Assembly (NCBI GenBank): GCA_001797335.1 | Contig: MGPE01000006.1 | Location: 62,001-126,000, forward strand | Direction: 5' to 3' | Source of the DNA: Deltaproteobacteria bacterium GWA2_38_16 | GTDB taxonomy: Bacteria > Bdellovibrionota > JACOXK01 > 2-02-FULL-40-11 | DNA length: 64,000 bases | In this document: positions 1 through 64,000 of the stretch, piece by piece | How the letters are laid out: each line of letters begins with the position of its first letter | Position numbering within the stretch: position 1 is the first letter of the stretch | Position numbers and translations under genes: made by a program | Notes under the pieces: generated by a model | What the model was told of the DNA's origin: nothing | The model's input: the letters and a program-made list of their open reading frames with translations, nothing else | Database searches by the model: none

Positions 1-91
1 GTGCAAGGCCTCGTTTTTGAAACCAGCGCTTAAAGCATAAATGCACTATAAGCGCTAAGGCTAAGTTTATTTTTGCATAGAGTGATTTCAC
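1..91 (-). CDS. Partial CDS running off the left edge, unknown product
   Basis: A reading frame opens with GTG directly overlapping the glpB stop codon (GTGA) and stays open to the window edge, about 30 codons. The visible N-terminus is hydrophobic and then basic (KINLALALIVHLCF, then KRWFQKRG), suggesting a signal anchor or first membrane helix. Position after glpA and glpB would suit a glpC-like electron-transfer subunit, but the visible residues do not resemble the Cys-rich N-terminus usual for GlpC, so no function is assigned. The overlap suggests translational coupling to glpB. It could still be a chance open frame. Confidence 0.4.
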   Translation of the reverse strand, partial: MKSLYAKINLALALIVHLCFKRWFQKRGLA

Positions 92-1209
92 GTCATTATC
101 TCTCCAGCCCTATATCCTGTCACCACTTGCACACCAAAACAATTTCCCCCTCGATAGGGATCAACCCCTGAAAGAACCGTTCCACAAGCTCTAAGATTTT
201 CATATACTACTTCCCCATATTCATTAACAGGCACTAAATTTTCATTTGTTTTTACCCCGCACTGAAACAAAGGTTGTTTTTTTGAGAAAGATGGATCCAC
301 TAAATCACGGATCGGGGTTTCATTGATTTTTTTATTCTCATAAAACAACGGCAAACCAAATACAGTTTCTTGAAAAGCATCTACTCCTTTATAAAGGCCT
401 CCTGAAAAAAACTTTCCAGTCGCTAAAATAAAGTGATGGGCTAAAACTTCTTCTTCATTAACCGTGACAGACATTATTTTCTTTTTTTCATGAGAAAAAG
501 AAGAAACTTTTCCCTGTATAATAGGAATATTGGCTTTTCTTAAAGCACTCTCTAGCGCTTTTTGTAATCTAAGCCCAGGAACCGAATGACTGCCCCCCAG
601 CATTTCATAAACGGGAAGGCCTAAAATAGTTTCACATTCTCTCCGAATATCTGAAAAAAATTCAAACCCCAATATAGGCGGCAAAAAAAGAGCCGCATAA
701 GATTGAAGATTAAATTTTGTCTTAATGGCCTGAGCCAATTTCTTCACTTCTTCTGGATGATCCAATCGTTTGGCCAGCACCGGGGGGAGTAAATTTACAT
801 CAGATGCATGCAAAGGAACCAAATCACAGACAATGTTGAGATCCTTCGCGGGGCGAGGAATGACTGGAGAAAAAATACCCAACACCAATACTTTCTTTCT
901 CCCAATAGTTCTAAAATCTAAAAAATGGGATTCCATGGCAAAGGCTGCTTTTTTAAATTCTCCGGTTTGAGATAAAAAAAGATGATTTTCTTCATAAGAT
1001 CCTTGAATTCTCAAAGATACCCACTTTTTTAAAAGTTCAAATGCTTGAGGCAATAAGGGATTGGGTGAAATTTCAAAAGCTCCGGAAGAAAGCGCCGTAG
1101 CTCCCCATCCTTTTCGGATAACGACTACCTTTTTTCCGTAGGAAGAAGCCCTTAAGGCAGCCATTACTCCAGAAAGTCCACTACCAATGACCACAACATC
1201 AACTTTCAA
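88..1209 (-). CDS. glpB: Anaerobic glycerol-3-phosphate dehydrogenase subunit B
   Basis: FAD-binding flavoprotein subunit of the membrane-associated anaerobic glycerol-3-phosphate dehydrogenase. The N-terminal Rossmann dinucleotide motif VVIGSGLSGVMAAL lies at about residues 6-19, followed by a GWGATALSSGAFEISP segment typical of GlpB. The C-terminal YRGGNCFGVQVVTGYRAG is the second conserved FAD-contacting block. Its 373 residues are slightly short of the E. coli protein. The start overlaps the end of glpA by 11 bases, so the two are coupled. In the known complex GlpA carries catalysis and GlpB electron transfer. No GlpC is visible, but the next gene is cut by the window edge. Confidence 0.85.
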   Translation of the reverse strand: MKVDVVVIGSGLSGVMAALRASSYGKKVVVIRKGWGATALSSGAFEISPNPLLPQAFELLKKWVSLRIQGSYEENHLFLSQTGEFKKAAFAMESHFLDFRTIGRKKVLVLGIFSPVIPRPAKDLNIVCDLVPLHASDVNLLPPVLAKRLDHPEEVKKLAQAIKTKFNLQSYAALFLPPILGFEFFSDIRRECETILGLPVYEMLGGSHSVPGLRLQKALESALRKANIPIIQGKVSSFSHEKKKIMSVTVNEEEVLAHHFILATGKFFSGGLYKGVDAFQETVFGLPLFYENKKINETPIRDLVDPSFSKKQPLFQCGVKTNENLVPVNEYGEVVYENLRACGTVLSGVDPYRGGNCFGVQVVTGYRAGEIMT

Positions 1210-2800
1210 AAAAACCTCCCAAAAGTCTTTGTTTTAATTCTTCTTGAGCAATGGACTCCCCTTGTAAAAAGGGGGCTAAGGCTTTCCACCTTTTTTGTAA
1301 AAAATCTGCCATTTGAAAATGTGGGTCTTTTCCTAAAACATCTTTTAAAATTAAAGCTGCAGGCCACACACAGTCTGCTCCCTGGCACCCACCCCACCCT
1401 AATCGAGTTCTTCGGCCAATATCAGAAATAGACCCTGCCCACTCTTGAGAGATGGCATATCGAATTTCTGCTTCTAACACCGGTTCCGAAGCACAAATCA
1501 CCCGTTTCCATAATGGATTTTCTTTCATCATCTCTAAAATGGTTTTTAACCCTAAGCCATGGCGATAATAAATTCGAGAAAGGGCATAGGCAGAAATTCC
1601 TCCCTCTTTAGCCATCTCTATAATCTCAGCATGAGAAATTGTTTTTTCTCCTCCGGGAAGTGGCCTTACATGAGTTGTACATTTTTCTTTGATGCCTAAT
1701 TTTTTACACACCAAATCCGTCAGTTCTTCACTCATTAAACGATAACTGGCCAGTTTCCCCCCCGCCATCGTTATAAATCCTTTGATGCCTTCACCCTCAT
1801 GATCAAAAATTTTATGCTCCCTGGATAAAGAATCCTCTGTTTTTCCCCATTCATAGAGCGTTGGCCGTATACCCGCATACGTTCCAATCATTCGCTCGTT
1901 TCGGATAGAGGGGAACACTCGTTCAATGGCTTCTAATAAATACTCAACTTCATCTTGCGTCACATCTAAACAATCCGGATCCCCATAAAAATCATCATCA
2001 GTCGTTCCAAGGATAGAAGTATTTTGATACGGCAATAAAAAGATGGATCGTTTATCAATGGTTTCTGTCGCCAACGCCACATTTGAAATCCGTCGGTCAA
2101 ATACAAGATGAATTCCCTTTCCAGGACGAAGCTTGACTTCTACTCCCACTTTTTTACACAGCTTTGGAATCCAGGGGCCTGAAAGATTTAATATTATTTT
2201 CCCCAAATGATGATGGCGCTTTCCATCAGAAGTTTGAACTTCTACTCCTCGAACAATTTTTTCTTCGACTAAAATATCAGTCACTTCGGTATGAAGTAAA
2301 AGGTCTGCTCCCCTGGCCTTAGCATCTTTGGCATTCAATATACACAATCGATAGGGATCAATCCCCCATTCATCAAACGTCAGCGCTCCTTGAATAGAGG
2401 AAGACAAGCCCGGTTCCAGTTGGAATACTTCTTGTTGAGAAAGACGCGTATGCTTTTTACTATTTTTAAGAGATGCATATCGATCATAGACTTCAAAAAA
2501 AGTTTCTAAGAGTTCTACATGAAATCCTTTTTTGTGAATCAAATATAAAAAAGGAATTCGAAATAATAAAAAAGGAGCAATCTTTTGAATATAGCCACTA
2601 TCCAAAGAAGAGGTTTTTGTGGTTTTAACATCATGTAAAAGATAGCGAAGCCCTCCATGAATCATCCCCGAAGAAGCACCCGTGGTTCCACTGCTTAAAT
2701 CTTTTTTTTCGATGAGAAGTGTTTTTAGCCCTCGAAGTGCACAGTCTCTGGCCACTCCACATCCATTGACTCCACCTCCAATAATAATAACGTCGTACAT
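1199..2800 (-). CDS. glpA: Anaerobic glycerol-3-phosphate dehydrogenase subunit A
   Basis: Catalytic flavoprotein oxidising sn-glycerol-3-phosphate to dihydroxyacetone phosphate. The N-terminus has the FAD motif IIIGGGVNGCGVARDCALRG and the GlpA/GlpD-specific TTGASSGMIHGGLRYL block. The C-terminal part keeps Cys residues in GWGGCQGADC (about 472-477), the BFD-like [2Fe-2S] region that distinguishes anaerobic GlpA from aerobic GlpD. The length of 533 residues matches GlpA. It follows aspS after one base and overlaps glpB, so respiratory glycerol-phosphate oxidation appears co-transcribed with two tRNA synthetases, an unusual grouping that may reflect only compaction. Confidence 0.9.
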   Translation of the reverse strand: MYDVIIIGGGVNGCGVARDCALRGLKTLLIEKKDLSSGTTGASSGMIHGGLRYLLHDVKTTKTSSLDSGYIQKIAPFLLFRIPFLYLIHKKGFHVELLETFFEVYDRYASLKNSKKHTRLSQQEVFQLEPGLSSSIQGALTFDEWGIDPYRLCILNAKDAKARGADLLLHTEVTDILVEEKIVRGVEVQTSDGKRHHHLGKIILNLSGPWIPKLCKKVGVEVKLRPGKGIHLVFDRRISNVALATETIDKRSIFLLPYQNTSILGTTDDDFYGDPDCLDVTQDEVEYLLEAIERVFPSIRNERMIGTYAGIRPTLYEWGKTEDSLSREHKIFDHEGEGIKGFITMAGGKLASYRLMSEELTDLVCKKLGIKEKCTTHVRPLPGGEKTISHAEIIEMAKEGGISAYALSRIYYRHGLGLKTILEMMKENPLWKRVICASEPVLEAEIRYAISQEWAGSISDIGRRTRLGWGGCQGADCVWPAALILKDVLGKDPHFQMADFLQKRWKALAPFLQGESIAQEELKQRLLGGFFES

Positions 2801-2801
2801 T

Positions 2802-4571
2802 CTATTCTTTCGTTATTTTTAAATGCAGTTCTTTGAGTTGTTTGTCATCAATCGTCGATGGCGCATCTGACATGAGACACTGAGCTTTTTGAGTTTTAGG
2901 AAAAGCAATGACATCACGGATGGAATCTGTTTCACACAAAAGCATCATTAATCGATCTAATCCCAAAGCAATTCCCCCATGAGGAGGAGCCCCAAATTGA
3001 AGCGCTTCTAACAAAAATCCAAATTTTTGCTGGGCTTCTTTTTCTTCGATCTTTAATGCTTTAAATACTTTTCGTTGGATATCGGCATTGTGAATCCGAA
3101 TGCTTCCCCCTCCAAGCTCTACCCCATTTAAAACCAAATCATAGGCTTTGGCATAGGCCTTGTCCGGATGGGTGGTTAAAATATCCATGTCTTCTTCTCT
3201 CGGTGAGGTAAAGGGATGGTGTTTTGACACATAGCGATTGTCTTCTTTACTGAATTCAAAAAGAGGGAATTGATAAACCCAACAAAAAGCTTCTTTATTT
3301 TTATCAATTAAATTTAGTTTTTTCCCCAAATGAATTCTTAAATTTCCTAAGGCATCATAGACAACCTGAGGATCCGTATCGGCCACAAAAACAAGAGCAT
3401 CCCCTTCTTTGGCTCCCGTACGTTCATTGATATTTTTAATCTGTTCTGGTTTAAAAAATTTGCTAATAGGGCCATGCCACTGCCCATTTTCAATTTTAAC
3501 CCACGCCAACCCTTTGGCCCCATAAATTCCCACTACTTTTTCACACTCATCAAAATCTTTTCGAGAGAAAAGAGCTCCCTTAGGGATCGTAATCGCTTGA
3601 ACCAATCCCCCTTCTTTAGCAGCAAATGAAAAAACTTTAAACTCCACGTCTTTCACAAGATCTGTCGTATTTTTCAGTTCTAATCCAAACCGGATATCCG
3701 GCTTATCAACTCCATATCTTGTCATGGCCTCATCATAGGTTAGTCTGGGAAAAGGGATAGAAGGTGTCACATTTTTTGCTTTTTTAAATACCTCAACCAT
3801 CATACCCTCTAAGAGTTTCATCACATCTTCTTGGTCAATAAACGACATTTCAATATCGACTTGGGTAAATTCCGGCTGACGATCCGCTCTTAAATCTTCA
3901 TCTCGGAAACAGCGCACAATTTGAAAATAACGTTCAAATCCGGCTACCATAAAAATTTGTTTAAAAAGTTGTGGCGATTGAGGCAGTGCAAAAAAATGTC
4001 CTGGATAGAGACGACTGGGCACCACATAATCTCTCGCTCCTTCGGGAGTACTTTTAATAAGAAAAGGAGTTTCTAATTCTAAAAATTTTTCTTTGGATAA
4101 ATACTGACGAATAACATGCGCCACCTCATGGCGGAGAACAAAGTTTTTTTGAAGGAGGGGGCGACGAAGATCCAAATATCGATACTGAAGACGTATATTC
4201 TCTCCTACTTCGGCCTCATCTTCAATCATAAAGGGAAGCGGCTTAGAAGAACTTAAAATTTCAAATTCGGTAACCTCAATCTCAATATCTCCGGTTTTCA
4301 TTTTTGGATTTTTCATTCCTTCGGGACGTGCCTCCACTTTTCCCTTTACAGAAATGACATATTCGGATCGAAGTTGCTCGGCTTCTTTGTGAAGCTTACT
4401 ATTTATTTTTGGATTAAATACAACCTGCGTAATACCGGTACGATCCCGAAGATCAACAAAAATTACTCCTCCATGGTCTCTGCGTCGCTGCACCCAGCCT
4501 GAAAGAATAACTTCTTGCCCACTATTTTTTTGGGTCAGCTCCCCGCAACTATGACTTCTTCTTAAATTCAT
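2802..4571 (-). CDS. aspS: Aspartyl-tRNA synthetase
   Basis: Class IIb aminoacyl-tRNA synthetase charging tRNA-Asp in the cytoplasm. The order is an OB-fold anticodon-binding domain (residues about 1-110, beginning [10 protein letters not shown]), the catalytic core with motif 2 [16 protein letters not shown] near 220, a bacterial GAD insertion (about 290-420), and motif 3 [14 protein letters not shown] ending at about 545. The 589-residue length is normal for bacteria. An RBS (GGGGAGA) lies six bases before the ATG, inside the end of hisS (23-base overlap). Sequence alone does not tell whether it is discriminating. Confidence 0.97.
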
Positions 4572-5802
4572 CTAGGATCTCCCCAAACGGAATCGTTTTT
4601 TGTTCTTTCGTACTCATGTTTCGAAGAATAGCTTCTCCTTTATTCATTTCATCTTCCCCAATGATTAAAACACATTGGGAATTCATACGATCGGCTTTTT
4701 TCATCTGTGCTTTTAAAGAACTATCATCATAATCAATCTCGCATTTGATGCCCTTTAAACGCAATTTATGAATAAGCCCATACGAAAACGCTTGTGCCTT
4801 TGGCCCCAAAGCTGCCACAAAAACATTGACCCCATATTTTGGTTGAGTCTCATTCTCTAATACCAACAGGAGACGCTCTATCCCTCCTGCATAACCAAAT
4901 GCAGGCGTATCTTTTCCCCCTAACTCTTTCACAAGTCCATCGTATCGGCCTCCCCCACCCAATGCATTTTGTGCACCTAGGTCTCCCGATACAATTTCAA
5001 ATGTCGTTCTCACATAATAATCCAATCCCCGCACAATATTGGGATTTAGAATAAAGGGTGTATTCAATTGATTAAGTGCTGTCTTTACCCCTTCAAAATG
5101 GGCTTTACATGGCTCGCATAGATGATCCACCATCCTGGGAAGGGTTGTTTGAGCAATTTTTTGACATCCTTCATTTTTGCAATCAAACGTACGCAATGGA
5201 TTTTTTTCAAGACGGTTTTGGCAATCTGCGCACAAAGCCGATTTTTGCCCCCGAAGTTCTTTAAGTAACTGCTCCCGATATTTAGGCCGACACTCATGAC
5301 AGCCAAGAGAATTTAACTGAATTTCAAATTTTTTAACTCCCAGTTCCCGATAAAGATGCATCATCATAAAAATGATTTCTGCATCAATACGATAAGAGGC
5401 CGATCCAAATACTTCTACTCCAAATTGATGAAACTCTCGATATCTGCCCTTTTGCATGCGCTCATAGCGATACATAGGGCCCCAATAATAGAACTTTTGA
5501 TAAGGATCGGGATGATAGAGCTGATGTTCCAAATATGCGCGTACCACAGGAGCTGTTCCTTCGGGGCGCAAAGAAAGAGATTCCCCATTTTTATCCAAAA
5601 AAGTATACATTTGTTTTTCAACAATGTCGGTAGCGCGACCTATCCCACGACTAAATAGCTCTGTTCTTTCAACGGCAGGCGTTACAATGGGTGAAAAACT
5701 AAAAGATTCAAAAATAGCTTTGGCTTTTTTTTCAATTTCTGCCCATCGATAAGATTCAGGCGGACAAAGATCATCCATCCCCTTTACACTGGTATATGAC
5801 AT
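4549..5802 (-). CDS. hisS: Histidyl-tRNA synthetase
   Basis: Class II synthetase charging tRNA-His. The N-terminus carries the family start region [12 protein letters not shown], motif 2 [19 protein letters not shown] (about 107-125), the histidine-specific [14 protein letters not shown] block (about 258-271), and a C-terminal anticodon-binding domain. A Cys-rich insert ([17 protein letters not shown]) in the middle is common in this family. The hisS-aspS order is a classic bacterial pairing. It is the first gene of the leftward run, whose promoter should lie in the 48 bases between it and the next gene. Confidence 0.97.
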
Positions 5803-5850
5803 AGTAATCTATTGAAATTATCACGAAGGAGAAAATAGCGTCAATGCAAT

Positions 5851-6474
5851 TTAAGGTTTGTAATTTTTATGGATAACTTCTAAGGCTTTTTTAGCTTCGA
5901 TATTTTCAGGGAAGTTCTCTTGTAAAGTGGTAAATTGCTCATAGGCCTCTTTCCATTTGAGTTCTGCCATCGCAATCCACCCTAGCGCTAATTGCGGAGA
6001 AACACTCCTAGGATAATCATTTTGCAGGCCACTAAAGTATTCTTTGGCCTTTATATATTTTTTCCCATAATAATAGATCCATCCCAGCTGTTCACGAGCT
6101 GCATAATTTTCATTATCAATCTTTAAAATTTCTAAATATTCTTTTTCTGCTTTCGTATAATTCGATAAAAAATAAATATAGGCCAGTCCTAACCGAGATT
6201 GGATGTCATTTGTATCTTCTTGAATTAATTCTTGAAAAAGGGCTGTACTTTCAGGATATTTTTTTTGAATACTTAAAATGGTGGCCTTTATTCTTCTCAA
6301 CTCCGTATCTTTTGGATCATATGTTAAAGCCTTTTGATAGTAAGAAAGCGCTTCCTCATATTTTCCTTCATAATAGGCTCGATCGCCTTCTTTTTTATCA
6401 TTTTTGGCTGTCGTACCTGCACATCCCCCTACCATCATTATTAAAAAACCCATTATTAAAACATTTTTATTCAT
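5851..6474 (-). CDS. TPR-repeat lipoprotein
   Basis: Exported lipoprotein with a lipobox (MMVGGCAG) about 20 residues from the chosen start and at least four TPR-like helical pairs with the Y-EGKYEEALSYYQKAL and LGWIYYYGKKYIKAKEYF signatures. The start is placed at the ATG overlapping the stop of the preceding barrel gene (TAATG); an ATG four codons upstream is also possible. It is the last gene of a three-gene envelope operon with the outer-membrane barrel and the 900-residue TPR protein. TPR lipoproteins usually scaffold protein complexes; the partner here is probably one of those two. Function unknown. Confidence 0.75.
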   Translation of the reverse strand: MNKNVLIMGFLIMMVGGCAGTTAKNDKKEGDRAYYEGKYEEALSYYQKALTYDPKDTELRRIKATILSIQKKYPESTALFQELIQEDTNDIQSRLGLAYIYFLSNYTKAEKEYLEILKIDNENYAAREQLGWIYYYGKKYIKAKEYFSGLQNDYPRSVSPQLALGWIAMAELKWKEAYEQFTTLQENFPENIEAKKALEVIHKNYKP

Positions 6475-8057
6475 TAAAAAGTCCATTTAAGGGATACCTC
6501 TGTAGAATATGCAGCATCAGGATTTTCTGAACCTACTTTTGGCGAAAATGACAAAGGATCTGTATCAATTCTATTATTATTCTCATAATAGTATCTTCCT
6601 GGTAAAAAATAGGCAGAAAGCATGGTTGCTTTCAGATTACCCCAAATCGGATAACCTAAAATCAAATTTGCTTCTGTTCCTAAATGACCGCTTAGTTTTT
6701 GATAATCACTCGTTGCAAATTGCCCATAGCCTGGATTGGGTGCCCACATATCAAAAAAATCTAAAATAAAAGTTAGATCTTTAGCTAAAGAAAAATTAAA
6801 AGATGCCTGAGTTAACAATAAATTTTCTTTTGCGGTAGGATCTGCAAAAGAATTAGGTCTTAAAACCCCTTTCATCACTCCATGGAGCCCTGCCATGGAA
6901 AGCATAGGAAATCCTCCAGAAATAGGAGTATTAATCGTATCTGCTAAATTTTCATTCCCTAAAGAATATCCACCGATATACCCTTTATTTGTTCCAATGG
7001 AATTGGTATTCCCCGTCCTGACATCATCCATAGATACATCATTCCCTGAAAAATAAAATAATTTAAAACTAGGCTGAATCCAAACTGGGGGAGTAAAAGC
7101 CAGCTTTACCGCTGTCATCCATCCTTCGTGCTCCACATTACCACCACCACCACCCGTTCCTGTATTAGAAATTTCTCCAAAATTCTTGGCCCCTTCTAAA
7201 AATAAAGTCCAATCTTTTCCTAAATATTGGACCCAACTCCCTCCCACATTTCCTACAAATTCTTTTTTAACCGTTAAATTATCAAAGAAAGCAATCAATC
7301 GTTTGCCAAGTTTGGTTCTATCCCAAAGACCACTCACCATAGCTTGAAGAACATTCGACTTCCAATAATATGAAAGATCAGTGGTAAATCGATTGGCATT
7401 GGTATGATTCGTTGCTTCATTATTTTCCATAGTCGGCCGTTTAAATTGCATCCGCCATTTGCTATTAAAGTCTGGTTTATCCCAATGGAAATTATAAACC
7501 AAAGAACTTTCTTTTAAAGGATGCGTATACGTTACTGTCGCACCATAATTGGAATCTTTAATACCAAATAGCTGGGTCGTCCAACCAATACTATAATATT
7601 TATGAAGCCCTAGGGTGGTTTTTAACCCCTTAATAAATAAGGGAGTTGTTAGGGAGAGCTCTCGCAGCCTGGGGAACATATCTTGACTTAAAATATGATA
7701 CCTTGCAATTTCTCGGGTTGTTGAAATATCGACCTTAGCTAAGTTGGCTGCATATCCCAATCGTCCTTTTCTCTCCGCCATTCCATGAAGTACAATATCA
7801 CCATAGCCCAGGGGGAGTCCTGAATAAATAAGATCTACATTACCCATGTATTGCGCAGCAGGAAAAAACTCATCATCTCCTTTATCTTGATTTAAATCGA
7901 TGACATTATTGAGATAGTTTTGAATAAGTTCAACAGAGCCATCCGTTTCCGCTTTAAAATTATTTTTAGAGAAAATAATCTTTCGAGCTAAAACCTCTGG
8001 TGAGAACAAAAAACCGACAACAAAAATCCCTACGAATAGTTTTGAAAAATGGTGCAT
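6474..8057 (-). CDS. Predicted outer-membrane beta-barrel protein
   Basis: Exported 527-residue protein. A signal peptide (residues about 1-24, ending EVLA|RK) is followed by alternating aromatic/polar beta-strand patterns throughout (for example YYSIGWTTQLFGI, SLVYNFHWDKPDF) and it ends in the C-terminal aromatic signature EVSLKWTF expected of outer-membrane barrels recognised by BamA. A Gly-rich loop (TGTGGGGGNVEHEG) lies mid-protein. I do not recognise a specific porin family. It is sandwiched between two TPR proteins on the same strand, 34 bases after one and overlapping the other, which suggests an envelope transport or assembly complex. Confidence 0.65.
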   Translation of the reverse strand: MHHFSKLFVGIFVVGFLFSPEVLARKIIFSKNNFKAETDGSVELIQNYLNNVIDLNQDKGDDEFFPAAQYMGNVDLIYSGLPLGYGDIVLHGMAERKGRLGYAANLAKVDISTTREIARYHILSQDMFPRLRELSLTTPLFIKGLKTTLGLHKYYSIGWTTQLFGIKDSNYGATVTYTHPLKESSLVYNFHWDKPDFNSKWRMQFKRPTMENNEATNHTNANRFTTDLSYYWKSNVLQAMVSGLWDRTKLGKRLIAFFDNLTVKKEFVGNVGGSWVQYLGKDWTLFLEGAKNFGEISNTGTGGGGGNVEHEGWMTAVKLAFTPPVWIQPSFKLFYFSGNDVSMDDVRTGNTNSIGTNKGYIGGYSLGNENLADTINTPISGGFPMLSMAGLHGVMKGVLRPNSFADPTAKENLLLTQASFNFSLAKDLTFILDFFDMWAPNPGYGQFATSDYQKLSGHLGTEANLILGYPIWGNLKATMLSAYFLPGRYYYENNNRIDTDPLSFSPKVGSENPDAAYSTEVSLKWTF

Positions 8058-8091
8058 ATTTTTATATAGTGCACCACCTGAATTTCAAAAA

Positions 8092-10854
8092 TCAAGACTT
8101 TTTTGCTGGAATCGACGCTAACCCTCGCTTGGGAGAAGCATACATGGGCGCCAACGATAAGGCTTTATTGAACGCTTCTTTGGCCTTTGAGTAATCCTTT
8201 AATTTTAAATAATTCCACCCCAAACCATCATAAGGATCAGCATAGATATCGTTAGAAGCATGTAGATCTACCAATTCTTGAAATGCCTGAATAGAGTTTT
8301 CATTCTGGCCACTAAAATAATAGCTCCAGGCCAATGCTGAAAGGACCACACTCTTTTTCCCCCAGATTTTTTCTGAGTCTTTGAGCTCACGAGCTACCTT
8401 GGAAAGCGTTTGAGAAGCCTTGGTATACGTTCCCATGTAATACTGAACGAGCCCCAGTCCCCGTTGAACTTCCACATCATCTGGATTATGCACCAAGGCC
8501 AAATTAAAATATTTTTCTGCTTCAAGATAATAGAAGGAATTTAGATACCCCCATCCAGAAATGGCAAATACATCACTCCAGTCTGTATGTTCTTCAAGCA
8601 TCGCTTGATAATCTGGCAAGTTTGAAATGACAGAGGATAAGTTTACGGCTTTGAGCATTTGTTCATGGGCTTTTTCCGGTTGATTCAGTTTAAAATAGGT
8701 AAGGGCTAATCCTCCTTGAGCTTCTGGAAGTAGTGGATATTGCTCCATAAACTTTTTAAAATGTTTCAACGCTTGATCAAATTTACCCGCCCTAAAAGAT
8801 GCCCAACTTAAATACCCTTGCCCTTCAGATGAAAGCGGGTATTGAGAAGAAAATTTTTCCAAATAAGGCACCGCTTCAGCATATTGACCTAAGATATAGT
8901 GAGCAAAGCCAATACCCCTTAATGTCATGGGGTCATTGGGCCTGACCGCTAATACTTTTTCTTTAAAGATGCTCAGTGCCTTTTGAGTTTGTCCCAAGGA
9001 ATAATAACACCACGCAATTCCAGCATGAGCTCTCCATTTTTCAGATTCTGGCAATTTATTTAAAACCGCCATAAACCGCCCTTGGGCTTTTTGAATATAG
9101 CCAATATTATACCAATACCAAGCTTCATTCACCTGAATAAAATTTTTATTAATTTTAGATAGCCCGAGCTGTGCTTCATAATGACCCGGTAAGAGAAGTA
9201 GACACTTATCAAATTCATCTGCCGCTCGAGTAAAATCATTTTTACCAAAATACGCCCATCCTAGGCCATTCTTAGCATCGGCAAGAAGTGGATAGTCTTT
9301 GGCCAACGCTTCAAAATGAGTAATGGCATTTTGAAAATCTTTTTTCTTGTGATACGCCCACCCTAGCCCCCTCACAGCTTCCAAAGAATTATAAATTTTT
9401 CTGGACTCATTAAAAGCATTAATGGCTTCATTATATTGAGCTTTATTATAATGAGACCACCCCAAAGAATTTAAGGCTTCTACTTTTTCATCTTTGGTAA
9501 TGGATTGCTGCAAAAACTCATTTAATAAAGAAATGGCTTGATCATTTTTAGCAAGCTGCCAGCTGGTATAGGCACGCCCTTTTAAATTAAATTTGTCATG
9601 CCCATTACCTGCCATTTCAAAATGAGTCATCGCTTTTTTATAGTCTGCCTTATAATAAAATGCCCATCCAATATCGTTATTCACAGCTTTCCAATCTTTT
9701 TGTTCTGTTAACATTTGTTTAAACAAAGGCCCATCCACATACCAAGGATAAAGATTGACCGCCCTCGCAAAACTTTCTTTCGCTTTTGTAAAATTTTTAC
9801 CCTCATAGAAACAGAGAGTTAGTCCAAAATGCGCATCGGCTATCAAAGGATAATTTATGGTTAAAAAAGAAAATTCCTGAATGGCATTTTGATAGTCTTT
9901 TTTATTATAGTAACTCCAAGCAATATTAATGATGGCATCCGTATCTCCTGGAACTTCTTCAAGATACCTTTTTAATTGAGTAATGGCTTTATCAAATTGC
10001 TTCATTTTAAATTCACAAAATGCCATCCCTTTACGAGCGTAGGCTGTATTGGCATTTTGATCCAAGGCACTCATGAAATTCTGCTTCGCTTTGGCAAAAT
10101 CTCCAAGCCAATACTGAGACCAAGCTAATCCTAAATGAACTCTCCACAGTTCCCCTTTAGGAACTCTTTTCGTTGTATTTTGTAAAATTGCATTAAATTG
10201 ATTCACCGCCACTTTGTAACTTCCAATATTGAGCTGATACCAAGCCTTATAAATAGGCTCTAACGCCACATTTTGCGCTTGATAACTTTTAATAGCTCCA
10301 ATGGTAGATAAGCCAATATCAGCCCCTGCATATTTGGGATCGTGCTTTTTAATTTCTTGAAATTCTTGTTTTGCTTGGGGCAATTTTCCCATCGCCACAA
10401 AGGCTAGCCCCAATCCATGGCGAGAAGCCACCCAGTCGGGATGCTCTTTGGTCACTTCTTTTAAAGTTTTAATGGCATCATTATAGTAGCCTAAAAGATA
10501 ATAGCTCCACCCTAAGAGAGATTTTCCATTTCCATCAACATCAAACTCTCCTTCTACACCAGGAAGGGTGATTTTTTCGTGAATGGTTTCAAAAGTTGGA
10601 CTTATTTTTTGAGCCGCTTTAATGTGATAAACAGCATCCCAATAGCGACCTAATTTAAATTCTGCATAGGCCATCCCCACCAGGGCATCTGGGTTATTTT
10701 GGGGAGACTTTTTAAAGCTGGCCATAGCATCAACAAACTTTTTAGAATGATAATTTTCCCATCCTTGTTGAACCGCATTGTCTTTTTCAGCCCTGAGTGA
10801 AAATGATAAAAAACTCACCACGATAACTACCCATAAGATTCGATATAATTTCAT
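8092..10854 (-). CDS. Large periplasmic TPR-array protein
   Basis: About 920 residues, almost entirely TPR repeats (recurring W-YY-GY--AI and A--GLG-AY motifs) after an N-terminal signal sequence (LYRILWVVIVVSFLSFSLRA). The start is set at the ATG preceded by AAGGAGG five bases upstream, rather than an ATG seven codons earlier with no RBS. The protein contains an internal super-repeat: an AWYQLNIGSYK/WRVHLGLAWSQYWLG block near residue 205 recurs as AWYWYNIGYIQ/WRAHAGIAWCYYSLG near 580. First gene of the operon with the barrel and TPR lipoprotein. This resembles a split version of TPR-plus-barrel polysaccharide exporters such as PgaA/BcsC, but no synthase is nearby, so that is only a suggestion. 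Confidence 0.75.
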   Translation of the reverse strand: MKLYRILWVVIVVSFLSFSLRAEKDNAVQQGWENYHSKKFVDAMASFKKSPQNNPDALVGMAYAEFKLGRYWDAVYHIKAAQKISPTFETIHEKITLPGVEGEFDVDGNGKSLLGWSYYLLGYYNDAIKTLKEVTKEHPDWVASRHGLGLAFVAMGKLPQAKQEFQEIKKHDPKYAGADIGLSTIGAIKSYQAQNVALEPIYKAWYQLNIGSYKVAVNQFNAILQNTTKRVPKGELWRVHLGLAWSQYWLGDFAKAKQNFMSALDQNANTAYARKGMAFCEFKMKQFDKAITQLKRYLEEVPGDTDAIINIAWSYYNKKDYQNAIQEFSFLTINYPLIADAHFGLTLCFYEGKNFTKAKESFARAVNLYPWYVDGPLFKQMLTEQKDWKAVNNDIGWAFYYKADYKKAMTHFEMAGNGHDKFNLKGRAYTSWQLAKNDQAISLLNEFLQQSITKDEKVEALNSLGWSHYNKAQYNEAINAFNESRKIYNSLEAVRGLGWAYHKKKDFQNAITHFEALAKDYPLLADAKNGLGWAYFGKNDFTRAADEFDKCLLLLPGHYEAQLGLSKINKNFIQVNEAWYWYNIGYIQKAQGRFMAVLNKLPESEKWRAHAGIAWCYYSLGQTQKALSIFKEKVLAVRPNDPMTLRGIGFAHYILGQYAEAVPYLEKFSSQYPLSSEGQGYLSWASFRAGKFDQALKHFKKFMEQYPLLPEAQGGLALTYFKLNQPEKAHEQMLKAVNLSSVISNLPDYQAMLEEHTDWSDVFAISGWGYLNSFYYLEAEKYFNLALVHNPDDVEVQRGLGLVQYYMGTYTKASQTLSKVARELKDSEKIWGKKSVVLSALAWSYYFSGQNENSIQAFQELVDLHASNDIYADPYDGLGWNYLKLKDYSKAKEAFNKALSLAPMYASPKRGLASIPAKKS

Positions 10855-10938
10855 ATTGCCTCCTTGTACCCACACTCATCGGATATATTTTTTGAAACTT
10901 TAGTAAAAACAGCCTAAAGATTATCGCCCATTTTCCGA

Positions 10939-10960
10939 TATAATACTTAAAGAAAGGATA
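10939..10960 (+). promoter_or_regulatory. -10 box and RBS of the PqqD/ATP-grasp operon
   Basis: A perfect TATAAT lies 21 bases before the first ATG, followed by AAAGGA as ribosome-binding site. The -35 region is not obvious. The 90-base gap is shared with the divergent TPR-array gene. Confidence 0.45.
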
Positions 10961-10965
10961 AACCC

Positions 10966-11334
10966 ATGCCAAACATGAATGATCCCCAAAAAACTTCTTC
11001 TAGTCAGCAAGTAGAACGATACTTTGATCAATTTGCATTTTTAGATAGCAAACGCCATCTTTCCTTAGATATTCCTAAGCATCTTAAGATAGAGCTTTAT
11101 AAAGAAGAAGGTGGTTTTATCTTTGATAGCAATAATGGCCTTATTTATACCATAAATCAGGTAGCCGCTTTTATCCTCTCTCTCATCATCCATAAAAAAG
11201 GACAATATGGATTAAATGATATTACCCAGTTTTTGAAAACCACTTTTGATGTCACTGATCAAGAAGCTCAAGATGATATTATTGAATTTTTTTGCCATTT
11301 AAAAGACTTTGGAATGGAGGTCATCGCTGAATGA
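10966..11334 (+). CDS. PqqD-like small protein (peptide-chaperone fold)
   Basis: A 122-residue protein whose second half follows the PqqD pattern: a beta hairpin (GGFIFDSNNGLIYTINQVAAFIL) and a helical wing (YGLNDITQFLKTTF, then TDQEAQDDIIEFFCHLKDFGM). PqqD-type domains (RREs) bind precursor peptides and present them to modifying enzymes in RiPP pathways; related domains also occur in surface-polysaccharide gene sets. It heads a seven-gene operon and overlaps the following ATP-grasp gene by ATGA. An N-terminal extension of about 40 polar residues precedes the domain. No obvious precursor peptide lies within the operon, so the bound substrate is unknown. Confidence 0.65.
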   Translation: MPNMNDPQKTSSSQQVERYFDQFAFLDSKRHLSLDIPKHLKIELYKEEGGFIFDSNNGLIYTINQVAAFILSLIIHKKGQYGLNDITQFLKTTFDVTDQEAQDDIIEFFCHLKDFGMEVIAE

Positions 11335-12407
11335 ATCATCCTATTCACGTCGCTATTACAGGACTCCAAATGATGGACAATCCCTATCCCGGAGTTAGTG
11401 TTGCCCGAAGTCTTAAGGAAAGTCCCAGTTTTTCTGGAAAAATCATCGGCCTTTCGTATGATCTTCACTGTACAGGAAATTTCTCTCCCTATTTTGATGA
11501 CATTTTTTTAACCCCTTTCCCCTGGGATTCAGAAACACAGTGGCTTAATAGAATTGCCCAAATTCATCAAAAAATTCGGCTCGATGTCATTATCCCAACC
11601 CTGGATTCTGAAATAGCTCTTTTTTCTAAAATGTCTTTAACGTTAGAAAAAATGGGAATTAAAACATTCTTACCTTCTGAAATGTCTGTTAAAGCCCGAG
11701 CTAAAAATTTTTTACCCGAATGGTGCAAAACTCATCAAATTATTAAAACCCCCAAAACCATGGTGGTAGTTAATAAAAGTGAAATCGCTAAAATTGTAGG
11801 TACCGTAGGATATCCCTGCCTCATTAAAGGAGCTCTGGCCGATGCTTATATTGCTTATGATATCTATGAAGCCAGCGTTTTTTTTGACCGAATCTATTAT
11901 GGCTGGGGACTACCCGTCATTATTCAAGAATGTATTAAAGGAGATGATTTTGACGTTGTCGCTCTCGCTGGGAAAGATAGTACCCTCATTGGTGCTACCG
12001 CTATTAAAAAATTGGCCATTACCGATCAAGGAAAATGCGCCATTGCCAGTATTGTCAATGACGAACAATTATTTACCCTTACTCAAAAAATTGCTCACGC
12101 TTTAAAATGGGTAGGCCCGTTTGAAGTAGAAATGGTTTATGACGGCTTTAATAAAGAATTTTATTTGATTGAAATTAATGCACGGTTTCCCGCATGGATT
12201 TATTTAACAGCAAAAGCCAATTATAATTTACCTGAAAAACTAGTTCAGCTGGCCATGGGAGAAAATGTCTCTCCACTGCCTCCCTGTCAGAGTGAGCTTC
12301 TTTTTACACGCACCAAAGAAGATTATTTTTTTGAAGTTAATGCCTATAGCAAACTGGCTGCAACAGGAGAACTAAAAAAAGGAGATCTTCTCTGTGAAAA
12401 CTTATAA
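11331..12407 (+). CDS. ATP-grasp ligase (carbamoyl-phosphate-synthase-like)
   Basis: A 358-residue ATP-grasp enzyme. A pre-ATP-grasp Rossmann-like domain (HVAITGLQ, DVIIPTLDSEIAL) is followed by the nucleotide-binding subdomain with GYPCLIKGA (ATP-contacting Lys about residue 165) and metal-binding residues in GPFEVEMVY and YLIEINARFPAW. Such enzymes join a carboxylate to an amine, thiol or similar nucleophile through an acyl phosphate. The metal ligands are intact, so it is probably active. It overlaps its neighbours on both sides, and its downstream neighbour is a paralog. The substrate cannot be read from sequence; an amino acid or peptide ligation is plausible given the PqqD and decarboxylase neighbours. 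Confidence 0.75.
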   Translation: MNHPIHVAITGLQMMDNPYPGVSVARSLKESPSFSGKIIGLSYDLHCTGNFSPYFDDIFLTPFPWDSETQWLNRIAQIHQKIRLDVIIPTLDSEIALFSKMSLTLEKMGIKTFLPSEMSVKARAKNFLPEWCKTHQIIKTPKTMVVVNKSEIAKIVGTVGYPCLIKGALADAYIAYDIYEASVFFDRIYYGWGLPVIIQECIKGDDFDVVALAGKDSTLIGATAIKKLAITDQGKCAIASIVNDEQLFTLTQKIAHALKWVGPFEVEMVYDGFNKEFYLIEINARFPAWIYLTAKANYNLPEKLVQLAMGENVSPLPPCQSELLFTRTKEDYFFEVNAYSKLAATGELKKGDLLCENL

Positions 12408-13467
12408 TATTGCCATTACTGGATTTCATGCTACCTGTGAACCCACTGCGGCACAACACATTGCCCATAGTCTTAAAACCTCTAGCCGATTTGGAAATTC
12501 TAAACTCATTGCTTTAAATTACGATATCAACTGCGGAGGAAATTTTAATCCAACCAGCATTGATGAAGTATATGTGCTTCCCTCTCCCTTCGATAACGAA
12601 GATCGCTTTTACCACGCCCTGGTTAACATTCTTAAAAAAGCCAAAATTGATATTTTGATTCCAACGATGGATTTTGAACTTTCTTTATTCCCTCAATTTA
12701 AAGAACGCCTTTTAAAAGAGGGGGTAGATGTCATGATTGTCCTGCCTCAACAATATTATTTTCATAATAAACAAAAATTGTATCGCTTTTGCGAATCTCA
12801 AAAAATTCCTATGCCTTGGACAGTAGAAGTTATTAATCGCTATACCATTGATTATTATTCCCCCTATTTTATTTATCCACTTTTACTTAAAAACTCTAAG
12901 GGCCAAGAAATTTTTTGCTGCACATTAGAAGAGGTGTATGTTTTTTACCGTCGCCTTTTACGAGAACCCGCTAGCACCATTTATCTCCAAAACACTATCG
13001 GCGGTGAATTCTACAGTGCATGTCTTTTGTTCGGAAAATCTTCAGAAATTTTAGGAAAAATTATTGTTAAAAGAATTCTTGTAGCTCCCAATGGAGAAAC
13101 CTGGGGAGTATTAACCGTCACCGCTCCCCCTTTACAAGCAGTTTTAGATAATCTTCTTTTTAAATTGGGGATTACCTATGAAGGGCCCCTTGAAATTAAA
13201 TTTAAAAGAATTATAGGTACCGATATTTTTTATATTACCGATCTTAAAACACAATTTCCAACGTGGGTGCATCTGGCCACCAAAGCAGGACAAAATCTTG
13301 TGGAAACATATCTAAAATTTATTTTGGGAGAATCTGTAGAAAAATTGGCTCCCTATCAACCCGGCATGATGCTTATTAAAAGCGCGTACGATCAGGTATC
13401 CCCCACAAATAATTTAGGAAAACTCATTATGAAAGGAGAAATGACCTATGACAAAAAAGCAGCCTAG
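12394..13467 (+). CDS. ATP-grasp paralog with degraded metal site
   Basis: A 357-residue paralog of the preceding protein: the openings align (NIAITGFHAT...SLKTS and the YDI-C-GNF block), as do the PTMDFELSLFPQ and AGQNLVE regions. The metal-binding block IEINARF of the first copy reads ITDLKTQF here (E to D, N to K, R to Q), and EVEM reads EIKF (E to K). Two metal ligands are therefore non-conservatively changed, suggesting loss of catalysis and perhaps a regulatory or substrate-binding partner of the active copy. ATP-contacting Lys in YPLLLKN is kept. It overlaps the previous gene by 14 bases and the next by 20, so the set should be made stoichiometrically. Confidence 0.7.
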   Translation: MKTYNIAITGFHATCEPTAAQHIAHSLKTSSRFGNSKLIALNYDINCGGNFNPTSIDEVYVLPSPFDNEDRFYHALVNILKKAKIDILIPTMDFELSLFPQFKERLLKEGVDVMIVLPQQYYFHNKQKLYRFCESQKIPMPWTVEVINRYTIDYYSPYFIYPLLLKNSKGQEIFCCTLEEVYVFYRRLLREPASTIYLQNTIGGEFYSACLLFGKSSEILGKIIVKRILVAPNGETWGVLTVTAPPLQAVLDNLLFKLGITYEGPLEIKFKRIIGTDIFYITDLKTQFPTWVHLATKAGQNLVETYLKFILGESVEKLAPYQPGMMLIKSAYDQVSPTNNLGKLIMKGEMTYDKKAA

Positions 13468-14848
13468 TGATTTGCAAAAATATGAAAAACCTACCATTCA
13501 GCTTTTTTCTTTGCAAAATACAAGTCCTTATGAAGGGGTAAAATATAATGACGCTCTTCCCCAAGAAATTGATGGTGTTAATATTTTTACCATGCTTCAA
13601 AATTATGGGTCTCCTCTCTTTGTGATTTCTGAAAAAACATTACGAGAAAATTACAGATACATGGCTCAAACTTTTCAAAAACACTATGAAAAAACACACA
13701 TCAGCTATTCCTATAAAACCAATTATCTGTCTACGATTTGCGCTATTTTAAAAGAAGAAGGTGCCTGGTCAGAAGTTGTAAGCGGTATGGAATATGACAT
13801 GGCCGAGCGACTGGGGGTTCCTGGAAATAATATCATTTTTAATGGCTGCTATAAAAAACCTCATGAACTTTTAAAAGCGGCGTTAGGAAATACGCTCATT
13901 AACATTGATTCTCATGATGAAGCCATTCAATTAGAAAAAATTGCTTTAAAACTTAAAAAGAAAATTCCCGTTGGTATCCGAATTAATATGCGTCTTTCCA
14001 ATATGCCCTGGAATAAATTCGGTTTTAATTTGGAATCTGGCCAAGCCTATGAAATGTGTAAACGTATTTACACCTCTCAACTTCTAGAAGTACGTGGCAT
14101 TCATGCTCATATTGGAACCTATATTGCAGATCCTTTTTTGTATACGCAAGCTACTCGAGCTCTCGTACGATTTGCCCAATTTATCGAAGAGCAATGCAAT
14201 TTTAAAATTGAATATTTTGATTTAGGGGGAGGATTTCCTTCTCCCAATACCCTTCAGCAACAATTCCTACCTGCATCGTATCTCATCCCAAATATCGAAG
14301 AATATGCAAAAGCCATCTGTGGCCCTTTGAAAGAGTTCAAATCTCGTCATGGGATTAAACCAACGTTATTTTTGGAACCTGGACGAGCTCTTGTGGATAG
14401 CGCCATGACCTGTCTTACAACCGTGGTGGCCCATAAAACCATTGCTCAGAGTGTTCAAGGCATCATTATTGATACGGGAGTCAATATTCTTCCCACAGCC
14501 TATTGGTACGATCATGATATTTCCTGCGCGACAAAGAGTGCGATGTCCAGACAAGACACTGTTATTTTTGGGCCTCTTTGCATGCAAATTGATGTGGTAA
14601 GAAAGTATATTAAACTTCCTCCTCTTCAACGCGGAGATATTTTAATTATTAAAAATACGGGGGCTTATAACACTACTCAATCCATGCAGTTTATTTATAC
14701 ACGACCGGCCATCGTCCTTATTCATGACGGCCAAGTAGAAGTGGTTAAAAAAGCCGAAACCCTAGATGACATTCAACGCTTAGAAGAACTTCCCGAACGA
14801 TTAAAAAACAATGTCATGCCGTTTCAAAAAGAGAAAAAAGCAGCCTAA
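13448..14848 (+). CDS. PLP-dependent decarboxylase, LysA/ornithine-type (fold III)
   Basis: A 466-residue fold-type III PLP enzyme of the diaminopimelate/ornithine/arginine decarboxylase group. Visible landmarks are the PLP lysine in SYSYKTNY (K90), HAHIG, the phosphate-binding FDLGGGFPSP (about 257), EPGRAL (about 309), and the C-terminal GPLCMQID and NTGAYN blocks. The usual C-x-S-D substrate motif is altered (C-M-Q-I-D), so the preferred amino acid may differ from meso-diaminopimelate. It lies in an operon with ATP-grasp ligases and a urea-transporter homologue rather than lysine genes. Its likely role is making an amine or modified amino acid as building block; a racemase activity is less likely. 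Confidence 0.8.
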   Translation: MTKKQPSDLQKYEKPTIQLFSLQNTSPYEGVKYNDALPQEIDGVNIFTMLQNYGSPLFVISEKTLRENYRYMAQTFQKHYEKTHISYSYKTNYLSTICAILKEEGAWSEVVSGMEYDMAERLGVPGNNIIFNGCYKKPHELLKAALGNTLINIDSHDEAIQLEKIALKLKKKIPVGIRINMRLSNMPWNKFGFNLESGQAYEMCKRIYTSQLLEVRGIHAHIGTYIADPFLYTQATRALVRFAQFIEEQCNFKIEYFDLGGGFPSPNTLQQQFLPASYLIPNIEEYAKAICGPLKEFKSRHGIKPTLFLEPGRALVDSAMTCLTTVVAHKTIAQSVQGIIIDTGVNILPTAYWYDHDISCATKSAMSRQDTVIFGPLCMQIDVVRKYIKLPPLQRGDILIIKNTGAYNTTQSMQFIYTRPAIVLIHDGQVEVVKKAETLDDIQRLEELPERLKNNVMPFQKEKKAA

Positions 14849-15934
14849 ATGAAACCAGATTTTTTAGATTTTAACCATTATGAACAATCTGTGTGGAGTA
14901 ATCCTCTGATCCGCTTTATCGACACTATCCTAAGAGGGATGGCCCAAATGTTATTTTGCTACCACCCTATTTCTGGACTTTTATTTTTAATTGGAACTTT
15001 CGCCCTCTCTCCAGTAGCAGGAATGTATTCGCTACTAGGTCTCATGATAGCCACACTTACCGCTCGATTTTTAAAATGCAATCCTTACCTTATTAACATT
15101 GGTATTTATGGATATAATGCCGCTCTTTTAGGAATATATTGGATTTTTTTTGACACTTTTTCCATTTCTCTTCTTTTTTTATTTATCGGCATGTGTATTC
15201 TAACCGTTTTTTTAGAGCACTTCTTCTTAGTAAAAGTATCTTCTAGCCGATGGGGACTTCCGGCCATTAGTTTTCCCTCACTTTTTTCGATGTGGATAGG
15301 GGTTAGTCTTGCCTATCTTTTTAAACTCGTTCCCTATCCCATTTCTATTGATAGGTTAGAAGTCACCACCATTAATTTTTTTGCAAATCCAGATTATGAA
15401 CTTTTAGGAACCTACTTATGGGATCATCTGGGAGGAATTATTCTTATTGCCATGGGGATTCTTTATAATTCTAGAATTAGTTTTTTCTTTACAGCCATTT
15501 CTTTTACTCTAGCCACCGTCATTTCTCTTTTTTTAGGAGGGAATTCTTTACCTTACTGGAATGATATTTATTACAATTTAGTTCCTATGAGCATTGCTCT
15601 TGGAGGATTTTATTTTGTGTTTAATAAACACATCATTTTTTATACTTTTTTAGCCATGATCCTAACTACCACTTTGTTTTACGGTATGCACAATTTCTTT
15701 CATTCCTTTGGATTTCCTACCTTAATCTATCCTTTTAATATGGTTGTTTTTGCCGTATTGTGTGTTTTTGCCAAAGGAAGTTTATCCTTTGAAAAATTTT
15801 TTAATGCTTATCGAGTCCCTCTGATCGTATGTAAAAGACCCGAATCAATTCTTCAGTGGCACCAAGAACACATGGAGTCTTATCATTATTGGAATAACTT
15901 AAACTCCCAACAAAATAGAAAGGCGGCCGCATGA
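14849..15934 (+). CDS. Urea transporter family membrane protein
   Basis: A 361-residue protein with about ten hydrophobic segments and two homologous halves. The NIGIYGYNAALLGIYW and ISLFLGGNSLPYW areas resemble the urea-channel selectivity-filter regions, and the WDHLGGIILIAMGILYNSRIS segment is typical of the UT family. Members passively conduct urea or related small neutral solutes across the inner membrane. No urease or agmatinase gene is nearby, so it might export a urea-like by-product of the operon or import a substrate. It begins directly after the decarboxylase stop and overlaps the sirtuin start (ATGA). Confidence 0.75.
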   Translation: MKPDFLDFNHYEQSVWSNPLIRFIDTILRGMAQMLFCYHPISGLLFLIGTFALSPVAGMYSLLGLMIATLTARFLKCNPYLINIGIYGYNAALLGIYWIFFDTFSISLLFLFIGMCILTVFLEHFFLVKVSSSRWGLPAISFPSLFSMWIGVSLAYLFKLVPYPISIDRLEVTTINFFANPDYELLGTYLWDHLGGIILIAMGILYNSRISFFFTAISFTLATVISLFLGGNSLPYWNDIYYNLVPMSIALGGFYFVFNKHIIFYTFLAMILTTTLFYGMHNFFHSFGFPTLIYPFNMVVFAVLCVFAKGSLSFEKFFNAYRVPLIVCKRPESILQWHQEHMESYHYWNNLNSQQNRKAAA

Positions 15935-16743
15935 ATAATGATACTTTAAATACCATTATAAATCTTATATTAAAATCACAAAACATTGTTTTTCTCACGG
16001 GCTCTGGAGTAAGCACGACTTCGGGCATCCCTGATTACCGAGGGAAAACCAGTGCTTATTGGAAAAAATATGAGGGCAATGAATATAACTATCAAAATTT
16101 TTTAAGAAGTGAAAATTCCAGACAAAAATATTGGGAAATGAGCGCAGATTTTTTTAATATGATTCAAAAAGCAACCCCTTCAATAGCTCACAAGGCTCTG
16201 GCCGAGCTTGAAAAATGTGGTGCTTTGCAATCTATCATCACTCAAAATGTCGATGGCTTACATCAAAAAGCAGGAAATCTTCCTGCCAATATTTTAGAAA
16301 TTCATGGAACCATTCATCATGTTATTTGTTTGGATTGTTCCACCGTCTATCAGAGTAAAGACATCTATGGAAGAATTCAAAAAGGGATTAAGGTTCCCTA
16401 CTGTGATTATTGTCGAGGAATCTTAAAACCAGCGGTCATTGATTTTGGACAACCGCTTCCAAAAGCCCAAATGGCAAAAGCGTTAAAAAGAACTCTAGAC
16501 TGTGACCTTTTTATTGCTGTTGGATCTTCTCTCATTATTCAACCGGCTGCCACCCTTCCCATTATTGCAAAAGAACACCAAAAAACCGTGGTTATTATCA
16601 ATGACATGTCCACGGTCTGTGACCAATATGCCAATCACATTATCCATGGCGAATGCGGTGATATTTTATCTAAGATGGTAAGTGAATTAAAACAAAAACG
16701 TCCCGTTCAAGAACCTTCTTTTGTCTATAGTCAAACTGGCTGA
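15931..16743 (+). CDS. Sir2-family NAD-dependent deacylase
   Basis: A 270-residue sirtuin with GSGVSTTSGIPDYRG (NAD pocket, about 29-43), TQNVDGLHQKAG (about 107-118), catalytic His in EIHGTIHH (about 124), a zinc-binding Cys4 (CLDC, then CDYC) and GSSLIIQPAATLP. All core residues are present, so activity is expected: removal of acyl groups from lysine with NAD consumption. Inside this operon it may reverse an acylation of a pathway enzyme or of the product itself. It overlaps the transporter gene by four bases and adjoins the DUF1624 gene. Confidence 0.9.
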   Translation: MNNDTLNTIINLILKSQNIVFLTGSGVSTTSGIPDYRGKTSAYWKKYEGNEYNYQNFLRSENSRQKYWEMSADFFNMIQKATPSIAHKALAELEKCGALQSIITQNVDGLHQKAGNLPANILEIHGTIHHVICLDCSTVYQSKDIYGRIQKGIKVPYCDYCRGILKPAVIDFGQPLPKAQMAKALKRTLDCDLFIAVGSSLIIQPAATLPIIAKEHQKTVVIINDMSTVCDQYANHIIHGECGDILSKMVSELKQKRPVQEPSFVYSQTG

Positions 16744-17834
16744 TGACCTCTCATCGACATATCTCTCTTGATGCCTTACGGGGTCTAGTCGTCGTTTTGA
16801 TGGCCTTGGATCACGTTCAATTTTTTTGGTTTTCTTTTGGACTCCCTAACGATGGCCTTCATGGACTTATTCCCCAATATCTGTCTTCTTTTCATCAACT
16901 AACTCGATTTTTAAGTCATCTCTGTGCTCCTACTTTTCTTTTTTTAGCAGGCATGATGGTTGCTTGGAAAAAAGATCCAAAACATATTTTTATTCGAGGG
17001 ATAATCCTCATTTTCTTGCAATTTACATTGGAAAATATTGCCTGGTGGCCCAAAGGATATATTGAAAACAAAGGATATGCATATTTTGGAATTCTTTCAT
17101 GCTTAGGGGTTGGCATGTGCATGTTGGCGCTTTTGTCTTCTGTAAGGCCCCTATTTATATTTATCATAAGCATATTCATTTTCTTCCTCTCCCAGGCCAT
17201 AGTAAATCCAATGGTTCCTAATGCCCATCCCTTCTTACAGGGATTGGCCATCATTTTCTATGTACCCACATTAGAGAAATTTTATCCTATGACATCCTTA
17301 TTTACGGTTATCCCCTGGGTGGGATTTATGGGCATTGGATATTATATAGGCACAAAAACATTAAACCATCCTTTATACCTTTATAAAAAAACATTTGGGA
17401 TCGTGGGGCTTATACTTATTATCACCTCTAGCGTACTTCGTTATATGAATGGTTTTGGAAACACCCTTCACTGGTATGGAAGTCCTTTTGGATCAGATTT
17501 TTTTATTCTCTCCAAGTACCCACCCAGTCTTGTATTTAGTGGATTTATCCTGGGAATAATGTTTTTAATTTGGGCCCTTTTTATACACACTGAATCAAAA
17601 TTCAGCCGATGGAACCCTCTCGTTGTTTTTGGACAGGTGGCCTTATTCTTTTATCTCGTACATCTCTATCTTTATGGATTAGGGGCTTACATCGTAGGGC
17701 ACACTGTGGGGCTTACTCATCTCTCACACATCTGGGGTATTTGGTTTTTGGGACTTATCCCTCTTTATTTTCTCTGTGCTTTCTATAGAAATCTAAAAAC
17801 TACTTCTCCAACTACTTGGATAAGGTATATATAA
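16743..17834 (+). CDS. DUF1624/HGSNAT-like multi-pass membrane protein
   Basis: A 363-residue inner-membrane protein with about ten transmembrane helices. It opens with RHISLDALRGLVVVLMALDHVQFFW, the signature N-terminus of the heparan-alpha-glucosaminide N-acetyltransferase-like (DUF1624) family, related to membrane acyltransferases; the His in ALDH fits the proposed catalytic position. These proteins move acyl groups across the membrane onto an external acceptor. As last gene of the operon it may acylate the pathway product at or outside the membrane, which would pair logically with the deacylase upstream. Its 3' end overlaps the convergent lipoprotein gene by 23 bases. Confidence 0.75.
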   Translation: MTSHRHISLDALRGLVVVLMALDHVQFFWFSFGLPNDGLHGLIPQYLSSFHQLTRFLSHLCAPTFLFLAGMMVAWKKDPKHIFIRGIILIFLQFTLENIAWWPKGYIENKGYAYFGILSCLGVGMCMLALLSSVRPLFIFIISIFIFFLSQAIVNPMVPNAHPFLQGLAIIFYVPTLEKFYPMTSLFTVIPWVGFMGIGYYIGTKTLNHPLYLYKKTFGIVGLILIITSSVLRYMNGFGNTLHWYGSPFGSDFFILSKYPPSLVFSGFILGIMFLIWALFIHTESKFSRWNPLVVFGQVALFFYLVHLYLYGLGAYIVGHTVGLTHLSHIWGIWFLGLIPLYFLCAFYRNLKTTSPTTWIRYI

Positions 17835-18633
17835 AAGTAAATTTACCACGATCGGTCTCAATTTCTTTTTCAAAATCTTGACCATAGTCGGCATCTTTAA
17901 TCGTTGCTAAATCAATTGTTCCCACCAAAAGATTTTCTGATGGATAGGTAATATAAATCTCATATGTCTGCCCTAAGGGAATAGAATTAAAAGAAGTCGC
18001 TACGGTATGCAAATCATCACTATAAGGAAAATAAGAACTCCCTACAGCAATAGCAGTATCTTCTCCCTCTGCTCTTATTTCAGCGCCGCTATTTCCTTCT
18101 GCAGTAAAGTCTTGAAAAACCACCATTGCTTCTATATTCACTTTTGGAGCATTGGGATCAATTTCTATCATTGCCGCAGTGGGAGGCTCGGTTCGATTAT
18201 CCATCATAATAAGAACATCATTTTTAACTCCTGTTAAATCAATCGTTCCTACTTTTTCTGATAAACTTTGAGCCCCACCTGTTACATAAATGTCATATCG
18301 TTTTCCAGATTCCATATCATTAAACTTCATAAGCACCTTGGATTCATCTGGATAACTATTGGCATATCCATGCGTCACTTCTTCACTCCCTTCTTCAGCA
18401 ATTTTAGAACCATTAATAGCATCTATTCGGATATTAAAATTATCTGGAAGATAGAGTTTCATCTTTATATTAATAATTTGGGGGCTTGAGCTTGAAGAAC
18501 TATCGACAATTTGAGTGGAATTGGTTTGAGTATTAGAACTTGTAGTCCCACCACTCCCTCCTCCGCCGCCACCTCCACCACCACAGGCACTTAATAACAG
18601 TAGGGAAATAATCAGAACTTTTTTGAGATCCAC
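17812..18633 (-). CDS. Poly-Gly lipoprotein with two tandem domains
   Basis: A predicted lipoprotein of about 273 residues. The GTG start is chosen for its GAGGAGG site eight bases upstream. The signal sequence ends in lipobox LLSAC, followed by a run of nine glycines and a Ser/Thr-rich linker. The rest consists of two similar units of about 90 residues, each ending with a YDIYVTGG/YEIYITYP strand and the motif VGTIDL. I do not recognise the family. The linker and repeats suggest a surface- or periplasm-exposed beta protein. It may be transcribed alone. Confidence 0.65.
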   Translation of the reverse strand: MDLKKVLIISLLLLSACGGGGGGGGGSGGTTSSNTQTNSTQIVDSSSSSSPQIINIKMKLYLPDNFNIRIDAINGSKIAEEGSEEVTHGYANSYPDESKVLMKFNDMESGKRYDIYVTGGAQSLSEKVGTIDLTGVKNDVLIMMDNRTEPPTAAMIEIDPNAPKVNIEAMVVFQDFTAEGNSGAEIRAEGEDTAIAVGSSYFPYSDDLHTVATSFNSIPLGQTYEIYITYPSENLLVGTIDLATIKDADYGQDFEKEIETDRGKFTFIYTLSK

Positions 18634-18703
18634 AAACGTTCCTCCTCTGATTTTAATCAAATCTTAATATTTTACTTTGTCTCTTATCTTTAATTTTATA
18701 AGC

Positions 18704-20071
18704 CTATCCCCAAAATGTCAAAATCACTCCCTTTAAACATAAAAAAATTAAAAGAAGTGAAAGAAAAGATATCCCATACTTGAGAGCCCGGGTAAAAACA
18801 GTAGGTTTATCCGTATAGTCAGAAATCACATAGTGCATATCGAGTTCTAAGAGAGGATTTAAATTAATTAACCCAATCACGTAGGAACACAGCGCCACTA
18901 TCCAACAATTTACACAACCAGTTATCCCTCCTATCCATGCAAAAACGGCTGAAAACACAAAGTGGCTATAAGGACCTGAGAGAGACACCACCATTCTGGG
19001 CCATTTGGGTAAAAGCCACATATCTGATGTATCGACAAACACCATGGGACTTATCCAATGCCACCCAAACCCCATGCCATACACTTTTCGACCATAGCTT
19101 TTGGTTGCAAAAGCATGCGCCATCTCGTGGATCAAAAATGAAAGCAGCACTCCCCCAAAAACGATGGGAAGGGAAAAAGACGCATTTTCTTTTAGAAGAT
19201 CCATCATAGATTTCCAGCGCAGAATAAATATCCCTATCCCACTGATTGAAAACAAGGTTAAGACCACAAACGCTTTCGTCGTAAAAAAAATCTTAAAACC
19301 AGAATTATAAATTTTAGTGAGTATAGGGTCCACATTTTTAAAAATAACCGTTGCCGTAAGACATCTTTTAATCCCTAGCATTATTTTTTGAAGCCAGCTC
19401 ATTCGAAAAGCAATGGCTGTTACATCTTTTTTTAAAAACCGCTTCTTTAAAAAACCTTTCGCTTCTAGCCCAGCGATAACATCGGCAATTTGATGGGGGG
19501 CAAAGGTCTTAAATTTAGCCAGATATTCTAAAGTTAAATCTTTCAAATGATGTTTTCCGTCTAAAAGTTGCCAAATAAACCATCCTTCAGAAGACAGTCG
19601 ATAGTAGGCCTGTGTCAGGGGATTTTTTAAAATCGTCATCGTACGTCCCTCTTCTAGATATTGCTCTACATCGACATTGGAGAGTCTCTTGGGGCGACTT
19701 CTTAGAGTGAGTAATTCGATAATCTGACTTGAAATTGTGTTATCAAAACCCAATAATTCTAATAACTCTTTGCGCTTTAAAATAATAACGGTGGATTTTT
19801 CCACTGTTTTTACAGAGGCATTCCGAGGGGCACCGGTTAAGAGAGCCGCTTCTCCAAACACACTTCCGGGACCGAGCGTTGCCAATACTCTATCGTTTGA
19901 AACTTCGCGAAGGATAACTTCAACACTTCCACTTAAAAGAACATAGCACACATCTCCCCGCTCATTTTGCCGGATAATTTCAATATGGGCAGGAAATGTT
20001 TTTTGTTCAAGTCGCTCTAAAAAAGAGTGAGAGGCCTGCTTTAAAATCTCAGGAAGAGGAGAAAGAATCAC
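18704..20071 (-). CDS. cNMP-binding / PqqD-like / M50 protease fusion
   Basis: A 455-residue three-domain protein. Residues about 10-110 are a cyclic-nucleotide-binding domain (GDVCYVLLSGSVEVI, GSVFGEAALLTGAPRNASV). About 145-212 resembles PqqD (TILKNPLTQAYYRLSSEG, then a helical wing). From about 230 comes a membrane-embedded M50 site-2 protease with zinc motif HEMAH (316-320) and NLNPLLELD (third ligand D412). The GTG start overlaps the stop of the 66-residue NHLP-like gene (GTGA), so the two are coupled. A plausible reading is that the PqqD domain recruits the small protein, the metalloprotease cleaves it at the membrane, and a nucleotide controls the process. Arrangement and domains are visible; the pathway is inference. 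Confidence 0.8.
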   Translation of the reverse strand: MILSPLPEILKQASHSFLERLEQKTFPAHIEIIRQNERGDVCYVLLSGSVEVILREVSNDRVLATLGPGSVFGEAALLTGAPRNASVKTVEKSTVIILKRKELLELLGFDNTISSQIIELLTLRSRPKRLSNVDVEQYLEEGRTMTILKNPLTQAYYRLSSEGWFIWQLLDGKHHLKDLTLEYLAKFKTFAPHQIADVIAGLEAKGFLKKRFLKKDVTAIAFRMSWLQKIMLGIKRCLTATVIFKNVDPILTKIYNSGFKIFFTTKAFVVLTLFSISGIGIFILRWKSMMDLLKENASFSLPIVFGGVLLSFLIHEMAHAFATKSYGRKVYGMGFGWHWISPMVFVDTSDMWLLPKWPRMVVSLSGPYSHFVFSAVFAWIGGITGCVNCWIVALCSYVIGLINLNPLLELDMHYVISDYTDKPTVFTRALKYGISFLSLLLIFLCLKGVILTFWG

Positions 20072-20268
20072 GCGCCTTTATTAATACGTGATTTTAACTC
20101 TTCATCGGATAAGGACCAATCAACGTGATTTAATAAATCCATTTCTTCTTTGGTAAGCCGAATGCCGCTCGTTTGAACAGCACTCTTTGGATCTTTTCGA
20201 ATCAGCTCTCTAAATTTTTTGTCATTAATCCATTTATCAATCAATTTCCCCACTTCTTGCATACCCAT
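20068..20268 (-). CDS. NHLP-clan-like 66-residue peptide, copy 1
   Basis: A small acidic/basic helical protein without cysteines. Its pattern (KLIDKWINDKKFRELIRKDP, then LTKEEMDLLNHVDW and SDEELKSRI) matches the nitrile-hydratase-alpha/Os1348-type NHLP leader family: a short helix, an F-x-x-L-x-x-DP turn and an LT-x-E-E helix. In that clan such domains are leader peptides of RiPPs. Here no extended core follows; the chain stops 14 residues after the last leader motif. The RBS AAAGGAG is well placed and translation is coupled to the PqqD-M50 gene. It could alternatively be a regulatory subunit or anti-toxin-like partner of the protease. Confidence 0.7.
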   Translation of the reverse strand: MGMQEVGKLIDKWINDKKFRELIRKDPKSAVQTSGIRLTKEEMDLLNHVDWSLSDEELKSRINKGA

Positions 20269-20286
20269 ATGTTTTCTCCTTTTGTT

Positions 20287-20312
20287 GTCATTCCCGCCAA
20301 GAGCGGGAATCT
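20287..20312 (+). repeat. REP-like palindrome in the NHLP copy 1 leader
   Basis: Inverted repeat ATTCCCGC-CAAGA-GCGGGAAT, of the widespread REP-like type. It sits between the promoter and RBS of NHLP copy 1; the homologous leader of copy 2 lacks it, so it was inserted after (or lost since) the cassette duplication. Confidence 0.75.
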
Positions 20313-20338
20313 ATGTTGAATGATGACACTTAAAAAGC

Positions 20339-20368
20339 AGAATACTTAATTGAACCTATCTTTTTCAA
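20339..20368 (-). promoter_or_regulatory. Promoter of NHLP copy 1 / M50 cassette
   Basis: TTGAAA-N18-TATTCT on the minus strand. The same hexamers and spacing occur at the second NHLP copy although the spacer bases differ, which supports a real promoter kept under selection. Confidence 0.6.
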
Positions 20369-20432
20369 TACATTTTTCGCCTCGCCTTCCCCCAGTTTTA
20401 AGGATTATGAAATGCAATCTTTTTACTAAAAT

Positions 20433-21794
20433 CTAAATATTTTTGAGAATTTCTCTCCATCGAAAAATCAAATAAAACGGAATAGAAAGAAGTCGATATT
20501 GTAACTTTGTGCCGGTTGGCAACGTTACCAGATGACTTTCAACTTTAAGCGCCGCTTGGTTATAAAAACGAACTCCAATAGTGTAAGAGCTCCTTGAAAG
20601 AAATTGGTGAAGCGATTTAAGCGAACCATGGCTACCTGATTTAACCTCGATGGGAATAAGTTCATTTTCAAAGGGAACCAAAAAATCAAGCTCTGAAGAA
20701 CTCCCCTTTTCTTCACGAATCCAAAAAAATAATGTATTACGATTATAAAAATCACATGCCAATAATTCCTGCCCCACAAATGTTTCTAATAATCCCCCTT
20801 GATAAAAGGGATCAATAAGCTGCGCATGAATTTGCTTTTGAGCTATATGAAGAGATTCTGTACAAAGTCCTACATCAAGAAAAATTGCTTTTGGTGCTGC
20901 TTTTGGTTTTCTAACCAGCGGAGGTTGTGTTTGTGTAGTTGGAAAAATTCTTTCTACAAGCATGGCCTCATGCAAAATATCAAATGCTCTTGAAATCTCT
21001 TTTGAACGAACTTCAGATCCTGCTAGTTTTGAATATGTAATCCTTTTCCCAATTTCAAAGGGAACTCGATCCCAAACCAATTTCAGGTGCTCAGTCTCTG
21101 CCCCCTTCGAATATTTTGCGAAATCTTCTTTAAATGAGGAGACCAATATTTCATGGCATTGTTTCACAGTAATAAAACTTCCATTTTTTATATATTCATT
21201 GACAGCCTCCGGCATCCCACCCACAACCATATAATCCGAAAGTAAGCCTACAAGCTTATCATGCACAGGTCGGGGCAAGGAGCTTCCAATCTTAAGCTCC
21301 ATTAATGATTGAAGAAGAATCTCTTCACCATTCACTAATAAAAACTCGTCAAAAGTAAGTGGGTATAAATAAAGAAACTCTACTCTTCCCACAGGAAAGG
21401 ACCAACCTTCACTTCTCATACGCACTTCCAAAAGTGAACCAGCACCAATCACATGAAGATTGGGTAATTCTTCATAAAAATAACGCAGTAATTTTATGGC
21501 AACTTCAGAATTTTGGATCTCATCCAGGAAGAGAAGGGTTTTTTTCGGAATAACCCTCTTATTTGAAACTCCTTCAATGCTTTTGACAACTTCTTTTATA
21601 TCTTGAACCTCAGAAAATATTTTTCGGTTGGCGTCCTTTTCTAGATTTAACTCAATAAAATTTTCAAATTGACGCCCAAGATTTCTGACCAGTGTTGTCT
21701 TGCCTGTTTGTCTAGCCCCACGGAAGATAAGAGGTTTTCGAATTTCTTTGTTTTTCCACTTTTGTAGTTCTTGATCAGATTTTCTTACAAACAT
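20433..21794 (-). CDS. DUF4143 AAA ATPase with PD-(D/E)XK-like tail (1)
   Basis: A 453-residue ATPase of the AAA_14/DUF4143 family. Walker A is GARQTGKT (about 26-33), Walker B LLFLDEIQN (about 88-96), then a sensor region GAGSLLEVRM, a DUF4143 winged-helix middle and a C-terminal restriction-like core with SELDFLVPF and IPIEVKSG. The family is common and scattered in bacteria and archaea but has no settled function; a role in defence or selfish DNA has been considered because of the nuclease-like end. The gene lies between two copies of the NHLP cassette. Its promoter places the transcript start at the ATG (leaderless) and includes a repeated palindrome. Confidence 0.85.
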   Translation of the reverse strand: MFVRKSDQELQKWKNKEIRKPLIFRGARQTGKTTLVRNLGRQFENFIELNLEKDANRKIFSEVQDIKEVVKSIEGVSNKRVIPKKTLLFLDEIQNSEVAIKLLRYFYEELPNLHVIGAGSLLEVRMRSEGWSFPVGRVEFLYLYPLTFDEFLLVNGEEILLQSLMELKIGSSLPRPVHDKLVGLLSDYMVVGGMPEAVNEYIKNGSFITVKQCHEILVSSFKEDFAKYSKGAETEHLKLVWDRVPFEIGKRITYSKLAGSEVRSKEISRAFDILHEAMLVERIFPTTQTQPPLVRKPKAAPKAIFLDVGLCTESLHIAQKQIHAQLIDPFYQGGLLETFVGQELLACDFYNRNTLFFWIREEKGSSSELDFLVPFENELIPIEVKSGSHGSLKSLHQFLSRSSYTIGVRFYNQAALKVESHLVTLPTGTKLQYRLLSIPFYLIFRWREILKNI

Positions 21795-21800
21795 AAGTAA

Positions 21801-21859
21801 ATTATATCTAAAGAATAGGTTCTTTACAACATAAAAATATATAAAGAATAGGTTCTTTT
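21801..21859 (-). promoter_or_regulatory. Leaderless promoter with duplicated palindromic operator
   Basis: TTGTAA-N17-TATAAT on the minus strand, with the -10 ending six bases before the ATG. The 18-base palindrome TAAAGAATAGGTTCTTTA (7-base arms around TAGG) occurs perfectly twice, at 21809-21826 inside the -35/-10 spacer and at 21842-21859, with 33 bases between equivalent positions (about three helical turns). This looks like a dimeric repressor site. Confidence 0.6.
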
Positions 21860-21863
21860 AAGC

Positions 21864-21933
21864 GCCTATCCCCAAAATGTCAAAAAGAGTGAGAGGCCTG
21901 CTTTAAAATCTCAGGAAGAGGGGGAGCAATCAC
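21864..21933 (-). pseudogene. Remnant of a second cNMP/PqqD/M50 gene
   Basis: Only the two ends of a duplicated protease gene remain. The start side encodes VIAPPLPEILKQASHSF and then hits a stop; it matches the first 17 codons of the intact gene apart from two substitutions. This is joined directly to the last 20 or so bases of the intact gene (matching 18702-18723). The junction lies in an AAAA run shared by both ends. About 1.3 kb has therefore been lost in a single deletion. Confidence 0.8.
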
Positions 21934-22130
21934 ATACCTTTATTAATACGTGATTTTAATTCTTCATCAGAAAGAGTCCAATCGACATGACTTAACAAAT
22001 CCCATTCTTCTTTGGTCAACTTAATCTCACTATTTTGAACTGCATTTTTAGGATCTTTTCGAATGAGTTCTCTAAATTTTTTGTCATTAATCCATTTATC
22101 GATCAATTTTCCTACTTCTTGCATCCCCAT
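21930..22130 (-). CDS. NHLP-clan-like 66-residue peptide, copy 2
   Basis: Same length as copy 1, with identical residues 1-28 and eight substitutions overall (S29N, T33N, G35E, R37K, M43W, N47S, S52T, A66M). The RBS AAGGAGA is seven bases before the ATG and the promoter hexamers are conserved, so the gene should be expressed. Its own coupled protease gene has been reduced to a stub, so the product would have to be handled by the intact copy. The stop still overlaps the GTG of the stub. Substitutions cluster in the second half, as expected if the N-terminus is a recognition element. Confidence 0.7.
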   Translation of the reverse strand: MGMQEVGKLIDKWINDKKFRELIRKDPKNAVQNSEIKLTKEEWDLLSHVDWTLSDEELKSRINKGM

Positions 22131-22168
22131 AAAACATCTCTCCTTTTTCTAAACTACATTTAAAAAAG

Positions 22169-22198
22169 AGAATACCTAAAATGAGTTCTATCTTTCAA
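22169..22198 (-). promoter_or_regulatory. Promoter of NHLP copy 2
   Basis: TTGAAA-N18-TATTCT on the minus strand, with the same hexamers and spacing as for copy 1 inside an otherwise diverged leader. Confidence 0.6.
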
Positions 22199-22245
22199 TA
22201 CATTTTTCGAAGTTGTTGGACGAGTAGCGCAGTTACTGATGGCTT

Positions 22246-23670
22246 TTAAAAAACATGTGCCAAATCATTTAACCTAAATTGATGTTCCTGTCTTTCAAAA
22301 TATGCTTTTAATTTCTCTTTCCACCCATCCATAAATGTATTGGCAGGCTCCTGAAATTGATTATTCAAAGAAAACTGAGGAGAAGAAAGTGCGTGTACCC
22401 ATCGTTTTCCCTCGGAAGCAGCGTTAAATTCACCTAACTGGTCAGGCCTAAGCTTAGAAAGGTAATCCTGGTCTGACACCGTTATGTCCGGCTCTACTCC
22501 CTGTAACTGAATGGGAATTCCTTTTGGAGAAAATAAATACAGCGTTGATAATGTTAAATAAGACTTATTTATACTTTCTTCTGTATCATCAAAGGTCAGC
22601 TTAACCGTTCTTTGTGCGGTTCCTTTTCCAAAAGTTTTTTCTCCAATCACTATAGCCGAATGATTTTCCTTCATGGCTGCGGAAAACATTTCAGCCGAAG
22701 AAGCAGAATAACGACTCACGAGCATCATAACGGGAATCTCTTCAATACGAGAAAGCTCATTTCCACTCCTAGCTTCCCGACGATAGTCCAACCAGCCATT
22801 TCCACTTTTTTCCCGCATTAAAAGCGTACCTCCCCTTTTTAAGAAAAGATCAGCCAACGCCGCTACCTGGAAAGCATCTCCCCCTGTACTTCTTCTTAAA
22901 TCAATCACCAGTGCCAAAATCTTTTTTTCTTTTGAAAATTGCTGATACAGATCTTTAAATTGTTGTGCCGTGGAAGGAGAACTTCCACTGGCTTCTACAA
23001 ATTTAATAATTTCAATATGAAGTACAGCCGTATCTGAAACCCAGCTAGCAACCATATTTTCCTCCGGCAGCATATAAAAAGGATTTCCAGAGGAAAAAAA
23101 GGTAACATTATCATCTTGATCTCTTCTCAACATCCCACCCAATCCACTCTTCAAATATCCTTGCTCCAAACTCTCTAGAACAAAGGAATGAGGATCGAGA
23201 CTAGTCACAAAATATCGAAAAATACCTTTAAAGAGTAAATCTTTTGACACTGAGAGTTCTTGAGCCGTGCTTTGAACTGCAGAACAAAATTGACTCATCT
23301 CGGAAAATTCAAAAAGAATATTTTCAGTTCTAAAATTTTGATACTGAATTTCATATGGAGGTATTTTATTCACACTTTCTATAAAATAAGGTGTTGGGAT
23401 TCTCCCTTTTACCATAATTTTTTGCATGGCCGATTTTAAAAGAGAAACCGTACGCGTAGAATCTAAGGCCACCACATGGTATTTTTGGACAAATTCAATA
23501 AGTTTTAACGTGCTCTCACACCCTGCATTTGGAAAAGATAAGGTAGTATTTTGAATAATATCCCCATCTTCTGAAGAGATGGAAGAAGATCCCTGTGGAG
23601 CACAGGAAAGTATAAACACTAGCCCTGCAAATATCCCAATACTAAAAAGAAATCCCCTGATCCCCCTCAT
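22246..23670 (-). CDS. S41 (Ctp/Tsp-like) peptidase lipoprotein
   Basis: A serine protease of the tail-specific family, predicted lipoprotein (signal ends FILSCAPQ). The catalytic Ser lies in SRYSASSAEMFSAAM and the Lys in IGEKTFGKGTAQ, about 25 residues later; VIDLRRSTGGDAFQVA precedes them as in S41 enzymes. A clear PDZ domain is not visible: only the GLGGMLRRD stub remains before the protease core, so substrate selection probably differs from Prc. Several ATGs are possible; the one behind GAGAGGGG is chosen, the longest form being nine codons longer. It stands alone between the NHLP region and comEC. Confidence 0.8.
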   Translation of the reverse strand: MRGIRGFLFSIGIFAGLVFILSCAPQGSSSISSEDGDIIQNTTLSFPNAGCESTLKLIEFVQKYHVVALDSTRTVSLLKSAMQKIMVKGRIPTPYFIESVNKIPPYEIQYQNFRTENILFEFSEMSQFCSAVQSTAQELSVSKDLLFKGIFRYFVTSLDPHSFVLESLEQGYLKSGLGGMLRRDQDDNVTFFSSGNPFYMLPEENMVASWVSDTAVLHIEIIKFVEASGSSPSTAQQFKDLYQQFSKEKKILALVIDLRRSTGGDAFQVAALADLFLKRGGTLLMREKSGNGWLDYRREARSGNELSRIEEIPVMMLVSRYSASSAEMFSAAMKENHSAIVIGEKTFGKGTAQRTVKLTFDDTEESINKSYLTLSTLYLFSPKGIPIQLQGVEPDITVSDQDYLSKLRPDQLGEFNAASEGKRWVHALSSPQFSLNNQFQEPANTFMDGWKEKLKAYFERQEHQFRLNDLAHVF

Positions 23671-23777
23671 GACCCCTCTCATGTAGAGAGAAGGCATTTT
23701 GCAAGATCGATACCATAAAAATATACAATGATTTCAGCTAGTTAAATAAAAAATGGGTGTTAATTGAATAAACAGGG

Positions 23778-25616
23778 TCAATATTTTATACAGAGCGTCC
23801 CTTGTTGATCCGTCCTCCAAAGCGGGATATGAAGACGTTCATATCGCTTCAAAACTTGAGCATGGGGGAAATGATAACGATTGCGATATCCCAGGCTCAT
23901 CACGGCTAATGTTGGGGACACCGCTTTTAAAAAGGCATAAGAACTCGATGTTTTTGAACCATGGTGAGGCACTTTTAAAACCGTACTTTTAAGATCCTGC
24001 TCCAAAAGTTTTTCTTCAATGGATTTCTCAATATCTCCCGTAAATAATACGGAAACTGTTTGATGTGTTATTTTTAAAACCAATGCCCGATTATTTGAAG
24101 ACACCCTTTCAAAAGGAGTGGTTGGATTTAAAAACCTAATTTCTGCTCCATTGATAATCAGAGATTTTGTATTTTGAGATAATAGATAACACGGGATTTG
24201 TTTTTGTTCTGCTACCGATAAAATTTCATAAAACATCTGGGTATGGCTTTCCCATTGAGAAAGCCAAATTTCTCCCACCCAAAAATGTTCTAAAATAAAT
24301 TTAAATCCTTCGATGTGATCAAAATCAGAATGCGATAGCACCAAATAATCAATATGACGAATTCCTTGCTTCCATAAAAAAGGGGCTACCATTTTTTCTC
24401 CCGGATCAAAAGCTCCCCAAATACCCCCGGCATCGATGAGCATGGTTTTCCCTCGGGGAAACTCAATCACACTGCTATCCCCTTGGCCCACATCTAAAAA
24501 AGAAATTCTTAAATGGGGGTCATGACGTCTCATGAAATCTTTCCCAAAACCATACACATTTAACATCAAAAGCATAATTAAAAAATTTAGAAATGCTTTT
24601 TGGTATGCCTTTTGACAAACAAAATAAAAAATAAAAAATAAAAACCCATAATATAAAAAAATTTGAAAAAAATTAGGCCAAGAAACATAAACACTACTCC
24701 ACGAAAAAGAACCAAATACATGCGCTGCCCACATAAAAAGATTGGCTAAATAATAAAAAGGGATCATGAAAAATCCTGCTAACGGTTCCCATATAAAATA
24801 GGCCCCGGTAATTATAAATGAGGCTGGAAGCAAAATAAAACTTACGTATGGAACCACGACCATATTGCTGATCAAAGAAATAAGAGACAAACGATGGAAA
24901 TGATAAGCAATAATAGGAGCCGTCATGACCATGGCTGCCAACGGAGATAAGACGAAAAAAAATTTCATACTTCGAGTTGGGAAAAGCACTGTTAATCCCA
25001 TGAGTCCAACGATGGCCGCAAAAGAAAGCTGAAAAGAGGGGTCTTTTAGAGAAGAAGGTATGAAATTCAAAATCAACGCCAATGCCCAACAGATGCTATA
25101 CACACCGTTTTTGGGCCGGGAAGCAAAAAGTGCCATTAAAAAACAACCCGCCATAATGCTGGCCCGAAGAATGGGGATGGCAGCACCTGAAAAAAAGTAA
25201 AAAACAAAGATAAGACATCCTAAAAAACCAATAAGAATCTTTTGAATATTAAAATAGAGGAGCATAAATTCAAAACGCAAAAAAATAATATAAAAAAGCC
25301 ACGTCACACACAAAAGTAAAAGCCCCACATTTTGTCCGGAAATTACGAGCACGTGAATGAGGCCCGATCGAATAAACTCTTGATATTCTTTTTTTGAAAT
25401 TCCTTCTTTACTTCCTAAAATGAGTGCCTTTAAAACTCCCCCTCTGGGGAAATGTTCCAAAAAAATAGAAAACTTTTCTCTTTGTTCTTGAAGGACGGAT
25501 TTTTTCCCTGCGGACGGAAAACCGACCGGCGTTTCCCATAACATCCCTCGGAAAACACCTATCACAATCAATAGCCATAAGAATAAAACCCTCTTGGGCA
25601 TGATACGCTTCATCAT
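23778..25616 (-). CDS. comEC: ComEC/Rec2 DNA-uptake channel protein
   Basis: An integral membrane protein that carries single-stranded DNA across the inner membrane during transformation. The Competence domain (ILGSKEGISKKEYQEFIRSG, HVLVISGQNVGLL) is followed by about nine helices and a C-terminal metallo-beta-lactamase-like domain (FLDVGQGDSSVIEF, LVLSHSDFDHIEGF, VLKVPHHGSKTSSS, MSLGYRNRYHFPH). At just over 610 residues it is shorter than typical ComEC because the N-terminal OB-like (DUF4131) region appears missing. The metal-binding motifs of the nuclease-like domain look complete. Divergent from the AMMECR1-like gene with about 50 bases between. No other competence genes are seen here. Confidence 0.88.
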   Translation of the reverse strand: MMKRIMPKRVLFLWLLIVIGVFRGMLWETPVGFPSAGKKSVLQEQREKFSIFLEHFPRGGVLKALILGSKEGISKKEYQEFIRSGLIHVLVISGQNVGLLLLCVTWLFYIIFLRFEFMLLYFNIQKILIGFLGCLIFVFYFFSGAAIPILRASIMAGCFLMALFASRPKNGVYSICWALALILNFIPSSLKDPSFQLSFAAIVGLMGLTVLFPTRSMKFFFVLSPLAAMVMTAPIIAYHFHRLSLISLISNMVVVPYVSFILLPASFIITGAYFIWEPLAGFFMIPFYYLANLFMWAAHVFGSFSWSSVYVSWPNFFQIFLYYGFLFFIFYFVCQKAYQKAFLNFLIMLLMLNVYGFGKDFMRRHDPHLRISFLDVGQGDSSVIEFPRGKTMLIDAGGIWGAFDPGEKMVAPFLWKQGIRHIDYLVLSHSDFDHIEGFKFILEHFWVGEIWLSQWESHTQMFYEILSVAEQKQIPCYLLSQNTKSLIINGAEIRFLNPTTPFERVSSNNRALVLKITHQTVSVLFTGDIEKSIEEKLLEQDLKSTVLKVPHHGSKTSSSYAFLKAVSPTLAVMSLGYRNRYHFPHAQVLKRYERLHIPLWRTDQQGTLCIKY

Positions 25617-25667
25617 TTTCCCTCTTCTTTGCAAAGACAATGCCAAGTATGGTAATTTGAAGACTTC

Positions 25668-26207
25668 ATGCTCACAGACACAGATAAAACTTTTTTATTA
25701 CAGCTGTCCCGAAGAACGTTGAAAGAGTATTTAGAAACCCGCCAATTTAAAATTGAAAAAGATATTCCTTCTTCTCTCAAACAAAAAACAGGGGTTTTTA
25801 TTACACTTTACGATAACACTCAACAAAGAGGCGAAAGTGGGAAAATGATTCCCAATCAATTTTTATGTGAATTAGTACAGTCACTGGTGGTGCAAGCAGC
25901 CGTGGGAGATCCCCTCTTCCCCCCGCTTCATCAAGAAGAGCTTCCTAGAATCCGAATAGAAATTTCTGTTTTATCTATATTTAGAAAAATGAAAACGATT
26001 GAAGATCTGGATATTGGCCATCATGGAATTTCAATCACACTTTTAGATCATCAAGGGTTTTTATTACCGAAAGTAGCCATTGGGAACCACTGGGATAAAC
26101 TCACCTTCTTAGCCCAGGTCTGCCAAAAAGCAGGACTTTCCTCTCATGCGTGGCGTGATCCTCGCGCACAAGTAGGCATCTGCATCGTTGATACGTTTTC
26201 TGAATAA
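25668..26207 (+). CDS. AMMECR1-domain protein
   Basis: A 179-residue protein covering the whole AMMECR1 fold: TDTDKTFLLQLSRRTLKEYL at the start, VQAAVGDPLFPPLHQEELPRIRIEISVLS in the middle and GHHGISITLLDHQGFLLPKVA toward the end. In most homologues a strongly conserved LRGCIG stands where this protein has QRGESGK, so the invariant Cys is lost. AMMECR1/AmmA proteins often associate with Memo and a radical SAM protein, but neither is next to this gene. Biochemical role unknown. Confidence 0.75.
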   Translation: MLTDTDKTFLLQLSRRTLKEYLETRQFKIEKDIPSSLKQKTGVFITLYDNTQQRGESGKMIPNQFLCELVQSLVVQAAVGDPLFPPLHQEELPRIRIEISVLSIFRKMKTIEDLDIGHHGISITLLDHQGFLLPKVAIGNHWDKLTFLAQVCQKAGLSSHAWRDPRAQVGICIVDTFSE

Positions 26208-27128
26208 TTATAAAATTCCGAATCGAATCCCTAAGAGGATAGACAACCGACTTTCATCTTCAAAATTTCCCCAAAGCTCTCCGCTGTCCTGATTATCGAC
26301 CTGGGTTCTATAGAGAAGTACTCTAGAATGTCCTCGGATACTGATATTATTATCTAGAGGAATTGAAAATCCTGGCACCGCATGCACAGCCAAAGCACTG
26401 CCGGTTGCAGGAATAGAAATTTTATTAATAATGGTTTCCGAAGGCATCACATAAGATCCTTGAAATCTTAAAACAGGAGTAAGTTTAGGCGTAATGCTAT
26501 AGGCTGCTCCAAAAGAAGCCGAAAACTCATCTCCATAATCCTTCTCTTCTTTCTGATATACCGAAGAAAATTTCGTAATATAAGAAAAAGATCCCAGGGC
26601 AAAAAGCGGAAGCTTTGAAAATCGATAGCTATTAGAAAGCCCTACAGATAAATCTGTGTGATTATAAAACCGATTTCTCGAAGGGACCGTTCCAAAAATG
26701 GTAGGAAGATAGGCCTGACTATTCCACGAAATTTCACCCAGCATCGTCTCTCGGAATAATTTTCCTTCTACCCCTACTTTCACCCGATCTGTTACAAAAT
26801 TGGTAACAGATTGAGAAGGATTAGCCCCAAGAGCACTATAATTTCCTTCGGTATAAAAAAATCCAAAAGGGAAATTTGCTGTAAAATATGCAATTTCCGA
26901 AAAAATATATTTGGCTCCCACATGCACTTTTCCAAACATGGAAGAAGAAGAAATGCCGGGAGTATCTAATTGATTAATTCCACTCACCCATTGAAAGTCT
27001 GTGGTCACACTTAAAAGTTTTGGGGATGTCTTCTTTAATACATGAACTGTTTCAGTTTTTTCCTCAGCAAAAGCAAAGAAAGCACTGAAAACCAATACGA
27101 ATAGGAATAAATATAGCTTCTTCATCAT
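26208..27128 (-). CDS. Outer-membrane beta-barrel, exported
   Basis: About 306 residues, with a signal peptide (KLYLFLFVLVFSAFFAFAEE) and many alternating amphipathic strands (YIFSEIAYFTANFPFGFFY, LRFQGSYVMPS). The start is the first of two adjacent ATGs with GGAGG seven bases upstream. It ends in a strand SILLGIRFGIL without a terminal Phe. No specific family recognised; size suggests a 12-14-strand barrel or a transporter-like (FadL/OmpW type) protein. It is convergent with the AMMECR1-like gene with no spacer. Confidence 0.6.
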   Translation of the reverse strand: MMKKLYLFLFVLVFSAFFAFAEEKTETVHVLKKTSPKLLSVTTDFQWVSGINQLDTPGISSSSMFGKVHVGAKYIFSEIAYFTANFPFGFFYTEGNYSALGANPSQSVTNFVTDRVKVGVEGKLFRETMLGEISWNSQAYLPTIFGTVPSRNRFYNHTDLSVGLSNSYRFSKLPLFALGSFSYITKFSSVYQKEEKDYGDEFSASFGAAYSITPKLTPVLRFQGSYVMPSETIINKISIPATGSALAVHAVPGFSIPLDNNISIRGHSRVLLYRTQVDNQDSGELWGNFEDESRLSILLGIRFGIL

Positions 27129-27283
27129 ATACAATCCTCCACACATTGTATTAGAGCAAGCACCATGCCATTTACTTAACTCCTTGATTTTATTTAAAAA
27201 TGATAAATTCCAAGAACCCCAAAAGGTGTTGATCCCCTAAACACCTGACTAAATCTATCCCGATTTGGTACTTTTCAAGAAAA

Positions 27284-27343
27284 TTACAAGAGCCTTAAAA
27301 CTCGCTTTGCTTCAATGATAAACCCCCCTTACAAGAGCCTTAA
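27284..27343 (+). repeat. 15-base direct repeat in an intergenic gap
   Basis: TTACAAGAGCCTTAA occurs perfectly at 27284-27298 and 27329-27343, 45 bases apart, in the roughly 300-base gap before the lytic transglycosylase. The gap also holds a small hairpin AGGTGTT/AACACCT near 27221-27243. Possible regulator site or decayed mobile sequence; no gene seen. Confidence 0.5.
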
Positions 27344-27428
27344 GGGTTTAATTTTGGCTATTTCTTAATTAAAGAAAACATTTGAAAAAATAAACTAAGA
27401 GTATCATAGTTTCCATAGATAATAACCA

Positions 27429-28229
27429 ATGCTTTCAAAATTATTCAGACGTTTAGTGGAGTTTCTAATCAAGATTTATCGTCGAAAGACAAAAGACAAT
27501 CCTAGTCCTACTCCTACGCCAAATCCAAAACCGCCGGTAGATCCTAAGCCTGTTCATCCTTGGCGCATATGTCCTTTAGGAGAGTATTGGCGCAATTTAC
27601 ATCCCAGGCATGTTACTCCAAGCAAAAAACATCCCGATGGAATTACAACTGTCAAAGGGCATTGCGTTACTAATCCGTCTGGAAAAGATCAACTTTACTC
27701 AGAAGAAATGCAATTAATTGCTGAAAAAAATTTTGGCCAGTTTAAATTAATACCATTACCTGAAATTCCAGAGTTTCAAAAAAAAGATCTAGTTTATGAC
27801 CATATTATTCAAGGTTGGACTCAATACTGGAATGACGTTCTAAAACCTCAGGAACCATTGGATCCTTGCCTTGTTAAAGCTTTAATAGCAACAGAATCTG
27901 GCTTTAATTCCAATGCCTGGAATAAAAAACATGGCCGCCAAAGAGCAAGAGGATTAACGCAAGTAACAGACCAAACTCTTCGTTATCTTTCTGATGATTA
28001 CCATGAGCTTAAAGATCATTTTCTACATCTGAAAGAGGATGAAACATTAGACCCAAATTTTTCAATTTGCGCTGGCATCAGATGGTTATTTCGGAAAAAG
28101 GAAATTGCGAATTCTAAAATAGGCAGAAAAGCCTCTTGGATTGATGCTGTGGGTGAGTATAAACATTACAAAATGGATGACCCGAACATGCAAAAATTTA
28201 TCGAAATTTATAAGGAATTAAAAATATAA
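27429..28229 (+). CDS. Lytic transglycosylase (SLT domain)
   Basis: A 266-residue protein. A basic N-terminus is followed by a Pro-rich linker (PTPTPNPKPPVDPKP), an intermediate region with RICPLGEYWRNLHPRH, and from about 145 a lysozyme-like SLT core: catalytic Glu in LIATESGFNSNAW, RARGLTQVT, and ICAGIRWLF. It should cleave glycan strands of peptidoglycan. A classical signal peptide is not evident, which may mean export by a specialised secretion system or an unusual anchor. It overlaps by one base the next gene, which encodes a Cys-rich exported protein, reminiscent of effector-immunity or enzyme-inhibitor pairs. Confidence 0.75.
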   Translation: MLSKLFRRLVEFLIKIYRRKTKDNPSPTPTPNPKPPVDPKPVHPWRICPLGEYWRNLHPRHVTPSKKHPDGITTVKGHCVTNPSGKDQLYSEEMQLIAEKNFGQFKLIPLPEIPEFQKKDLVYDHIIQGWTQYWNDVLKPQEPLDPCLVKALIATESGFNSNAWNKKHGRQRARGLTQVTDQTLRYLSDDYHELKDHFLHLKEDETLDPNFSICAGIRWLFRKKEIANSKIGRKASWIDAVGEYKHYKMDDPNMQKFIEIYKELKI

Positions 28230-28798
28230 TGAAACTTCAAAAGTTTCTCATCTTGGCTGTTGTGCTGTGCGCTTTTCTAAATTTATCTATGGAATGGGAT
28301 TATGGCTATGGAATTCTAACCAGCAGTGATTTTGACACACAGAGAAATCAGGATCGCCATGCATTGTCGGCCGCCCTAGACGATCCAGATTATTGGGAGT
28401 CTTATAACCTCTGGCAGTGTTTTCCAAAAGAAGAAATCGAGATTAACTGTATTAAAGTTTGTTATAAAGATAAATGCATTGCCAATGAAGATTGGAGCGA
28501 CTCTCTAACATTTTTAGCACAGCCTTCTGATGGAGCTCTTTATGAATTTTCTTTTGATGATGATCATGAAAGATCTTGTAACCAAACAATGGAAATATGG
28601 TGGCCCCTTCTCAATGGGCAACAAGCAGTGTGTTTGTACGCTGCATATCTACAAGACTTTGATGTTTCTTCAGAAGAAAATATTAAACGACACAGCTATT
28701 GGGTTATAGATCGCTTTAAAACGTTAGCGGGGCAGTACTCTTCTTCAGATTACGCATCACCAGAAATTCAATCTGATTATGATGATGAGCAACATTAA
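28229..28798 (+). CDS. Cys-rich exported protein beside lytic transglycosylase
   Basis: A 189-residue protein with a signal peptide (LQKFLILAVVLCAFLNLS) and six cysteines after it (WQCF, NCIKVC, DKC, RSC, AVC), so probably disulfide-stabilised in the periplasm. The start codon overlaps the stop of the transglycosylase (TAATG). Mature part is acidic (YSSSDYASPEIQSDYDDE tail). No family recognised. Given the coupling it may be an inhibitor/immunity factor or accessory subunit of the transglycosylase; this is inference from position only. Confidence 0.6.
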   Translation: MKLQKFLILAVVLCAFLNLSMEWDYGYGILTSSDFDTQRNQDRHALSAALDDPDYWESYNLWQCFPKEEIEINCIKVCYKDKCIANEDWSDSLTFLAQPSDGALYEFSFDDDHERSCNQTMEIWWPLLNGQQAVCLYAAYLQDFDVSSEENIKRHSYWVIDRFKTLAGQYSSSDYASPEIQSDYDDEQH

Positions 28799-28839
28799 AT
28801 GCACAAAGCCATAAAACTCGCCCTGCAAAGTTAATTTTT

Positions 28840-29094
28840 TTATTCATTCCCTGATTTACGCTTTTTTTGAATGGCCTCAACCAAAAGTTGTCGAATAATC
28901 GCAGCCCTAGAATTTGCCTGAAGCTTAGAAAGCATATCAATTTCTAGCGCCAACCACGCAGGGATAGTAATAGGGGGAAGCTTTACAATCTTACTCAGCC
29001 CTTCGGTTACAATCCCTTGTTCAAAATTTATAGAAGCCTCCCCTTTATCAAAAGCCTCATCAAATACCTCTATCTTTTGCTTGTTTTTCTTCAT
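28840..29094 (-). CDS. brnA: BrnA-like antitoxin
   Basis: About 84 residues from the ATG behind AGGAGG; a longer upstream form would begin inside brnT. N-terminal part FDEAFDKGEASINFEQG is followed by a ribbon-helix-helix segment (LPPITIPAWLALEIDMLSKLQ, SRAAIIRQLLVEAI), as in BrnA proteins. It should bind BrnT and also the operator overlapping the promoter. The start lies 35 bases inside the toxin gene, the usual toxin-first order of brnTA. Confidence 0.75.
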   Translation of the reverse strand: MKKNKQKIEVFDEAFDKGEASINFEQGIVTEGLSKIVKLPPITIPAWLALEIDMLSKLQANSRAAIIRQLLVEAIQKKRKSGNE

Positions 29095-29332
29095 TTTTTC
29101 GCGCCCTCCTGACTGAGATAATTCTAAATTTTCCTTCCACAACCGTAAAAATTCCTACGTAATATTTATCCTTAAATTTACCAATAACTGCATGCCTTCT
29201 CTCTTCTTTGTCATAGGCCACATCAACGGCTAAAATATTTTTTCTTTCAAATATATAATCCCTTGCTTCTTCAAATGAAATTCCGTGCTGTTTTTTATTC
29301 GCTTCATTTTTATAAGGATCCCATATGTACAC
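29060..29332 (-). CDS. brnT: BrnT-like RNase toxin
   Basis: A 90-residue RelE-fold toxin with the family pattern WDPYKNEANKKQHGISFEEA, the DVAYDKEERRHAVIGK middle and IISVRRARKNEEKQ, where the conserved Arg residues lie. BrnT cleaves RNA and is neutralised by BrnA. Translation begins at GTG, seven bases from the -10, so the message is predicted leaderless. First gene of the brnTA operon. Confidence 0.8.
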   Translation of the reverse strand: MYIWDPYKNEANKKQHGISFEEARDYIFERKNILAVDVAYDKEERRHAVIGKFKDKYYVGIFTVVEGKFRIISVRRARKNEEKQAKDRGI

Positions 29333-29338
29333 AATTAA

Positions 29339-29367
29339 ATATTAATATGATATCATATATATGTCAA
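29339..29367 (-). promoter_or_regulatory. brnTA promoter with palindromic operator in spacer
   Basis: TTGACA-N17-TAATAT on the minus strand. The spacer contains the perfect 14-base palindrome ATATGATATCATAT, a likely BrnA ribbon-helix-helix site for autorepression. The GTG start begins seven bases beyond the -10. Confidence 0.65.
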
Positions 29368-29686
29368 TATTATATTAATTTGATACAAATAACTTTTACC
29401 CTCGTAATCCAGAAATGACAAAAAAATAAACACATCACCCTATGCGCCTATTTATAAAAAATATAATAATTTCAAACAGATATCTTCTCATAAATTCAAC
29501 TTTGTTCATTTATTATACAGTCAAAAATCACTCATTAAAAAATAAGAAATTCTTAAACCCTTGATGTTTAAGCCAATTTTGTTTTGGCACCTGGGTTGCA
29601 CTATTTATAAGTTAAGGTATCGCACAAAATCTTCCGATAAGCGTATTGAAATAAAAAGGGATCTTAAACTTGTTCATGAGATTTTA

Positions 29687-31543
29687 ATGAGTAAATATTT
29701 AATGCGTGTAACATTTAAACAACTCTTTTTGGCTCTTGGAATTACACTCTTTTGCCTAGCCAGCACTAAAGCTTTTTCCGAACCCAACACAGAACTCACC
29801 CCATCCGAAAAAGATGCATTAGCAGAGTTGGGATTAACTCTGGAAGATTTAAATGCGGATTTAGGCCGACGAGCTCCAGCAGAGCTCACCCCTCCCACTC
29901 CAGCTCCCGCTCCAAAAACAACTTTAGAAGAAATGATTTCCGATGCAAATGAGGCTATTTCTGACGCCTTCTTCCCTTCAGAAGAAAAAAATGTCACCCC
30001 TGCGAAAGCAGGGATCCAGAAATCTCAAGACAAAAAACCAGCAGGAGAGAGTATCCATGACCTTACTCCCCCAAAACCTTCTGACGAAGGAAAAAGTCAG
30101 GTTCGCTATGACTCAGAGAAACAAAAGAAAAATGTGTTAGCAGAAACTTTTCATGCAGATCCCCTAACCCGTCAACATAGAATGGAACTCCAAGAAAAAG
30201 CCGACACTCATCCTAAAAACTCAACGTCATCCCGGGTACAAAGCACGAGGGATCTCTTTATTCCTAAACCCGTTGAACCCAAAAAAGAAGAGCCCACTCA
30301 AATTACCTTAGGACCCGTTTCTCTTCCCGAACAAAATTTAGTAAATCAACTTAAAGAATACGAAAATATCGTAAAGAATAAAGATCTTACCCAACAACAA
30401 ACCCAAAATCTTTTGGATGAATATAAAAAATTACTTAACCTCCCTCAAAAAGAGGTGGCTCCCACAACACCGTCATCCCACTCGGGCTTCCCCGGAGGAT
30501 CTTTTACCCGTGAACAAGAACTGGCGCTAGAGTCTTTGTCTCGGCTTATTAATGACGAAAATCTCCAAAAACAAAAACCAGAACTTGTGTATAATGACAT
30601 TATTAAAGGCCTCCTCGTTCCAAAAATGGACGATGCGGCTAAAAATCTAGATCTTCCTATCTACTCCAAGGTCGGAGAATCCATGGTATATGTCCACGAT
30701 TATAAAGATCCCAAAGATTCTACTAAAGATGTCACTATCCCCGTCATTTATAAAGAAGAACATAAAAAACGAGATAAAGAATTAAGCAATAAAATCACTC
30801 AGCTTTTAGAGGACATCGATGAAAGCATTATCGATGGCGTTTCCTCTGACCTCTTTGGAACCGTTGCAAAACTTGAAAAAGCCTCTCAATTTTTAGAAAA
30901 CGATATACTCACTACTGCTCGACTGAGACAAACCGATCCCCATTGGCTCTGGGAACGGTTTAAAAATGATGATGGTATTTTAACAGAAGATGAGCGCTTC
31001 TCAGCCGTACAAATTATTGCCGAACTCATGGAAGAAGGAACCATCTCTCCTACTCCAGAAGAAAAGAAAAAAATGATGGCTTTTGTGGAAGAATATTTAC
31101 GGAAATTTGAAGAAAAAAGCACAACTCTCGCTAGCGAAGAAAAAGAGTGTAAAGACAAAGAATCTTTAGAAAAGGATAAAGAAAGATTAGAAAGGGCGTT
31201 AGAAAGCTTTAGAGCCGTCGCCTCTCGACTTTCTTCTACCCACGCCCAGGCTTCTCGATCAAATATGGCGGATATGGAAAGGCTTGATCGGCTAGCTAAT
31301 ATTGTGAGGAGAGTGAGAGAAAGACTCATCGCAAGTTTAAAGAATATGCCTGATCATGACAGCCCAAACTGTGTCTTAACCAAAAAAGGCATCGCCTTTT
31401 GCGGGAACATCCTCGATACCATCCAAGCCACCCAATCCCTCCTCCAATCTTCACCATTGGAGACACAGAGAGAAAAAATTTCTAGTGAACATGCTCCTCA
31501 AAAAGACACTTCAAATGATAGGTCTGATTTTTTTAAAAAATAA
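29687..31543 (+). CDS. Exported helical/coiled-coil protein carrying REP-derived segments
   Basis: About 618 residues from the ATG chosen here; an ATG five codons later would also yield the signal peptide (FKQLFLALGITLFCLASTKAFS). The longer frame upstream lacks export features. Mature part begins with a short acidic helix (LTPSEKDALAELGLTLEDLN), a Pro-rich linker, then long charged helices (LASEEKECKDKESLEKDKER). The linker includes VTPAKAGIQKSQ, the translation of an inserted REP-like palindrome, and two further related segments. No domain recognised; probably a periplasmic structural protein tolerant of linker insertions. Confidence 0.55.
   Translation: MSKYLMRVTFKQLFLALGITLFCLASTKAFSEPNTELTPSEKDALAELGLTLEDLNADLGRRAPAELTPPTPAPAPKTTLEEMISDANEAISDAFFPSEEKNVTPAKAGIQKSQDKKPAGESIHDLTPPKPSDEGKSQVRYDSEKQKKNVLAETFHADPLTRQHRMELQEKADTHPKNSTSSRVQSTRDLFIPKPVEPKKEEPTQITLGPVSLPEQNLVNQLKEYENIVKNKDLTQQQTQNLLDEYKKLLNLPQKEVAPTTPSSHSGFPGGSFTREQELALESLSRLINDENLQKQKPELVYNDIIKGLLVPKMDDAAKNLDLPIYSKVGESMVYVHDYKDPKDSTKDVTIPVIYKEEHKKRDKELSNKITQLLEDIDESIIDGVSSDLFGTVAKLEKASQFLENDILTTARLRQTDPHWLWERFKNDDGILTEDERFSAVQIIAELMEEGTISPTPEEKKKMMAFVEEYLRKFEEKSTTLASEEKECKDKESLEKDKERLERALESFRAVASRLSSTHAQASRSNMADMERLDRLANIVRRVRERLIASLKNMPDHDSPNCVLTKKGIAFCGNILDTIQATQSLLQSSPLETQREKISSEHAPQKDTSNDRSDFFKK
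29993..30019 (+). repeat. REP-like palindrome inside a coding region (1)
   Basis: Inverted repeat CCCCTGC-GAAA-GCAGGGA flanked by GTCA and TCCAG, translated in frame as VTPAKAGIQ, the well-known peptide signature of such repeats in many proteobacterial genomes. Confidence 0.75.
30226..30255 (+). repeat. REP-like repeat inside a coding region (2)
   Basis: GTCATCCCGGG followed after a short interval by CACGAGGGATCT: a decayed member of the same repeat class, read through in the same gene. Confidence 0.5.
30472..30503 (+). repeat. REP-like repeat inside a coding region (3)
   Basis: GTCATCCCACTCGGGCTT followed by CCCCGGAGGATCTT, a third, more decayed copy in frame within the same gene. Confidence 0.4.
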
Positions 31544-31552
31544 ATAAATTTT

Positions 31553-32050
31553 TTATCGGGCTCGAGAAAGAATCTCTTGAAGTTTGGCTTTACCCAATAC
31601 TACCTTTTCAAGGGCTTCTTGAAGCTTGGATGTATCTTCAAATCGCTGCTGCCAATTGGCAACATTTTGAGCATAGGCCTCAAGAATACCTATAGCTGAA
31701 GTAAAAAAATTATTCCTAGCCTCTCTAATTGCTTGAATATCTGCTTCATCTAAACGTTCTAAATTATTATCATGACAAAACATGATAGCATCCAAAGGAG
31801 CGGAAGATTCATCAAGAAGCGCAGCAATATATATGGCATTGTCTTCAACCCCTTGGCGATTAAGACCACCTAGGTCTTCTTTTTTGACTGAGGTCATAAA
31901 TTTTTGGATATTGGTTATATGTTTTTCATAAGCATTCCTTTGTCCAATAAGTATTGAGTAAAACAACGGATGATCTTGTTTTTTGGATGCTTGGGTTGGG
32001 TTTGAGAACAAGCATAAAAGACCCAGTAATAAAATAGTGAGTTTTTTCAT
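31553..32050 (-). CDS. Small exported protein, unknown
   Basis: A 165-residue protein with a signal peptide (KKLTILLLGLLCLFSNPTQA) and a purely helical mature part (YEKHITNIQKFMTSVKKEDL, ANWQQRFEDTSKLQEALEKV). The ATG is chosen because GGGAGG lies nine bases upstream and the signal sequence starts there. The transcript leader contains a terminator-like hairpin before the RBS, suggesting attenuation. Convergent with the large coiled-coil exported protein. Family not recognised. Confidence 0.6.
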   Translation of the reverse strand: MKKLTILLLGLLCLFSNPTQASKKQDHPLFYSILIGQRNAYEKHITNIQKFMTSVKKEDLGGLNRQGVEDNAIYIAALLDESSAPLDAIMFCHDNNLERLDEADIQAIREARNNFFTSAIGILEAYAQNVANWQQRFEDTSKLQEALEKVVLGKAKLQEILSRAR

Positions 32051-32072
32051 AACTTCATACCTCCCTAAAAAC

Positions 32073-32107
32073 AAAAAAGGCATTTTACACAGATTGTGTA
32101 AAACGCC
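32073..32107 (-). terminator. Terminator-like hairpin in the 5' leader
   Basis: On the minus strand, stem GGCGTTTTACACA/TGTGTAAAATGCC (13 pairs, one G-U, short loop) followed by six U. It lies between promoter and RBS of the 165-residue exported protein gene. A similar CCGGGC-stem-U-tract-GGAG arrangement precedes the lipoprotein at 34366. Confidence 0.6.
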
Positions 32108-32127
32108 CGGATAAGAAACTGATTAAG

Positions 32128-32133
32128 ATTATA
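32128..32133 (-). promoter_or_regulatory. -10 box for the small exported protein
   Basis: TATAAT on the minus strand, preceded by TTCTGC; the putative -35 CTGGAA is weak. It overlaps the end of a direct repeat whose other copy lacks the TATAAT. Confidence 0.45.
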
Positions 32134-32166
32134 GCAGAACTTGATTAAAACTTCCAGAGTTTTTTC
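32133..32166 (+). repeat. Flanking direct repeat, left copy
   Basis: About 34 bases beginning AGCAGAACTTGATTAAAA and ending in a T-run, repeated with four or five differences at 34205-34240. Together they bracket the ATPase-HicAB module. Confidence 0.65.
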
Positions 32167-32239
32167 AAACAAATAGTACTGGATCCGGACCAAATTTTTT
32201 AATTAATTAAATATATTGATCGTATCCAAAATTCTGTTA

Positions 32240-32268
32240 TTGACTAAATCCTGAAAACGGCGTACATT
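32240..32268 (+). promoter_or_regulatory. Promoter of DUF4143 ATPase (2)
   Basis: TTGACT-N17-TACATT, with the ATG eight bases after the -10, so the transcript is predicted leaderless or nearly so. AAGGA directly before the ATG is too close to act as a standard RBS. Confidence 0.55.
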
Positions 32269-32276
32269 TTAAGGAT

Positions 32277-33446
32277 ATGTTCAGAAGATTTTTATCCCCT
32301 TCAAATCATTCAAGTTTTTTCTTATTCGGAGCTCGTGGAACAGGCAAATCAACATGGCTTAAAAGCCATTTTTCACAAAAAAACATACTTTATTTCGATC
32401 TTTTGGATCCTGCCATTGAAAATCTATTTTTGACTCAACCACAACGCTTTAAAGAACAAATTCTTAACACACTTGGAAAGCAGCCAAAATTAGAATGGAT
32501 CATTGTGGATGAAGTACAAAAGTGTCCAGCCCTGCTCAATTACGTACATATGTTGATTGAAGAGAAAAAGCTTAAGTTTGCCCTCAGTGGCTCTAGTGCC
32601 AGACGCCTAAAACAAAAGGGGGTAAATTTGTTGGCAGGTAGAGCATTCATAGAACATCTCTTCCCACTAACACAGTGGGAGCTAGACGCTGATTTTGATC
32701 TACCCTCTATCTTAAGTTATGGGTCATTGCCACATGTATTTGACTTGCACCATCAACAGGAAAAAAAAGATTTTCTAAATGCGTATGCACTCACGTACGT
32801 TCAGAATGAAATTCAGGCTGAACAATGGATTCGCAAGCTAACCCCGTTTAGAAAATTTCTACCCATTGCTGCCCAAATGAATGGTAAAATTTTAAACTAT
32901 CATAAAATTGAAAAAGACATCGGTGTAGATTGGAGTACAATAAAAAATTATTTTGATATTTTAGAGGATACACTTATGGGTTTTCAATTAGAAGGCTGGC
33001 ATCAATCCGTTCGGAAACGACAACGACAGGCTCCTAAATTTTATTTTTTTGATATCGGTATCAAAAAAGCACTTGAAGGTTCTCTAGATCAAATACCCAC
33101 CCCTGGGACCGGATTTTATGGTGAATGTTTTGAACACTTTGTTATTTTAGAAATTTATAGACTTAACACACTCTTAAAAAAAGACTATACATTATCTTAT
33201 CTTCGAACGAAAGATGATGCTGAAATCGACATCATCATGAGTAAACCCGGAGTCCCTATACTTCTTATAGAAATCAAATCATCATCCAATATTACAGAAT
33301 CGGATATCACAAATTTATTAAACCTAGCTCGTGATATTCCAAATTCCAGGCCTTATGTTTTATGTCAAGAATCCATTCCTAGAAAAATAGGGCCTGTAGA
33401 AATTCTTCCCTGGAAACAAGGACTGGGAGAGATTGGGTTGACATGA
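32277..33446 (+). CDS. DUF4143 AAA ATPase with PD-(D/E)XK-like tail (2)
   Basis: A 389-residue member of the same family as the ATPase at 20.4 kb but only distantly similar. Walker A GARGTGKST (about 18-26), Walker B EWIIVDEVQKCP, sensor ALSGSSARRLK, DUF4143 core and a C-terminal nuclease-like block DAEIDIIMSK and PILLIEIKSSS. It is followed after a fragment of a PspC-like gene by hicAB, and all three lie between direct repeats. The stop codon overlaps the ATG of that fragment. Function of the family is not established. Confidence 0.85.
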   Translation: MFRRFLSPSNHSSFFLFGARGTGKSTWLKSHFSQKNILYFDLLDPAIENLFLTQPQRFKEQILNTLGKQPKLEWIIVDEVQKCPALLNYVHMLIEEKKLKFALSGSSARRLKQKGVNLLAGRAFIEHLFPLTQWELDADFDLPSILSYGSLPHVFDLHHQQEKKDFLNAYALTYVQNEIQAEQWIRKLTPFRKFLPIAAQMNGKILNYHKIEKDIGVDWSTIKNYFDILEDTLMGFQLEGWHQSVRKRQRQAPKFYFFDIGIKKALEGSLDQIPTPGTGFYGECFEHFVILEIYRLNTLLKKDYTLSYLRTKDDAEIDIIMSKPGVPILLIEIKSSSNITESDITNLLNLARDIPNSRPYVLCQESIPRKIGPVEILPWKQGLGEIGLT

Positions 33447-33479
33447 AACGACTGTATCGATCTAAAACTGGCTGAGTAT
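33443..33479 (+). pseudogene. Fragment of the PspC-domain gene
   Basis: The first 26 bases are identical to the start of the PspC-like gene at 36124 (ATG through codon 8), followed directly by 11 bases identical to its positions 36182-36192 (TGGCTGAGTAT). It is therefore a duplicated gene start with a 32-base internal deletion, after which similarity ends. No product expected. Confidence 0.75.
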
Positions 33480-33523
33480 AACGATATATCAGGACGAAAA
33501 CTCCTTAAATATAGCGCCAAAAC

Positions 33524-33552
33524 TTGACAATGCAACCTATATGTTGCATACT
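33524..33552 (+). promoter_or_regulatory. hicAB promoter with operator palindrome
   Basis: TTGACA-N17-CATACT. The palindrome ATGCAAC-CTATAT-GTTGCAT (33530-33549) occupies the spacer and part of the -10, an ideal place for HicB autorepression. Transcription is predicted to start at or just after the first hicA codons. Confidence 0.65.
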
Positions 33553-33759
33553 ATGAAAGTGAAGGCTTTAAGACCCCGGGAGCTTATTAAAATAGCGCAA
33601 TCTTATGGATGGACGCATGTGAGAACTACAGGAAGTCATTGGATTATGGTAAAAAAAGGATATCGGTCAGTACCTATTCCAAACCATGCGAAAGAATTAC
33701 CCCCAGGTTTTGTTAAGACTATCTTAAGACAATTAGGAATTAATCCTAAGGAGGTTTGA
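33553..33759 (+). CDS. hicA: HicA-like mRNA interferase toxin
   Basis: About 68 residues with a double-stranded-RNA-binding-like fold: RPRELIKIAQSYGWTHVRTTGSHW with the catalytic His in TGSHW, then VPIPNHAKELPPGFVKTILRQLGI, all typical of HicA. The start is uncertain: an ATG four codons upstream lies within the promoter, and a GTG two codons downstream is nearer the predicted transcript start. The message is likely leaderless. The antitoxin follows after one base. Confidence 0.85.
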   Translation: MKVKALRPRELIKIAQSYGWTHVRTTGSHWIMVKKGYRSVPIPNHAKELPPGFVKTILRQLGINPKEV

Positions 33760-33760
33760 A

Positions 33761-34192
33761 ATGATTTTTCATGCAAAAATAAAAAAAGAAGAAAAAGGGT
33801 ATCAGATTCAATTTTTAGAATTACCCAATGTGGTTACTTATTGCGAAAATAAAGATGATATTAGAAAGATTGCCAGAGATGCACTTATTGGCTGTATTGA
33901 GGAAGACTTGGATCGTTATTTAGATATTCCTTTACCCAAAAATATTAATTCAAGAAATATCATTTCTATTGCATTACCATTAAGTTTAAGTTGCTCAATT
34001 CTTTTTAGAAAATTAAGAAAACAACGAGGTTGGACAACAGCAGAGGTAGCCAAAAAATTAGGGATCTCTAGACAGGCATATGAAAAATTAGAGTCTTCAA
34101 AGGCCAATCATTCTGCACAAACTATCGAAAGAGTTTTAAATGTTTTAGGAAAGGCTTGTGTAGATATAGAAATTGAGGAATTAGCAGCTTAG
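33761..34192 (+). CDS. hicB: HicB-like antitoxin with helix-turn-helix
   Basis: A 143-residue antitoxin. The N-terminal partial RNase-H-like domain (FHAKIKKEEKGYQIQFLELPNV) binds the toxin; a C-terminal HTH (LRKQRGWTTAEVAKKLGISR, then AYEKLESSKANHS) should bind the palindrome in the promoter. AAGGAGG lies upstream at the end of hicA. It is the last gene before the right-hand direct repeat. Confidence 0.85.
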   Translation: MIFHAKIKKEEKGYQIQFLELPNVVTYCENKDDIRKIARDALIGCIEEDLDRYLDIPLPKNINSRNIISIALPLSLSCSILFRKLRKQRGWTTAEVAKKLGISRQAYEKLESSKANHSAQTIERVLNVLGKACVDIEIEELAA

Positions 34193-34204
34193 AAATAAAG
34201 CAAA

Positions 34205-34240
34205 AGCAGAACTTGATTAAAATTTCCAGTGATTTTTTTC
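34205..34240 (+). repeat. Flanking direct repeat, right copy
   Basis: Second copy of the repeat at 32133, with a few mismatches (C/T, A/T and an extra T). Unlike the left copy it is not followed by TATAAT on the minus strand, so it has lost promoter function. Confidence 0.65.
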
Positions 34241-34267
34241 TTACCATTTTTAAAAAATAACTTTAAC

Positions 34268-34295
34268 TTGTAATTTCATAAAATTCTGCTATACT
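34268..34295 (+). promoter_or_regulatory. Promoter of the small lipoprotein gene
   Basis: TTGTAA-N16-TATACT, with TTCTGC directly before the -10 as in the promoter at 32128. The leader that follows contains a strong hairpin. Confidence 0.55.
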
Positions 34296-34313
34296 TTTAC
34301 TCACTTTTAATCC

Positions 34314-34350
34314 GGGCATTTCTCAATACTTTATGGGAAGTGCCCTTTTT
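34314..34350 (+). terminator. Terminator-like hairpin in the lipoprotein leader
   Basis: Stem GGGCATTTCTCA/TGGGAAGTGCCC (12 pairs, two G-U) with an eight-base loop, followed by five U and then TTTGGAGG as RBS. Placement between promoter and RBS suggests transcription attenuation or mRNA stabilisation. Confidence 0.6.
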
Positions 34351-34365
34351 ATTTGGAGGCTATTT

Positions 34366-34812
34366 ATGAACACTAATGGAATAAAAATATTAATTGTTTT
34401 AACACTTTCTTTTCTTTTGGTTGGATGCGCTACCATGTCTGATGTTTTAACATCAAAAGATAATGGAACTGCTAAGGTTTATCCTGTCAACGCAAACCAA
34501 GCTTGGACAATAGCAACAAAAGTTCTCCGCTGGGAAGGAGCCGATGCTATTGAAGAACATCGCGATGAAGGATATATGCTTGCAAACTCCAGTATGAATT
34601 TGATTACTACCGGAACACTGATGGGAGCTTGGGTAGAAAAAGTAGATAACAGCCATTCCAAAGTTACAGTTGTTACTAAAAGACGCATTGCTACAAATTT
34701 AGTTACGACATTAACAGAAACAACTTTTCATGATCGATTTGCACAAGCAGTTGATATCGTAAAAAAAGGGCAACCCCTCCCTGCTACCTCACCACCAAGA
34801 GTTCAAAAATAA
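34366..34812 (+). CDS. Small lipoprotein, unknown
   Basis: A 148-residue predicted lipoprotein (lipobox LVGCAT). The ATG is chosen for GGAGG seven bases upstream and for giving the signal sequence. Mature part has an alpha/beta pattern YPVNANQAWTIATKVLRWEGAD, HRDEGYMLANSS, KVTVVTKRRIATNL resembling the DUF3568-type family of small lipoproteins. Followed by the SPFH gene, with which it may act at the membrane. Confidence 0.65.
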   Translation: MNTNGIKILIVLTLSFLLVGCATMSDVLTSKDNGTAKVYPVNANQAWTIATKVLRWEGADAIEEHRDEGYMLANSSMNLITTGTLMGAWVEKVDNSHSKVTVVTKRRIATNLVTTLTETTFHDRFAQAVDIVKKGQPLPATSPPRVQK

Positions 34813-34865
34813 TTTTCACACAAATTGTCATTGTTAGAAAACTTTAAAAAAGGAGAAGAAAAAAA

Positions 34866-35762
34866 ATGAATCAGATTGCACCACATCAAATACTTTATTT
34901 CATAGGAATAGCGGGCTTTGTTATCTTTGTTTTTTCTGGCTTTAGAATTGTTAGACCTATAGAACGGGGACTTGTTGAACGATTTGGAAAATACAAACGC
35001 TTTGCCACTCCTGGATTAAATTGGATTATTCCCGTTTTCGAACATATGTTTAAAGTCGATGTCACCGAAAATATGGTCGATGCCGCGGCTCAAGAAATCA
35101 TCACAAAAGATAATTTAAACGCACAAGTGGATGCCCAGCTCTATTACAAAGTAAAAATAGATGAAGAAAGCGTAAAAGCTTCACAATACAATGTTTCAAA
35201 TTATGAAATACAAATTGTAAGCCTAACTAGAACGACTTTAAGAAACATCGTAGGAACACTTTCATTAAAAGAAGCCAATGTTGAACGAAATAGAATCAAT
35301 AAAGACTTAATGGAAACATTAAAAAAAGAAGTCTCTAATTGGGGGCTAGAAGTGGTAAGAGCTGAATTAAAAGAAATACAACCTCCTAAAGATGTTCAGA
35401 CGACCATGAATCAAGTGGTAAAGGCTGAAAACGAAAAAATAGCCGCTATCGATTTTGCAACTGCAAAAGAAACTGAAGCGGATGGAATAAAAAGAGCTGA
35501 AATCAAAAAAGCCGAAGGAGAAGCAAAGGCCATTGTCATAAAAGCAGAAGCAGGAGCTCTTTCCATTCGGCTTTTAAACGAAGCAGCAGAAAAATATTTT
35601 GTAGGAAATGCACAAAAATTAAAAGCCTATGAAGTCACAGAATCTTCTTTAAAAAACAACACAAAGATTCTTATTACAGAAAAAGGAATCCAACCTACAA
35701 TTGTTCTAGGCTTAGGTTCCGAGGGAGACCAACATATTCTTCCTGTAAAACAACAACGTTAA
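34866..35762 (+). CDS. SPFH/stomatin-like (band 7) membrane protein
   Basis: A 298-residue protein with an N-terminal membrane anchor (ILYFIGIAGFVIFVFSGF) and a band-7 domain: RPIERGLVERFGKYKRFATPG, NAQVDAQLYYKVKI, LRNIVGTLSLKEANVERNRI, and a coiled coil rich in AEGEAKAIVIKAEAGA. Such proteins form oligomeric microdomain scaffolds or protease-associated rings (QmcA/HflK type). No NfeD partner is adjacent; small membrane-protein genes follow. AAGGAG precedes the ATG. Confidence 0.85.
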   Translation: MNQIAPHQILYFIGIAGFVIFVFSGFRIVRPIERGLVERFGKYKRFATPGLNWIIPVFEHMFKVDVTENMVDAAAQEIITKDNLNAQVDAQLYYKVKIDEESVKASQYNVSNYEIQIVSLTRTTLRNIVGTLSLKEANVERNRINKDLMETLKKEVSNWGLEVVRAELKEIQPPKDVQTTMNQVVKAENEKIAAIDFATAKETEADGIKRAEIKKAEGEAKAIVIKAEAGALSIRLLNEAAEKYFVGNAQKLKAYEVTESSLKNNTKILITEKGIQPTIVLGLGSEGDQHILPVKQQR

Positions 35763-35790
35763 TTTTTATTCTAGAAGGAGGGTTTCTCAT

Positions 35791-36075
35791 ATGAAAAAAA
35801 TTCTGATTAGATCTATTAATAAAGATAAGTTGGCAATATTATTTGCTGCTTTATCTGGAGTTTATGGAATTATCATTGCAGGTGTCGGATTAATAAATGG
35901 TATTTTGACTTTAGTTAAACACAACTATGAAGGCATTGTACCATCGCTAATAGCAGTAGGATTTGGGCTTATAATATACCCAGTCCTTGGTTATATTTCT
36001 GGCTTAGTTACAGCATCTATTTTTAATTATATCGGTGGCATCGACTTCGAAATCAATATCGAAGACAAAAAATAA
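35791..36075 (+). CDS. Small membrane protein with two helices
   Basis: A 94-residue protein with two predicted transmembrane helices (LAILFAALSGVYGIIIAGVG and IVPSLIAVGFGLIIYPVLGY) and a C-terminal end FNYIGGIDFEINIEDKK seen in small DUF-type membrane proteins. RBS AGGAGG is upstream. Located between SPFH and PspC-like genes, which suggests envelope-stress or membrane-organisation roles, not proven. Confidence 0.55.
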   Translation: MKKILIRSINKDKLAILFAALSGVYGIIIAGVGLINGILTLVKHNYEGIVPSLIAVGFGLIIYPVLGYISGLVTASIFNYIGGIDFEINIEDKK

Positions 36076-36123
36076 ATAAGAACGTACCTTATTAAATTAA
36101 AATATATTTGGATAAGCTAATTT

Positions 36124-36504
36124 ATGAAACGACTGTATCGATCTAAAACCAATAGAAAAATTGCTGGGATTTGTGGAGGGATGGCTGAGTATTTTGAATT
36201 AGATCCCGTACTCATGAGAATGCTGTGGCTCTCTTTCATCATCATGGGGGCCCTGGTATACGTGCTTGGATGGATTATTATTCCTGAAAATCCAAGCTCT
36301 GAAACCACCCTACCAGACTATAAAATCTTTGCGCGCTCTTCTCAACATAAAGTCCTAGGAGGCGTTTGTGGAGGACTGGGAGACTATTTCAATATGGATC
36401 CCGTCATTATCCGCATTCTCTTTCTCCTAATGATCTTTGGTCTGGGATGGGGACTTCTCCTTTATCTTTTACTTTGGATCTCAGCCCCTTTAAAACATTC
36501 ATAA
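36124..36504 (+). CDS. Tandem PspC-domain membrane protein
   Basis: A 126-residue protein with two PspC units. Each begins with a basic stretch and GGMAEYFELDPVLMRMLWL or GGLGDYFNMDPVIIRILFL, followed by a hydrophobic helix. PspC domains sense or transmit membrane stress. Its beginning has been partially copied to 33443. Convergent with the HEPN-like gene, one base apart. Confidence 0.8.
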   Translation: MKRLYRSKTNRKIAGICGGMAEYFELDPVLMRMLWLSFIIMGALVYVLGWIIIPENPSSETTLPDYKIFARSSQHKVLGGVCGGLGDYFNMDPVIIRILFLLMIFGLGWGLLLYLLLWISAPLKHS

Positions 36505-36505
36505 T

Positions 36506-36940
36506 TCACCACTGCCTTAAAAGGACGGCCTGCTCTACAGCGATTTGGTGGAAAGGGTCTTGAGGAGGATTTATATCGATAATGAGAACATCTATTTTTT
36601 GCTCTCCCAGGTGTTTTTGAATCTCAAGAGAAAAAGGAATTCGTATTTTTTTTGCAGAACTTAAAATTTCCATAGGCACCCGCAATAATAAATCAATAAA
36701 GGATCCTCTAAAACCAGGATCATGGATTAAAATTTTTACCCGTAAATATTTCATAAAATAAATATCTGAGGCTCGAGAAAATCGGGCCTCAAAACTTTCC
36801 CATTCTGCCAGCTGGCTTTCATTTAATTTATGGACATCCGTCCCCAATGTTTGAATATTATTAAAACTATACTTTAAATGTTGAATAGCTTTTTTAAGTT
36901 TTTCGGCGTGTATTTCGGCTAATTTTTTATAATCCGTCAT
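36506..36940 (-). CDS. HEPN-like protein, possibly fused to an NTase end
   Basis: A 144-residue protein. Residues about 10-95 are helical with LAEWESFEARFSRASDIYFMK and ILIHDPGFRGSFIDLLLR, a pattern I associate with HEPN-type proteins that pair with minimal nucleotidyltransferases. The C-terminus IDVLIIDINPPQDPFHQIAV is strand-rich and resembles the last part of a MNT-type nucleotidyltransferase. It may be a toxin or a degenerate fusion; the assignment rests on pattern memory. It follows a PspC-like gene convergently and precedes the Fic gene divergently. Confidence 0.4.
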   Translation of the reverse strand: MTDYKKLAEIHAEKLKKAIQHLKYSFNNIQTLGTDVHKLNESQLAEWESFEARFSRASDIYFMKYLRVKILIHDPGFRGSFIDLLLRVPMEILSSAKKIRIPFSLEIQKHLGEQKIDVLIIDINPPQDPFHQIAVEQAVLLRQW

Positions 36941-37080
36941 GTTCTAAAAATACTCACATAAATCAAAGCCCCCATCAAGACAAAAGGTTAGCTATTGAAT
37001 TACTAAAATTAAAACTTTTTTCACCTTCCAGTGGCTTTCTTCAGAAGACAAAGATAGCTAAAAATAAATGGAAATGGTTC

Positions 37081-37110
37081 TTGATACTGCTAGGTTCTTT
37101 TCTATATAAT
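37081..37110 (+). promoter_or_regulatory. Promoter of the Fic gene
   Basis: TTGATA-N18-TATAAT, with the ATG ten bases after the -10 and no RBS, so the leader is at most a few bases. GGTTCTT occurs twice (37076, 37093), overlapping the -35 and spacer, and resembles half of the palindrome at the ATPase promoter near 21.8 kb. Confidence 0.55.
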
Positions 37111-37120
37111 ACAAAATATC

Positions 37121-37882
37121 ATGTACGAAAATAGAATTGAAGACATTGATAGACTCAAGAAAAAAATAGACAAACACCGCCCTCTGACACCTGCACAACT
37201 TTCTAAATTAAAGGAATATTATTGTATCGGATTAACGTATTCCAGCAATGCACTTGAAGGAAATTCTTTAACAGAAACGGAAACAAAAGTTGTTATTGAA
37301 GATGGGCTGACGATCGGTGGAAAACCACTCAAGGATCATTATGAAGCTATTGGCCACGGCGAGGCATTTAATTTTCTTTATGGTTTATCCAAACAACAAA
37401 CTATCTCAGAAAAAGACATCCTAAAACTTCATCATTTTTTTTATTACCGCATTGATGAAAAAAAGGCTGGTCAATATCGCACAGAAAAAGTAATTATCAC
37501 AGGCACAGAGTTTATCCCTCCTAAACCATCGCAAATTGGTTCTCTTATGCAAAGATTTATTGCAGACATCCCTAAATTAAAGAAAAAATATCATCCAGTT
37601 GAATTTGCGGCTCTTTTACATTTAGATTTTGTAACCATCCATCCATTCATAGATGGAAATGGAAGAACTGCTCGACTCCTCATGAATCTTGCGCTCCTTC
37701 AAAGTGGCTACTGCATTACCATTATCCCGCCCCTCCTAAGATCTGATTATATTAATAATATCAAGAAATCACAAGAAACCATCCACGCAACATTTAATGA
37801 CAAAAAACCTTTTATTTATTTTATTTCATCAATGGTTTATGAATCGATGAAAGAATATTCACGTTTATTAAAAGCCCTCTGA
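37121..37882 (+). CDS. Fic-domain AMPylase-like protein
   Basis: A 253-residue protein with the complete active-site motif HPFIDGNGRTARLL (about 178-191) and an N-terminal inhibitory helix motif SSNALEGN (S/T-x-x-x-E-G/N, about 41-48), which marks a class II Fic protein held inactive by its own Glu. These proteins transfer AMP to target proteins. In this location among toxin-antitoxin pairs it could be a toxin with built-in control. Start at the ATG of a probably leaderless transcript. Confidence 0.88.
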   Translation: MYENRIEDIDRLKKKIDKHRPLTPAQLSKLKEYYCIGLTYSSNALEGNSLTETETKVVIEDGLTIGGKPLKDHYEAIGHGEAFNFLYGLSKQQTISEKDILKLHHFFYYRIDEKKAGQYRTEKVIITGTEFIPPKPSQIGSLMQRFIADIPKLKKKYHPVEFAALLHLDFVTIHPFIDGNGRTARLLMNLALLQSGYCITIIPPLLRSDYINNIKKSQETIHATFNDKKPFIYFISSMVYESMKEYSRLLKAL

Positions 37883-37953
37883 ATTTTTTTATTTAAAATC
37901 TAAATTTTATACTTTACACACCCCTTCTTCTTGCGGTAGCGTTTTTGGGAACA

Positions 37954-37977
37954 GATTCCCACTTTCATGGGAATGAC
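37954..37977 (+). repeat. REP-like palindrome upstream of a small exported gene
   Basis: GATTCCCA-CTTTCA-TGGGAATGAC inverted repeat, same class as at 20287. The adjoining bases CGGGAGG serve as RBS for the next gene, so the insertion edge is part of its translation start. Confidence 0.7.
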
Positions 37978-37988
37978 GGGAGGTTCAT

Positions 37989-38300
37989 ATGAAAAAGATA
38001 TTGGGTAGTGTTGTTATGGGTATCGTGCTTTTTGGCTCCATAAATCTTCTTGCAGCATCACAAATGAAATTAAATGATGATGCCTGCTACACCCTTTCAC
38101 TGGCATCGATCACTTATGATTCCATTCATCTCTATGGAAGAAATTTAAGCCTGGGCGACGATGACACCATTTATTTTAAAGAAGATGGAAAAATTGTAGG
38201 CTTGGCATCTAAAGCCATTGGGCATGTCATTATTGAAGCACCCGAAGAAAAGTGCCTGAACAGCAAAAAGCCCGCATTTAGTTCATTAAGATTAAAGTAA
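37989..38300 (+). CDS. Small exported protein
   Basis: A 103-residue protein with a signal peptide (LGSVVMGIVLFGSINLLAA) and two cysteines in the mature part (DACYT, EKCLN), probably forming a disulfide. GGGAGG lies six bases before the ATG. Mature part is beta-rich (SIHLYGRNLSL, TIYFKEDGKIVGL). Family not recognised; convergent with the aminotransferase gene, one base apart. Confidence 0.55.
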   Translation: MKKILGSVVMGIVLFGSINLLAASQMKLNDDACYTLSLASITYDSIHLYGRNLSLGDDDTIYFKEDGKIVGLASKAIGHVIIEAPEEKCLNSKKPAFSSLRLK

Positions 38301-38301
38301 T

Positions 38302-39492
38302 TTATTCTAGCTGTTCTAAAGCTTTGTGAATTCTGGCAATGCCTTTTTGAATGTGATCTAAAGAGGCAGCATAGGAGAGTCGAATGCATTTATCGGCTCC
38401 AAACACATAGCCAGGAATGGTGGCCACCTTGGCTTCATCTAACAAATAAGTCGCTAAATCGTTAGAGCCTGTTATTTCTTTTCCTCGAAATTTAAGCCCA
38501 TAATATTTAGACACATCTGGGAATAAATAAAACGCACCCTGAGGAACAAAGCATTTTATCTTTTTAATTTTGGAAAGTTCTTGAAGGGCTAAATTTCTTC
38601 GCCCTTCAAATTCTTTGACCATAGCCTTTACACACGCCTGAGAACTGGTGAGCGCTTTTAGAGCAGCCTTTTGAGAAATGGAATTAATGCTAGAAGTTGC
38701 CTGACTTTGAATAATAGCCATGGCTTTTAAAATTTCTTCGGAACCTACCGCATACCCCACCCGCCAACCTGTCATGGCATATGTTTTTGAGAGGGTATCA
38801 AAAATAATCGTCTTAGAAAAAAGTTTTTTAGAAAACTTGGCAATCGAATAAAATGTAAACCCGTCATACAAAAGTTTTGAATAGGCATCGTCGCTTAATA
38901 CCCAAAGATCATGCTCTTCTAAAATACGAGCTAAGCTTTCTAATTCTTCTTTCGTATACACAGCCCCCGTAGGATTGGAGGGGGAATTTAAAATAATGGC
39001 TTTGGTTTTTGGACGAATGGCTTTTTTAAGCTGTTCCGGAGTGATCTTAAAATTTTGTTTTTGAGTGGTTTGAATAATTTTTGGAATTCCTCCGGCGAGT
39101 TTTATCATCGGAGGATAAGAAAGCCAGTAGGGAGCTGGTACCAACACTTGATCGCCTTTATTTAACACGGCTTGAAAAAAATTATAAAGGGCTTGCTTGG
39201 AACCATTGCTAACAACCACATTTTTAATTTCATAGTCCAACCCCAAATCTTCTTTTACACGCTCTACAATGGCTCGCCTTAATTCGGGAATTCCTTCAGC
39301 CGCTGTATATTTGGTAAATCCAGATTCAATAGCTTCAATCGCAGCTTGTTTAATGTGGGTAGGCGTATCAAAATCGGGCTCTCCAACAGTAAAGGAAACT
39401 ACATCCACGCCCTGAGCTTTAAGTTCTTTGGCCTTGGCAGAAATTACCAGAGTTTCAGAAGCATTTACACCCTGAAGGCGCTCAGCAATCAT
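38302..39492 (-). CDS. Class I aminotransferase (aspartate-type)
   Basis: A 396-residue fold-type I PLP enzyme with GEPDFDTPTHIKQAA, NSPSNPTGAVYTKEEL, the PLP lysine in FDTLSKTYAMTGWRVGY and a C-terminal RLSYAASLDHIQKGI containing the substrate-carboxylate Arg. It fits the Ib subgroup of aspartate (and sometimes prephenate) aminotransferases. It is the last of four genes overlapping by ATGA-type joints (aldolase, rsmD, coaD, aminotransferase). Exact substrate preference cannot be told. Confidence 0.9.
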   Translation of the reverse strand: MIAERLQGVNASETLVISAKAKELKAQGVDVVSFTVGEPDFDTPTHIKQAAIEAIESGFTKYTAAEGIPELRRAIVERVKEDLGLDYEIKNVVVSNGSKQALYNFFQAVLNKGDQVLVPAPYWLSYPPMIKLAGGIPKIIQTTQKQNFKITPEQLKKAIRPKTKAIILNSPSNPTGAVYTKEELESLARILEEHDLWVLSDDAYSKLLYDGFTFYSIAKFSKKLFSKTIIFDTLSKTYAMTGWRVGYAVGSEEILKAMAIIQSQATSSINSISQKAALKALTSSQACVKAMVKEFEGRRNLALQELSKIKKIKCFVPQGAFYLFPDVSKYYGLKFRGKEITGSNDLATYLLDEAKVATIPGYVFGADKCIRLSYAASLDHIQKGIARIHKALEQLE

Positions 39493-39971
39493 TTTTTAAA
39501 TTTTTCCTTAAGTCTTTTTTCAATAACTGGAGGAACAATATCCGTCAACGCTCCTCCCAAAGAAGCAATTTCTCGAACCAAATGAGAACTCACAAAATAA
39601 TATTTTTCAGAAGTCATCATGAAAATCGTATCAATAGATGGACGTAACCGCTTATTCATGGCCGCCATTTGAAACTCATATTCAAAATCAGAAACCGCTC
39701 TTAAACCTCGAACAATGGCATTGGCCTTTTTTTTGCCCGCATATTCCATCAGAAGTCCTGGCCAAACATCAATAATCACTCTTTTTTCATGCTTAAAAAC
39801 GTCTTGAAGATGTTCTTTTTTTTCAGAAATAGAAAATAAGCCTTTTTTTTGCGAACTTTCAGCAATCAGTACAATCACTTCATCAAAAAGCCCCAGACTT
39901 CGTTCCACAATATCCACATGCCCTAAGGTGACTGGATCAAAAGAGCCAGGATAGATAGCCAACGTACTCAT
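39489..39971 (-). CDS. coaD: Phosphopantetheine adenylyltransferase
   Basis: A 160-residue nucleotidyltransferase of coenzyme A synthesis. IYPGSFDPVTLGHVDIV holds the T/H-x-G-H motif, and MTSEKYYFVSSHLVREIASLGG holds the second signature with the conserved SS-x-x-R. Length and order are standard. Starts within the last bases of rsmD, a common pairing in bacteria. Confidence 0.95.
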   Translation of the reverse strand: MSTLAIYPGSFDPVTLGHVDIVERSLGLFDEVIVLIAESSQKKGLFSISEKKEHLQDVFKHEKRVIIDVWPGLLMEYAGKKKANAIVRGLRAVSDFEYEFQMAAMNKRLRPSIDTIFMMTSEKYYFVSSHLVREIASLGGALTDIVPPVIEKRLKEKFKK

Positions 39972-40525
39972 AACGTTTTCCGATTTAAAAAGGTAATAAT
40001 GGTATCTCCATAAGGCCTAAAATCTACAATGTGAAGATTTTGCCATTCTTCCGCCACCGGTTCTCGCTTAGAATGCTGTACAATCACCAACGCTTCCTCC
40101 TTTAATAAAGGCAGGGTATCTATTTTTTGAAGCGTTTTAGAAATAAAATCATGCTCATAGGGTGGATCTAAAAAAATAACATCAAATTGATAATTTCTTT
40201 TTGCCAACGTATTTAAGGCAACATCTACTTTGGCAGGAAGAATGGTCACTCGATCTCTACAAAATTGGGTATTCCTTTTCAAATACTCAATAGATTGATG
40301 AGAATCATCCACAAAAACAACTTCTTCGGCTCCTCGACTTAATGCCTCAAGCCCAACGGTTCCAACTCCGGCAAATAAATCTAAAATTTTAGTTTCATAA
40401 AAGTCGATCCGATTGGCTAAAATATTAAAGAGATTTTCCCGAACCCGATCGGAAGTAGGCCGCACCCGGAGCGTTCGAGGGGAAACAAGATTTCGTCCAC
40501 TAAATTCTCCACCCACTATTCTCAT
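39968..40525 (-). CDS. rsmD: 16S rRNA (guanine966-N2)-methyltransferase
   Basis: A 185-residue Rossmann methyltransferase. It begins MRIVGGEFSGRNL and RPTSDRVRENLFNIL, typical of RsmD, with SAM motif ILDLFAGVGTVGLEALSRGA and catalytic DVIFLDPPYEHD. It should methylate G966 in assembled 30S subunits. Overlaps coaD and the aldolase gene by four bases each. Confidence 0.93.
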   Translation of the reverse strand: MRIVGGEFSGRNLVSPRTLRVRPTSDRVRENLFNILANRIDFYETKILDLFAGVGTVGLEALSRGAEEVVFVDDSHQSIEYLKRNTQFCRDRVTILPAKVDVALNTLAKRNYQFDVIFLDPPYEHDFISKTLQKIDTLPLLKEEALVIVQHSKREPVAEEWQNLHIVDFRPYGDTIITFLNRKTL

Positions 40526-41583
40526 GATAACTTCTTTGCTAATAGGCTAGCGCTTCCTTTTGCATTAAAGGCTCGAATAAAGGCTTTGGCTTCTTTATAG
40601 GCTTGCTCCGTACATTTATCGGTATATTTTTGGGGAATAGAATTAATTTCTTCTAAAAATGGCTTGGTTGCCATTTTAATATTTTGGTTATTTTCTTGGG
40701 CCCATTTTTTCATACGCTCCATCAGCTCTTCTGGCAAACATGCATGGGCTACATTTTGCCAATTGGTCCCCACATTTCCCTTTCGAATACCATGAAATCT
40801 AAATTGATCTAATAAATTTACAGGCGTTCCCGTAATTCCATGCTGCGCAATGCTCACTCCATAGGGTTTCACAGCCTCATAAATTTCTTTCGTACGCTTT
40901 AAATCAATATGAACTTCTTCTCCAGCTCGATAATTCCCATGCTTAGAACCATTATAAACTGCCAATAAACTGGGTTTAATCCCATTTTTATGAAGTCCCG
41001 AAATAAATTCCACAGATTCTTCGACGGTAGACAACCTTCCTTCTTTTCCCACATGGGTAATTTCTCCCACTTCCACTTCAAGCCCCACGTCTTCTTTCAT
41101 CAAAGGCTTGGCAAGCTCTGTGGTAATTTTTGTATTATCTGGAATTTCATTAAAAGAAGCATCTATACAAAAGGAAGTAAACCCTGCTTTTAGTTCGGCA
41201 TCAATTAATTTTCGAGAAGACTCGATTTCTTCTTTAGACTGATTTTTAACCGTAATGTGATCTCCATGAATAAAGAAAGGCTTGGTAAACCCCCCTTTTT
41301 CGGCGTAGTGAATCAGCATTTCCCAAAAAGATTTTGGGGTAAAACCCGTATATCCTCCTTCTAGTCCTCCTTCAGATTTAGCAATTTCAAAAGCAACAAC
41401 GGCATCTTCTTCCTGTGCCGCCTTCATAATACCAGCAACCACGTGTTTAATTCGGATATTACAAGCCATAACAATCATGGGTTCTTCTTTTAAAGCATCC
41501 AAAATGGTTTTGGAGCTCAATAAACAGACTTTTGAAGTGGCTTCTAACTTATTTCTGACATGTCGGGGTCTAAGATCTAGCAT
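40522..41583 (-). CDS. Class II aldolase family protein (FBP-aldolase-like)
   Basis: A 353-residue zinc-dependent aldolase-type barrel. Zinc ligands are visible in FIHGDHITVKN, GLEVEVGEI, AVYNGSKHGNY and GVSIAQHGITGTP. A long C-terminal helical extension follows. It differs from standard FbaA in its motif context, so it could be a fructose-bisphosphate aldolase of a variant group or act on a related sugar phosphate. First gene of the run with rsmD, coaD and the aminotransferase. Confidence 0.75.
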   Translation of the reverse strand: MLDLRPRHVRNKLEATSKVCLLSSKTILDALKEEPMIVMACNIRIKHVVAGIMKAAQEEDAVVAFEIAKSEGGLEGGYTGFTPKSFWEMLIHYAEKGGFTKPFFIHGDHITVKNQSKEEIESSRKLIDAELKAGFTSFCIDASFNEIPDNTKITTELAKPLMKEDVGLEVEVGEITHVGKEGRLSTVEESVEFISGLHKNGIKPSLLAVYNGSKHGNYRAGEEVHIDLKRTKEIYEAVKPYGVSIAQHGITGTPVNLLDQFRFHGIRKGNVGTNWQNVAHACLPEELMERMKKWAQENNQNIKMATKPFLEEINSIPQKYTDKCTEQAYKEAKAFIRAFNAKGSASLLAKKLS

Positions 41584-41657
41584 ATAAATTCTCCTTTTTT
41601 TATTAAAATCGAGGGAAAAATATCATGCCAAAACTCAAAAATCAAGGAAAGGAATAA

Positions 41658-41930
41658 CTACTTGGAGCAAACAAGATGCTGAAACTTTAAACACTCATCC
41701 ATCGTATCAAATAAAATCTCACTAGAAATTTTTTTATTCCAAAGAGATAAAATAATTTTAGAGTCATTTTTTCTAACTGTTTGGCATTCTTCACAATAGA
41801 CTGGTTCTTCTGAAAAAAAGTTTTCATATAAGAATGCCATCCCCCCATTTCCAACTTCATGGCCAGCCCATATTTTAGGTAAAAAATAAAAGATCATCCC
41901 TAAACATAAAATAACCATCATACGTTTCAT
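41658..41930 (-). CDS. Small exported protein beside TIGR02147 regulator
   Basis: A 90-residue protein with a signal peptide (MMVILCLGMIFYFLPKIWA) and four Cys in the mature part (YCEEC, DECLKF, LVCSK). The ATG behind AAAGGAGG overlaps the regulator stop (ATGA). The opening HEVGNGGMAFLYEN is shared in my memory with short secreted proteins of Bdellovibrio-like genomes, not an established family. It is probably co-expressed with and controlled by the upstream regulator. Confidence 0.6.
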   Translation of the reverse strand: MKRMMVILCLGMIFYFLPKIWAGHEVGNGGMAFLYENFFSEEPVYCEECQTVRKNDSKIILSLWNKKISSEILFDTMDECLKFQHLVCSK

Positions 41931-42730
41931 GGCCCCTCCTTTTTCCCCATATTGAAAAACTGAACAGATAAACAATATAGCTTATTTTTATTTTTCGATC
42001 GACTGAGCTTCTTACAAAATTGCCGACGAAATTCTTTAATCCATATCTTTGCTTGGGGTAATTTATACTCATCAATGGCCATCAAAATAGAAGAATAATC
42101 TCTCTCCCCAACAGGTTGCAGGTATAACGCCGAAAGAGCCTTTTCTAAAATTTTCCGATGAAATTGTTTAATCGCCGAAGAAGGAACTCCACTGGGAGAA
42201 GCCACAAATTCGTTCTTGGCCACAAATCGACCATTTTTCTCTTCTAGCATCCCCATTTTTTTGAGCCGATCAATGGCAAGCTCTGCTTGAATTTTTTGAA
42301 TCCCTAAAGTCTTTGCAATCCACTCCACGTCACTTTTAAATGTAGATAGATAGGTCAATTCTAAAATAGCAAAGTGGTGCCAGTCAGAAACCAGCCGAAA
42401 TGAATCCATCTTAAGCGTTTGAAAATCATTGTTTTTATTAATCTTTTTTAATTCTTGATGAGCCATTTTACGTTGAGCTCGACTCCTGGCGTGTTGACTT
42501 TCAACCAGTGTGCAAAAAAAAGATTTTTCTTCTTCATTATAACCAAGTCGTTCAGCAATTTTTGCTGACGCCTCTTTAGAAAGACCACTTTTATAATTTA
42601 AAACATCGCTCAAACGGGGAGCCCCTAGGTTTAGATCACGGGCAAAGGCTCTTAGAGAATAATGCGAATTTCTACGACAACGTTCTTCGTATTCTGAAGC
42701 AAGAAGGTCTCTATAATCTCTAGTTTGCAT
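41927..42730 (-). CDS. TIGR02147-family putative regulator
   Basis: A 267-residue protein starting with DYRDLLASEYEERCRRNSHY and SLRAFARDLNLGAPRLSDVL, followed by GLSKEASAKIAERLGYNEEE: the N-terminal HTH-like part of TIGR02147, a family concentrated in Fibrobacter and Bdellovibrio-type bacteria. Middle winged-helix region QAELAIDRLKKMGMLEEKNG, then AIKQFHRKILEKALSALY. Family members are thought to be transcription regulators. Translationally coupled to the small exported protein. Confidence 0.8.
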   Translation of the reverse strand: MQTRDYRDLLASEYEERCRRNSHYSLRAFARDLNLGAPRLSDVLNYKSGLSKEASAKIAERLGYNEEEKSFFCTLVESQHARSRAQRKMAHQELKKINKNNDFQTLKMDSFRLVSDWHHFAILELTYLSTFKSDVEWIAKTLGIQKIQAELAIDRLKKMGMLEEKNGRFVAKNEFVASPSGVPSSAIKQFHRKILEKALSALYLQPVGERDYSSILMAIDEYKLPQAKIWIKEFRRQFCKKLSRSKNKNKLYCLSVQFFNMGKKEGP

Positions 42731-42907
42731 GGAGGGACGTTATACAGGCAAAACCTCATTTTGTCAAAATATCCCAGAACAGGATGTTCAGTGAAATTCT
42801 GCGAGCAGATTTTAACAATTTTAGCCAATTTTTGACTCGGAGCTCTTGATCCTTTCTCTTTCTTCATATATTTATGCAGCCTCCCTTTTAAAAACATAGG
42901 AGGATAT

Positions 42908-43372
42908 ATGAAAAAAATATCGTACTTTTTAGTCGCAATGAGCGTAGGAGCATTCTTTCTTTCTCCTTACAACACAGATGCTGCCCCACAAAAAAAGAAG
43001 GTTGTTACTGTTCAATGTAGCCCCTTGTTTAGTAGAGCAGGAGGAAATTTTGCAACCGTTACAGGAAAAATTTCACTAAAACTGATCAACAATGGAGCCT
43101 ACGTTGGGCAAGGCAATCTTTCTATTTCTGTTTCTCAAGGTGGGATCAGAAATGGCGGCATCATCCTCGAAGAAAAGGATATTCCTGTTGAAGCTTATTT
43201 TGATGATATTCTTCTTCCAACACTTCAAGCAGTACCAGCCAGAGGAGTAAATTCAAAAATTTCTACATTTTTTCTATTCCAAAAAAATCCAGAAGCGGAA
43301 AAACCTCTGTATAGCAGAATCGAAACCAAAGATAATGAAGTTTACGAAACCGACTGTGAGTTAAAATATTAG
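42908..43372 (+). CDS. Small exported beta-rich protein
   Basis: A 154-residue protein with a signal peptide (KKISYFLVAMSVGAFFLS) and two mature Cys (VQCS, TDCEL). RBS AGGAGG is eight bases before the ATG; a CCTCC shortly upstream could pair with it and mask it in the mRNA. Mature part is strand-rich (GQGNLSISVSQGGIRNGGII). No family recognised. Confidence 0.6.
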   Translation: MKKISYFLVAMSVGAFFLSPYNTDAAPQKKKVVTVQCSPLFSRAGGNFATVTGKISLKLINNGAYVGQGNLSISVSQGGIRNGGIILEEKDIPVEAYFDDILLPTLQAVPARGVNSKISTFFLFQKNPEAEKPLYSRIETKDNEVYETDCELKY

Positions 43373-43396
43373 TATTTTAAGGTAGAATTTCGCGAT

Positions 43397-43585
43397 TTAT
43401 GGTTTTCTTTTAGCTTTTTTCTTTTGGCCTTGAGAAAGCTCAAATATATGGAACCGATCGGCCATGGGACTGAGCAAATTCTTAATAACTTCGCTCATCT
43501 TAGCAAGCTGGGTAGCAGAATGGGCCACATGCTTGGGAACCGCCTTTTTAGGGGTTTTTAGCTTTGTCCGACCTTGCGTTTTCAT
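43397..43585 (-). CDS. Small basic protein, hypothetical
   Basis: A 62-residue frame with Lys/Arg-rich ends (KTQGRTKLKTPKKAVPKHVA and QKKKAKRKP) and a helical middle SATQLAKMSEVIKNLL. AGAGGT precedes the ATG. The composition resembles nucleic-acid-binding tails, but with a short length and no homolog I recall it may be spurious. Confidence 0.4.
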   Translation of the reverse strand: MKTQGRTKLKTPKKAVPKHVAHSATQLAKMSEVIKNLLSPMADRFHIFELSQGQKKKAKRKP

Positions 43586-43800
43586 CAATTACCTCTAACT
43601 ACTCTATCGGCAAGTGCTTATATAAGCTTTAATGCAATTTTTTGTAGATATTTTAAAATTGCTGGACTATAGTTTCCCTTATCTTTTGTACATGAGGAAG
43701 TACTACCTGACTTAGTTTTTTATCTTTTTACGCAGTACCAAAAATTTGATTGGCAAAGTAGGTCTTTGGATCTGATTTGTCGGTTTTGAGGTATTGACCC

Positions 43801-46707
43801 TTGCAGTACTCCGAGGCAGAGCTCGCAACGGAGGCATTGGGAAAGATAGAAAGAAGTCCCAAAGTAGTAGATGTTCCCAGTGTTTCCGACAGTAGTTTTT
43901 CGTGTGGGTTTGAAAGTCAACTCACCCTTGACTTAAAGTCTTGTCAAAAAATTGAAACAGGAGAAATCTGCTCTCCCCTCCACATCGATGCCATTAAAAA
44001 AGATTTCCCGTACGCCTTAAAAAGCTTAATTCACTGTATTTCAGAAGATGTAGAAGCCCAAAAAGAAACAATTCTTTCCATGAATCAAAGCCGGAAAAAA
44101 ACCATTGCCCAGGAACTTGAAAATATTACCTCTGAACTTAATCAATTTAAACCCATCAAATCCATTCTTCCCGAAAAATTAGATGAAATAGTCTATGCTT
44201 CTTATGATTCTGTCCCGGGTCGAGGTATGATGGTTTTCTGCTCCAGGGTTGCTTATTTCACCACCATTCGGCTCATGCTCATTCACTATTGGAAAAATAT
44301 GGGTCTTATCGATGCCACCGAACGAAATCCCTATAAAGAACCCAATCTTACAATCAATCAGGTTTTAAATAAATCCTGTACAAACCTGATTAAAGAAAAA
44401 CATAATTGGCTTTTTGCCAAACAAAGCAATTATTCCTGGTACAAGCTTAGTTTTGATACCTTAAACGAAATTGAAGATATTTTATCTCACTGGGAATTTA
44501 GTGAAGAATCCATTAGCTTACTTTCCTTAGTTTATGAACGTTATCTGGATGAGAACCGTTTGCAAAAATATTCTCATTATACCCCTCCCCTTTTAGTTCA
44601 GTTTATTTGGGACATCTTGCTCTCTCATTCAAAAGATCCAAGCCTCTTTAGAATGATGGGGAAAAACCGTGTGCCTAAACTTATTTTTGATCCTACGATG
44701 GGCTCTGGAAACTTTTTGGCGGAAGCTGCCCAACGAATGAAAGAGGAATTAAAAGTAGAGGAAGATCCTAAAAAAGAATTTAAAGAATGTAGCCAAGCTT
44801 TAAGTACAGGCCTTTTTGGATGCGATATCGATTCTTTTGCACACTTTTTTTCTGAAATAAAAATGCTTTGGCTTATGTCTAGCTGGAATAAAAAAGCCCA
44901 AAGCTTAAATCTTTTGCCTCACCAAAGAGCTTCACTGTCACTTTCTATTATTCATCAAAATGCTTTAAAGCTCTATCATGATACTCAACTCAATATCATT
45001 AATACGGAAGCAGAACCTGATCTTTCTTTGGATAGCAAATTTGGGGTGATGCCCTTAGAAGGCCACCTAAAATCAATTCATTCCAAAATTAAACTCTTAG
45101 AAAAATTTGATTATTGTATTGGATGCCCTCCAGAACAAATTTTAAAAGAACAACGAGAGTTCATGAAAGAACTCATTCAAAAAATTCCTTTTTGGAAACA
45201 ATATTATGAGTCAAATCTTCTATATTCCTCCTGGTTTTTTGTTTTAGGGATTTCAAAATTGAGAGAAGGTGGGCAATTGACGTTTATTACACAAACCTAT
45301 TGGCCCACAGAAGAAGGTGCCTCTAGGCTCAGACGGTATGTCCTGGATCACTGCAAAGTCATCGCCATGATTGATTTGGGAGACACCACTCCTTTTCCTC
45401 GATATATTACTCTTTTAGAAAAATGTTCCAGCAAAGAAGAAAGAGACAGCCATAAAATAAAAATTATTAAGGCGCACCCTCTAGAACAAGCCGCAGACAC
45501 TTCTTTTATCTTTGGGAAAATTGCCTCTAAGGCAAAACTTATTGATAAACCCGGAAAAATTTATTCTGACGATGACATAGACATTTTCTTTAGTGGGGTT
45601 AACCAAGCAGAGCTCGATGAAAAACCCTGGCAACAAATTTATGACACAGGGTTTAGTCAAATCCTAAAGCAAATTTTATCTTTTAAAACAACTCTTACCT
45701 ATTTTTGTTCTATTGAAGAAAATGAGGAACCTTCTAAAGAAACTCAAAGCTTAATGACTCCCGAAACTTCTCTTAAAAATCAATTTAGTCTTTATGAAAA
45801 AAGAGAAGAAACTGGAAATCTGATTATTCTAAACCCAAAACCTATTTGCAAAGAATCCCCCTATTATCTTTTGACACTCTTAAATTCCCCAGTGCTCAAT
45901 TTTTGGTATACCCATAATGGAAATAAAAAGAATGGGAAAAAATTCTTTGACCCTGCTTCTTTAAAAATGATTCCTATCCGACCTATCAGTTTTTCTAAAC
46001 CCATAGATCCTTCTATCCACAGTGAAAAAATGGCTCAACTGGAGTCTGCACTTAAAAAACTAGATCCAGGTTATTTACTGGCCAATTTAAGTTTAGAGCT
46101 CACTCATGGAAGAGAAGAAATAGTGCACGATGCCCTTGTCATGATGCAAAAAGAAATTTTATCTATTGAAAAAACACTTCGACGATACGATGACTTTTTT
46201 AAAGAAAAATTAAGCACTTTATTGGAAGCTCCCACAACCCTTCCCTATTCCATTCAGCAATTTAGAAACGTCTATCCTCACGAAAAACAGTGCCCCTTAA
46301 AAGACCACAAAAAAGTATTTATTCAAAAAGAAGCAACCCTTCTTTCTGATCAATTCTGTCTCACTCAATTTAAGCGGGAAGCAGGAGTTAAAAATGAAGG
46401 AGAACATTTAAGCCTTATTTCTAAAGATAATAAAATAATTTGTCTTTATGCTGAAAAAGAAATTTTAGATCTCATTGAGTATGATCTCAAAAATCAAATT
46501 CATAATTTTTTTGATGAAATTGAATCTTCAATTTATTTACCCAAAGATTTTTCTGATTTTGAAGGATTTAAACAAGAAGTAATTGGCCATTGTTTAAATC
46601 TTAAATCCAAACAAATTCAAATCTCAAAAATATGCCACAAACTTATCTACATGCTCTACGGATTTACCGAAGAAATATCTATCCAAATGATGGATGCTGG
46701 CTACTGA
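43801..46707 (+). CDS. N6-adenine-methylase-like protein with altered catalytic motif
   Basis: A 968-residue protein with the architecture of large Type I/IIG adenine methyltransferases. A helical N-terminus is followed by KYSHYTPPLLVQFIWD, SAM motif I FDPTMGSGNFLAEAA (about 297-311), FGCDIDSFA, and C-terminal target-recognition-like regions with LLNSPVLNFWYTH and KMIPIRPI. The catalytic motif IV, normally NPPY/F, reads GCPPEQ (441-446), so both Asn and aromatic are replaced. No restriction or specificity gene is adjacent. It may be a non-methylating DNA-binding derivative. The start (TTG) is uncertain; GGAGG lies shortly after it. The 3' end overlaps the convergent HEAT gene by seven bases. 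Confidence 0.75.
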   Translation: MQYSEAELATEALGKIERSPKVVDVPSVSDSSFSCGFESQLTLDLKSCQKIETGEICSPLHIDAIKKDFPYALKSLIHCISEDVEAQKETILSMNQSRKKTIAQELENITSELNQFKPIKSILPEKLDEIVYASYDSVPGRGMMVFCSRVAYFTTIRLMLIHYWKNMGLIDATERNPYKEPNLTINQVLNKSCTNLIKEKHNWLFAKQSNYSWYKLSFDTLNEIEDILSHWEFSEESISLLSLVYERYLDENRLQKYSHYTPPLLVQFIWDILLSHSKDPSLFRMMGKNRVPKLIFDPTMGSGNFLAEAAQRMKEELKVEEDPKKEFKECSQALSTGLFGCDIDSFAHFFSEIKMLWLMSSWNKKAQSLNLLPHQRASLSLSIIHQNALKLYHDTQLNIINTEAEPDLSLDSKFGVMPLEGHLKSIHSKIKLLEKFDYCIGCPPEQILKEQREFMKELIQKIPFWKQYYESNLLYSSWFFVLGISKLREGGQLTFITQTYWPTEEGASRLRRYVLDHCKVIAMIDLGDTTPFPRYITLLEKCSSKEERDSHKIKIIKAHPLEQAADTSFIFGKIASKAKLIDKPGKIYSDDDIDIFFSGVNQAELDEKPWQQIYDTGFSQILKQILSFKTTLTYFCSIEENEEPSKETQSLMTPETSLKNQFSLYEKREETGNLIILNPKPICKESPYYLLTLLNSPVLNFWYTHNGNKKNGKKFFDPASLKMIPIRPISFSKPIDPSIHSEKMAQLESALKKLDPGYLLANLSLELTHGREEIVHDALVMMQKEILSIEKTLRRYDDFFKEKLSTLLEAPTTLPYSIQQFRNVYPHEKQCPLKDHKKVFIQKEATLLSDQFCLTQFKREAGVKNEGEHLSLISKDNKIICLYAEKEILDLIEYDLKNQIHNFFDEIESSIYLPKDFSDFEGFKQEVIGHCLNLKSKQIQISKICHKLIYMLYGFTEEISIQMMDAGY

Positions 46708-48758
46708 ATCGCATCTAAAACGGTTGAAGCAAATTCTTTCACCCCTGGGTTATTAGAATTTTCCAATGGTTTTAAAAAGGCGATGGTTTTTAAATCCCCT
46801 TTTAATAATCCAAAACGCTGCCCCAAGGCCACGTCTTCTAAAGCAATATCAAAAATATCAAATCCAAAACGGCTATCTTCATAAAAACAAACAACCTTCT
46901 TTACCGTTTCTCTTAAAACCTCTTTATGGTCGTAGTTTGTGGCAAGCTCAATCAAAATTCTTCTTTTTTGTGATCCCAAAGACACTTCTTCAAATAAAAC
47001 AAGTAACTCCTGGGCTGCTTTTAAATCCTTCGTTTTAGCTAAACAAGAAAGCGCCTCTAGGCGCACAGCCATGGCTTCTTTTTCAACCATTCTCCACAAC
47101 ATGTTTTTTAGCGATGCTAGATCTGAAAAAGAAGTTCTTAATTGATTGAGCAATAAAATTTTAACCTCGTCTGAGATCGGTAATTTGGGCATCTCTACCA
47201 AACGAACCAATTCAAATAAAATACCCGGTTCTTGCCCCTGGGCTAATGCCACAGCTGCTGCCGTATGAACCTCTAAAATAGGATTGGCTAAATAAGGGCG
47301 CATCACTAAAGCAATATCTTCACTCCAAGACAATTTTGAAAAGGCAATGATGATTTGAACCAACGTTTCTTCATTGCTCGTTTTGGCTAAAGACGTTAAA
47401 GCCTTCACCAATGTCTCTTGCCTTGCAACATCTGTTCTAGCGCACAATAGCAATTCTGAAACTACGGCTTTAAAAAGTTCTGTATCTGAACTATCCAAGC
47501 GAAAAAGAGTGGTCACTAAAATTTTAAATGCTTGCGGAGTATTTAAATGCCCTAACGACCGAATAAATCCAATTTTTTGAGCTGCTGTTTTTGTCGATAA
47601 AGACAAAACACCCTCTAGTTCTGCTTCTCCTCGATAGCATAAAAGAGCTACCAGCGTTTCTATAGATCTTTCAAATTCTTTATCTCCTGGAAAGAAAAGA
47701 CGTGATCGCATGAGTTCTGTATCTAAGGCCACGGCCATTTGAGGAGATACCAGGGCTGTTTTTTTAAAATGCTCCACTACATACTCACGAAAACGATTAT
47801 TTTTAGTAGAAAAAAGTTCTCGAAGCACTTTGGCCGGTAAAATTTCTGGAACCCCTGCCACTTGTGCTCCAGAAAAATGACGCAAAAGCTGATGGAAAGC
47901 TACCTTTTGATTTTCTAATGCCCCAAATCGGACTTGAGCTAATAAAAAATCTAGCTCTATCCCCACAATGTGGTTGGAGACCAGAGAAAAACTGTAGCCT
48001 CCCATCAGCTGATTTAGTTCGGTAAGCGATTGAAGATAAGACTCCACTGCCGAACTATCTCCACCTTCTGGAAAAATTTTTCTAAGCCTTCGAACTCCTT
48101 GTTGAAGTTTTGCGTTAGCTTCATTTAAAAGAATTTCAATTTCACCTCTGGCTTGAGGAGAAATATTTTTTACCTGTTGAGCCCCACTAAAAGCATGTTC
48201 TAATTCTTTTAAAGCACCATTAATTTCTTCAATCCCTGGCACTTTTCCAGGATGGTCCCGAAGACCTTCCAATACGCGACTAATTTCTTGTTTATAATAT
48301 TGTAAAAGATGGTCATGGGCAGCAGTTTGGGTTACCAAAGATCCCAATTCTCCTTCTATTATTTTTACAACAGGCGCATGATTGGCTACTGCACTTTCGG
48401 CTGCCATAAAAGATTTTAAAATATCTTCCCATTGAGCATTTTGCCGAGAAAGAATCACCGCCATGTCTGTTCCTTCAATCAACCGAAGTGCTTTTTGGGG
48501 GGTTGCTAAATTTTCTCGGACAGAAGCGACAATATGCGGATCATAGGATTTTTCAGCCAAAATGGTTTTAATAGCAGCTTCTCTTTCTGCCTCCCATCCC
48601 ACATAGGCAATCACTCGGTTGGGCTCTCTGGGAACTTTCTTTAAAATTTGTCCCATAACCTTAGATGCAAATTCAAAATAAGGGTTGGCAAAAGAAGTAG
48701 TGGTAAAACTAAGAACAACAATAACGATCCCAAAAAGGGTAAATATATGTTTTTTCAT
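46701..48758 (-). CDS. Exported HEAT-repeat protein
   Basis: About 685 residues, with a signal peptide (KKHIFTLFGIVIVVLSFTTT) and an all-helical mature part. The C-terminal half has HEAT-type repeats (LEVHTAAAVALAQG, MAVRLEALSCLAKTKDLKAA, GVKEFASTVLDAI). An N-terminal region with long helices and LTELNQLMGG follows the signal. AGGTGA lies five bases before the chosen ATG; a GTG three codons upstream is possible. It likely acts as periplasmic scaffold. Unknown partner. Confidence 0.7.
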   Translation of the reverse strand: MKKHIFTLFGIVIVVLSFTTTSFANPYFEFASKVMGQILKKVPREPNRVIAYVGWEAEREAAIKTILAEKSYDPHIVASVRENLATPQKALRLIEGTDMAVILSRQNAQWEDILKSFMAAESAVANHAPVVKIIEGELGSLVTQTAAHDHLLQYYKQEISRVLEGLRDHPGKVPGIEEINGALKELEHAFSGAQQVKNISPQARGEIEILLNEANAKLQQGVRRLRKIFPEGGDSSAVESYLQSLTELNQLMGGYSFSLVSNHIVGIELDFLLAQVRFGALENQKVAFHQLLRHFSGAQVAGVPEILPAKVLRELFSTKNNRFREYVVEHFKKTALVSPQMAVALDTELMRSRLFFPGDKEFERSIETLVALLCYRGEAELEGVLSLSTKTAAQKIGFIRSLGHLNTPQAFKILVTTLFRLDSSDTELFKAVVSELLLCARTDVARQETLVKALTSLAKTSNEETLVQIIIAFSKLSWSEDIALVMRPYLANPILEVHTAAAVALAQGQEPGILFELVRLVEMPKLPISDEVKILLLNQLRTSFSDLASLKNMLWRMVEKEAMAVRLEALSCLAKTKDLKAAQELLVLFEEVSLGSQKRRILIELATNYDHKEVLRETVKKVVCFYEDSRFGFDIFDIALEDVALGQRFGLLKGDLKTIAFLKPLENSNNPGVKEFASTVLDAIQ

Positions 48759-48883
48759 GAGGTTCACCTAAAGCAAAGGGCATGCCAAAATAAAAACTAA
48801 ATTATTAAGTAATTTCAATAGCTTATATAATATTTATTTGCTTAAAAAATAGGCTAAATTTAACCCCTGTCAAAGGACTTAAC

Positions 48884-49051
48884 ATGTCAGATAAAAAATC
48901 TATTTTTTACACGCTTAAATGTGGATCTTCTTTACAAAGTTACAAATATCGACACTTTAGACATAAAAAGGAGTCGCACTTCATTTATAACCAATTGATA
49001 TTGCTTATTTTTTTAATCTATGAGCTGGCATTTAATTTGCATATTCTCTAG
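48884..49051 (+). CDS. Possible 55-residue small membrane protein
   Basis: A short frame starting with ATG eight bases after AAAGGA and ending five bases before the ATG of the 1148-residue protein. It has a basic half (YKYRHFRHKKESH) and a hydrophobic end (NQLILLIFLIYELAF). The following gene has no RBS of its own, so coupled translation from this frame would explain its start. Weak evidence otherwise. Confidence 0.3.
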   Translation: MSDKKSIFYTLKCGSSLQSYKYRHFRHKKESHFIYNQLILLIFLIYELAFNLHIL

Positions 49052-49056
49052 GCACT

Positions 49057-52000
49057 ATGGAGAGCTCTTTTTCCCTATTTCAAAGACTTCTATCAGGCTT
49101 CTTAGCCCTACTCTTTACTTTCACCATGGTGTCAATAACTTTTCCACAAAGAGTGGCCGCAGAAACCCTCCCACCCGAAGAATTCTTACGAAATGATATC
49201 TTCTTTACCGCCCAGCGGATTGAAATGGTCAGTCAAAAATTAATCTATATCCACGAACAAATGAGGCCCAAAGAAAAAACACTGGGTGCCACTGAATTAC
49301 CAGGACTTAAAGAAGGGAGATTTTGTACCAATTGCCATGAAGAACGCCCTACAGGACCTTTGCAACTTCCAGAGTTTATCACCAATCCTAATTTTCTTAT
49401 TCCAAAATCACCTGCTCCGCACAAAACCCACGAAACACCCAAAGAAACATTTGCACATTTACAACAAGATATTTTGGATCTCAAAATTCGAACCGAACAA
49501 TATTTAACTTCAAATGCCGCCCTTCCCCTTCACATCACGATGATTAAGGTGTATCTAGCCGCACTCACTCAATATCTGGTCGTAAGTCTTCTCATGGATC
49601 CCTTCGGAAATCCTTTTGATTTGCTCGACATCCAATTTGGGCTAAGGTTTTCTCCAGAACGCATTCAAGAAATTAAAAATTACATTTCTGATTCTAATAC
49701 TGAAAAAACAACAAAAGATATTTTTAGTGTCCTAACCCATTTTGAAGATAATGCCCTTATTTTTTCAGATACATTTAAAATGAATATTGAGCTTTCTTCA
49801 TATTTAAAAGCTCAAAATGAAGAAGCTTGGCTGAATATCTTAAAACTTCAAACTACAAAGTATCTAGCTTCTCAATTGTTACACATTACCGACTATTGGC
49901 CAGAGGTAGGATATAAAAATAAAGAATTTTTTGGAAAACTTTCCAGATACTTTAGATCGATGGATCACCATTTTGGATCTATGATTGCTGAAAAAGAACG
50001 AGAAAAACAATCCGAGTTTAATTATTTTTTATTAGAATATATATCTTCAAAACCCATCCCAACGGTGATCACTCTAGAACGGTATCGAGATCTCATTTCT
50101 TATGCTCCTCGAATGGCAGAAGCGTTAGGAGATCACTTAGAAAATTATTTAACTCAAAGCCGTTTTATTGAAACTGAACAACAATTTACCCTGAAAGAAC
50201 TTAAAAAAGTTTTTAAAAATTACCCTTATTCTCTTCTCGATCGTAGATCTAAAGAGCTCGCCCAATGGATAAGAGAAAAAATTTTAGAGATTAAAAAACA
50301 ATTCTTTCACTCTCATCTTTTGTATCATTTTGTCCAGGAACGAGAAATTGATGAATCCAAAATTCCAGAATTAGAAGAAAAATATCTAAAACAATTTTCA
50401 CAAGAATTATCTTTAGATCTCATTCAAACCTGGGTCATCAATTTTCACTCTCCCAATTCAAGTTTAAAGGCTTCTGCCAAATTTTTAAAACTTACTCTAT
50501 TAGATGTCCCTTCGATGGTAGAACTTATTCAAGAAATTGATGATCAAATTCAAGCTCTTCTGCTCTATGATTTTAATAAAAGTGTTTCCTGGTCTTACGA
50601 TGTTTTAGAAGGAAGACCCGAACGTGCATATATGCGTGGTAAAGGACTAGCCGATCGTTGGTACTATAGTGGCATGGATAATGAAGAAATGAAAAGTATG
50701 ATTCCTGTTCCTCTAGATCCTTCTGTGCCGGATCTTTTACCTCCTGAATATTTGCCCACTATTAAACCTATTGAAAATAACCAAATAAATTTTGGAATCC
50801 TTTTATCTCAGCTCATTGCCCCTTTAAGTTCCAATGTTTTTTTATTAAAAAATATAGAAAAATTTTCACAGGCTAAAACCAAAGAAGATCTTTTGAATAC
50901 CTATGAAACTTTACTGACCGATTTAGAAATAAAAGTAAATATTCCTCGCCCTGAAATTGGGGGAGGCCATACCATCGTAGATCCTTTGAACATGCCCATG
51001 CCTGTCTATATTTCCCATCCTCAAGAACAAAGCTCTAGGCATGAAAAAGAAGAACTTGAAACAGCCTTAAAACACCTTCAAAAGCTGGGAGAAAAATTAA
51101 AAAATGTAAATTCCAAAAATACGGATACCTTAGATGATTTTTTTAATTCTAATAAAGAAAAAGTAGAATTTTTAAAAACAAAACGAAATACGTTTATTAA
51201 TCTTTTTAGAATTCTATCCGTTCCTCTTGAAGATAAGTTATTTCTACATCATATCCAAGATCTTCAAAAACAAGATGGTATCACCAAAGAAGATATTGAA
51301 ACTTTTTTAGCGGAGAGCGAAAAATATGCTGCGCAGTTTCCTGATTTTATTCAATCTTCTCATTATAGCTTTTTAAAATTTAAAGAAGCTTATCAAAAGA
51401 AAATTCAAGAATTTCTAAAAGCAGAAGAAGCCGATGAAATGATTGCCTACAATAGAGCTATTCTTACTGAACTTCGAAAATTAAAAGATGCCCTTTGGTA
51501 TTTTAAAGGCGGCTATGATCATCCTGAATATTTTATCAATGTCAAAGGAGAACTTTTAAGTGAAAGAACCCTTACTCAACTAAAAAAAGTAAAATCCCTC
51601 AGAGAAAGGCGAAAAGAAATATATCTTGATAAAGGAGGAGCCATTTTAGACCAATGGATGAAATCTTATGTGATGGCACTCATGACGCGGGAAGCACTGA
51701 TGACACAAGATGCATTGATTCGGAAAAATATTCATAAAGTTATTTCTGCTAAAAATATTTCTGACATTAAAGAATTTGTTTTAGATCCTTTTATTTTAGA
51801 TCAAGCTTTAAAGATGGTTTCTGAAGAACATCCGGATCAGGTCTGGAGAATTACTTCTTATCGGAAAATGCATATGAATCTTATTAATGAATACTCTCAC
51901 ACCTTGTTAGATAGCTATTTCCACGGCTCTATCCATAGTGTGGCGTTTTGGAGTTTACTCACCATCTCTATTATTCTCGCTTTTGTACCTGGGGGCCAGA

Positions 52001-52503
52001 TTCCTTCTTATTTTATTGGGGTTTTATTACTCTCTGACTTTGCTGTTCAATGCGGGCACGATCTTTATAATAGTTTCATCGTTCTTCCAGAAAGTCTTCA
52101 AAAGAAAAAAGATTTCTTTTTATCACAAGCTGAGGCAGGAGCGGGAGCCGGAGATTATGGAGAATTTGAAAAATTGGAAGAAGGCATCTTTTGGCAAAAA
52201 ACCATTGCGGTTGGAGGCACAGCACTCTTTTTTATCCCCTGGGCAAGATCAGAAGTAAAACGAGGGATGAGGCTTTTTTTCACAGACACTATGGCCATTA
52301 AAAATGCCCTCCTAACCTTAAGGTTCAGCGCAGATACAACCCCTGCCTTGGCAGAAATCAGACAGCGCACAAACCATCTTCTTGAACAAAACACATTTCG
52401 ATCTGGATTACCCACAATTACTCCAGAATTTGAAGAACTTTTGATAAGAGATCGAGCCAATATTGAAGAGGCGCTTAAGATTTTAGAAAAGAAGGCCCAC
52501 TAG
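49057..52503 (+). CDS. Very large exported helical protein with one CxxCH motif
   Basis: A 1148-residue protein. An N-terminal signal/anchor (LLSGFLALLFTFTMVSITFP) is followed at residues 90-94 by CTNCH in GRFCTNCHEERP, a c-type heme attachment motif, then about 850 residues of mainly long helices (coiled-coil stretches such as KHLQKLGEKLKNVNSKN), and near the C-terminus hydrophobic segments (LLTISIILAFVPGG, IPSYFIGVLLLSDFA, TIAVGGTALFFIPWA). No family recognised. It might be an inner-membrane-anchored periplasmic structure with a heme or metal site. A single CxxCH can be chance. Confidence 0.6.
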   Translation: MESSFSLFQRLLSGFLALLFTFTMVSITFPQRVAAETLPPEEFLRNDIFFTAQRIEMVSQKLIYIHEQMRPKEKTLGATELPGLKEGRFCTNCHEERPTGPLQLPEFITNPNFLIPKSPAPHKTHETPKETFAHLQQDILDLKIRTEQYLTSNAALPLHITMIKVYLAALTQYLVVSLLMDPFGNPFDLLDIQFGLRFSPERIQEIKNYISDSNTEKTTKDIFSVLTHFEDNALIFSDTFKMNIELSSYLKAQNEEAWLNILKLQTTKYLASQLLHITDYWPEVGYKNKEFFGKLSRYFRSMDHHFGSMIAEKEREKQSEFNYFLLEYISSKPIPTVITLERYRDLISYAPRMAEALGDHLENYLTQSRFIETEQQFTLKELKKVFKNYPYSLLDRRSKELAQWIREKILEIKKQFFHSHLLYHFVQEREIDESKIPELEEKYLKQFSQELSLDLIQTWVINFHSPNSSLKASAKFLKLTLLDVPSMVELIQEIDDQIQALLLYDFNKSVSWSYDVLEGRPERAYMRGKGLADRWYYSGMDNEEMKSMIPVPLDPSVPDLLPPEYLPTIKPIENNQINFGILLSQLIAPLSSNVFLLKNIEKFSQAKTKEDLLNTYETLLTDLEIKVNIPRPEIGGGHTIVDPLNMPMPVYISHPQEQSSRHEKEELETALKHLQKLGEKLKNVNSKNTDTLDDFFNSNKEKVEFLKTKRNTFINLFRILSVPLEDKLFLHHIQDLQKQDGITKEDIETFLAESEKYAAQFPDFIQSSHYSFLKFKEAYQKKIQEFLKAEEADEMIAYNRAILTELRKLKDALWYFKGGYDHPEYFINVKGELLSERTLTQLKKVKSLRERRKEIYLDKGGAILDQWMKSYVMALMTREALMTQDALIRKNIHKVISAKNISDIKEFVLDPFILDQALKMVSEEHPDQVWRITSYRKMHMNLINEYSHTLLDSYFHGSIHSVAFWSLLTISIILAFVPGGQIPSYFIGVLLLSDFAVQCGHDLYNSFIVLPESLQKKKDFFLSQAEAGAGAGDYGEFEKLEEGIFWQKTIAVGGTALFFIPWARSEVKRGMRLFFTDTMAIKNALLTLRFSADTTPALAEIRQRTNHLLEQNTFRSGLPTITPEFEELLIRDRANIEEALKILEKKAH

Positions 52504-52526
52504 ATCCCCGCCTTCGCGGGGATGAC
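52503..52526 (+). repeat. REP-like palindrome acting as bidirectional terminator
   Basis: ATCCCCGC-CTTC-GCGGGGAT stem directly after the stop codon of the large helical protein and four bases from the convergent gene's stop. CTTTT follows, so it can end both transcripts. Confidence 0.7.
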
Positions 52527-52529
52527 CTT

Positions 52530-53489
52530 TTAAAAAAGAGCCCCTGCGCAATCGATTCCGGCATCGGGGTGCCATTTTCCTAAAAAATAGACTCGTACTA
52601 CGCCCTGCGCTTGAAGAACTTTTTCCCAAGAATAATTGAGAGATTCATTTTGACTTTTATTCGTAAAGACAATGAGTTGATTGTCTTTTCGGCTACGAAC
52701 AACAAATCCATTAAAAAAATTAACATCTTTAATCTCACCTGAAACCTCTACCACCGCAAATCCACTCTCTTTTATTTTTTGAATCACAGCTTGAAACCTT
52801 GAGTCTTTTTGAATCAGAATTTTTCCATTGGGTAACGCCATCATCCAGGTATCAATGTGAGTGGGAAAATCTTCACCTATAGAAAGAGATAGCAAATTTT
52901 CTTCTTCAACTTCTAAGTCTTGAGCTACCTGTCTTTTGGCTTCATCAAAAGAAAACTTAAATTGAGCTTGAGCACGCCGAATCACATTTTCATCGATAAG
53001 AGCATAGGGCTTCCCTTCTCGTCTCCCCGAAATAAGCTCTCCCCCCTCGACACGAGTAACATTAAGTTCTTTCACAGGGCGACCAAGTTTATGGGCCAAG
53101 TTTTTGATCCAAAATGGATTATAGACATCACGATCGTCTAGCGTATAAAATGTACTTAAAGAAGGTGGATAATCTAACAAAATTTTATACTCTATCGGAG
53201 CCATTTGAAGAAACTCCCCTCGGTCATTAAATAACAGATGATCCTGAAACCATTGTCTCAACCGCGTTTCAACTTCAACCGTTTTTAAAATTAATCCTTC
53301 ACTTTGAAAAATTTCTTTAAGTAAATCTATATCTTGAATCCCGCTATACTCATACTGGACCTTTGGCCATGTTGTTTTAACGACCGAATGCACCCAGCCG
53401 TGAACATGCATAGAGCCATCTTCGGGAACGAGAGCAGAAAAAGAAGGAGCGGAGAGAAGAAAGAATATTATAAAAAGATATCGTTTCAT
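52530..53489 (-). CDS. Exported pentein-fold hydrolase-like protein
   Basis: A 319-residue protein with a signal peptide (KRYLFIIFFLLSAPSFSA). Spaced motifs match the guanidine-modifying (pentein) superfamily: RVEGGELIS (E148, G149, G150), PTHIDTW (H211, D213) and a C-terminal Cys in GIDCAGALF (C314). In agmatine and protein-arginine deiminases the equivalent Glu/Asp, His and Cys form the active site. Overall similarity appears low, so substrate (arginine residue, agmatine or other) is open. A periplasmic location would be unusual and suggests action on proteins or peptides. Convergent with the 1148-residue gene. Confidence 0.55.
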   Translation of the reverse strand: MKRYLFIIFFLLSAPSFSALVPEDGSMHVHGWVHSVVKTTWPKVQYEYSGIQDIDLLKEIFQSEGLILKTVEVETRLRQWFQDHLLFNDRGEFLQMAPIEYKILLDYPPSLSTFYTLDDRDVYNPFWIKNLAHKLGRPVKELNVTRVEGGELISGRREGKPYALIDENVIRRAQAQFKFSFDEAKRQVAQDLEVEEENLLSLSIGEDFPTHIDTWMMALPNGKILIQKDSRFQAVIQKIKESGFAVVEVSGEIKDVNFFNGFVVRSRKDNQLIVFTNKSQNESLNYSWEKVLQAQGVVRVYFLGKWHPDAGIDCAGALF

Positions 53490-53630
53490 AAAAAATAAAA
53501 ATTAGAAATACCCTATAACATGCTTCCACGCCTTGTGCAATCCGGACGGTTTTTCGTCCGCTCATAAAAATTCCGTCCGCTTCTTGTGCTCAAAACAGAT
53601 ATTTCACACTACAAATTGTGCTTTTTAACT

Positions 53631-53646
53631 TGGCACAAACTTTGCT
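53631..53646 (+). promoter_or_regulatory. Sigma54 (RpoN) promoter
   Basis: TGGCAC-N5-TTGCT with exactly ten bases between GG and GC, an almost ideal -24/-12 element. It lies about 75 bases before the ATG of the tandem-repeat protein. An inverted repeat CTTATCA/TGATAAG follows at about 53645-53668, and two copies of CGTCCGCT lie upstream (near 53555 and 53575). Confidence 0.7.
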
Positions 53647-53719
53647 TATCATGGTTTTCATTGATAAGGGCATGGGGCTCTTATAGAATGCTTAAACCTT
53701 TTTAAAAAGGAGATGTACA

Positions 53720-54259
53720 ATGACTATTACAAAAACAGACTTAACAGAAGCTTTAAATAACTTCTCTAAAACTACTTTTGAGCCAGCGTTAAAAAGATTA
53801 GAAGAAAAGATGGCCACCAAAGATGATCTAAAGAACTTTATTACGAAAGAAGATGCAAAAAACTTTGCCACCAAAGACGATCTGAAAAACTTTGCCACCA
53901 AAGACGATCTGAAAAACTTTGCCACCAAAGACGATTTGAAAAACTTTGCCACCAAAGACGATTTGAAAAACTTTGCCACCAAAGACGATTTGAAAAACTT
54001 TGCCACAAAAGATAACCTAAAAGACTTTGCTACCAAAGATGATATGCAAGAAATTAGTAAGGCCTTATTATTTATTACAAATAATACCTATACCAAAAAA
54101 GAATGGGACCAGAAATTTTCTAATATTGTTCGTAAAGTTGAAATTCAAATCGAACACTATCGTTCAGAATTTAGATCTGCTGTTGATGGCTATGATCACT
54201 TAAATACAAAAGTGAAAAATCACGAAAAACGGATTACAAAGCTTGAAGAACGGATTTAA
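53720..54259 (+). CDS. Tandem-repeat coiled-coil protein
   Basis: A 179-residue charged, probably coiled-coil protein. A short N-terminus (TITKTDLTEALNNFSKT) is followed by a run of nine-residue units NFATKDDLK (five exact, others varied) and a C-terminal helix ending [13 protein letters not shown]. The heptad-breaking nine-residue period gives an 18-residue helical repeat like that in Bdr or DUF1640-type proteins. RBS AAGGAG lies upstream, and transcription probably depends on sigma54. Function unknown. Confidence 0.7.
   Translation: MTITKTDLTEALNNFSKTTFEPALKRLEEKMATKDDLKNFITKEDAKNFATKDDLKNFATKDDLKNFATKDDLKNFATKDDLKNFATKDDLKNFATKDNLKDFATKDDMQEISKALLFITNNTYTKKEWDQKFSNIVRKVEIQIEHYRSEFRSAVDGYDHLNTKVKNHEKRITKLEERI
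53861..53995 (+). repeat. 27-bp tandem repeat, five near-identical units
   Basis: Five consecutive 27-base units encoding NFATKDDLK; units 1-2 differ from 3-5 only by ctg/ttg. Flanking diverged units extend it on both sides. Near identity suggests recent expansion and probable copy-number variation between strains. Confidence 0.85.
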
Positions 54260-54930
54260 ATTTCTACCGCAGTGCCGGTGGCAAAGATAACAAACGATTT
54301 TTGTTCAGGTAGGAATTTAAAATCAAACGTCACAGCAATCACTGCATTGGCATGCATTTTTTTGGCTTTCGCTTCTAAGGCTTTTAGCACTTTTGAAACT
54401 AAAAGATCATACTCAGAGCGCACATCTTCTTTTTCTTGATGGAGCTCTTTCATAACTACTTCTTCTGGCATCGTAATTTCTGTGGATACAATACCTAAAT
54501 ACTTTCTAACACTTTTTTCTGGAATGGAAGGCGCAGTTGTTAACACAACTTCCCCTTTTACAAAAAAAGGTTCTTCGGATTGAGATCCTTCGCTTCTCTC
54601 AGGATGACTTTTTTTAGGACGTAATTCATCTAAAGGTCCAAAACGAATATTGGCAGCTTCGATATCTTTAATTTTATCCACAATCATTGCTGCTTTGGCT
54701 TCATTTAAATGACTCACAAGGGCATGTCCTCCTTGGTTCAGTTGCTTTCGAAGAGAATCTAAATCTAAATCAACTTCTGAGGTACTTAAAACCTGATATA
54801 CCAATTCCTGATCTTCAGGACGATCGATGCCTTCAATTAAAAGAGCATAAGGAGAATCTATTTCTCCTTCTTTACTTTCCTTTAATCCTATTTCTTCTCC
54901 AAACTTCTTTATGTCTTCTAAATCTTTCAT
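54256..54930 (-). CDS. YbjQ/UPF0145-domain protein with N-terminal extension
   Basis: A 224-residue protein. Residues about 130-224 form a YbjQ-like (UPF0145) domain: [20 protein letters not shown], then a helix and [19 protein letters not shown] and [12 protein letters not shown]. The N-terminal part ([36 protein letters not shown]) looks like a small alpha/beta domain. The linker carries SHPERSEGS, the translation of an inserted repeat. Start overlaps the secA stop (ATGA), so it is coupled to secA. Confidence 0.75.
54582..54608 (-). repeat. REP-like repeat translated within the YbjQ-domain gene
   Basis: Minus-strand reading gives [10 protein letters not shown], the familiar peptide from GTCATCCTGAG...GATC-type intergenic repeats. 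It sits in the linker between two domains, keeping the frame. Confidence 0.75.
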
Positions 54931-57473
54931 AGTTTATTTCCACAGCACTTCTTATACTTTTTCCCACTCCCACAAGGGCAGGGATCATTGCGCCCCACTT
55001 TTTCTTGAACTCTGGTAACAGGCTTTGGAGCCTCTGCCTTATCTCGCCCCAAATTTCCATGAATAAATGCCAATTCTTGCGCTTGTTTCTGACGGATTTC
55101 TAAAACTTCTTCTTGAGTTAATCCCTGAGCCCTAAAAATCTTAGAAAGACTGGTTGCCTTAATTTGAAACATCATCCCCTTAAACATTTGAAAGGCTTCT
55201 TTTTTATATTCCAAGATAGGATCTTTTTGTGCATAGGCTCTGAGGTTAATGCCCTCTCGCATATGATCGATCCCCAGCAAATGATCTTTCCAATAAAAAT
55301 CAATGGTTTCTAAAAGCAAAATTCGCTCTACATGCCGCATGAACTCAGGCGTATATTTTTTTTCTTTTTCTTCGTAAAATTGTTTGGATTTTTCTTCAAT
55401 AAATTTGGCTAATGCATCTTGTTTGGTGGAAGGATGCGTAGAAGCCGTTAAATTCAGTCGAAATCCAAATTGCTGGTAAAAAACATCTTCCAACCCCTTC
55501 CAATCAAATTCATCGTCTTTAATATTTTCATTTCCAACAAAAGAAAGCGCTGTCTCCTCACTCACTTCATGAAGCATCTCGGTTACAATATCTCGAATAT
55601 TTTCTCCCTGCATGACAGTTCGTCGCATTCCATAAATGGCTTCCCGTTGAAGATTCATCACGTTATCAAAATCTAAAAGATGTTTTCTGATTTCAAAATT
55701 ATGCCCTTCAACCCTCTTTTGAGCATTCTCTACGGCTTTGGTAATCCATCGGTGCTCAATGGGCTCGTCTTCTTTCATGCCAAGAGTAGACATCACTTTT
55801 GAAATCCGTTCAGACCCAAAAATTCTCATCAAATCATCTTCCAAAGACAAATAAAACCGAGAAGAGCCAGGATCTCCCTGACGTCCTGAACGACCCCGAA
55901 GCTGATTATCAATTCGCCGGCTTTCATGTCGTTCAGTTCCAATAATCCGAAGTCCTCCTTTTTTCGCAACCCCCTCTCCCAACACAATATCGGTCCCCCG
56001 ACCTGCCATGTTGGTAGCAATGGTAATAGCTCCTGGTTGTCCTGCTTGAGCAATAATTTCTGCTTCTTTTTCATGATGTTTGGCATTTAACACGTGATGA
56101 GGAACCCCTTGGCGTTTAAGCATGCTGGCCAAGACTTCCGATTTTTCAATAGAAATGGTCCCCACCAATACCGGCATTTGTTTTTCATAGCGCTCCTTGA
56201 TTTCTTGAATCACGGCATGAAATTTTGCTTTTTCTGTTTTATAAATGACATCCGAAAAATCTTCTCGAATCATGGGTTTATTGGTCGGGATCACGGCCAC
56301 ATCTAAATTATAGATTTTTTTAAATTCAACAGCTTCGGTGTCTGCCGTACCCGTCATCCCAGCTAATTTTTCATACATGCGAAAATAATTTTGAAAAGTA
56401 ATGGTGGCCAATGTTTGATTTTCATTGGCTACTTTAACCCCCTCTTTAGCTTCTAGCGCCTGATGAAGTCCATCACTATACCGACGGCCGGGCATAAGCC
56501 TTCCCGTAAATTCATCCACAATAATCACTTCACCTTCTTTCACCACATAATCAACATCGCACTTAAACATGGCATGAGCCCTTAAAGCCTGGTTTACATG
56601 ATGCACGAGCTCAATATTCCTGGGGTCATAGAGATTTTCAAGCCCCAGTCTTTTTTCAACCTTGGTCACACCCTCTTCTGTTAGGGCTGCAGATTTGCTT
56701 TTTTCATCCAAGGTATAATCTGTTGTAGCGGACAATCCTGGAATCAATGCATTAATTTTATAATACTTATCCGTTGATTCTTCAGCAGGTCCAGAAATAA
56801 TAAGGGGAGTTCTGGCTTCATCAACAAGGATAGAATCCACCTCATCCACAATACAATAATGAAGCGGCCGCTGGGCTAAATCTTCCATTCGAAATTTCAT
56901 ATTATCTCTTAAATAATCAAATCCAAATTCGTTATTGGTCCCATAGGTTACATCACTATTATAGGCCGCCTGTCGTTCTTGATCATTTAATCCATGGACA
57001 ATAACCCCCACCGTAAGACCCAGCATTGTATAAATAGGCCCCATCCAGGTTGCATCTCGACGTGCCAAGTAATCATTGACCGTAATGACATGCACCCCTT
57101 TTCCCGTCAGTGCATTTAAGTACACAGGAAGGGTGGCAACCAGCGTTTTTCCTTCCCCTGTTTTCATTTCTGCAATTTTCCCTTGGTGAAGTACAATCCC
57201 CCCAATGAGCTGCACATCATAATGGCGTTGTTTTAAGGTACGCATCGCCGCTTCTCGAACCACAGCAAAGGCCTCGGGCAGTAAAGAATCTAGACTCTCT
57301 CCTTTAGATAACCGTTCTTTAAATTCAGTGGTTTTCGATCGAAGACCTTCATCAGAAAGGGGTTTAATAGAACTTTCTAGAGCATTGATTTTTTGAACCA
57401 ATGGTTGAATACGTTTCAAATAACGATCATTAGCACTTCCAAAGATTTTTTTTAGAATCGCTTCAAAAAACAT
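54927..57473 (-). CDS. secA: Preprotein translocase ATPase SecA
   Basis: An 848-residue motor of Sec export. Walker [21 protein letters not shown]-type [15 protein letters not shown], the helicase second half [17 protein letters not shown] and [17 protein letters not shown], and a C-terminal zinc tail [13 protein letters not shown]. Length is in the normal range. Its promoter begins inside the divergent CCA gene region; no clear RBS precedes the ATG, and the leader may be only about seven bases. Confidence 0.97.
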
Positions 57474-57486
57474 ATTATAACTTTAC

Positions 57487-57515
57487 AGTATAGTTTAAAA
57501 AATGATACTTGTAAA
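57487..57515 (-). promoter_or_regulatory. secA promoter
   Basis: TTTACA-N17-TATACT on the minus strand, with the -10 ending 13 bases before the secA ATG. A second TATAAT follows next to the start. It overlaps the first ATG proposed for the divergent nucleotidyltransferase gene. Confidence 0.5.
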
Positions 57516-58881
57516 AGTAAATCCCATGCAAAAACAAGCAACTTCCCACGCAACTTCTATCGTTAAAAAGCTTACTCAAAGTGGCTATAAAGCTTATTTT
57601 GCAGGAGGCTGTGTCAGAGACCTCATCATGGGCATAGAACCTAAAGATATTGACATTGCTACCTCCGCCACGCCTGATCAAGTATTAAAACTTTTCTCCA
57701 AAACTTTTGAAAAAGGAAAATCATTTGGGGTGGTTTCAGTTCTTTTAGGGGGGCATGAATTTGAAGTTACCACTTTCAGAAAAGAAGGCAGTTATTTTGA
57801 TGGCCGGCATCCTACAAAAGTAACTTGGACAGATGACAAAGAAGATGCCTTAAGACGAGATTTTACCATTAATGGCATGTTTTACGACCCCCTTCAAAAA
57901 AAAATCATCGATTATGTCGATGGCCAAAAAGATATTGAAAAAAAAATTATTCGAACGATTGGAGATCCCCGCGACCGGTTTAACGAGGATAAACTTCGCT
58001 TGATGCGTGCTGTACGCTTTTCGGCACGTTTTCAGTATGAGATAGCTTCTGAAACAAGATCTGCTCTTGTAGATTTGGCGCCTCTTTTATCAGAAGTAAG
58101 CTTGGAACGTATTCGAGATGAGCTTATTAAAATTTTAACCGGAGAAAATGCTCACCAAGGCATTGATCTTCTCTCTCAAGTCGGTATTTTATCCCTCATC
58201 CTTCCTGAAATTGAAACCATGAAAGGGGTTGCTCAACCGCCCCAGTTTCATCCCGAAGGAGATGTTTACATCCACACCCTTCTTCTCCTGGAAAATTTTA
58301 AAAAGCCTAATCCTGAGCTTGCCATGGCTGGCCTTTTACACGATGTGGGGAAACCTCCCACTTTTTCGGTTAAAGAGCGTATTCGATTTGATGGACATGT
58401 AGAAGTGGGAACCGAAATGGCTCAAAAAATATGTAAAAGACTTCGTTTTTCCAATAAACAAGTAGATCACATCACCTCCCTGGTCAGGCAACATCTACAA
58501 TTCATGAATGTAAGGCGCATGCGAAAAAGTACACTCACCCGTTTTTTAACTCAAGACCGTTTTGAAGATCATCTCGAACTCCACCGAGCAGATTGTTTAG
58601 CGTGTCATAAAATTTTAGATAATTATGAATTTTGCAAAGAAAAATTAAAAGAACTTAAATTAAAACCTCGCCCTAAAAAACCTTTGCTCACAGGAAAAGA
58701 TCTTATTCGACTGGGATTTACCCCAGGCCCTATTTTTAAAAAAATTTTAACGGCTATTGAGACAGAACAACTGGAAGGAAAACTTAAAACCAAAAACTCT
58801 GCTTTAAAATGGGCTCAATACAAATTTTCTTCTCATTTGCCTTCGAAGAAAAAACACAAAAAGAAGCGGCCACGAAAGTAA
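57502..58881 (+). CDS. CCA-adding enzyme / poly(A) polymerase family
   Basis: A 459-residue class II nucleotidyltransferase. GGCVRDLIMGIEPKDIDIAT carries the G-G-x-V-R-D and DxD motifs, EDALRRDFTINGMFYD and DRFNEDKLRLMRAVRFSAR follow, then an HD domain (AMAGLLHDVGKPPTF, 280-300) and a highly basic tail KKKHKKKRPRK. It adds CCA to tRNA or adenylates RNA. Two starts are possible, the shown ATG or one eight codons later; the first lies inside the secA promoter. The 3' end overlaps the subtilisin gene by 78 bases. Confidence 0.85.
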   Translation: MILVKVNPMQKQATSHATSIVKKLTQSGYKAYFAGGCVRDLIMGIEPKDIDIATSATPDQVLKLFSKTFEKGKSFGVVSVLLGGHEFEVTTFRKEGSYFDGRHPTKVTWTDDKEDALRRDFTINGMFYDPLQKKIIDYVDGQKDIEKKIIRTIGDPRDRFNEDKLRLMRAVRFSARFQYEIASETRSALVDLAPLLSEVSLERIRDELIKILTGENAHQGIDLLSQVGILSLILPEIETMKGVAQPPQFHPEGDVYIHTLLLLENFKKPNPELAMAGLLHDVGKPPTFSVKERIRFDGHVEVGTEMAQKICKRLRFSNKQVDHITSLVRQHLQFMNVRRMRKSTLTRFLTQDRFEDHLELHRADCLACHKILDNYEFCKEKLKELKLKPRPKKPLLTGKDLIRLGFTPGPIFKKILTAIETEQLEGKLKTKNSALKWAQYKFSSHLPSKKKHKKKRPRK

Positions 58882-60351
58882 AAATAAAGAAATTCCAGAA
58901 GTAGGAGTCAATCCTTGGCCGCCCCCATTTTTAGGTCCTTGGGTAATATCAACGAGTGCCCCACATCCCATTCCAGCAGATTCTGAGGCAGAAAGCCCAA
59001 TAGAATCTGAAATGGAAGAGGGAGTATAAGGAGGAATATTCCCATCTGGCGTTGTATTGGATGCTGTGGTCACGGCATCACTGGGTTCTACACTGCCCTT
59101 CCCAATCATCCCTTCAAGAGAGGCATTGGATACTGATGTATCCATAATGATTTTTTTCACTTGAAGATGCATGAGTTCTGGTTGCTCAGAGAGCATCATC
59201 GCTGCTACCCCCGCCACATAGGGCGTAGCCATGGATGTTCCACTTAAATATTTATAACAGGGAGGCACAGAACACTGTTCTTTAGGAACGGCACTATAAA
59301 TAGCCACTCCGGGGGCTCCCACATGAACCCCTGTAGGACCATAGTTTGAAAACCACGCTAAATTATCAGAGCTATTAAGCGCTGCTACCGTAATCATATT
59401 AGGAATTAAATATGAGGGTGGATAAGAAGGCTCTTGGTCAATATTCACAGCACTATTTCCAGCAGCCACGGCAAACACACGATTGGCATTATACGTAGCC
59501 ACAATCGCATCTCGCAATGCAGAGGAATAAAATCCACCTCCCCAGCTATTGTTTAGAATTTTAGCGCCATTCCTAACTGCGTAATCAATGGCATTAATCG
59601 CATCTCCCGTAGATCCATATCCATAATAATCCAAAAATTTAAGGGCCATAATTTTAATCACAGGACGTGCTTTATTTTGAAGGCTTAATACAATTCCAGA
59701 GACATGCGTTCCGTGATAATGATCATCATAAGGATCGTTATCATTATTTACAAAATCCCATCCATTAATATCGTCAATATATCCATTCTTATCGTCATCA
59801 ATGCCATTGCCTGGAACTTCTCCTGAATTTATCCACATGTTAGAAGCAATATCGGCATGTGTATAATCCACTCCGGTATCAATGACAGCCACCGTCACAT
59901 TTTGTCCTGCTCCTAGAGCTTGGGCTGAACTAAATCTATTTTGTTCTGAAGAAAAAGCTTGGGCAGAGGGTGCGTCTTCAAAAGCTTCTGTGGTAAATGT
60001 TGCTGAAAAAATGTAATTGGGTTCCACATATTCTACCTCTTCCATTCCTTGAATTTTCCCCATCACTTGATCAAAATCTTCTCCCGGACGAATGCGAACA
60101 TGATGAATATCGGCCCACGCATAGGAATTTAAAAGTTCAAGACTATCATCTTTTTTTAACTTAGCTTGAAGTTTATGAAATCCCACCTGGTCTGCAAAAA
60201 TTTTTAAGATATCTTCTTCTCCAGAAGTAATTTGGGTTTTAAATTTAATAATGAGCTCTCCTTCTACATGAGGAATATTGGGATCTAAAGCAAATCCATT
60301 GATAGAAAATAGAAGCCACGCACTCACGAACAAACAACTCACGTACTTCAT
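58804..60351 (-). CDS. Subtilisin-like (S8) protease with C-terminal anchor
   Basis: A 515-residue exported serine protease. Signal peptide, then an inhibitor/propeptide region with EGELIIKFKTQI and VEYVEPNYIFSA, then the catalytic triad: Asp in VAVIDTGVDYTHADI (about 158), His in HGTHVSG (about 214) and Ser in SGTSMATPYVAG (about 370). The C-terminus has a Gly-rich linker, a hydrophobic helix SISLFLLSWPLLFVFF-like segment and RRQMRR, similar to CTERM-type sorting or anchor signals. Preceded by a BsuPI-domain lipoprotein on the same strand, a natural inhibitor candidate. Confidence 0.85.
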   Translation of the reverse strand: MKYVSCLFVSAWLLFSINGFALDPNIPHVEGELIIKFKTQITSGEEDILKIFADQVGFHKLQAKLKKDDSLELLNSYAWADIHHVRIRPGEDFDQVMGKIQGMEEVEYVEPNYIFSATFTTEAFEDAPSAQAFSSEQNRFSSAQALGAGQNVTVAVIDTGVDYTHADIASNMWINSGEVPGNGIDDDKNGYIDDINGWDFVNNDNDPYDDHYHGTHVSGIVLSLQNKARPVIKIMALKFLDYYGYGSTGDAINAIDYAVRNGAKILNNSWGGGFYSSALRDAIVATYNANRVFAVAAGNSAVNIDQEPSYPPSYLIPNMITVAALNSSDNLAWFSNYGPTGVHVGAPGVAIYSAVPKEQCSVPPCYKYLSGTSMATPYVAGVAAMMLSEQPELMHLQVKKIIMDTSVSNASLEGMIGKGSVEPSDAVTTASNTTPDGNIPPYTPSSISDSIGLSASESAGMGCGALVDITQGPKNGGGQGLTPTSGISLFLLSWPLLFVFFLRRQMRRKFVLSPF

Positions 60352-60376
60352 TAAACCTCCACAAACGTTCTACAGT

Positions 60377-60898
60377 TTACCGAACTTCAAATTCCAGCAT
60401 CGGCGGTACAGGTACTGTCGGCCGTGCTCTTACTTCAGACACTCTCACGCGATAAATCCCACGTCCTGCTACTCTTCCCTCTAGGGTCAGTTGATTCCAG
60501 GGAATTACCACACTCATTTCTTGGTCAGGTCCTAAACTTTCTTCTGAAATAACTTGAATGCTCATCATATCGTCATTTGACCAAACCAAGGAATGATCCT
60601 GTAAAATTTCTACTCTCGCTCTTCTCCCATCATTAAATAGGAGGGTCTTTGGCTCAGAACTTGTATTTTTAACCCTCACGCGAATCCCAACCTGCTCAGT
60701 CGCAAATTCAGAAGTTATCTCTCCGTTTTGATTAATGGTTTCAACGGCTGTAATAAAGTCTTGGGATACGGCCTGTGTCATTCCACGTTCCGCTTGAGGC
60801 TCATTCCCACTTCCCTCATTTAACATATCGGCAGATCCACAAGAAAAAACAAGAGGTAAAATCAAAAAATAAAAAGATAGGGTCAAGTGTCTATGCAT
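60377..60898 (-). CDS. BsuPI-domain lipoprotein (protease inhibitor-like)
   Basis: A 173-residue protein. Lipobox LVFSCGSA, then a BsuPI-type beta domain: VRVKNTSSEPKTLLFNDGRR, DHSLVWSNDDMMSIQVISEE, LGPDQEMSVVIPWNQ, then GRGIYRVRV. BsuPI proteins inhibit subtilisin-type proteases in Bacillus. It lies 25 bases upstream of the subtilisin gene on the same strand, so both are probably one transcription unit. GGAGAG precedes the ATG. Confidence 0.7.
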   Translation of the reverse strand: MHRHLTLSFYFLILPLVFSCGSADMLNEGSGNEPQAERGMTQAVSQDFITAVETINQNGEITSEFATEQVGIRVRVKNTSSEPKTLLFNDGRRARVEILQDHSLVWSNDDMMSIQVISEESLGPDQEMSVVIPWNQLTLEGRVAGRGIYRVRVSEVRARPTVPVPPMLEFEVR

Positions 60899-61073
60899 AC
60901 GCTCTCCTTTATGTATGACCTTTCCACCTATACTGAAAACTTCAATAAATTCAGATATTTATATATTATATGCCGGACTTCGTAAGAATCCCTTTGCCCT
61001 CTTCCTACATGCCACTTTGGCAACTATAATTAAATTGTAACCGCCAACTTTCATTCTGTCAAATTTCCCTCTT

Positions 61074-64000
61074 TTACCATGCCATACACCCTATTGCATC
61101 AATCAACATTTTACTTCCTCCGAATGAAAGACATTCATAATGTTTACAAGCCGTATTATTTGATTCTGTGGATTTAAGAGTGCAGTGGGTAGCAAGACAC
61201 GTATCATATCCACGCCCATCTACCACACCATTCGTTGTAATTGACTTTACACACTGGTCAAAAGGAGTAGGTGACATCTGACATTTTAAATCACTAGCAT
61301 GAGTGGAGCAGAAGGCATCCATACAAGCTCTCATCTCGGCTTCCGTTTTTCCTTCCAGCTGGCTGCAATCATCTACCACGCATTCAATAGAAGCAGGAAC
61401 TGCATTTTTTGCTTCAGTAACCATTTGTCCCATATTGGTTTCCGTCATTGCGGTTTGAAAACTAAAATTACATCCACTCTGAACAGAAATACAACTTTCT
61501 CTGGTTGTCTGGGCTTGGGTCATATTCCTTTCTAATTGCTCCTTAAAATTTTCGATGGCTCCTTCTATTTCCTCTTTCTTATTCCTAAAAGCTTCTTGCG
61601 CTTGAACCAATGCTTGCATGGACTGAGAATCCGTACTGCCACACCCTTTGTTTTTCATATCTACTAAAATGGCATTCATTCGGGCTTGTTCTTCATCGCA
61701 TCCTTGATCTGTAGAATGATAGCCCATGCAAATCCGCTCTATCCGAAAACGAACAAGTGATAAATCGTTTCTTTTAGAATCGCACTGGTCTTTAAACCGT
61801 TCAAAGTTTCTCCTAGCCTGCTGAAAGGTATTTCTTAAAACGTCTAATTCAGCTTCTTTTGTTTGTTTTTGGTGTTCAAATCCACTTTTTAATCCTTGAA
61901 GAGCATTTGTATATGTTGTTTCGCAATTGGCCCGGGTCACTTGAGGTAAAATAGAGGCGGCTCTTTGATCTAAGGCTTCTCCCACATTAAACACCCACCT
62001 TCTTGTTTTTGTGGAGGCATCGCTCATTCGAGAATAAAGAGCTCGATACCCTCGAAGAAGTCTTCGAGTAGAATCCAAGGTCAAAGCTATCCTATTAGCT
62101 TCATTATCAGATTCATGAATAAATTTTTCGAAGTCTTCCTTCACCATTTCTTTGATAAGACTCGGGCCAAAACTTAAGAGCAGTTGAAAGCCCGGTAAAT
62201 ACACATCGCTTTTTCCCTTTGCCACCCATTCTTTAAGATACTTTAAAAATTTTATAATTTTATCTATTTTAACAGCCACTTTAATACTTATTTTTTTAAA
62301 AATTTTATCATTGATATGAACCAAATGATCAATGGTTTGTTCCAAAAGCATTTCAATGCCTTTCTCAATAGCTTTTCGTACCGCTGCACTTTTTAAAGCA
62401 ATCCCGATGGTTTTTTCGGCTGCTATTTTCCACACAGAAATCACCATTCCTACACTTTCTGTCACAAAAACCATGAGATGAGTCATGATGAGTTCATTTA
62501 AACGTCGATCAATTTCTTCATAGACCTTAGGATCATTTTTTTCAGACAATGCTCTTTTTAAACTTTTTTCTTCTACTTCCAAATCAAATATCTTCCATTC
62601 CAATTGATGACGATAAATCGAAAATCTGACTGAAAGTTTATCGAGCACCTGATAGAGCTTTTGAAGTTGGCACACACTGGGATTACTTGTTGCAGCCCCC
62701 GTACTGCTTACTGGACAACTGCCTGCTGCTTTTAAAATTTCTTCTTGTTTTACTTTTAAATTTTGAAGCTCTTGTTCAATGGCTTGAGCTAGCCGAATGA
62801 GTTGCCTTTCCATATCCTCATTCAATATGTTGGCTTGAGAGGTAGCTCCCCCACTCATACCAGTCGTATCTGCGACCGGGAGTGTTGTTTCCATAGGAGC
62901 TCCTCCCGCATTTTGAATAAGCTGATTCACCTGATCAAAAAACTCTTGCTCTCCTCCCGCCCATGCATGACGGATCAATGTAGGAATAAAAGAAGTAGAA
63001 GAATCGTGAACATCATGATGATACTCCATATAAAATTTAGGCGCTAAAATTAAAGCAGAAGATTCTATAGAAGCTGCATCTTTTACTAAAATTTTTATTT
63101 TCGTTTTTTCATCTGCATTGTCTGAAAAAATGAGAACTGCTTTATCGATAACAACCAAATCAATTCTGGATGGATCATTTAAAATAGGTCTGTACGTAGC
63201 ATTTGAAAATGACGTTAAAAAGGAGGAATCCATCGAATAAGATAGAGTACCTACATAAGTTGAAATCTGATCACTGCTTATCTTTTCTAATGCCAGATTT
63301 CCTTCAAAATCTAAAATTACTACCTGCGCTTTTTGCTCTTTAGAATATTGTTCTGTAGGAATACCGATAGAGGGAGGAGAGATAGAGTTAGGATTTCCCC
63401 ACATTCTAGATTTAAATGAATTCTCTTTAATATCTAAAAAATAATTCCAATAATAATAGTGAGAGTTAATCTCTTCCGAACTCATGCCCTCTTGATACAT
63501 GGGTTTAATTGTTTTAATAAAATCCCCACGATCCACCTTTCCATCTCCATTCGTATCCAAAGAGGATTCACTCACCCGAAAGGAGCTAGCCAGGCTTGCA
63601 GTAGCTCGAATTAATTCTTGCATCTGTGCTTCATTAAATAAAGGCAATGATTTTAATGTATTTTCTAAAGCACTCGCATCCTCCACATCTATATCAGTCA
63701 TCTTAGGCAAATCTTCCAATGCCTGTTGCGTAGTTCCTGATAATTTACCCTGCCACACACGATCAACGTTCAGCGTTGATAGGGATTCAGGGGAAGGTAA
63801 AAACAATTTATCTTTTAAAACTTGTGTTTGATCTGGATCTAAAACCTGATGCGTATCTGCCAAATACTGTGAAACAAAAGTATCTTGTTCTTCTTGAGAA
63901 CCAATCGATTGATCTGTGGGAAAATGTTTGGCTAAATCTTCATAAGAAGTATTCTGAACGGTATCGGCCACAGCAGAGGGTCCTTCTTCAGTCGGTAAAA
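61074..64000 (-). CDS. Partial giant EF-hand/coiled-coil protein
   Basis: At least 970 residues; the frame continues open past a possible GTG at 63971 to the window edge, so the true N-terminus is probably outside. It contains an EF-hand calcium loop (SSLDTNGDGKVDRGDF, about 117-132 of the visible part), long coiled coils (QLIRLAQAIEQELQNLKVK), and many cysteines in the C-terminal 200 residues (YECLSFGGS, CVVDDCSQLEG, CMDAFCSTH). No transmembrane run is strong. It appears to be a secreted or periplasmic structural protein. Unknown family. Confidence 0.6.
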   Translation of the reverse strand, partial: LPTEEGPSAVADTVQNTSYEDLAKHFPTDQSIGSQEEQDTFVSQYLADTHQVLDPDQTQVLKDKLFLPSPESLSTLNVDRVWQGKLSGTTQQALEDLPKMTDIDVEDASALENTLKSLPLFNEAQMQELIRATASLASSFRVSESSLDTNGDGKVDRGDFIKTIKPMYQEGMSSEEINSHYYYWNYFLDIKENSFKSRMWGNPNSISPPSIGIPTEQYSKEQKAQVVILDFEGNLALEKISSDQISTYVGTLSYSMDSSFLTSFSNATYRPILNDPSRIDLVVIDKAVLIFSDNADEKTKIKILVKDAASIESSALILAPKFYMEYHHDVHDSSTSFIPTLIRHAWAGGEQEFFDQVNQLIQNAGGAPMETTLPVADTTGMSGGATSQANILNEDMERQLIRLAQAIEQELQNLKVKQEEILKAAGSCPVSSTGAATSNPSVCQLQKLYQVLDKLSVRFSIYRHQLEWKIFDLEVEEKSLKRALSEKNDPKVYEEIDRRLNELIMTHLMVFVTESVGMVISVWKIAAEKTIGIALKSAAVRKAIEKGIEMLLEQTIDHLVHINDKIFKKISIKVAVKIDKIIKFLKYLKEWVAKGKSDVYLPGFQLLLSFGPSLIKEMVKEDFEKFIHESDNEANRIALTLDSTRRLLRGYRALYSRMSDASTKTRRWVFNVGEALDQRAASILPQVTRANCETTYTNALQGLKSGFEHQKQTKEAELDVLRNTFQQARRNFERFKDQCDSKRNDLSLVRFRIERICMGYHSTDQGCDEEQARMNAILVDMKNKGCGSTDSQSMQALVQAQEAFRNKKEEIEGAIENFKEQLERNMTQAQTTRESCISVQSGCNFSFQTAMTETNMGQMVTEAKNAVPASIECVVDDCSQLEGKTEAEMRACMDAFCSTHASDLKCQMSPTPFDQCVKSITTNGVVDGRGYDTCLATHCTLKSTESNNTACKHYECLSFGGSKMLIDAIGCMAW

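Follow-up and report, generated by a model that had tools for sequence, protein, structure and literature searches.

What do the seven genes at positions 10966-17834 of this window, the whole 64,000-nucleotide stretch that was analysed, make together? The open reading frames of the window confirm the set as real, with all seven on the forward (+) strand. Successive neighbours overlap by 4, 14 and 20 bases, abut (0), and then overlap by 4 and 1 bases. The initial annotation took the set to be made as a unit, and since none of the six internal junctions leaves a gap between genes, this view is upheld. Its count of "six of seven junctions" described the overlaps and abutments correctly but not the total, as only six internal junctions exist. 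No operon promoter was identified by a promoter scan of the 90-bp divergent region. The features are collected in Table 1.

Table 1. Features of the locus, numbered from the first letter of the window
Feature	Positions	Strand	Basis or remark
TPR lipoprotein-like protein	5851..6486	-	syntenic in G007
Putative outer-membrane protein	6474..8057	-	signal-like start, C-terminal Phe; G007 synteny, 37% identical
Long TPR protein, divergent gene	8092..10875	-	syntenic in G007, 43% identical
Divergent intergenic region, 90 bp, place for operon promoter	10876..10965	.	sequence read
PqqD-fold RRE (RiPP recognition element) protein, 122 aa	10966..11334	+	Pfam PF05402
ATP-grasp ligase 1 (AG1)	11331..12407	+	ATPgrasp_Ter and CPSase_L_D2 above cut-off
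ATP-grasp 2 (AG2), degenerate copy	12394..13467	+	weak matches; catalytic positions lost
Alanine-racemase-fold PLP decarboxylase, FigC/FslC-like	13448..14848	+	NCBIfam, PDB sequence, Foldseek of homologue
YEKPTI motif, decarboxylase N-terminal tail residues 12-17	13481..13498	+	lasso-leader-like RRE recognition motif
Decarboxylase tail Lys32 (V-K-Y-N)	13541..13543	+	possible counterpart of type B tail lysine, by eye
Urea-transporter-fold membrane protein (UT), without M23	14849..15934	+	PF03253 E 4e-38
Sirtuin, accessory	15931..16743	+	PF02146 E 2e-43
DUF1624 / HGSNAT-like membrane acyltransferase, accessory	16743..17834	+	PF07786 E 9e-14

The earlier family calls hold for the six proteins with Pfam matches above cut-off (PqqD, ATP-grasp 1, decarboxylase, UT, SIR2 and HGSNAT_cat), but AG2 is a weak and degenerate case. 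The PqqD protein matches PF05402 with an E of 5e-8 (33.5 bits, cut-off 23.4). A second PqqD domain, which had been placed in the next locus, is present at 18704-20071 (-) with an E of 1.9e-4; its 22.1 bits fall slightly under the same cut-off. AG1 keeps the ATP/Mg residues (Lys, Glu, Asn, Arg) and the EINxRFPAW block, and its family and retained catalytic residues support the carboxylate activation/ligation proposed for the set. AG2 is recognised by PylC-like_N slightly below the Pfam cut-off and by PRK12767 models at an E of 7e-16, far below their cut-offs. Catalytic positions are lost in two copies (E267→K/T, N283→K, K235→E/H and K227→R/D). In the phylum search the second ATP-grasp copy was found only in this genome and in the relative G007. 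From these substitutions AG2 is predicted to be, probably, a non-catalytic partner.

The tight operon to which the window set belongs, as a divergent member, is common to many phyla and apparently has no name. The core order is PqqD, ATP-grasp, alanine-racemase-fold decarboxylase and urea-transporter-fold protein, usually with outer-membrane and TPR proteins. At least 528 encoded relatives were obtained with ATP-grasp; the best 80 of these are labelled from about fourteen phyla, and nearly all of the 80 lie in the one tight operon. The initial annotation had allowed that the genes might not stay together in other genomes. Neighbourhood conservation gave the opposite result, with the core kept in nearly every locus: across 88 loci PqqD is retained in 86/86 testable cases, the decarboxylase in 81/81 and UT in 67/69. 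The pairwise distances of the core proteins match closely (Mantel r 0.79-0.91, 50 loci). In the loci examined no neighbour outside the core clusters recurred, and no plasmid-borne AG homologues were detected at E 1e-30.

Three forms are distinguished. Type A is the window form, without M23 and with AG2 and the sirtuin, seen only in the window and G007. Type B is the common form, in which the UT-fold protein is fused to M23 (67/67 type B loci having a UT gene); a search for homologues of this M23 domain in the rest of the genome that the window comes from, run without a positive control, was empty. Type C comprises seven ATP-grasp-decarboxylase fusions. The sirtuin, the sole one found in the genome, also lies directly after UT in G007. 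The DUF1624 gene occurs at the operon in the window alone; searches of G007 and of four further relatives found nothing matching it. Both had been counted as part of the set and are local additions rather than core. An anti-phage defence role was considered and rejected, the search giving only weak generic sirtuin matches.

No NCBIfam equivalog is passed by the window core proteins, and the sole NCBIfam model passed by the type B operon, barely, is the PqqD model TIGR04353, which belongs to a different system. No relevant paper on the gene combination was found in the literature searched. The earlier remark that no characterised pathway is recognisable is thus sustained. Because one operon spans about fourteen phyla and neither a naming equivalog nor a paper was found, chemistry that is common among bacteria seems to have gone undescribed.

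The UT protein scores 131.8 bits against PF03253 (cut-off 25) and is matched by the dvUT and UT1/UT2 structures. It thereby resembles the bacterial urea transporters (dvUT; Yut, TIGR03441) in fold and family. It differs from them in missing the TIGR03441 equivalog cut-off (111.1 against 274.6 bits), in the M23 fusion of type B, and in its setting, as no urease was found in this genome or in nine other carriers. Urea nutrition is therefore unlikely. The name "urea transporter" is a fold and family match, with urea as a putative substrate only.

The PLP Lys, HxHxG, GGG, ExGR and the catalytic Cys and Tyr of the decarboxylase are invariant in 62 sequences including that of the window. The RPxLY Arg and the CESxD loop of LysA are replaced in 62/62, by F/Y/P and CM[NQ]ID, respectively; the separate canonical LysA of the same genome keeps RPTLY and CESGD. 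An identity as LysA was rejected on the loss of the specificity Arg and CESGD and on a TIGR01048 score of 243.7 bits (equivalog cut-off 297.9). The protein also lacks the Arg/Glu that serve for diaminopimelate and the Asp that serves for free basic amino acids, and a decarboxylase of free basic amino acids was rejected on the latter absence. Of the decarboxylation of a basic amino acid proposed earlier, the decarboxylation chemistry is retained and the free basic substrate is not. A loose metabolic island combining amino-acid catabolism and urea uptake, with an ordinary LysA-type function, would suit the commonness of the individual Pfam families. It is highly improbable given the tight co-retention and matching distances, the lost LysA signature beside a canonical LysA, and the ten carriers without urease.

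Among characterised enzymes the decarboxylase is nearest to FigC/FslC. NF041039 (FslC) is its best NCBIfam match, though at 259.4 bits against a cut-off of 500, and its best match among PDB sequences is 7kh2 (E 2.6e-67). Foldseek of a homologue returned FigC as the best match (4e-39). The structural alignment to FigC (Z 43.3, rmsd 2.3, 401 aligned) is tied with LysA entries by Z, and the VIA-align structural rows cover the decarboxylase part only and so say nothing on PqqD. FigC/FslC, which act with FigA/FslA in rhizoferrin synthesis in Francisella, share the alanine-racemase fold, the neutral specificity helix and the C-M-x-x-D loop. There, as is proposed here, ligation comes first and the already ligated amino acid is decarboxylated second; the ligase there is an NIS synthetase, whereas here it is an ATP-grasp. 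This kinship, and the outer-membrane proteins that accompany many loci, could indicate a rhizoferrin-like citrate siderophore, with N-citrylornithine as the decarboxylase substrate and the outer-membrane protein as receptor. Such a product is very unlikely, as Pfam scans of operon proteins showed no NIS synthetase or TonB-receptor domain, the FslC cut-off is missed, and the position of FigC specificity-helix Thr330 is Trp in 62/62.

The N-terminal tail of the decarboxylase is disordered in 80/80 testable sequences. A YxxPx[ILVMF] motif lies 41-44 residues ahead of the fold in 80/80 type A/B tails; in a small LysA control YxxP occurs in 0/9 sequences whose upstream stretch is long enough. Both PqqD and YxxP are absent from 7/7 type C fusions. 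The only PDB sequence match of the type B PqqD is TfuB1 (6jx3), a lasso RRE whose structure was solved with its leader (PMC13381572). The YxxP cleft of LppB is lined by N33, D70, F74, M78 and L83 (PMC13381572), and by eye, without structural superposition, the PqqD family consensus and the window PqqD retain the corresponding Asn, Asp, Phe(+4), Leu(+8) and Leu/Met(+13). In the absence of PqqD, AlphaFold predicts a disordered tail with no strand (pLDDT 59/47). When PqqD is joined to the chain through a disordered linker, the tail is ordered (block 79, strand E430-433); this chain is an artificial read-through, and what the strand pairs with is presumed. PqqD is predicted, with high probability, to dock the YxxP tail of the decarboxylase.

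The discrete lasso RREs (TfuB1/FusB1, TbiB1) and LppB share the PqqD fold and the YxxPx[LIV] recognition motif. They recognise a short precursor, whereas here the motif sits on a metabolic enzyme, without cyclase or leader peptidase. The tail suggests a peptide-tagging device reused for docking a metabolic enzyme. A peptide natural product, as offered by the initial annotation, is unsupported because no precursor peptide is enriched near the loci (113 small YxxP ORFs observed in the flanks, 104 expected) and the leader-like motif is on the decarboxylase itself. PqqD proteins usually serve RiPPs and precursors can be unlinked, which would allow a RiPP pathway with a short precursor encoded elsewhere and the decarboxylase motif as decoy or regulatory mimic. 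This is quite improbable in view of the unenriched flanks, the universality of the motif on the decarboxylase and its loss together with PqqD; no leader peptidase, lasso cyclase, protease or other RiPP enzyme recurs among the loci searched.

A K-[FYH]-G lysine, 14-15 residues past the Tyr, is invariant in 61/61 type B tails, in a segment left disordered by AlphaFold. A possible counterpart in type A tails, matched by eye, is K-Y-N (window) or K-Y-G (G007), displaced about five residues by an insertion, and GKxGP is kept in 6/7 type C linkers between AG and decarboxylase. This lysine may, speculatively, be a substrate attachment point. The tail would then be a RiPP-like carrier: PqqD would bind the YxxP leader, AG1 would charge the lysine through the side-chain carboxylate of an amino acid, and decarboxylation would occur in cis. 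RRE, leader and ATP-grasp together do follow a RiPP-like logic. We regard this role as unlikely, since the lysine is displaced in type A and could also be a contact residue. That such a leader-core carrier inside a metabolic enzyme is loaded, decarboxylated in cis and then released for export in many phyla is likewise doubtful.

The analogy for a carrier is the butirosin side chain, where BtrJ is an ATP-grasp ligase and BtrI a carrier protein. BtrK is an alanine-racemase-fold decarboxylase acting on the tethered amino acid (PMC8503589). The present operon has the same two enzyme types, but PqqD and a leader-like tail in place of an acyl carrier protein. In the LysW/LysX-ArgX system an ATP-grasp ligase is coupled to an amino-group carrier, namely a small zinc protein that carries through its C-terminal Glu. 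That likeness is relevant only to the carrier alternative, and the system is not known to include an RRE or a decarboxylase.

The reading we favour, with moderate confidence, is a dedicated ligate-then-decarboxylate pathway in which an RRE-leader pair docks the decarboxylase. The probable chemistry of the cluster is the coupling of two small molecules followed by loss of carbon dioxide. From its family, AG1 would activate a carboxylate at the expense of ATP and join it to an amine, leaving a conjugate with a free alpha-amino acid end. The PLP decarboxylase would strip the alpha-carboxylate from this conjugate, much as ligated amino acids are decarboxylated by FigC, SbnH and BtrK; the active-site signature and the ligase-decarboxylase fusions point to the conjugate as substrate. 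That ligation precedes decarboxylation is somewhat favoured. Rather than serving a peptide antibiotic, PqqD would bind the leader-like YxxP tail and hold the decarboxylase in a pathway complex, presumably at AG1; alternatively, it could bring the tail to AG1 as substrate. In type C the fusion would replace PqqD docking, motif and PqqD being lost together. In FigC the YxxP tail is not visible in the PDB sequence alignment, and likewise a PqqD partner. In the window variant, AG2 would probably pair with AG1, and the sirtuin and acyltransferase may tailor or regulate.

From linkage, we infer that UT, M23 and the envelope proteins are tied to this chemistry. The UT-fold protein would pass a small molecule, either product or intermediate, through the inner membrane, with envelope proteins handling it further; that its cargo is the pathway product is possible, at slightly under an even chance.

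The operon would be a route to a metabolite not yet known; Thermodesulfobacterium hydrogeniphilum and Brasilonema are among its cultured carriers. With a PqqD of 78 residues, a short motif and naturally occurring fusions that have neither, RRE-leader recognition beyond peptide natural products could be tested cleanly and cheaply. If the docking is true, a PqqD gene taken as a RiPP sign would mislead genome miners at many loci. If the tail were the carrier, one would have arisen from a RiPP leader-core segment within a metabolic enzyme.

The small TPR protein of the window resembles the type B small TPR protein (hhalign prob 98.9), which may be generic TPR similarity. The window outer-membrane protein has no Pfam family and was rejected as a homologue of the type B outer-membrane protein (hhalign prob 0.5, homology not found). 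As a separate observation, the window and type B outer-membrane proteins both accompany small TPR proteins.

Seven ORFs on one strand make up the operon, and all six junctions between them overlap or abut (ORF calls), which confirms the coupled set described in the initial annotation. The families assigned by Pfam and NCBIfam are PqqD, an ATP-grasp protein (AG1), a second and weakly recognized ATP-grasp protein (AG2), an alanine-racemase-fold PLP decarboxylase, a urea-transporter-fold protein (UT), a sirtuin, and HGSNAT/DUF1624. A divergent trio of genes is separated from the operon by 90 bases in the 2.0 Mb host genome. The interpretation given at that stage is supported in part: coupled ligase and decarboxylase chemistry of an uncharacterized kind holds, but a peptide product and decarboxylation of a basic amino acid are not supported.

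Coordinates of the operon, its neighbors, and selected features of compared loci
Feature	Position	Remarks
Seven-gene operon	10966-17834	
TPR protein	8092-10875	divergent from operon; member of trio
Outer-membrane-like protein	6474-8057	divergent from operon; member of trio
Small TPR protein	5851-6486	divergent from operon; member of trio
Next locus	18704-20268 and 21930-22130 (-)	cNMP-binding + PqqD + M50-like membrane protease
AAA ATPase gene	20433-21794	
Type C ~220-aa protein	L041:8570-9256, L042:8675-9322, and homologues	DCGVFAALAREVF block
Second UT paralogue (G007)	L037:5383-6867	tetratricopeptide repeats between its two UT halves
Type B UT-M23 (example)	L171:10374-12446	

Three architectures were distinguished. 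Type A (PqqD-AG1-AG2-decarboxylase-UT-sirtuin with the divergent trio) is found in the window and, in identical order and with the same trio, in G007, a genome of another family of the same class in which a contig break falls within AG1. Type B is PqqD-AG-decarboxylase, a UT and M23 fusion of ~695 aa, and an outer-membrane protein. In type C, which is without PqqD, the ATP-grasp and decarboxylase form one protein, followed by a ~220-aa protein, UT, and often an outer-membrane protein. The ~220-aa protein is conserved and transglutaminase-like by eye, with no match in Pfam or NCBIfam. The five genomes of the window's own family gave no match. A close AG1 homologue was detected in 11 of 368 genomes across the phylum, and additional genomes hold a different form.

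A profile scan of 84,980 species genomes for the ATP-grasp gave at least 581 stretches, at least 528 of which encode a relative, and the best 80 of these relatives were read. Their labels include Campylobacterota, Aquificota, Verrucomicrobiota/Lentisphaerota, Planctomycetota, Pseudomonadota, Cyanobacteria, Elusimicrobiota, Ignavibacteria, Gemmatimonadota, Thermodesulfobacteria, WOR-3, and Bdellovibrionota, with others besides; some of the MAG labels are surely misbinned. An operon-type ATP-grasp on a contig labelled Klebsiella pneumoniae (L111) most likely reflects a mislabelled bin. In profile searches over 88 loci, with testable loci as denominators, PqqD was present in 86/86, the decarboxylase in 81/81, UT in 67/69 (all 67 with the M23 part), and an outer-membrane or TPR protein in 52/62. 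Apparent absences of PqqD were resolved as uncalled ORFs directly upstream of the ATP-grasp gene. Beyond the core and envelope proteins, no neighbor recurs in more than 12 loci. The operon ends after the decarboxylase in L138, L142, and L163 (Persephonella and relative MAGs); UT-M23 is absent from L138 and L163, which have enough downstream sequence. Pairwise distances of four operon proteins correlate with r of 0.79-0.91 over 50 loci (0/999 permutations as high). Since these distances include shared species history, the correlation is taken to show that the proteins were inherited together, not that they coevolved directly.

Of the new points, the one with the most support is that PqqD and the decarboxylase probably form an RRE-leader pair. 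YxxPx[ILVMF] starts 41-44 residues before the fold in 80/80 type A and B decarboxylases with enough upstream sequence, typically within the tail YEKPVIxKLxxGxMNKFG. The motif [Y/W]xxPx[L/V/I/F/A] is the leader motif recognized by discrete lasso-peptide RREs, in whose cleft an Asp hydrogen-bonds the motif Tyr, an Asn fixes the Pro, and a Phe divides the cleft (PMC13381572). These cleft positions are retained in the operon PqqD consensus and in the window PqqD (YTIN...DIIEFFCHLKDFGM). In the PDB, type B PqqD has a sequence match to TfuB1 6jx3 only, a lasso RRE whose structure was determined together with the leader (PMC13381572). Neither PqqD nor YxxP was detected in the seven type C fusions, and the motif was found in none of a small set of nine LysA (diaminopimelate decarboxylase) controls. 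Small YxxP ORFs are not in excess near the loci (113 observed vs 104 expected by shuffling).

When the L097 decarboxylase was modelled alone, residues 1-28 were unstructured (pLDDT 59 then 47 per ten-residue block). Because PqqD and the decarboxylase share a reading frame in L097, the DNA from one to the other was translated with stops as Gly. In the resulting chain, a ~340-residue linker without biological meaning connects PqqD to the decarboxylase; paired rows came from further loci with both genes in one frame. In this model the pLDDT is about 25 for the linker and 71-86 for PqqD, the tail rises to 79, and a new strand (430-433) appears directly after YxxPx. The placement is that of published RRE-leader complexes, where the segment following the motif extends the RRE sheet (PMC13381572). 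The likely partner of this strand would be PqqD 22-25.

Lys20 of the tail (L097 numbering) lies within its disordered section, 14-15 residues after the Tyr, and is invariant in 61/61 type B sequences (alignment of 62 rows, with the window). Type A tails carry K-Y-[GN] about five residues later, and the type C AG-decarboxylase linker has GKxGP in 6/7. The invariant lysine together with GKxGP would fit a role as an attachment site for the ligase to charge, which is not the main reading; the lysine could also be a contact residue.

The decarboxylase retains PLP Lys90, H219xH221, GGG260-262, E310/R313, C378, and Y407 (window numbering). FigC, an N-citrylornithine decarboxylase, is its top match by NCBIfam, PDB sequence, and Foldseek; by VIA-align Z, FigC (43.3, rmsd 2.3, 401 aligned) ties with LysA entries (42.6, rmsd 2.0, 381 aligned). 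In the FigC specificity helix, T327, T330, and Y331 replace the Asp of ornithine, arginine, and carboxyspermidine decarboxylases and also Arg343 of diaminopimelate decarboxylase (PMC7857480). They align with T350, W353, and Y354 of the window enzyme, which are invariant or nearly so among 62 sequences. In the same 62, the LysA Arg position is F, Y, or P, and the CESxD loop of LysA is CM[NQ]ID, resembling CMQHD of FigC. The host has a separate canonical LysA (RPTLY, CESGD). FigC shares a clade with diaminopimelate and D-ornithine decarboxylases and with SbnH, AcsE, MccE, and BtrK; most of the last four act on amino acids in ligated or conjugated form (PMC7857480). These signatures and this placement make a conjugated substrate probable.

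Several features are peculiar to the window form. The AG2 catalytic positions K227, K235, E267, and N283 are lost or changed in both the window and G007, so AG2 probably acts as a partner without catalytic activity. Apart from the operon sirtuin, no SIR2 was detected in either genome, nor was any found in four relatives without the operon. Among six genomes searched, DUF1624/HGSNAT was found in that of the window only. The window UT is without the M23 domain, and the zinc residues H351, D360, H468, and H470 of type B UT-M23 are >90% conserved. By analogy with known UTs, the C-terminus of the type B UT domain should be cytoplasmic, an odd location for a peptidoglycan peptidase. The urease alpha subunit was detected in none of ten operon carriers searched, with positive controls recovered.

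In the next locus, the M50-like protease is daptide HExxH-like (NCBIfam), and a 66-aa NHLP/Os17-type small protein is present in two copies. A 250-bp direct repeat (85%) lies on both sides of the AAA ATPase gene, as if the gene had been inserted between the repeat copies.

Follow-up and report, generated by a model that had tools for sequence, protein, structure and literature searches.

The closest described systems each share some features with the locus presented here. In the classic NHLP or proteusin systems (PMC2887384), a leader of nitrile-hydratase-like fold ends in a Gly-Gly site and is served by a peptidase-type ABC exporter, whereas the present locus has the same kind of leader with an RxSK-type motif and an M50 protease. 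The precursor of the Os1348 cluster of Pseudomonas sp. Os17 (structure 6lk7) belongs, as here, to the NHLP clan of NF038399, but the partners differ: the cluster encodes GNAT, HEXXH-domain and SagB-type proteins, and M50, PPS (polyprenyl-synthetase-like) or cNMP proteins are not reported from it (PMC7726476). Tryptophan prenylation on an NHLP-type precursor has been demonstrated in vitro for PalX of Paenibacillus alvei, the enzyme being PalQ, which has the isoprene-synthase fold and keeps Asp200 and Asp204 (PMC10853753). In Bacillus, ComQ prenylates a Trp of ComX and needs a second Asp-rich motif other than DD, namely ND or GD, DD being unsuitable (PMC5331326). Finally, M50 proteases such as EpeP, TglG and TmoG act in RiPP pathways (PMC10885120).

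The proteases of daptide (NF041824) and epipeptide (YydH/LiaK/EpeP; NF058609) maturation resemble the protein described here in their M50 core and, in the daptide case, in a PqqD-like region as well. Domains that bind cyclic nucleotides (cNMP domains) are present in the bacteriocin-transport-associated family TIGR03896. A precedent exists for each part of the present locus: for precursors of the NHLP clan, for M50 proteases of RiPP maturation, for an NHLP-type precursor prenylated at Trp and for cNMP domains. A combination of cNMP, M50 and PqqD domains, or of NHLP, PPS and M50 genes, is not described in the open-licence literature as far as our search found, which agrees with an earlier reading of the sequence alone, to which the arrangement was unfamiliar as a RiPP or signalling system.

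The fusion protease

The locus lies within 64,000 nucleotides of the genome of Deltaproteobacteria bacterium GWA2_38_16, the whole of this analysed stretch being called the window and all coordinates referring to it unless another locus is named. The larger gene (18704..20071, minus strand) encodes a 455-residue protein whose domains were assigned through Pfam and NCBIfam profiles and an AF2 model of mean pLDDT 87. Residues 24-107 (19751..20002, minus strand) form a cNMP-binding domain, matched by PF00027 at 5.5e-19 (68.4 bits against a gathering score of 27.5), in which the phosphate-binding cassette, FGEAALLTGAPRNASV, retains its Glu and Arg; the modelled domain superposes on cAMP-bound CRP with a Z score of 16.3. 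A PqqD-like peptide-binding domain follows at residues 148-202 (19466..19630, minus strand), its match to PF05402 (1.9e-4, 22.1 bits) lying slightly below the gathering score of 23.4. This weak assignment is made good by homologues that exceed the gathering score (30.8 bits at L104 and 24.9 at L060) and by the confident model of residues 134-204 (pLDDT 83-95), a predicted β3α3 unit in which three strands (134-140, 143-150 and 155-159) are followed by three helices (161-169, 176-187 and 192-204).

The M50 intramembrane metalloprotease core (18839..19153, minus strand) yields a sub-threshold match to PF02163 (1.2e-4, residues 307-381). NF041824 matches the PqqD and M50 parts together at 1.1e-26 over residues 135-441, with 93.9 bits against an equivalog cut-off of 300, while NF058609 reaches 33 of 225 bits; the match stops short of the cNMP domain, and the precursors of the daptide and epipeptide systems are different. 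The core has both the HExxH sequence (HEMAH, 19115-19129) and the distal Asp (in NLNPLLELD, 18839-18865) that are expected within the membrane helices of an M50 peptidase, accompanied by a third motif, FVDTSDMW. The M50 site is intact and proteolysis is predicted; 81 of 83 related proteins also retain HExxH. Fold searches with the fusion model had cNMP proteins alone among the matches listed and are therefore silent on the PqqD and M50 parts. The single chain with cNMP, PqqD and M50 domains that the sequence-only reading had proposed is thus borne out, including the PqqD similarity that it had placed at residues 145-212.

Small NHLP-clan proteins

Immediately upstream, gene A (20068..20268, minus strand) encodes a 66-residue candidate precursor, and its stop codon overlaps the protease start (...GGC GCG TGA / GTG ATT...), so that the two minus-strand reading frames have the positions and the GTGA coupling first noted. 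Protein A scores 53.2 bits and its paralogue B (21930..22130, minus strand; 88% amino acid identity) 51.1 bits against NF038399, whose curated cut-off is 40 bits, placing both in the Os1348-family NHLP clan; they are the only two NF038399 genes in the genome. PF14407 matches A at 1.1e-6. With the classic NHLP leader model TIGR03793 the two remain below the cut-off (19.2 and 14.1 against 50.9 bits). The AF2 model of A, only fair at pLDDT 73, reaches Z 5.5 against Os1348 and the borosin precursor SonA; a proteusin leader is a further, weak match. These fold matches and the NF038399 score uphold the NHLP character originally ascribed to the protein.

The differences between A and B are mostly silent (dN 0.089, dS 1.04, dN/dS about 0.09), indicating that the small protein is under selection, and both copies are conserved end to end. 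On reading the sequence of A, neither a Gly-Gly cleavage motif nor a variable core was found: the protein ends with RINK and two further residues, so the small proteins of the window have no obvious core peptide.

Copies A and B lie in a direct repeat of 250 nt with 85% identity (20020-20269 and 21882-22131). Behind copy B, the repeat and its translation reveal a remnant of the protease start, V-IAPPLPEILKQASHSF-stop, about 17 codons long (21882..21932, minus strand), a truncated protease copy left by tandem duplication. The pair of small gene and protease was correctly described in the sequence-only reading, which nevertheless missed copy B, this remnant and the unlinked PPS gene discussed below. 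Promoter-like sites, TTGAAA-18-TATTCT, are present upstream of copy A (20339..20368, minus strand), in an upstream repeat common to B, and upstream of copy B (22169..22198, minus strand); what backs them is their conservation between the copies, since the promoter scan overall gave no excess over shuffles. A REP-like palindrome, TCATTCCCGCCAAGAGCGGGAATC, at about 20285-20312 separates gene A from its promoter-like site and has no counterpart before gene B. Between A and B, inside the duplicated precursor region, there is an ATPase gene (20433-21794, minus strand) which we take to be of AAA/DUF4143 (AAA_14) type; a second ATPase, presumably of the same type, is encoded at 32277-33446 (plus strand).

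Distribution of the protease and its NHLP-clan neighbour

A search for relatives with the whole protein returned cNMP domains alone and was repeated with the PqqD-M50 part. Three of 290 genomes from the same phylum contain the protease subfamily, namely the window's own, G260 and G262, while close relatives of the own genome are without it. Other matches within the phylum were set apart: most are of a PqqD-M50-HlyD exporter type, with different architecture and no NHLP-clan gene, and that in G196 is weak, a generic M50 protein outside the subfamily. NF038399 genes occur in six of the 290 genomes, among them all three with the protease (P = 5e-6). The gene order in G260 and G262 is M50, a Cys-rich protein of 72-73 residues and an NHLP-clan protein, and the G262 protease bears two cNMP domains at its C-terminus.

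Scanning 85,000 species yielded 80 protease loci. An NHLP-type gene was present on the retrieved stretch at 26 of these, once at E = 0.01 only, and NF038399 was found in 47 of the 50 host genomes tested, belonging to many phyla. Adjacency of protease and NHLP-clan genes, on which the first interpretation depended, recurs again and again, in several phyla; the arrangement is a family and not unique to its own genome. The co-occurrence counts, together with the dN/dS of 0.09 between the small genes, argue that the pairing is no accident.

In a protease tree, built by quick search, the window protein falls in a supported clade of proteins with N-terminal cNMP domains that spans at least seven phyla; Myxococcota, Elusimicrobiota, Cyanobacteriota, Pseudomonadota, Actinomycetota and Chlamydiota are represented, with Bacillota one step out. 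Many Chloroflexota homologues instead have cNMP domains at the C-terminus, and in four proteins from Actinomycetota and Bacillota (L104, L109, L113 and L124) an FHA domain takes the place of the cNMP domain before PqqD-M50. Since the cNMP domain may be at either terminus, with FHA elsewhere, the protease is repeatedly joined to a signal-sensing domain, in a family with swappable sensors. Genes resembling Ser/Thr kinases were seen near several FHA loci and some Chloroflexota loci.

Also recurrent beside the protease or the NHLP-clan gene is a Cys/His-rich protein of 70-116 residues with the pattern MNCxxCxxxAxxxCxFCGRxxCKDH (L039 9329-9547, L040 10377-10598 and eight Chloroflexota loci including L062 4321-4536). 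At L058, a 66-residue ORF (5871-6071) directly upstream of a cNMP2-PqqD-M50 gene has the end SFEELEKRKSK-MGWGCCCCSGPMNM, a precursor-like Cys-rich tail, and has no NHLP match.

A polyprenyl-synthetase-like partner

A PPS gene of 327-374 codons adjoins the protease gene at L052, L053/L054, L055, L056, L059 and G536, mostly with the small gene too. Five of these proteins were tested with PF00348 and scored 44-52 bits; for most members the closest NCBIfam model is NF041169. Within the clade with N-terminal cNMP domains the operons usually include PPS, and operons of NHLP, PPS and cNMP-PqqD-M50 genes were found in Myxococcota, Cyanobacteriota, Elusimicrobiota and Pseudomonadota. Most pairs of protease and NHLP-clan gene, those of Chloroflexota among them, lack a PPS of this family. 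At L056, the PPS gene is next to a squalene-cyclase-like gene. The window's own genome has an intact PPS gene (337 residues, 38% identity, 482 bits) on another contig (C4), unlinked to the protease/NHLP locus and adjoining tRNA-gene-like sequence.

The profile of this PPS matches the GGPP synthase 1wy0 at 4.8e-18. Its first Asp-rich motif, DDLAD, is intact, but the second, SDCYD, has lost its first Asp and is neither ND nor GD. All members of the family keep the first motif, and their second has SD or TD, as opposed to DD in the ordinary synthases of the phylum. ComQ is comparable as an FPP-synthase-like enzyme with an intact first and an altered second motif, acting on a small precursor with a Trp near its end; it differs in that its pseudo-SARM is ND or GD, ComX has no NHLP domain and the ComX protease is unknown. 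PalX/PalQ/PalP likewise combines an NHLP-type precursor with a Trp prenyltransferase of isoprene-synthase fold, an activity that is proposed here, but has a histidine kinase in place of the protease, no cNMP-PqqD-M50 protein, and the Trp as last residue of the precursor.

True PPS members occur in two of the 290 own-phylum genomes, the window's own and G043. The PPS gene of G043 overlaps an NHLP-clan gene, whose product has no Trp at the place of Trp51 (see below), and no M50 gene stands beside them; L148 is a further case of PPS beside an NHLP-clan gene without M50. G003, of the same family and 83% complete, has an NHLP-clan gene, and a PPS gene was not found in it. Among 324 Elusimicrobiota genomes PPS is present in three, the same three in which NF038399 exceeds its cut-off (P = 1.8e-7).

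Three loci of the cyanobacterial phylum (L154, L158 and L163) encode a large protein with an NHLP-like stretch, a PPS relative and a histidine-kinase-like protein, in an order like palX-palQ-palP; their PPS relatives are more distant. Family 2B encapsulins also associate cNMP domains with polyprenyl transferases, and were considered and set aside, no shell protein having been noticed at the loci read.

Trp51 and the C-terminal motif

Precursors from genomes with PPS have two Trp residues in common, the second being Trp51 in the sequence DWSLSDEEL. In protein A this residue opens a C-terminal element, W-SLSDEEL-KSRINK (20077..20118, minus strand), which is kept in PPS-linked precursors. Of the eight genomes with PPS that were read, seven have Trp51, as against none of 17 that lack PPS (Fisher P = 1.7e-5, a value inflated by shared ancestry). 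Conservation stops with R-x-[SN]-K which, in an alignment by eye, is in register with the Gly-Gly site of classic NHLPs (register and motif definition in PMC2887384). Variable tails come after the RxSK motif in relatives from Chloroflexota, Actinomycetota and Paenibacillus, and PPS-linked precursors have 1-5 residues there, except at L054, with 10.

In Azotobacter vinelandii, the two small ORFs upstream of PPS and protease end with W-ED-I-[AS]-DE-[ED]-L-xx-RISK, and an NHLP domain is absent from both. Since they carry the C-terminal element without that domain, the element is suggested to be what the enzymes recognise. We propose Trp51 as the prenylation site and RxSK/RINK as the protease-recognition motif. 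Once NHLP matches were removed, the motif [EDQGSTK][LF]xxRx[STN]K by itself showed no enrichment near the protease over distant positions, and it was therefore given weight in the analysis only in combination with an NHLP domain or the Trp.

Proposed mechanism and alternatives

The set recurs in unrelated phyla, usually with PPS, and this points to an undescribed signal-controlled route to modified peptides. We regard it as probable, if by no means certain, that the locus as a whole is a maturation cassette that acts on an NHLP-clan peptide and is gated by a cyclic nucleotide. The peptide-maturation reading made from the window alone gains support in this respect but was incomplete, the PPS partner having been left out. 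It is that partner which suggests what the modification is, and prenylation, taken as a single step, seems to us somewhat doubtful. More tentative still is the complete scheme, a widespread prenylation-licensed, cAMP- or cGMP-gated intramembrane proteolysis in which the peptide becomes a membrane substrate only after Trp prenylation on its NHLP scaffold.

According to the favoured reading, A and B would be precursors on the nitrile-hydratase-like leader fold, and PPS would act in trans to prenylate Trp51 before cleavage. The lipid tail might then bring the soluble peptide into the membrane, within reach of the intramembrane protease. In the fusion protein, the PqqD domain would capture and dock the precursor and the M50 domain would cut it, at the membrane or within it, the protease being switched by cAMP or cGMP through the N-terminal cNMP domain. 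The substrate role of the small protein, its prenylation, the cut site and the gating are each putative, as is the suggestion that the product finally serves as a secreted signal or an antagonist. What the sequences themselves show is domain content, intact active sites, recurrent operon linkage, co-occurrence and purifying selection, to which may be added the altered second Asp motif of PPS, the correlation of Trp with PPS and one cyclase-coupled homologue.

That homologue is at L060 (4257-7858), where the gene for a CHASE2-class III cyclase overlaps a cNMP2-PqqD-M50 gene by 4 bases. A class III cyclase domain has one match in the window's own genome, in a protein resembling the L060 CHASE2 cyclase by sequence, and this cyclase could supply the cyclic nucleotide. 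Against this reading, the L060 homologue has lost its protease active site (QELGH) and is possibly a pseudoprotease receptor. Further points against it are the small proteins' conservation throughout, with no obvious core after RINK, the Trp-less precursor of G043 with no adjoining M50, and the distance of 15 residues between Trp51 and the C-terminus, the Trp of ComX and PalX being nearer to the end. The Trp/PPS correlation is, moreover, confounded by shared ancestry.

The unlinked PPS of the own genome and the PPS-less G003 likewise weigh against the favoured reading, and they speak for the first alternative, in which the same cassette operates without prenylation: the peptide would be unmodified or otherwise modified, and PPS would make an isoprenoid small molecule and merely travel along. 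Most protease/NHLP pairs do have no PPS of this family, and the squalene-cyclase-like gene at L056 is what a terpene pathway would show. We nonetheless think this alternative unlikely, given the lost first Asp of the second PPS motif, the PalX/PalQ precedent, the way in which Trp51 tracks PPS and the position of PPS beside NHLP-clan genes even where M50 is missing (G043 and L148).

Less likely again is that the small proteins are stable partners of the protease, whether regulators, adaptors or inhibitors, in cNMP-controlled signalling with some other substrate. End-to-end conservation at a dN/dS of 0.09 with no variable core behind the motif would fit such a role, as would the precedent of Os1348, a stable full-length dimer with no known product (PMC7726476). 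Tandem copies (2-4), such as often occur with precursor genes, tell against it, as do relatives with long variable tails behind the same RxSK motif, the match of the fold to precursors and the precursor binding known for PqqD domains. A fortuitous neighbourhood, in which the protease is of the ordinary site-2 type and the small gene has nothing to do with it, would suit the lack of the protease in close relatives of the own genome but is scarcely credible beside the GTGA overlap, the operon linkage repeated in distant phyla and the co-occurrence (P = 5e-6 and 1.8e-7), and has in practice been refuted by the survey.

If the favoured reading is true, this would be a RiPP maturation route with a processing protease that is itself equipped with a second-messenger sensor and a domain for docking the precursor. 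The described range of Trp prenylation on NHLP-type precursors, a single Paenibacillus cluster, would widen to several phyla, mostly of uncultured bacteria, and delivery of the substrate by a lipid tail would provide a reason for an intramembrane protease in a peptide pathway. A related locus exists in a lab strain, Azotobacter vinelandii, which makes the idea directly testable.

Other genes in the window

The window contains a second PqqD gene, in a PqqD/ATP-grasp cluster (10966-14848) that was considered as a partner of the protease and rejected: some 4 kb separate the two, the strands are opposite, and genes of this kind were not seen beside the homologous operons. The run of genes at 10966-15934 (plus strand) encodes a stand-alone PqqD protein (33.5 bits), two PylC-like ATP-grasp proteins, a PLP decarboxylase (DAP/FslC-like) and a urea-transporter-family protein, followed by a SIR2 deacylase and an HGSNAT-like protein. 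It looks like a separate biosynthetic cluster for a peptide- or amino-acid-derived product.
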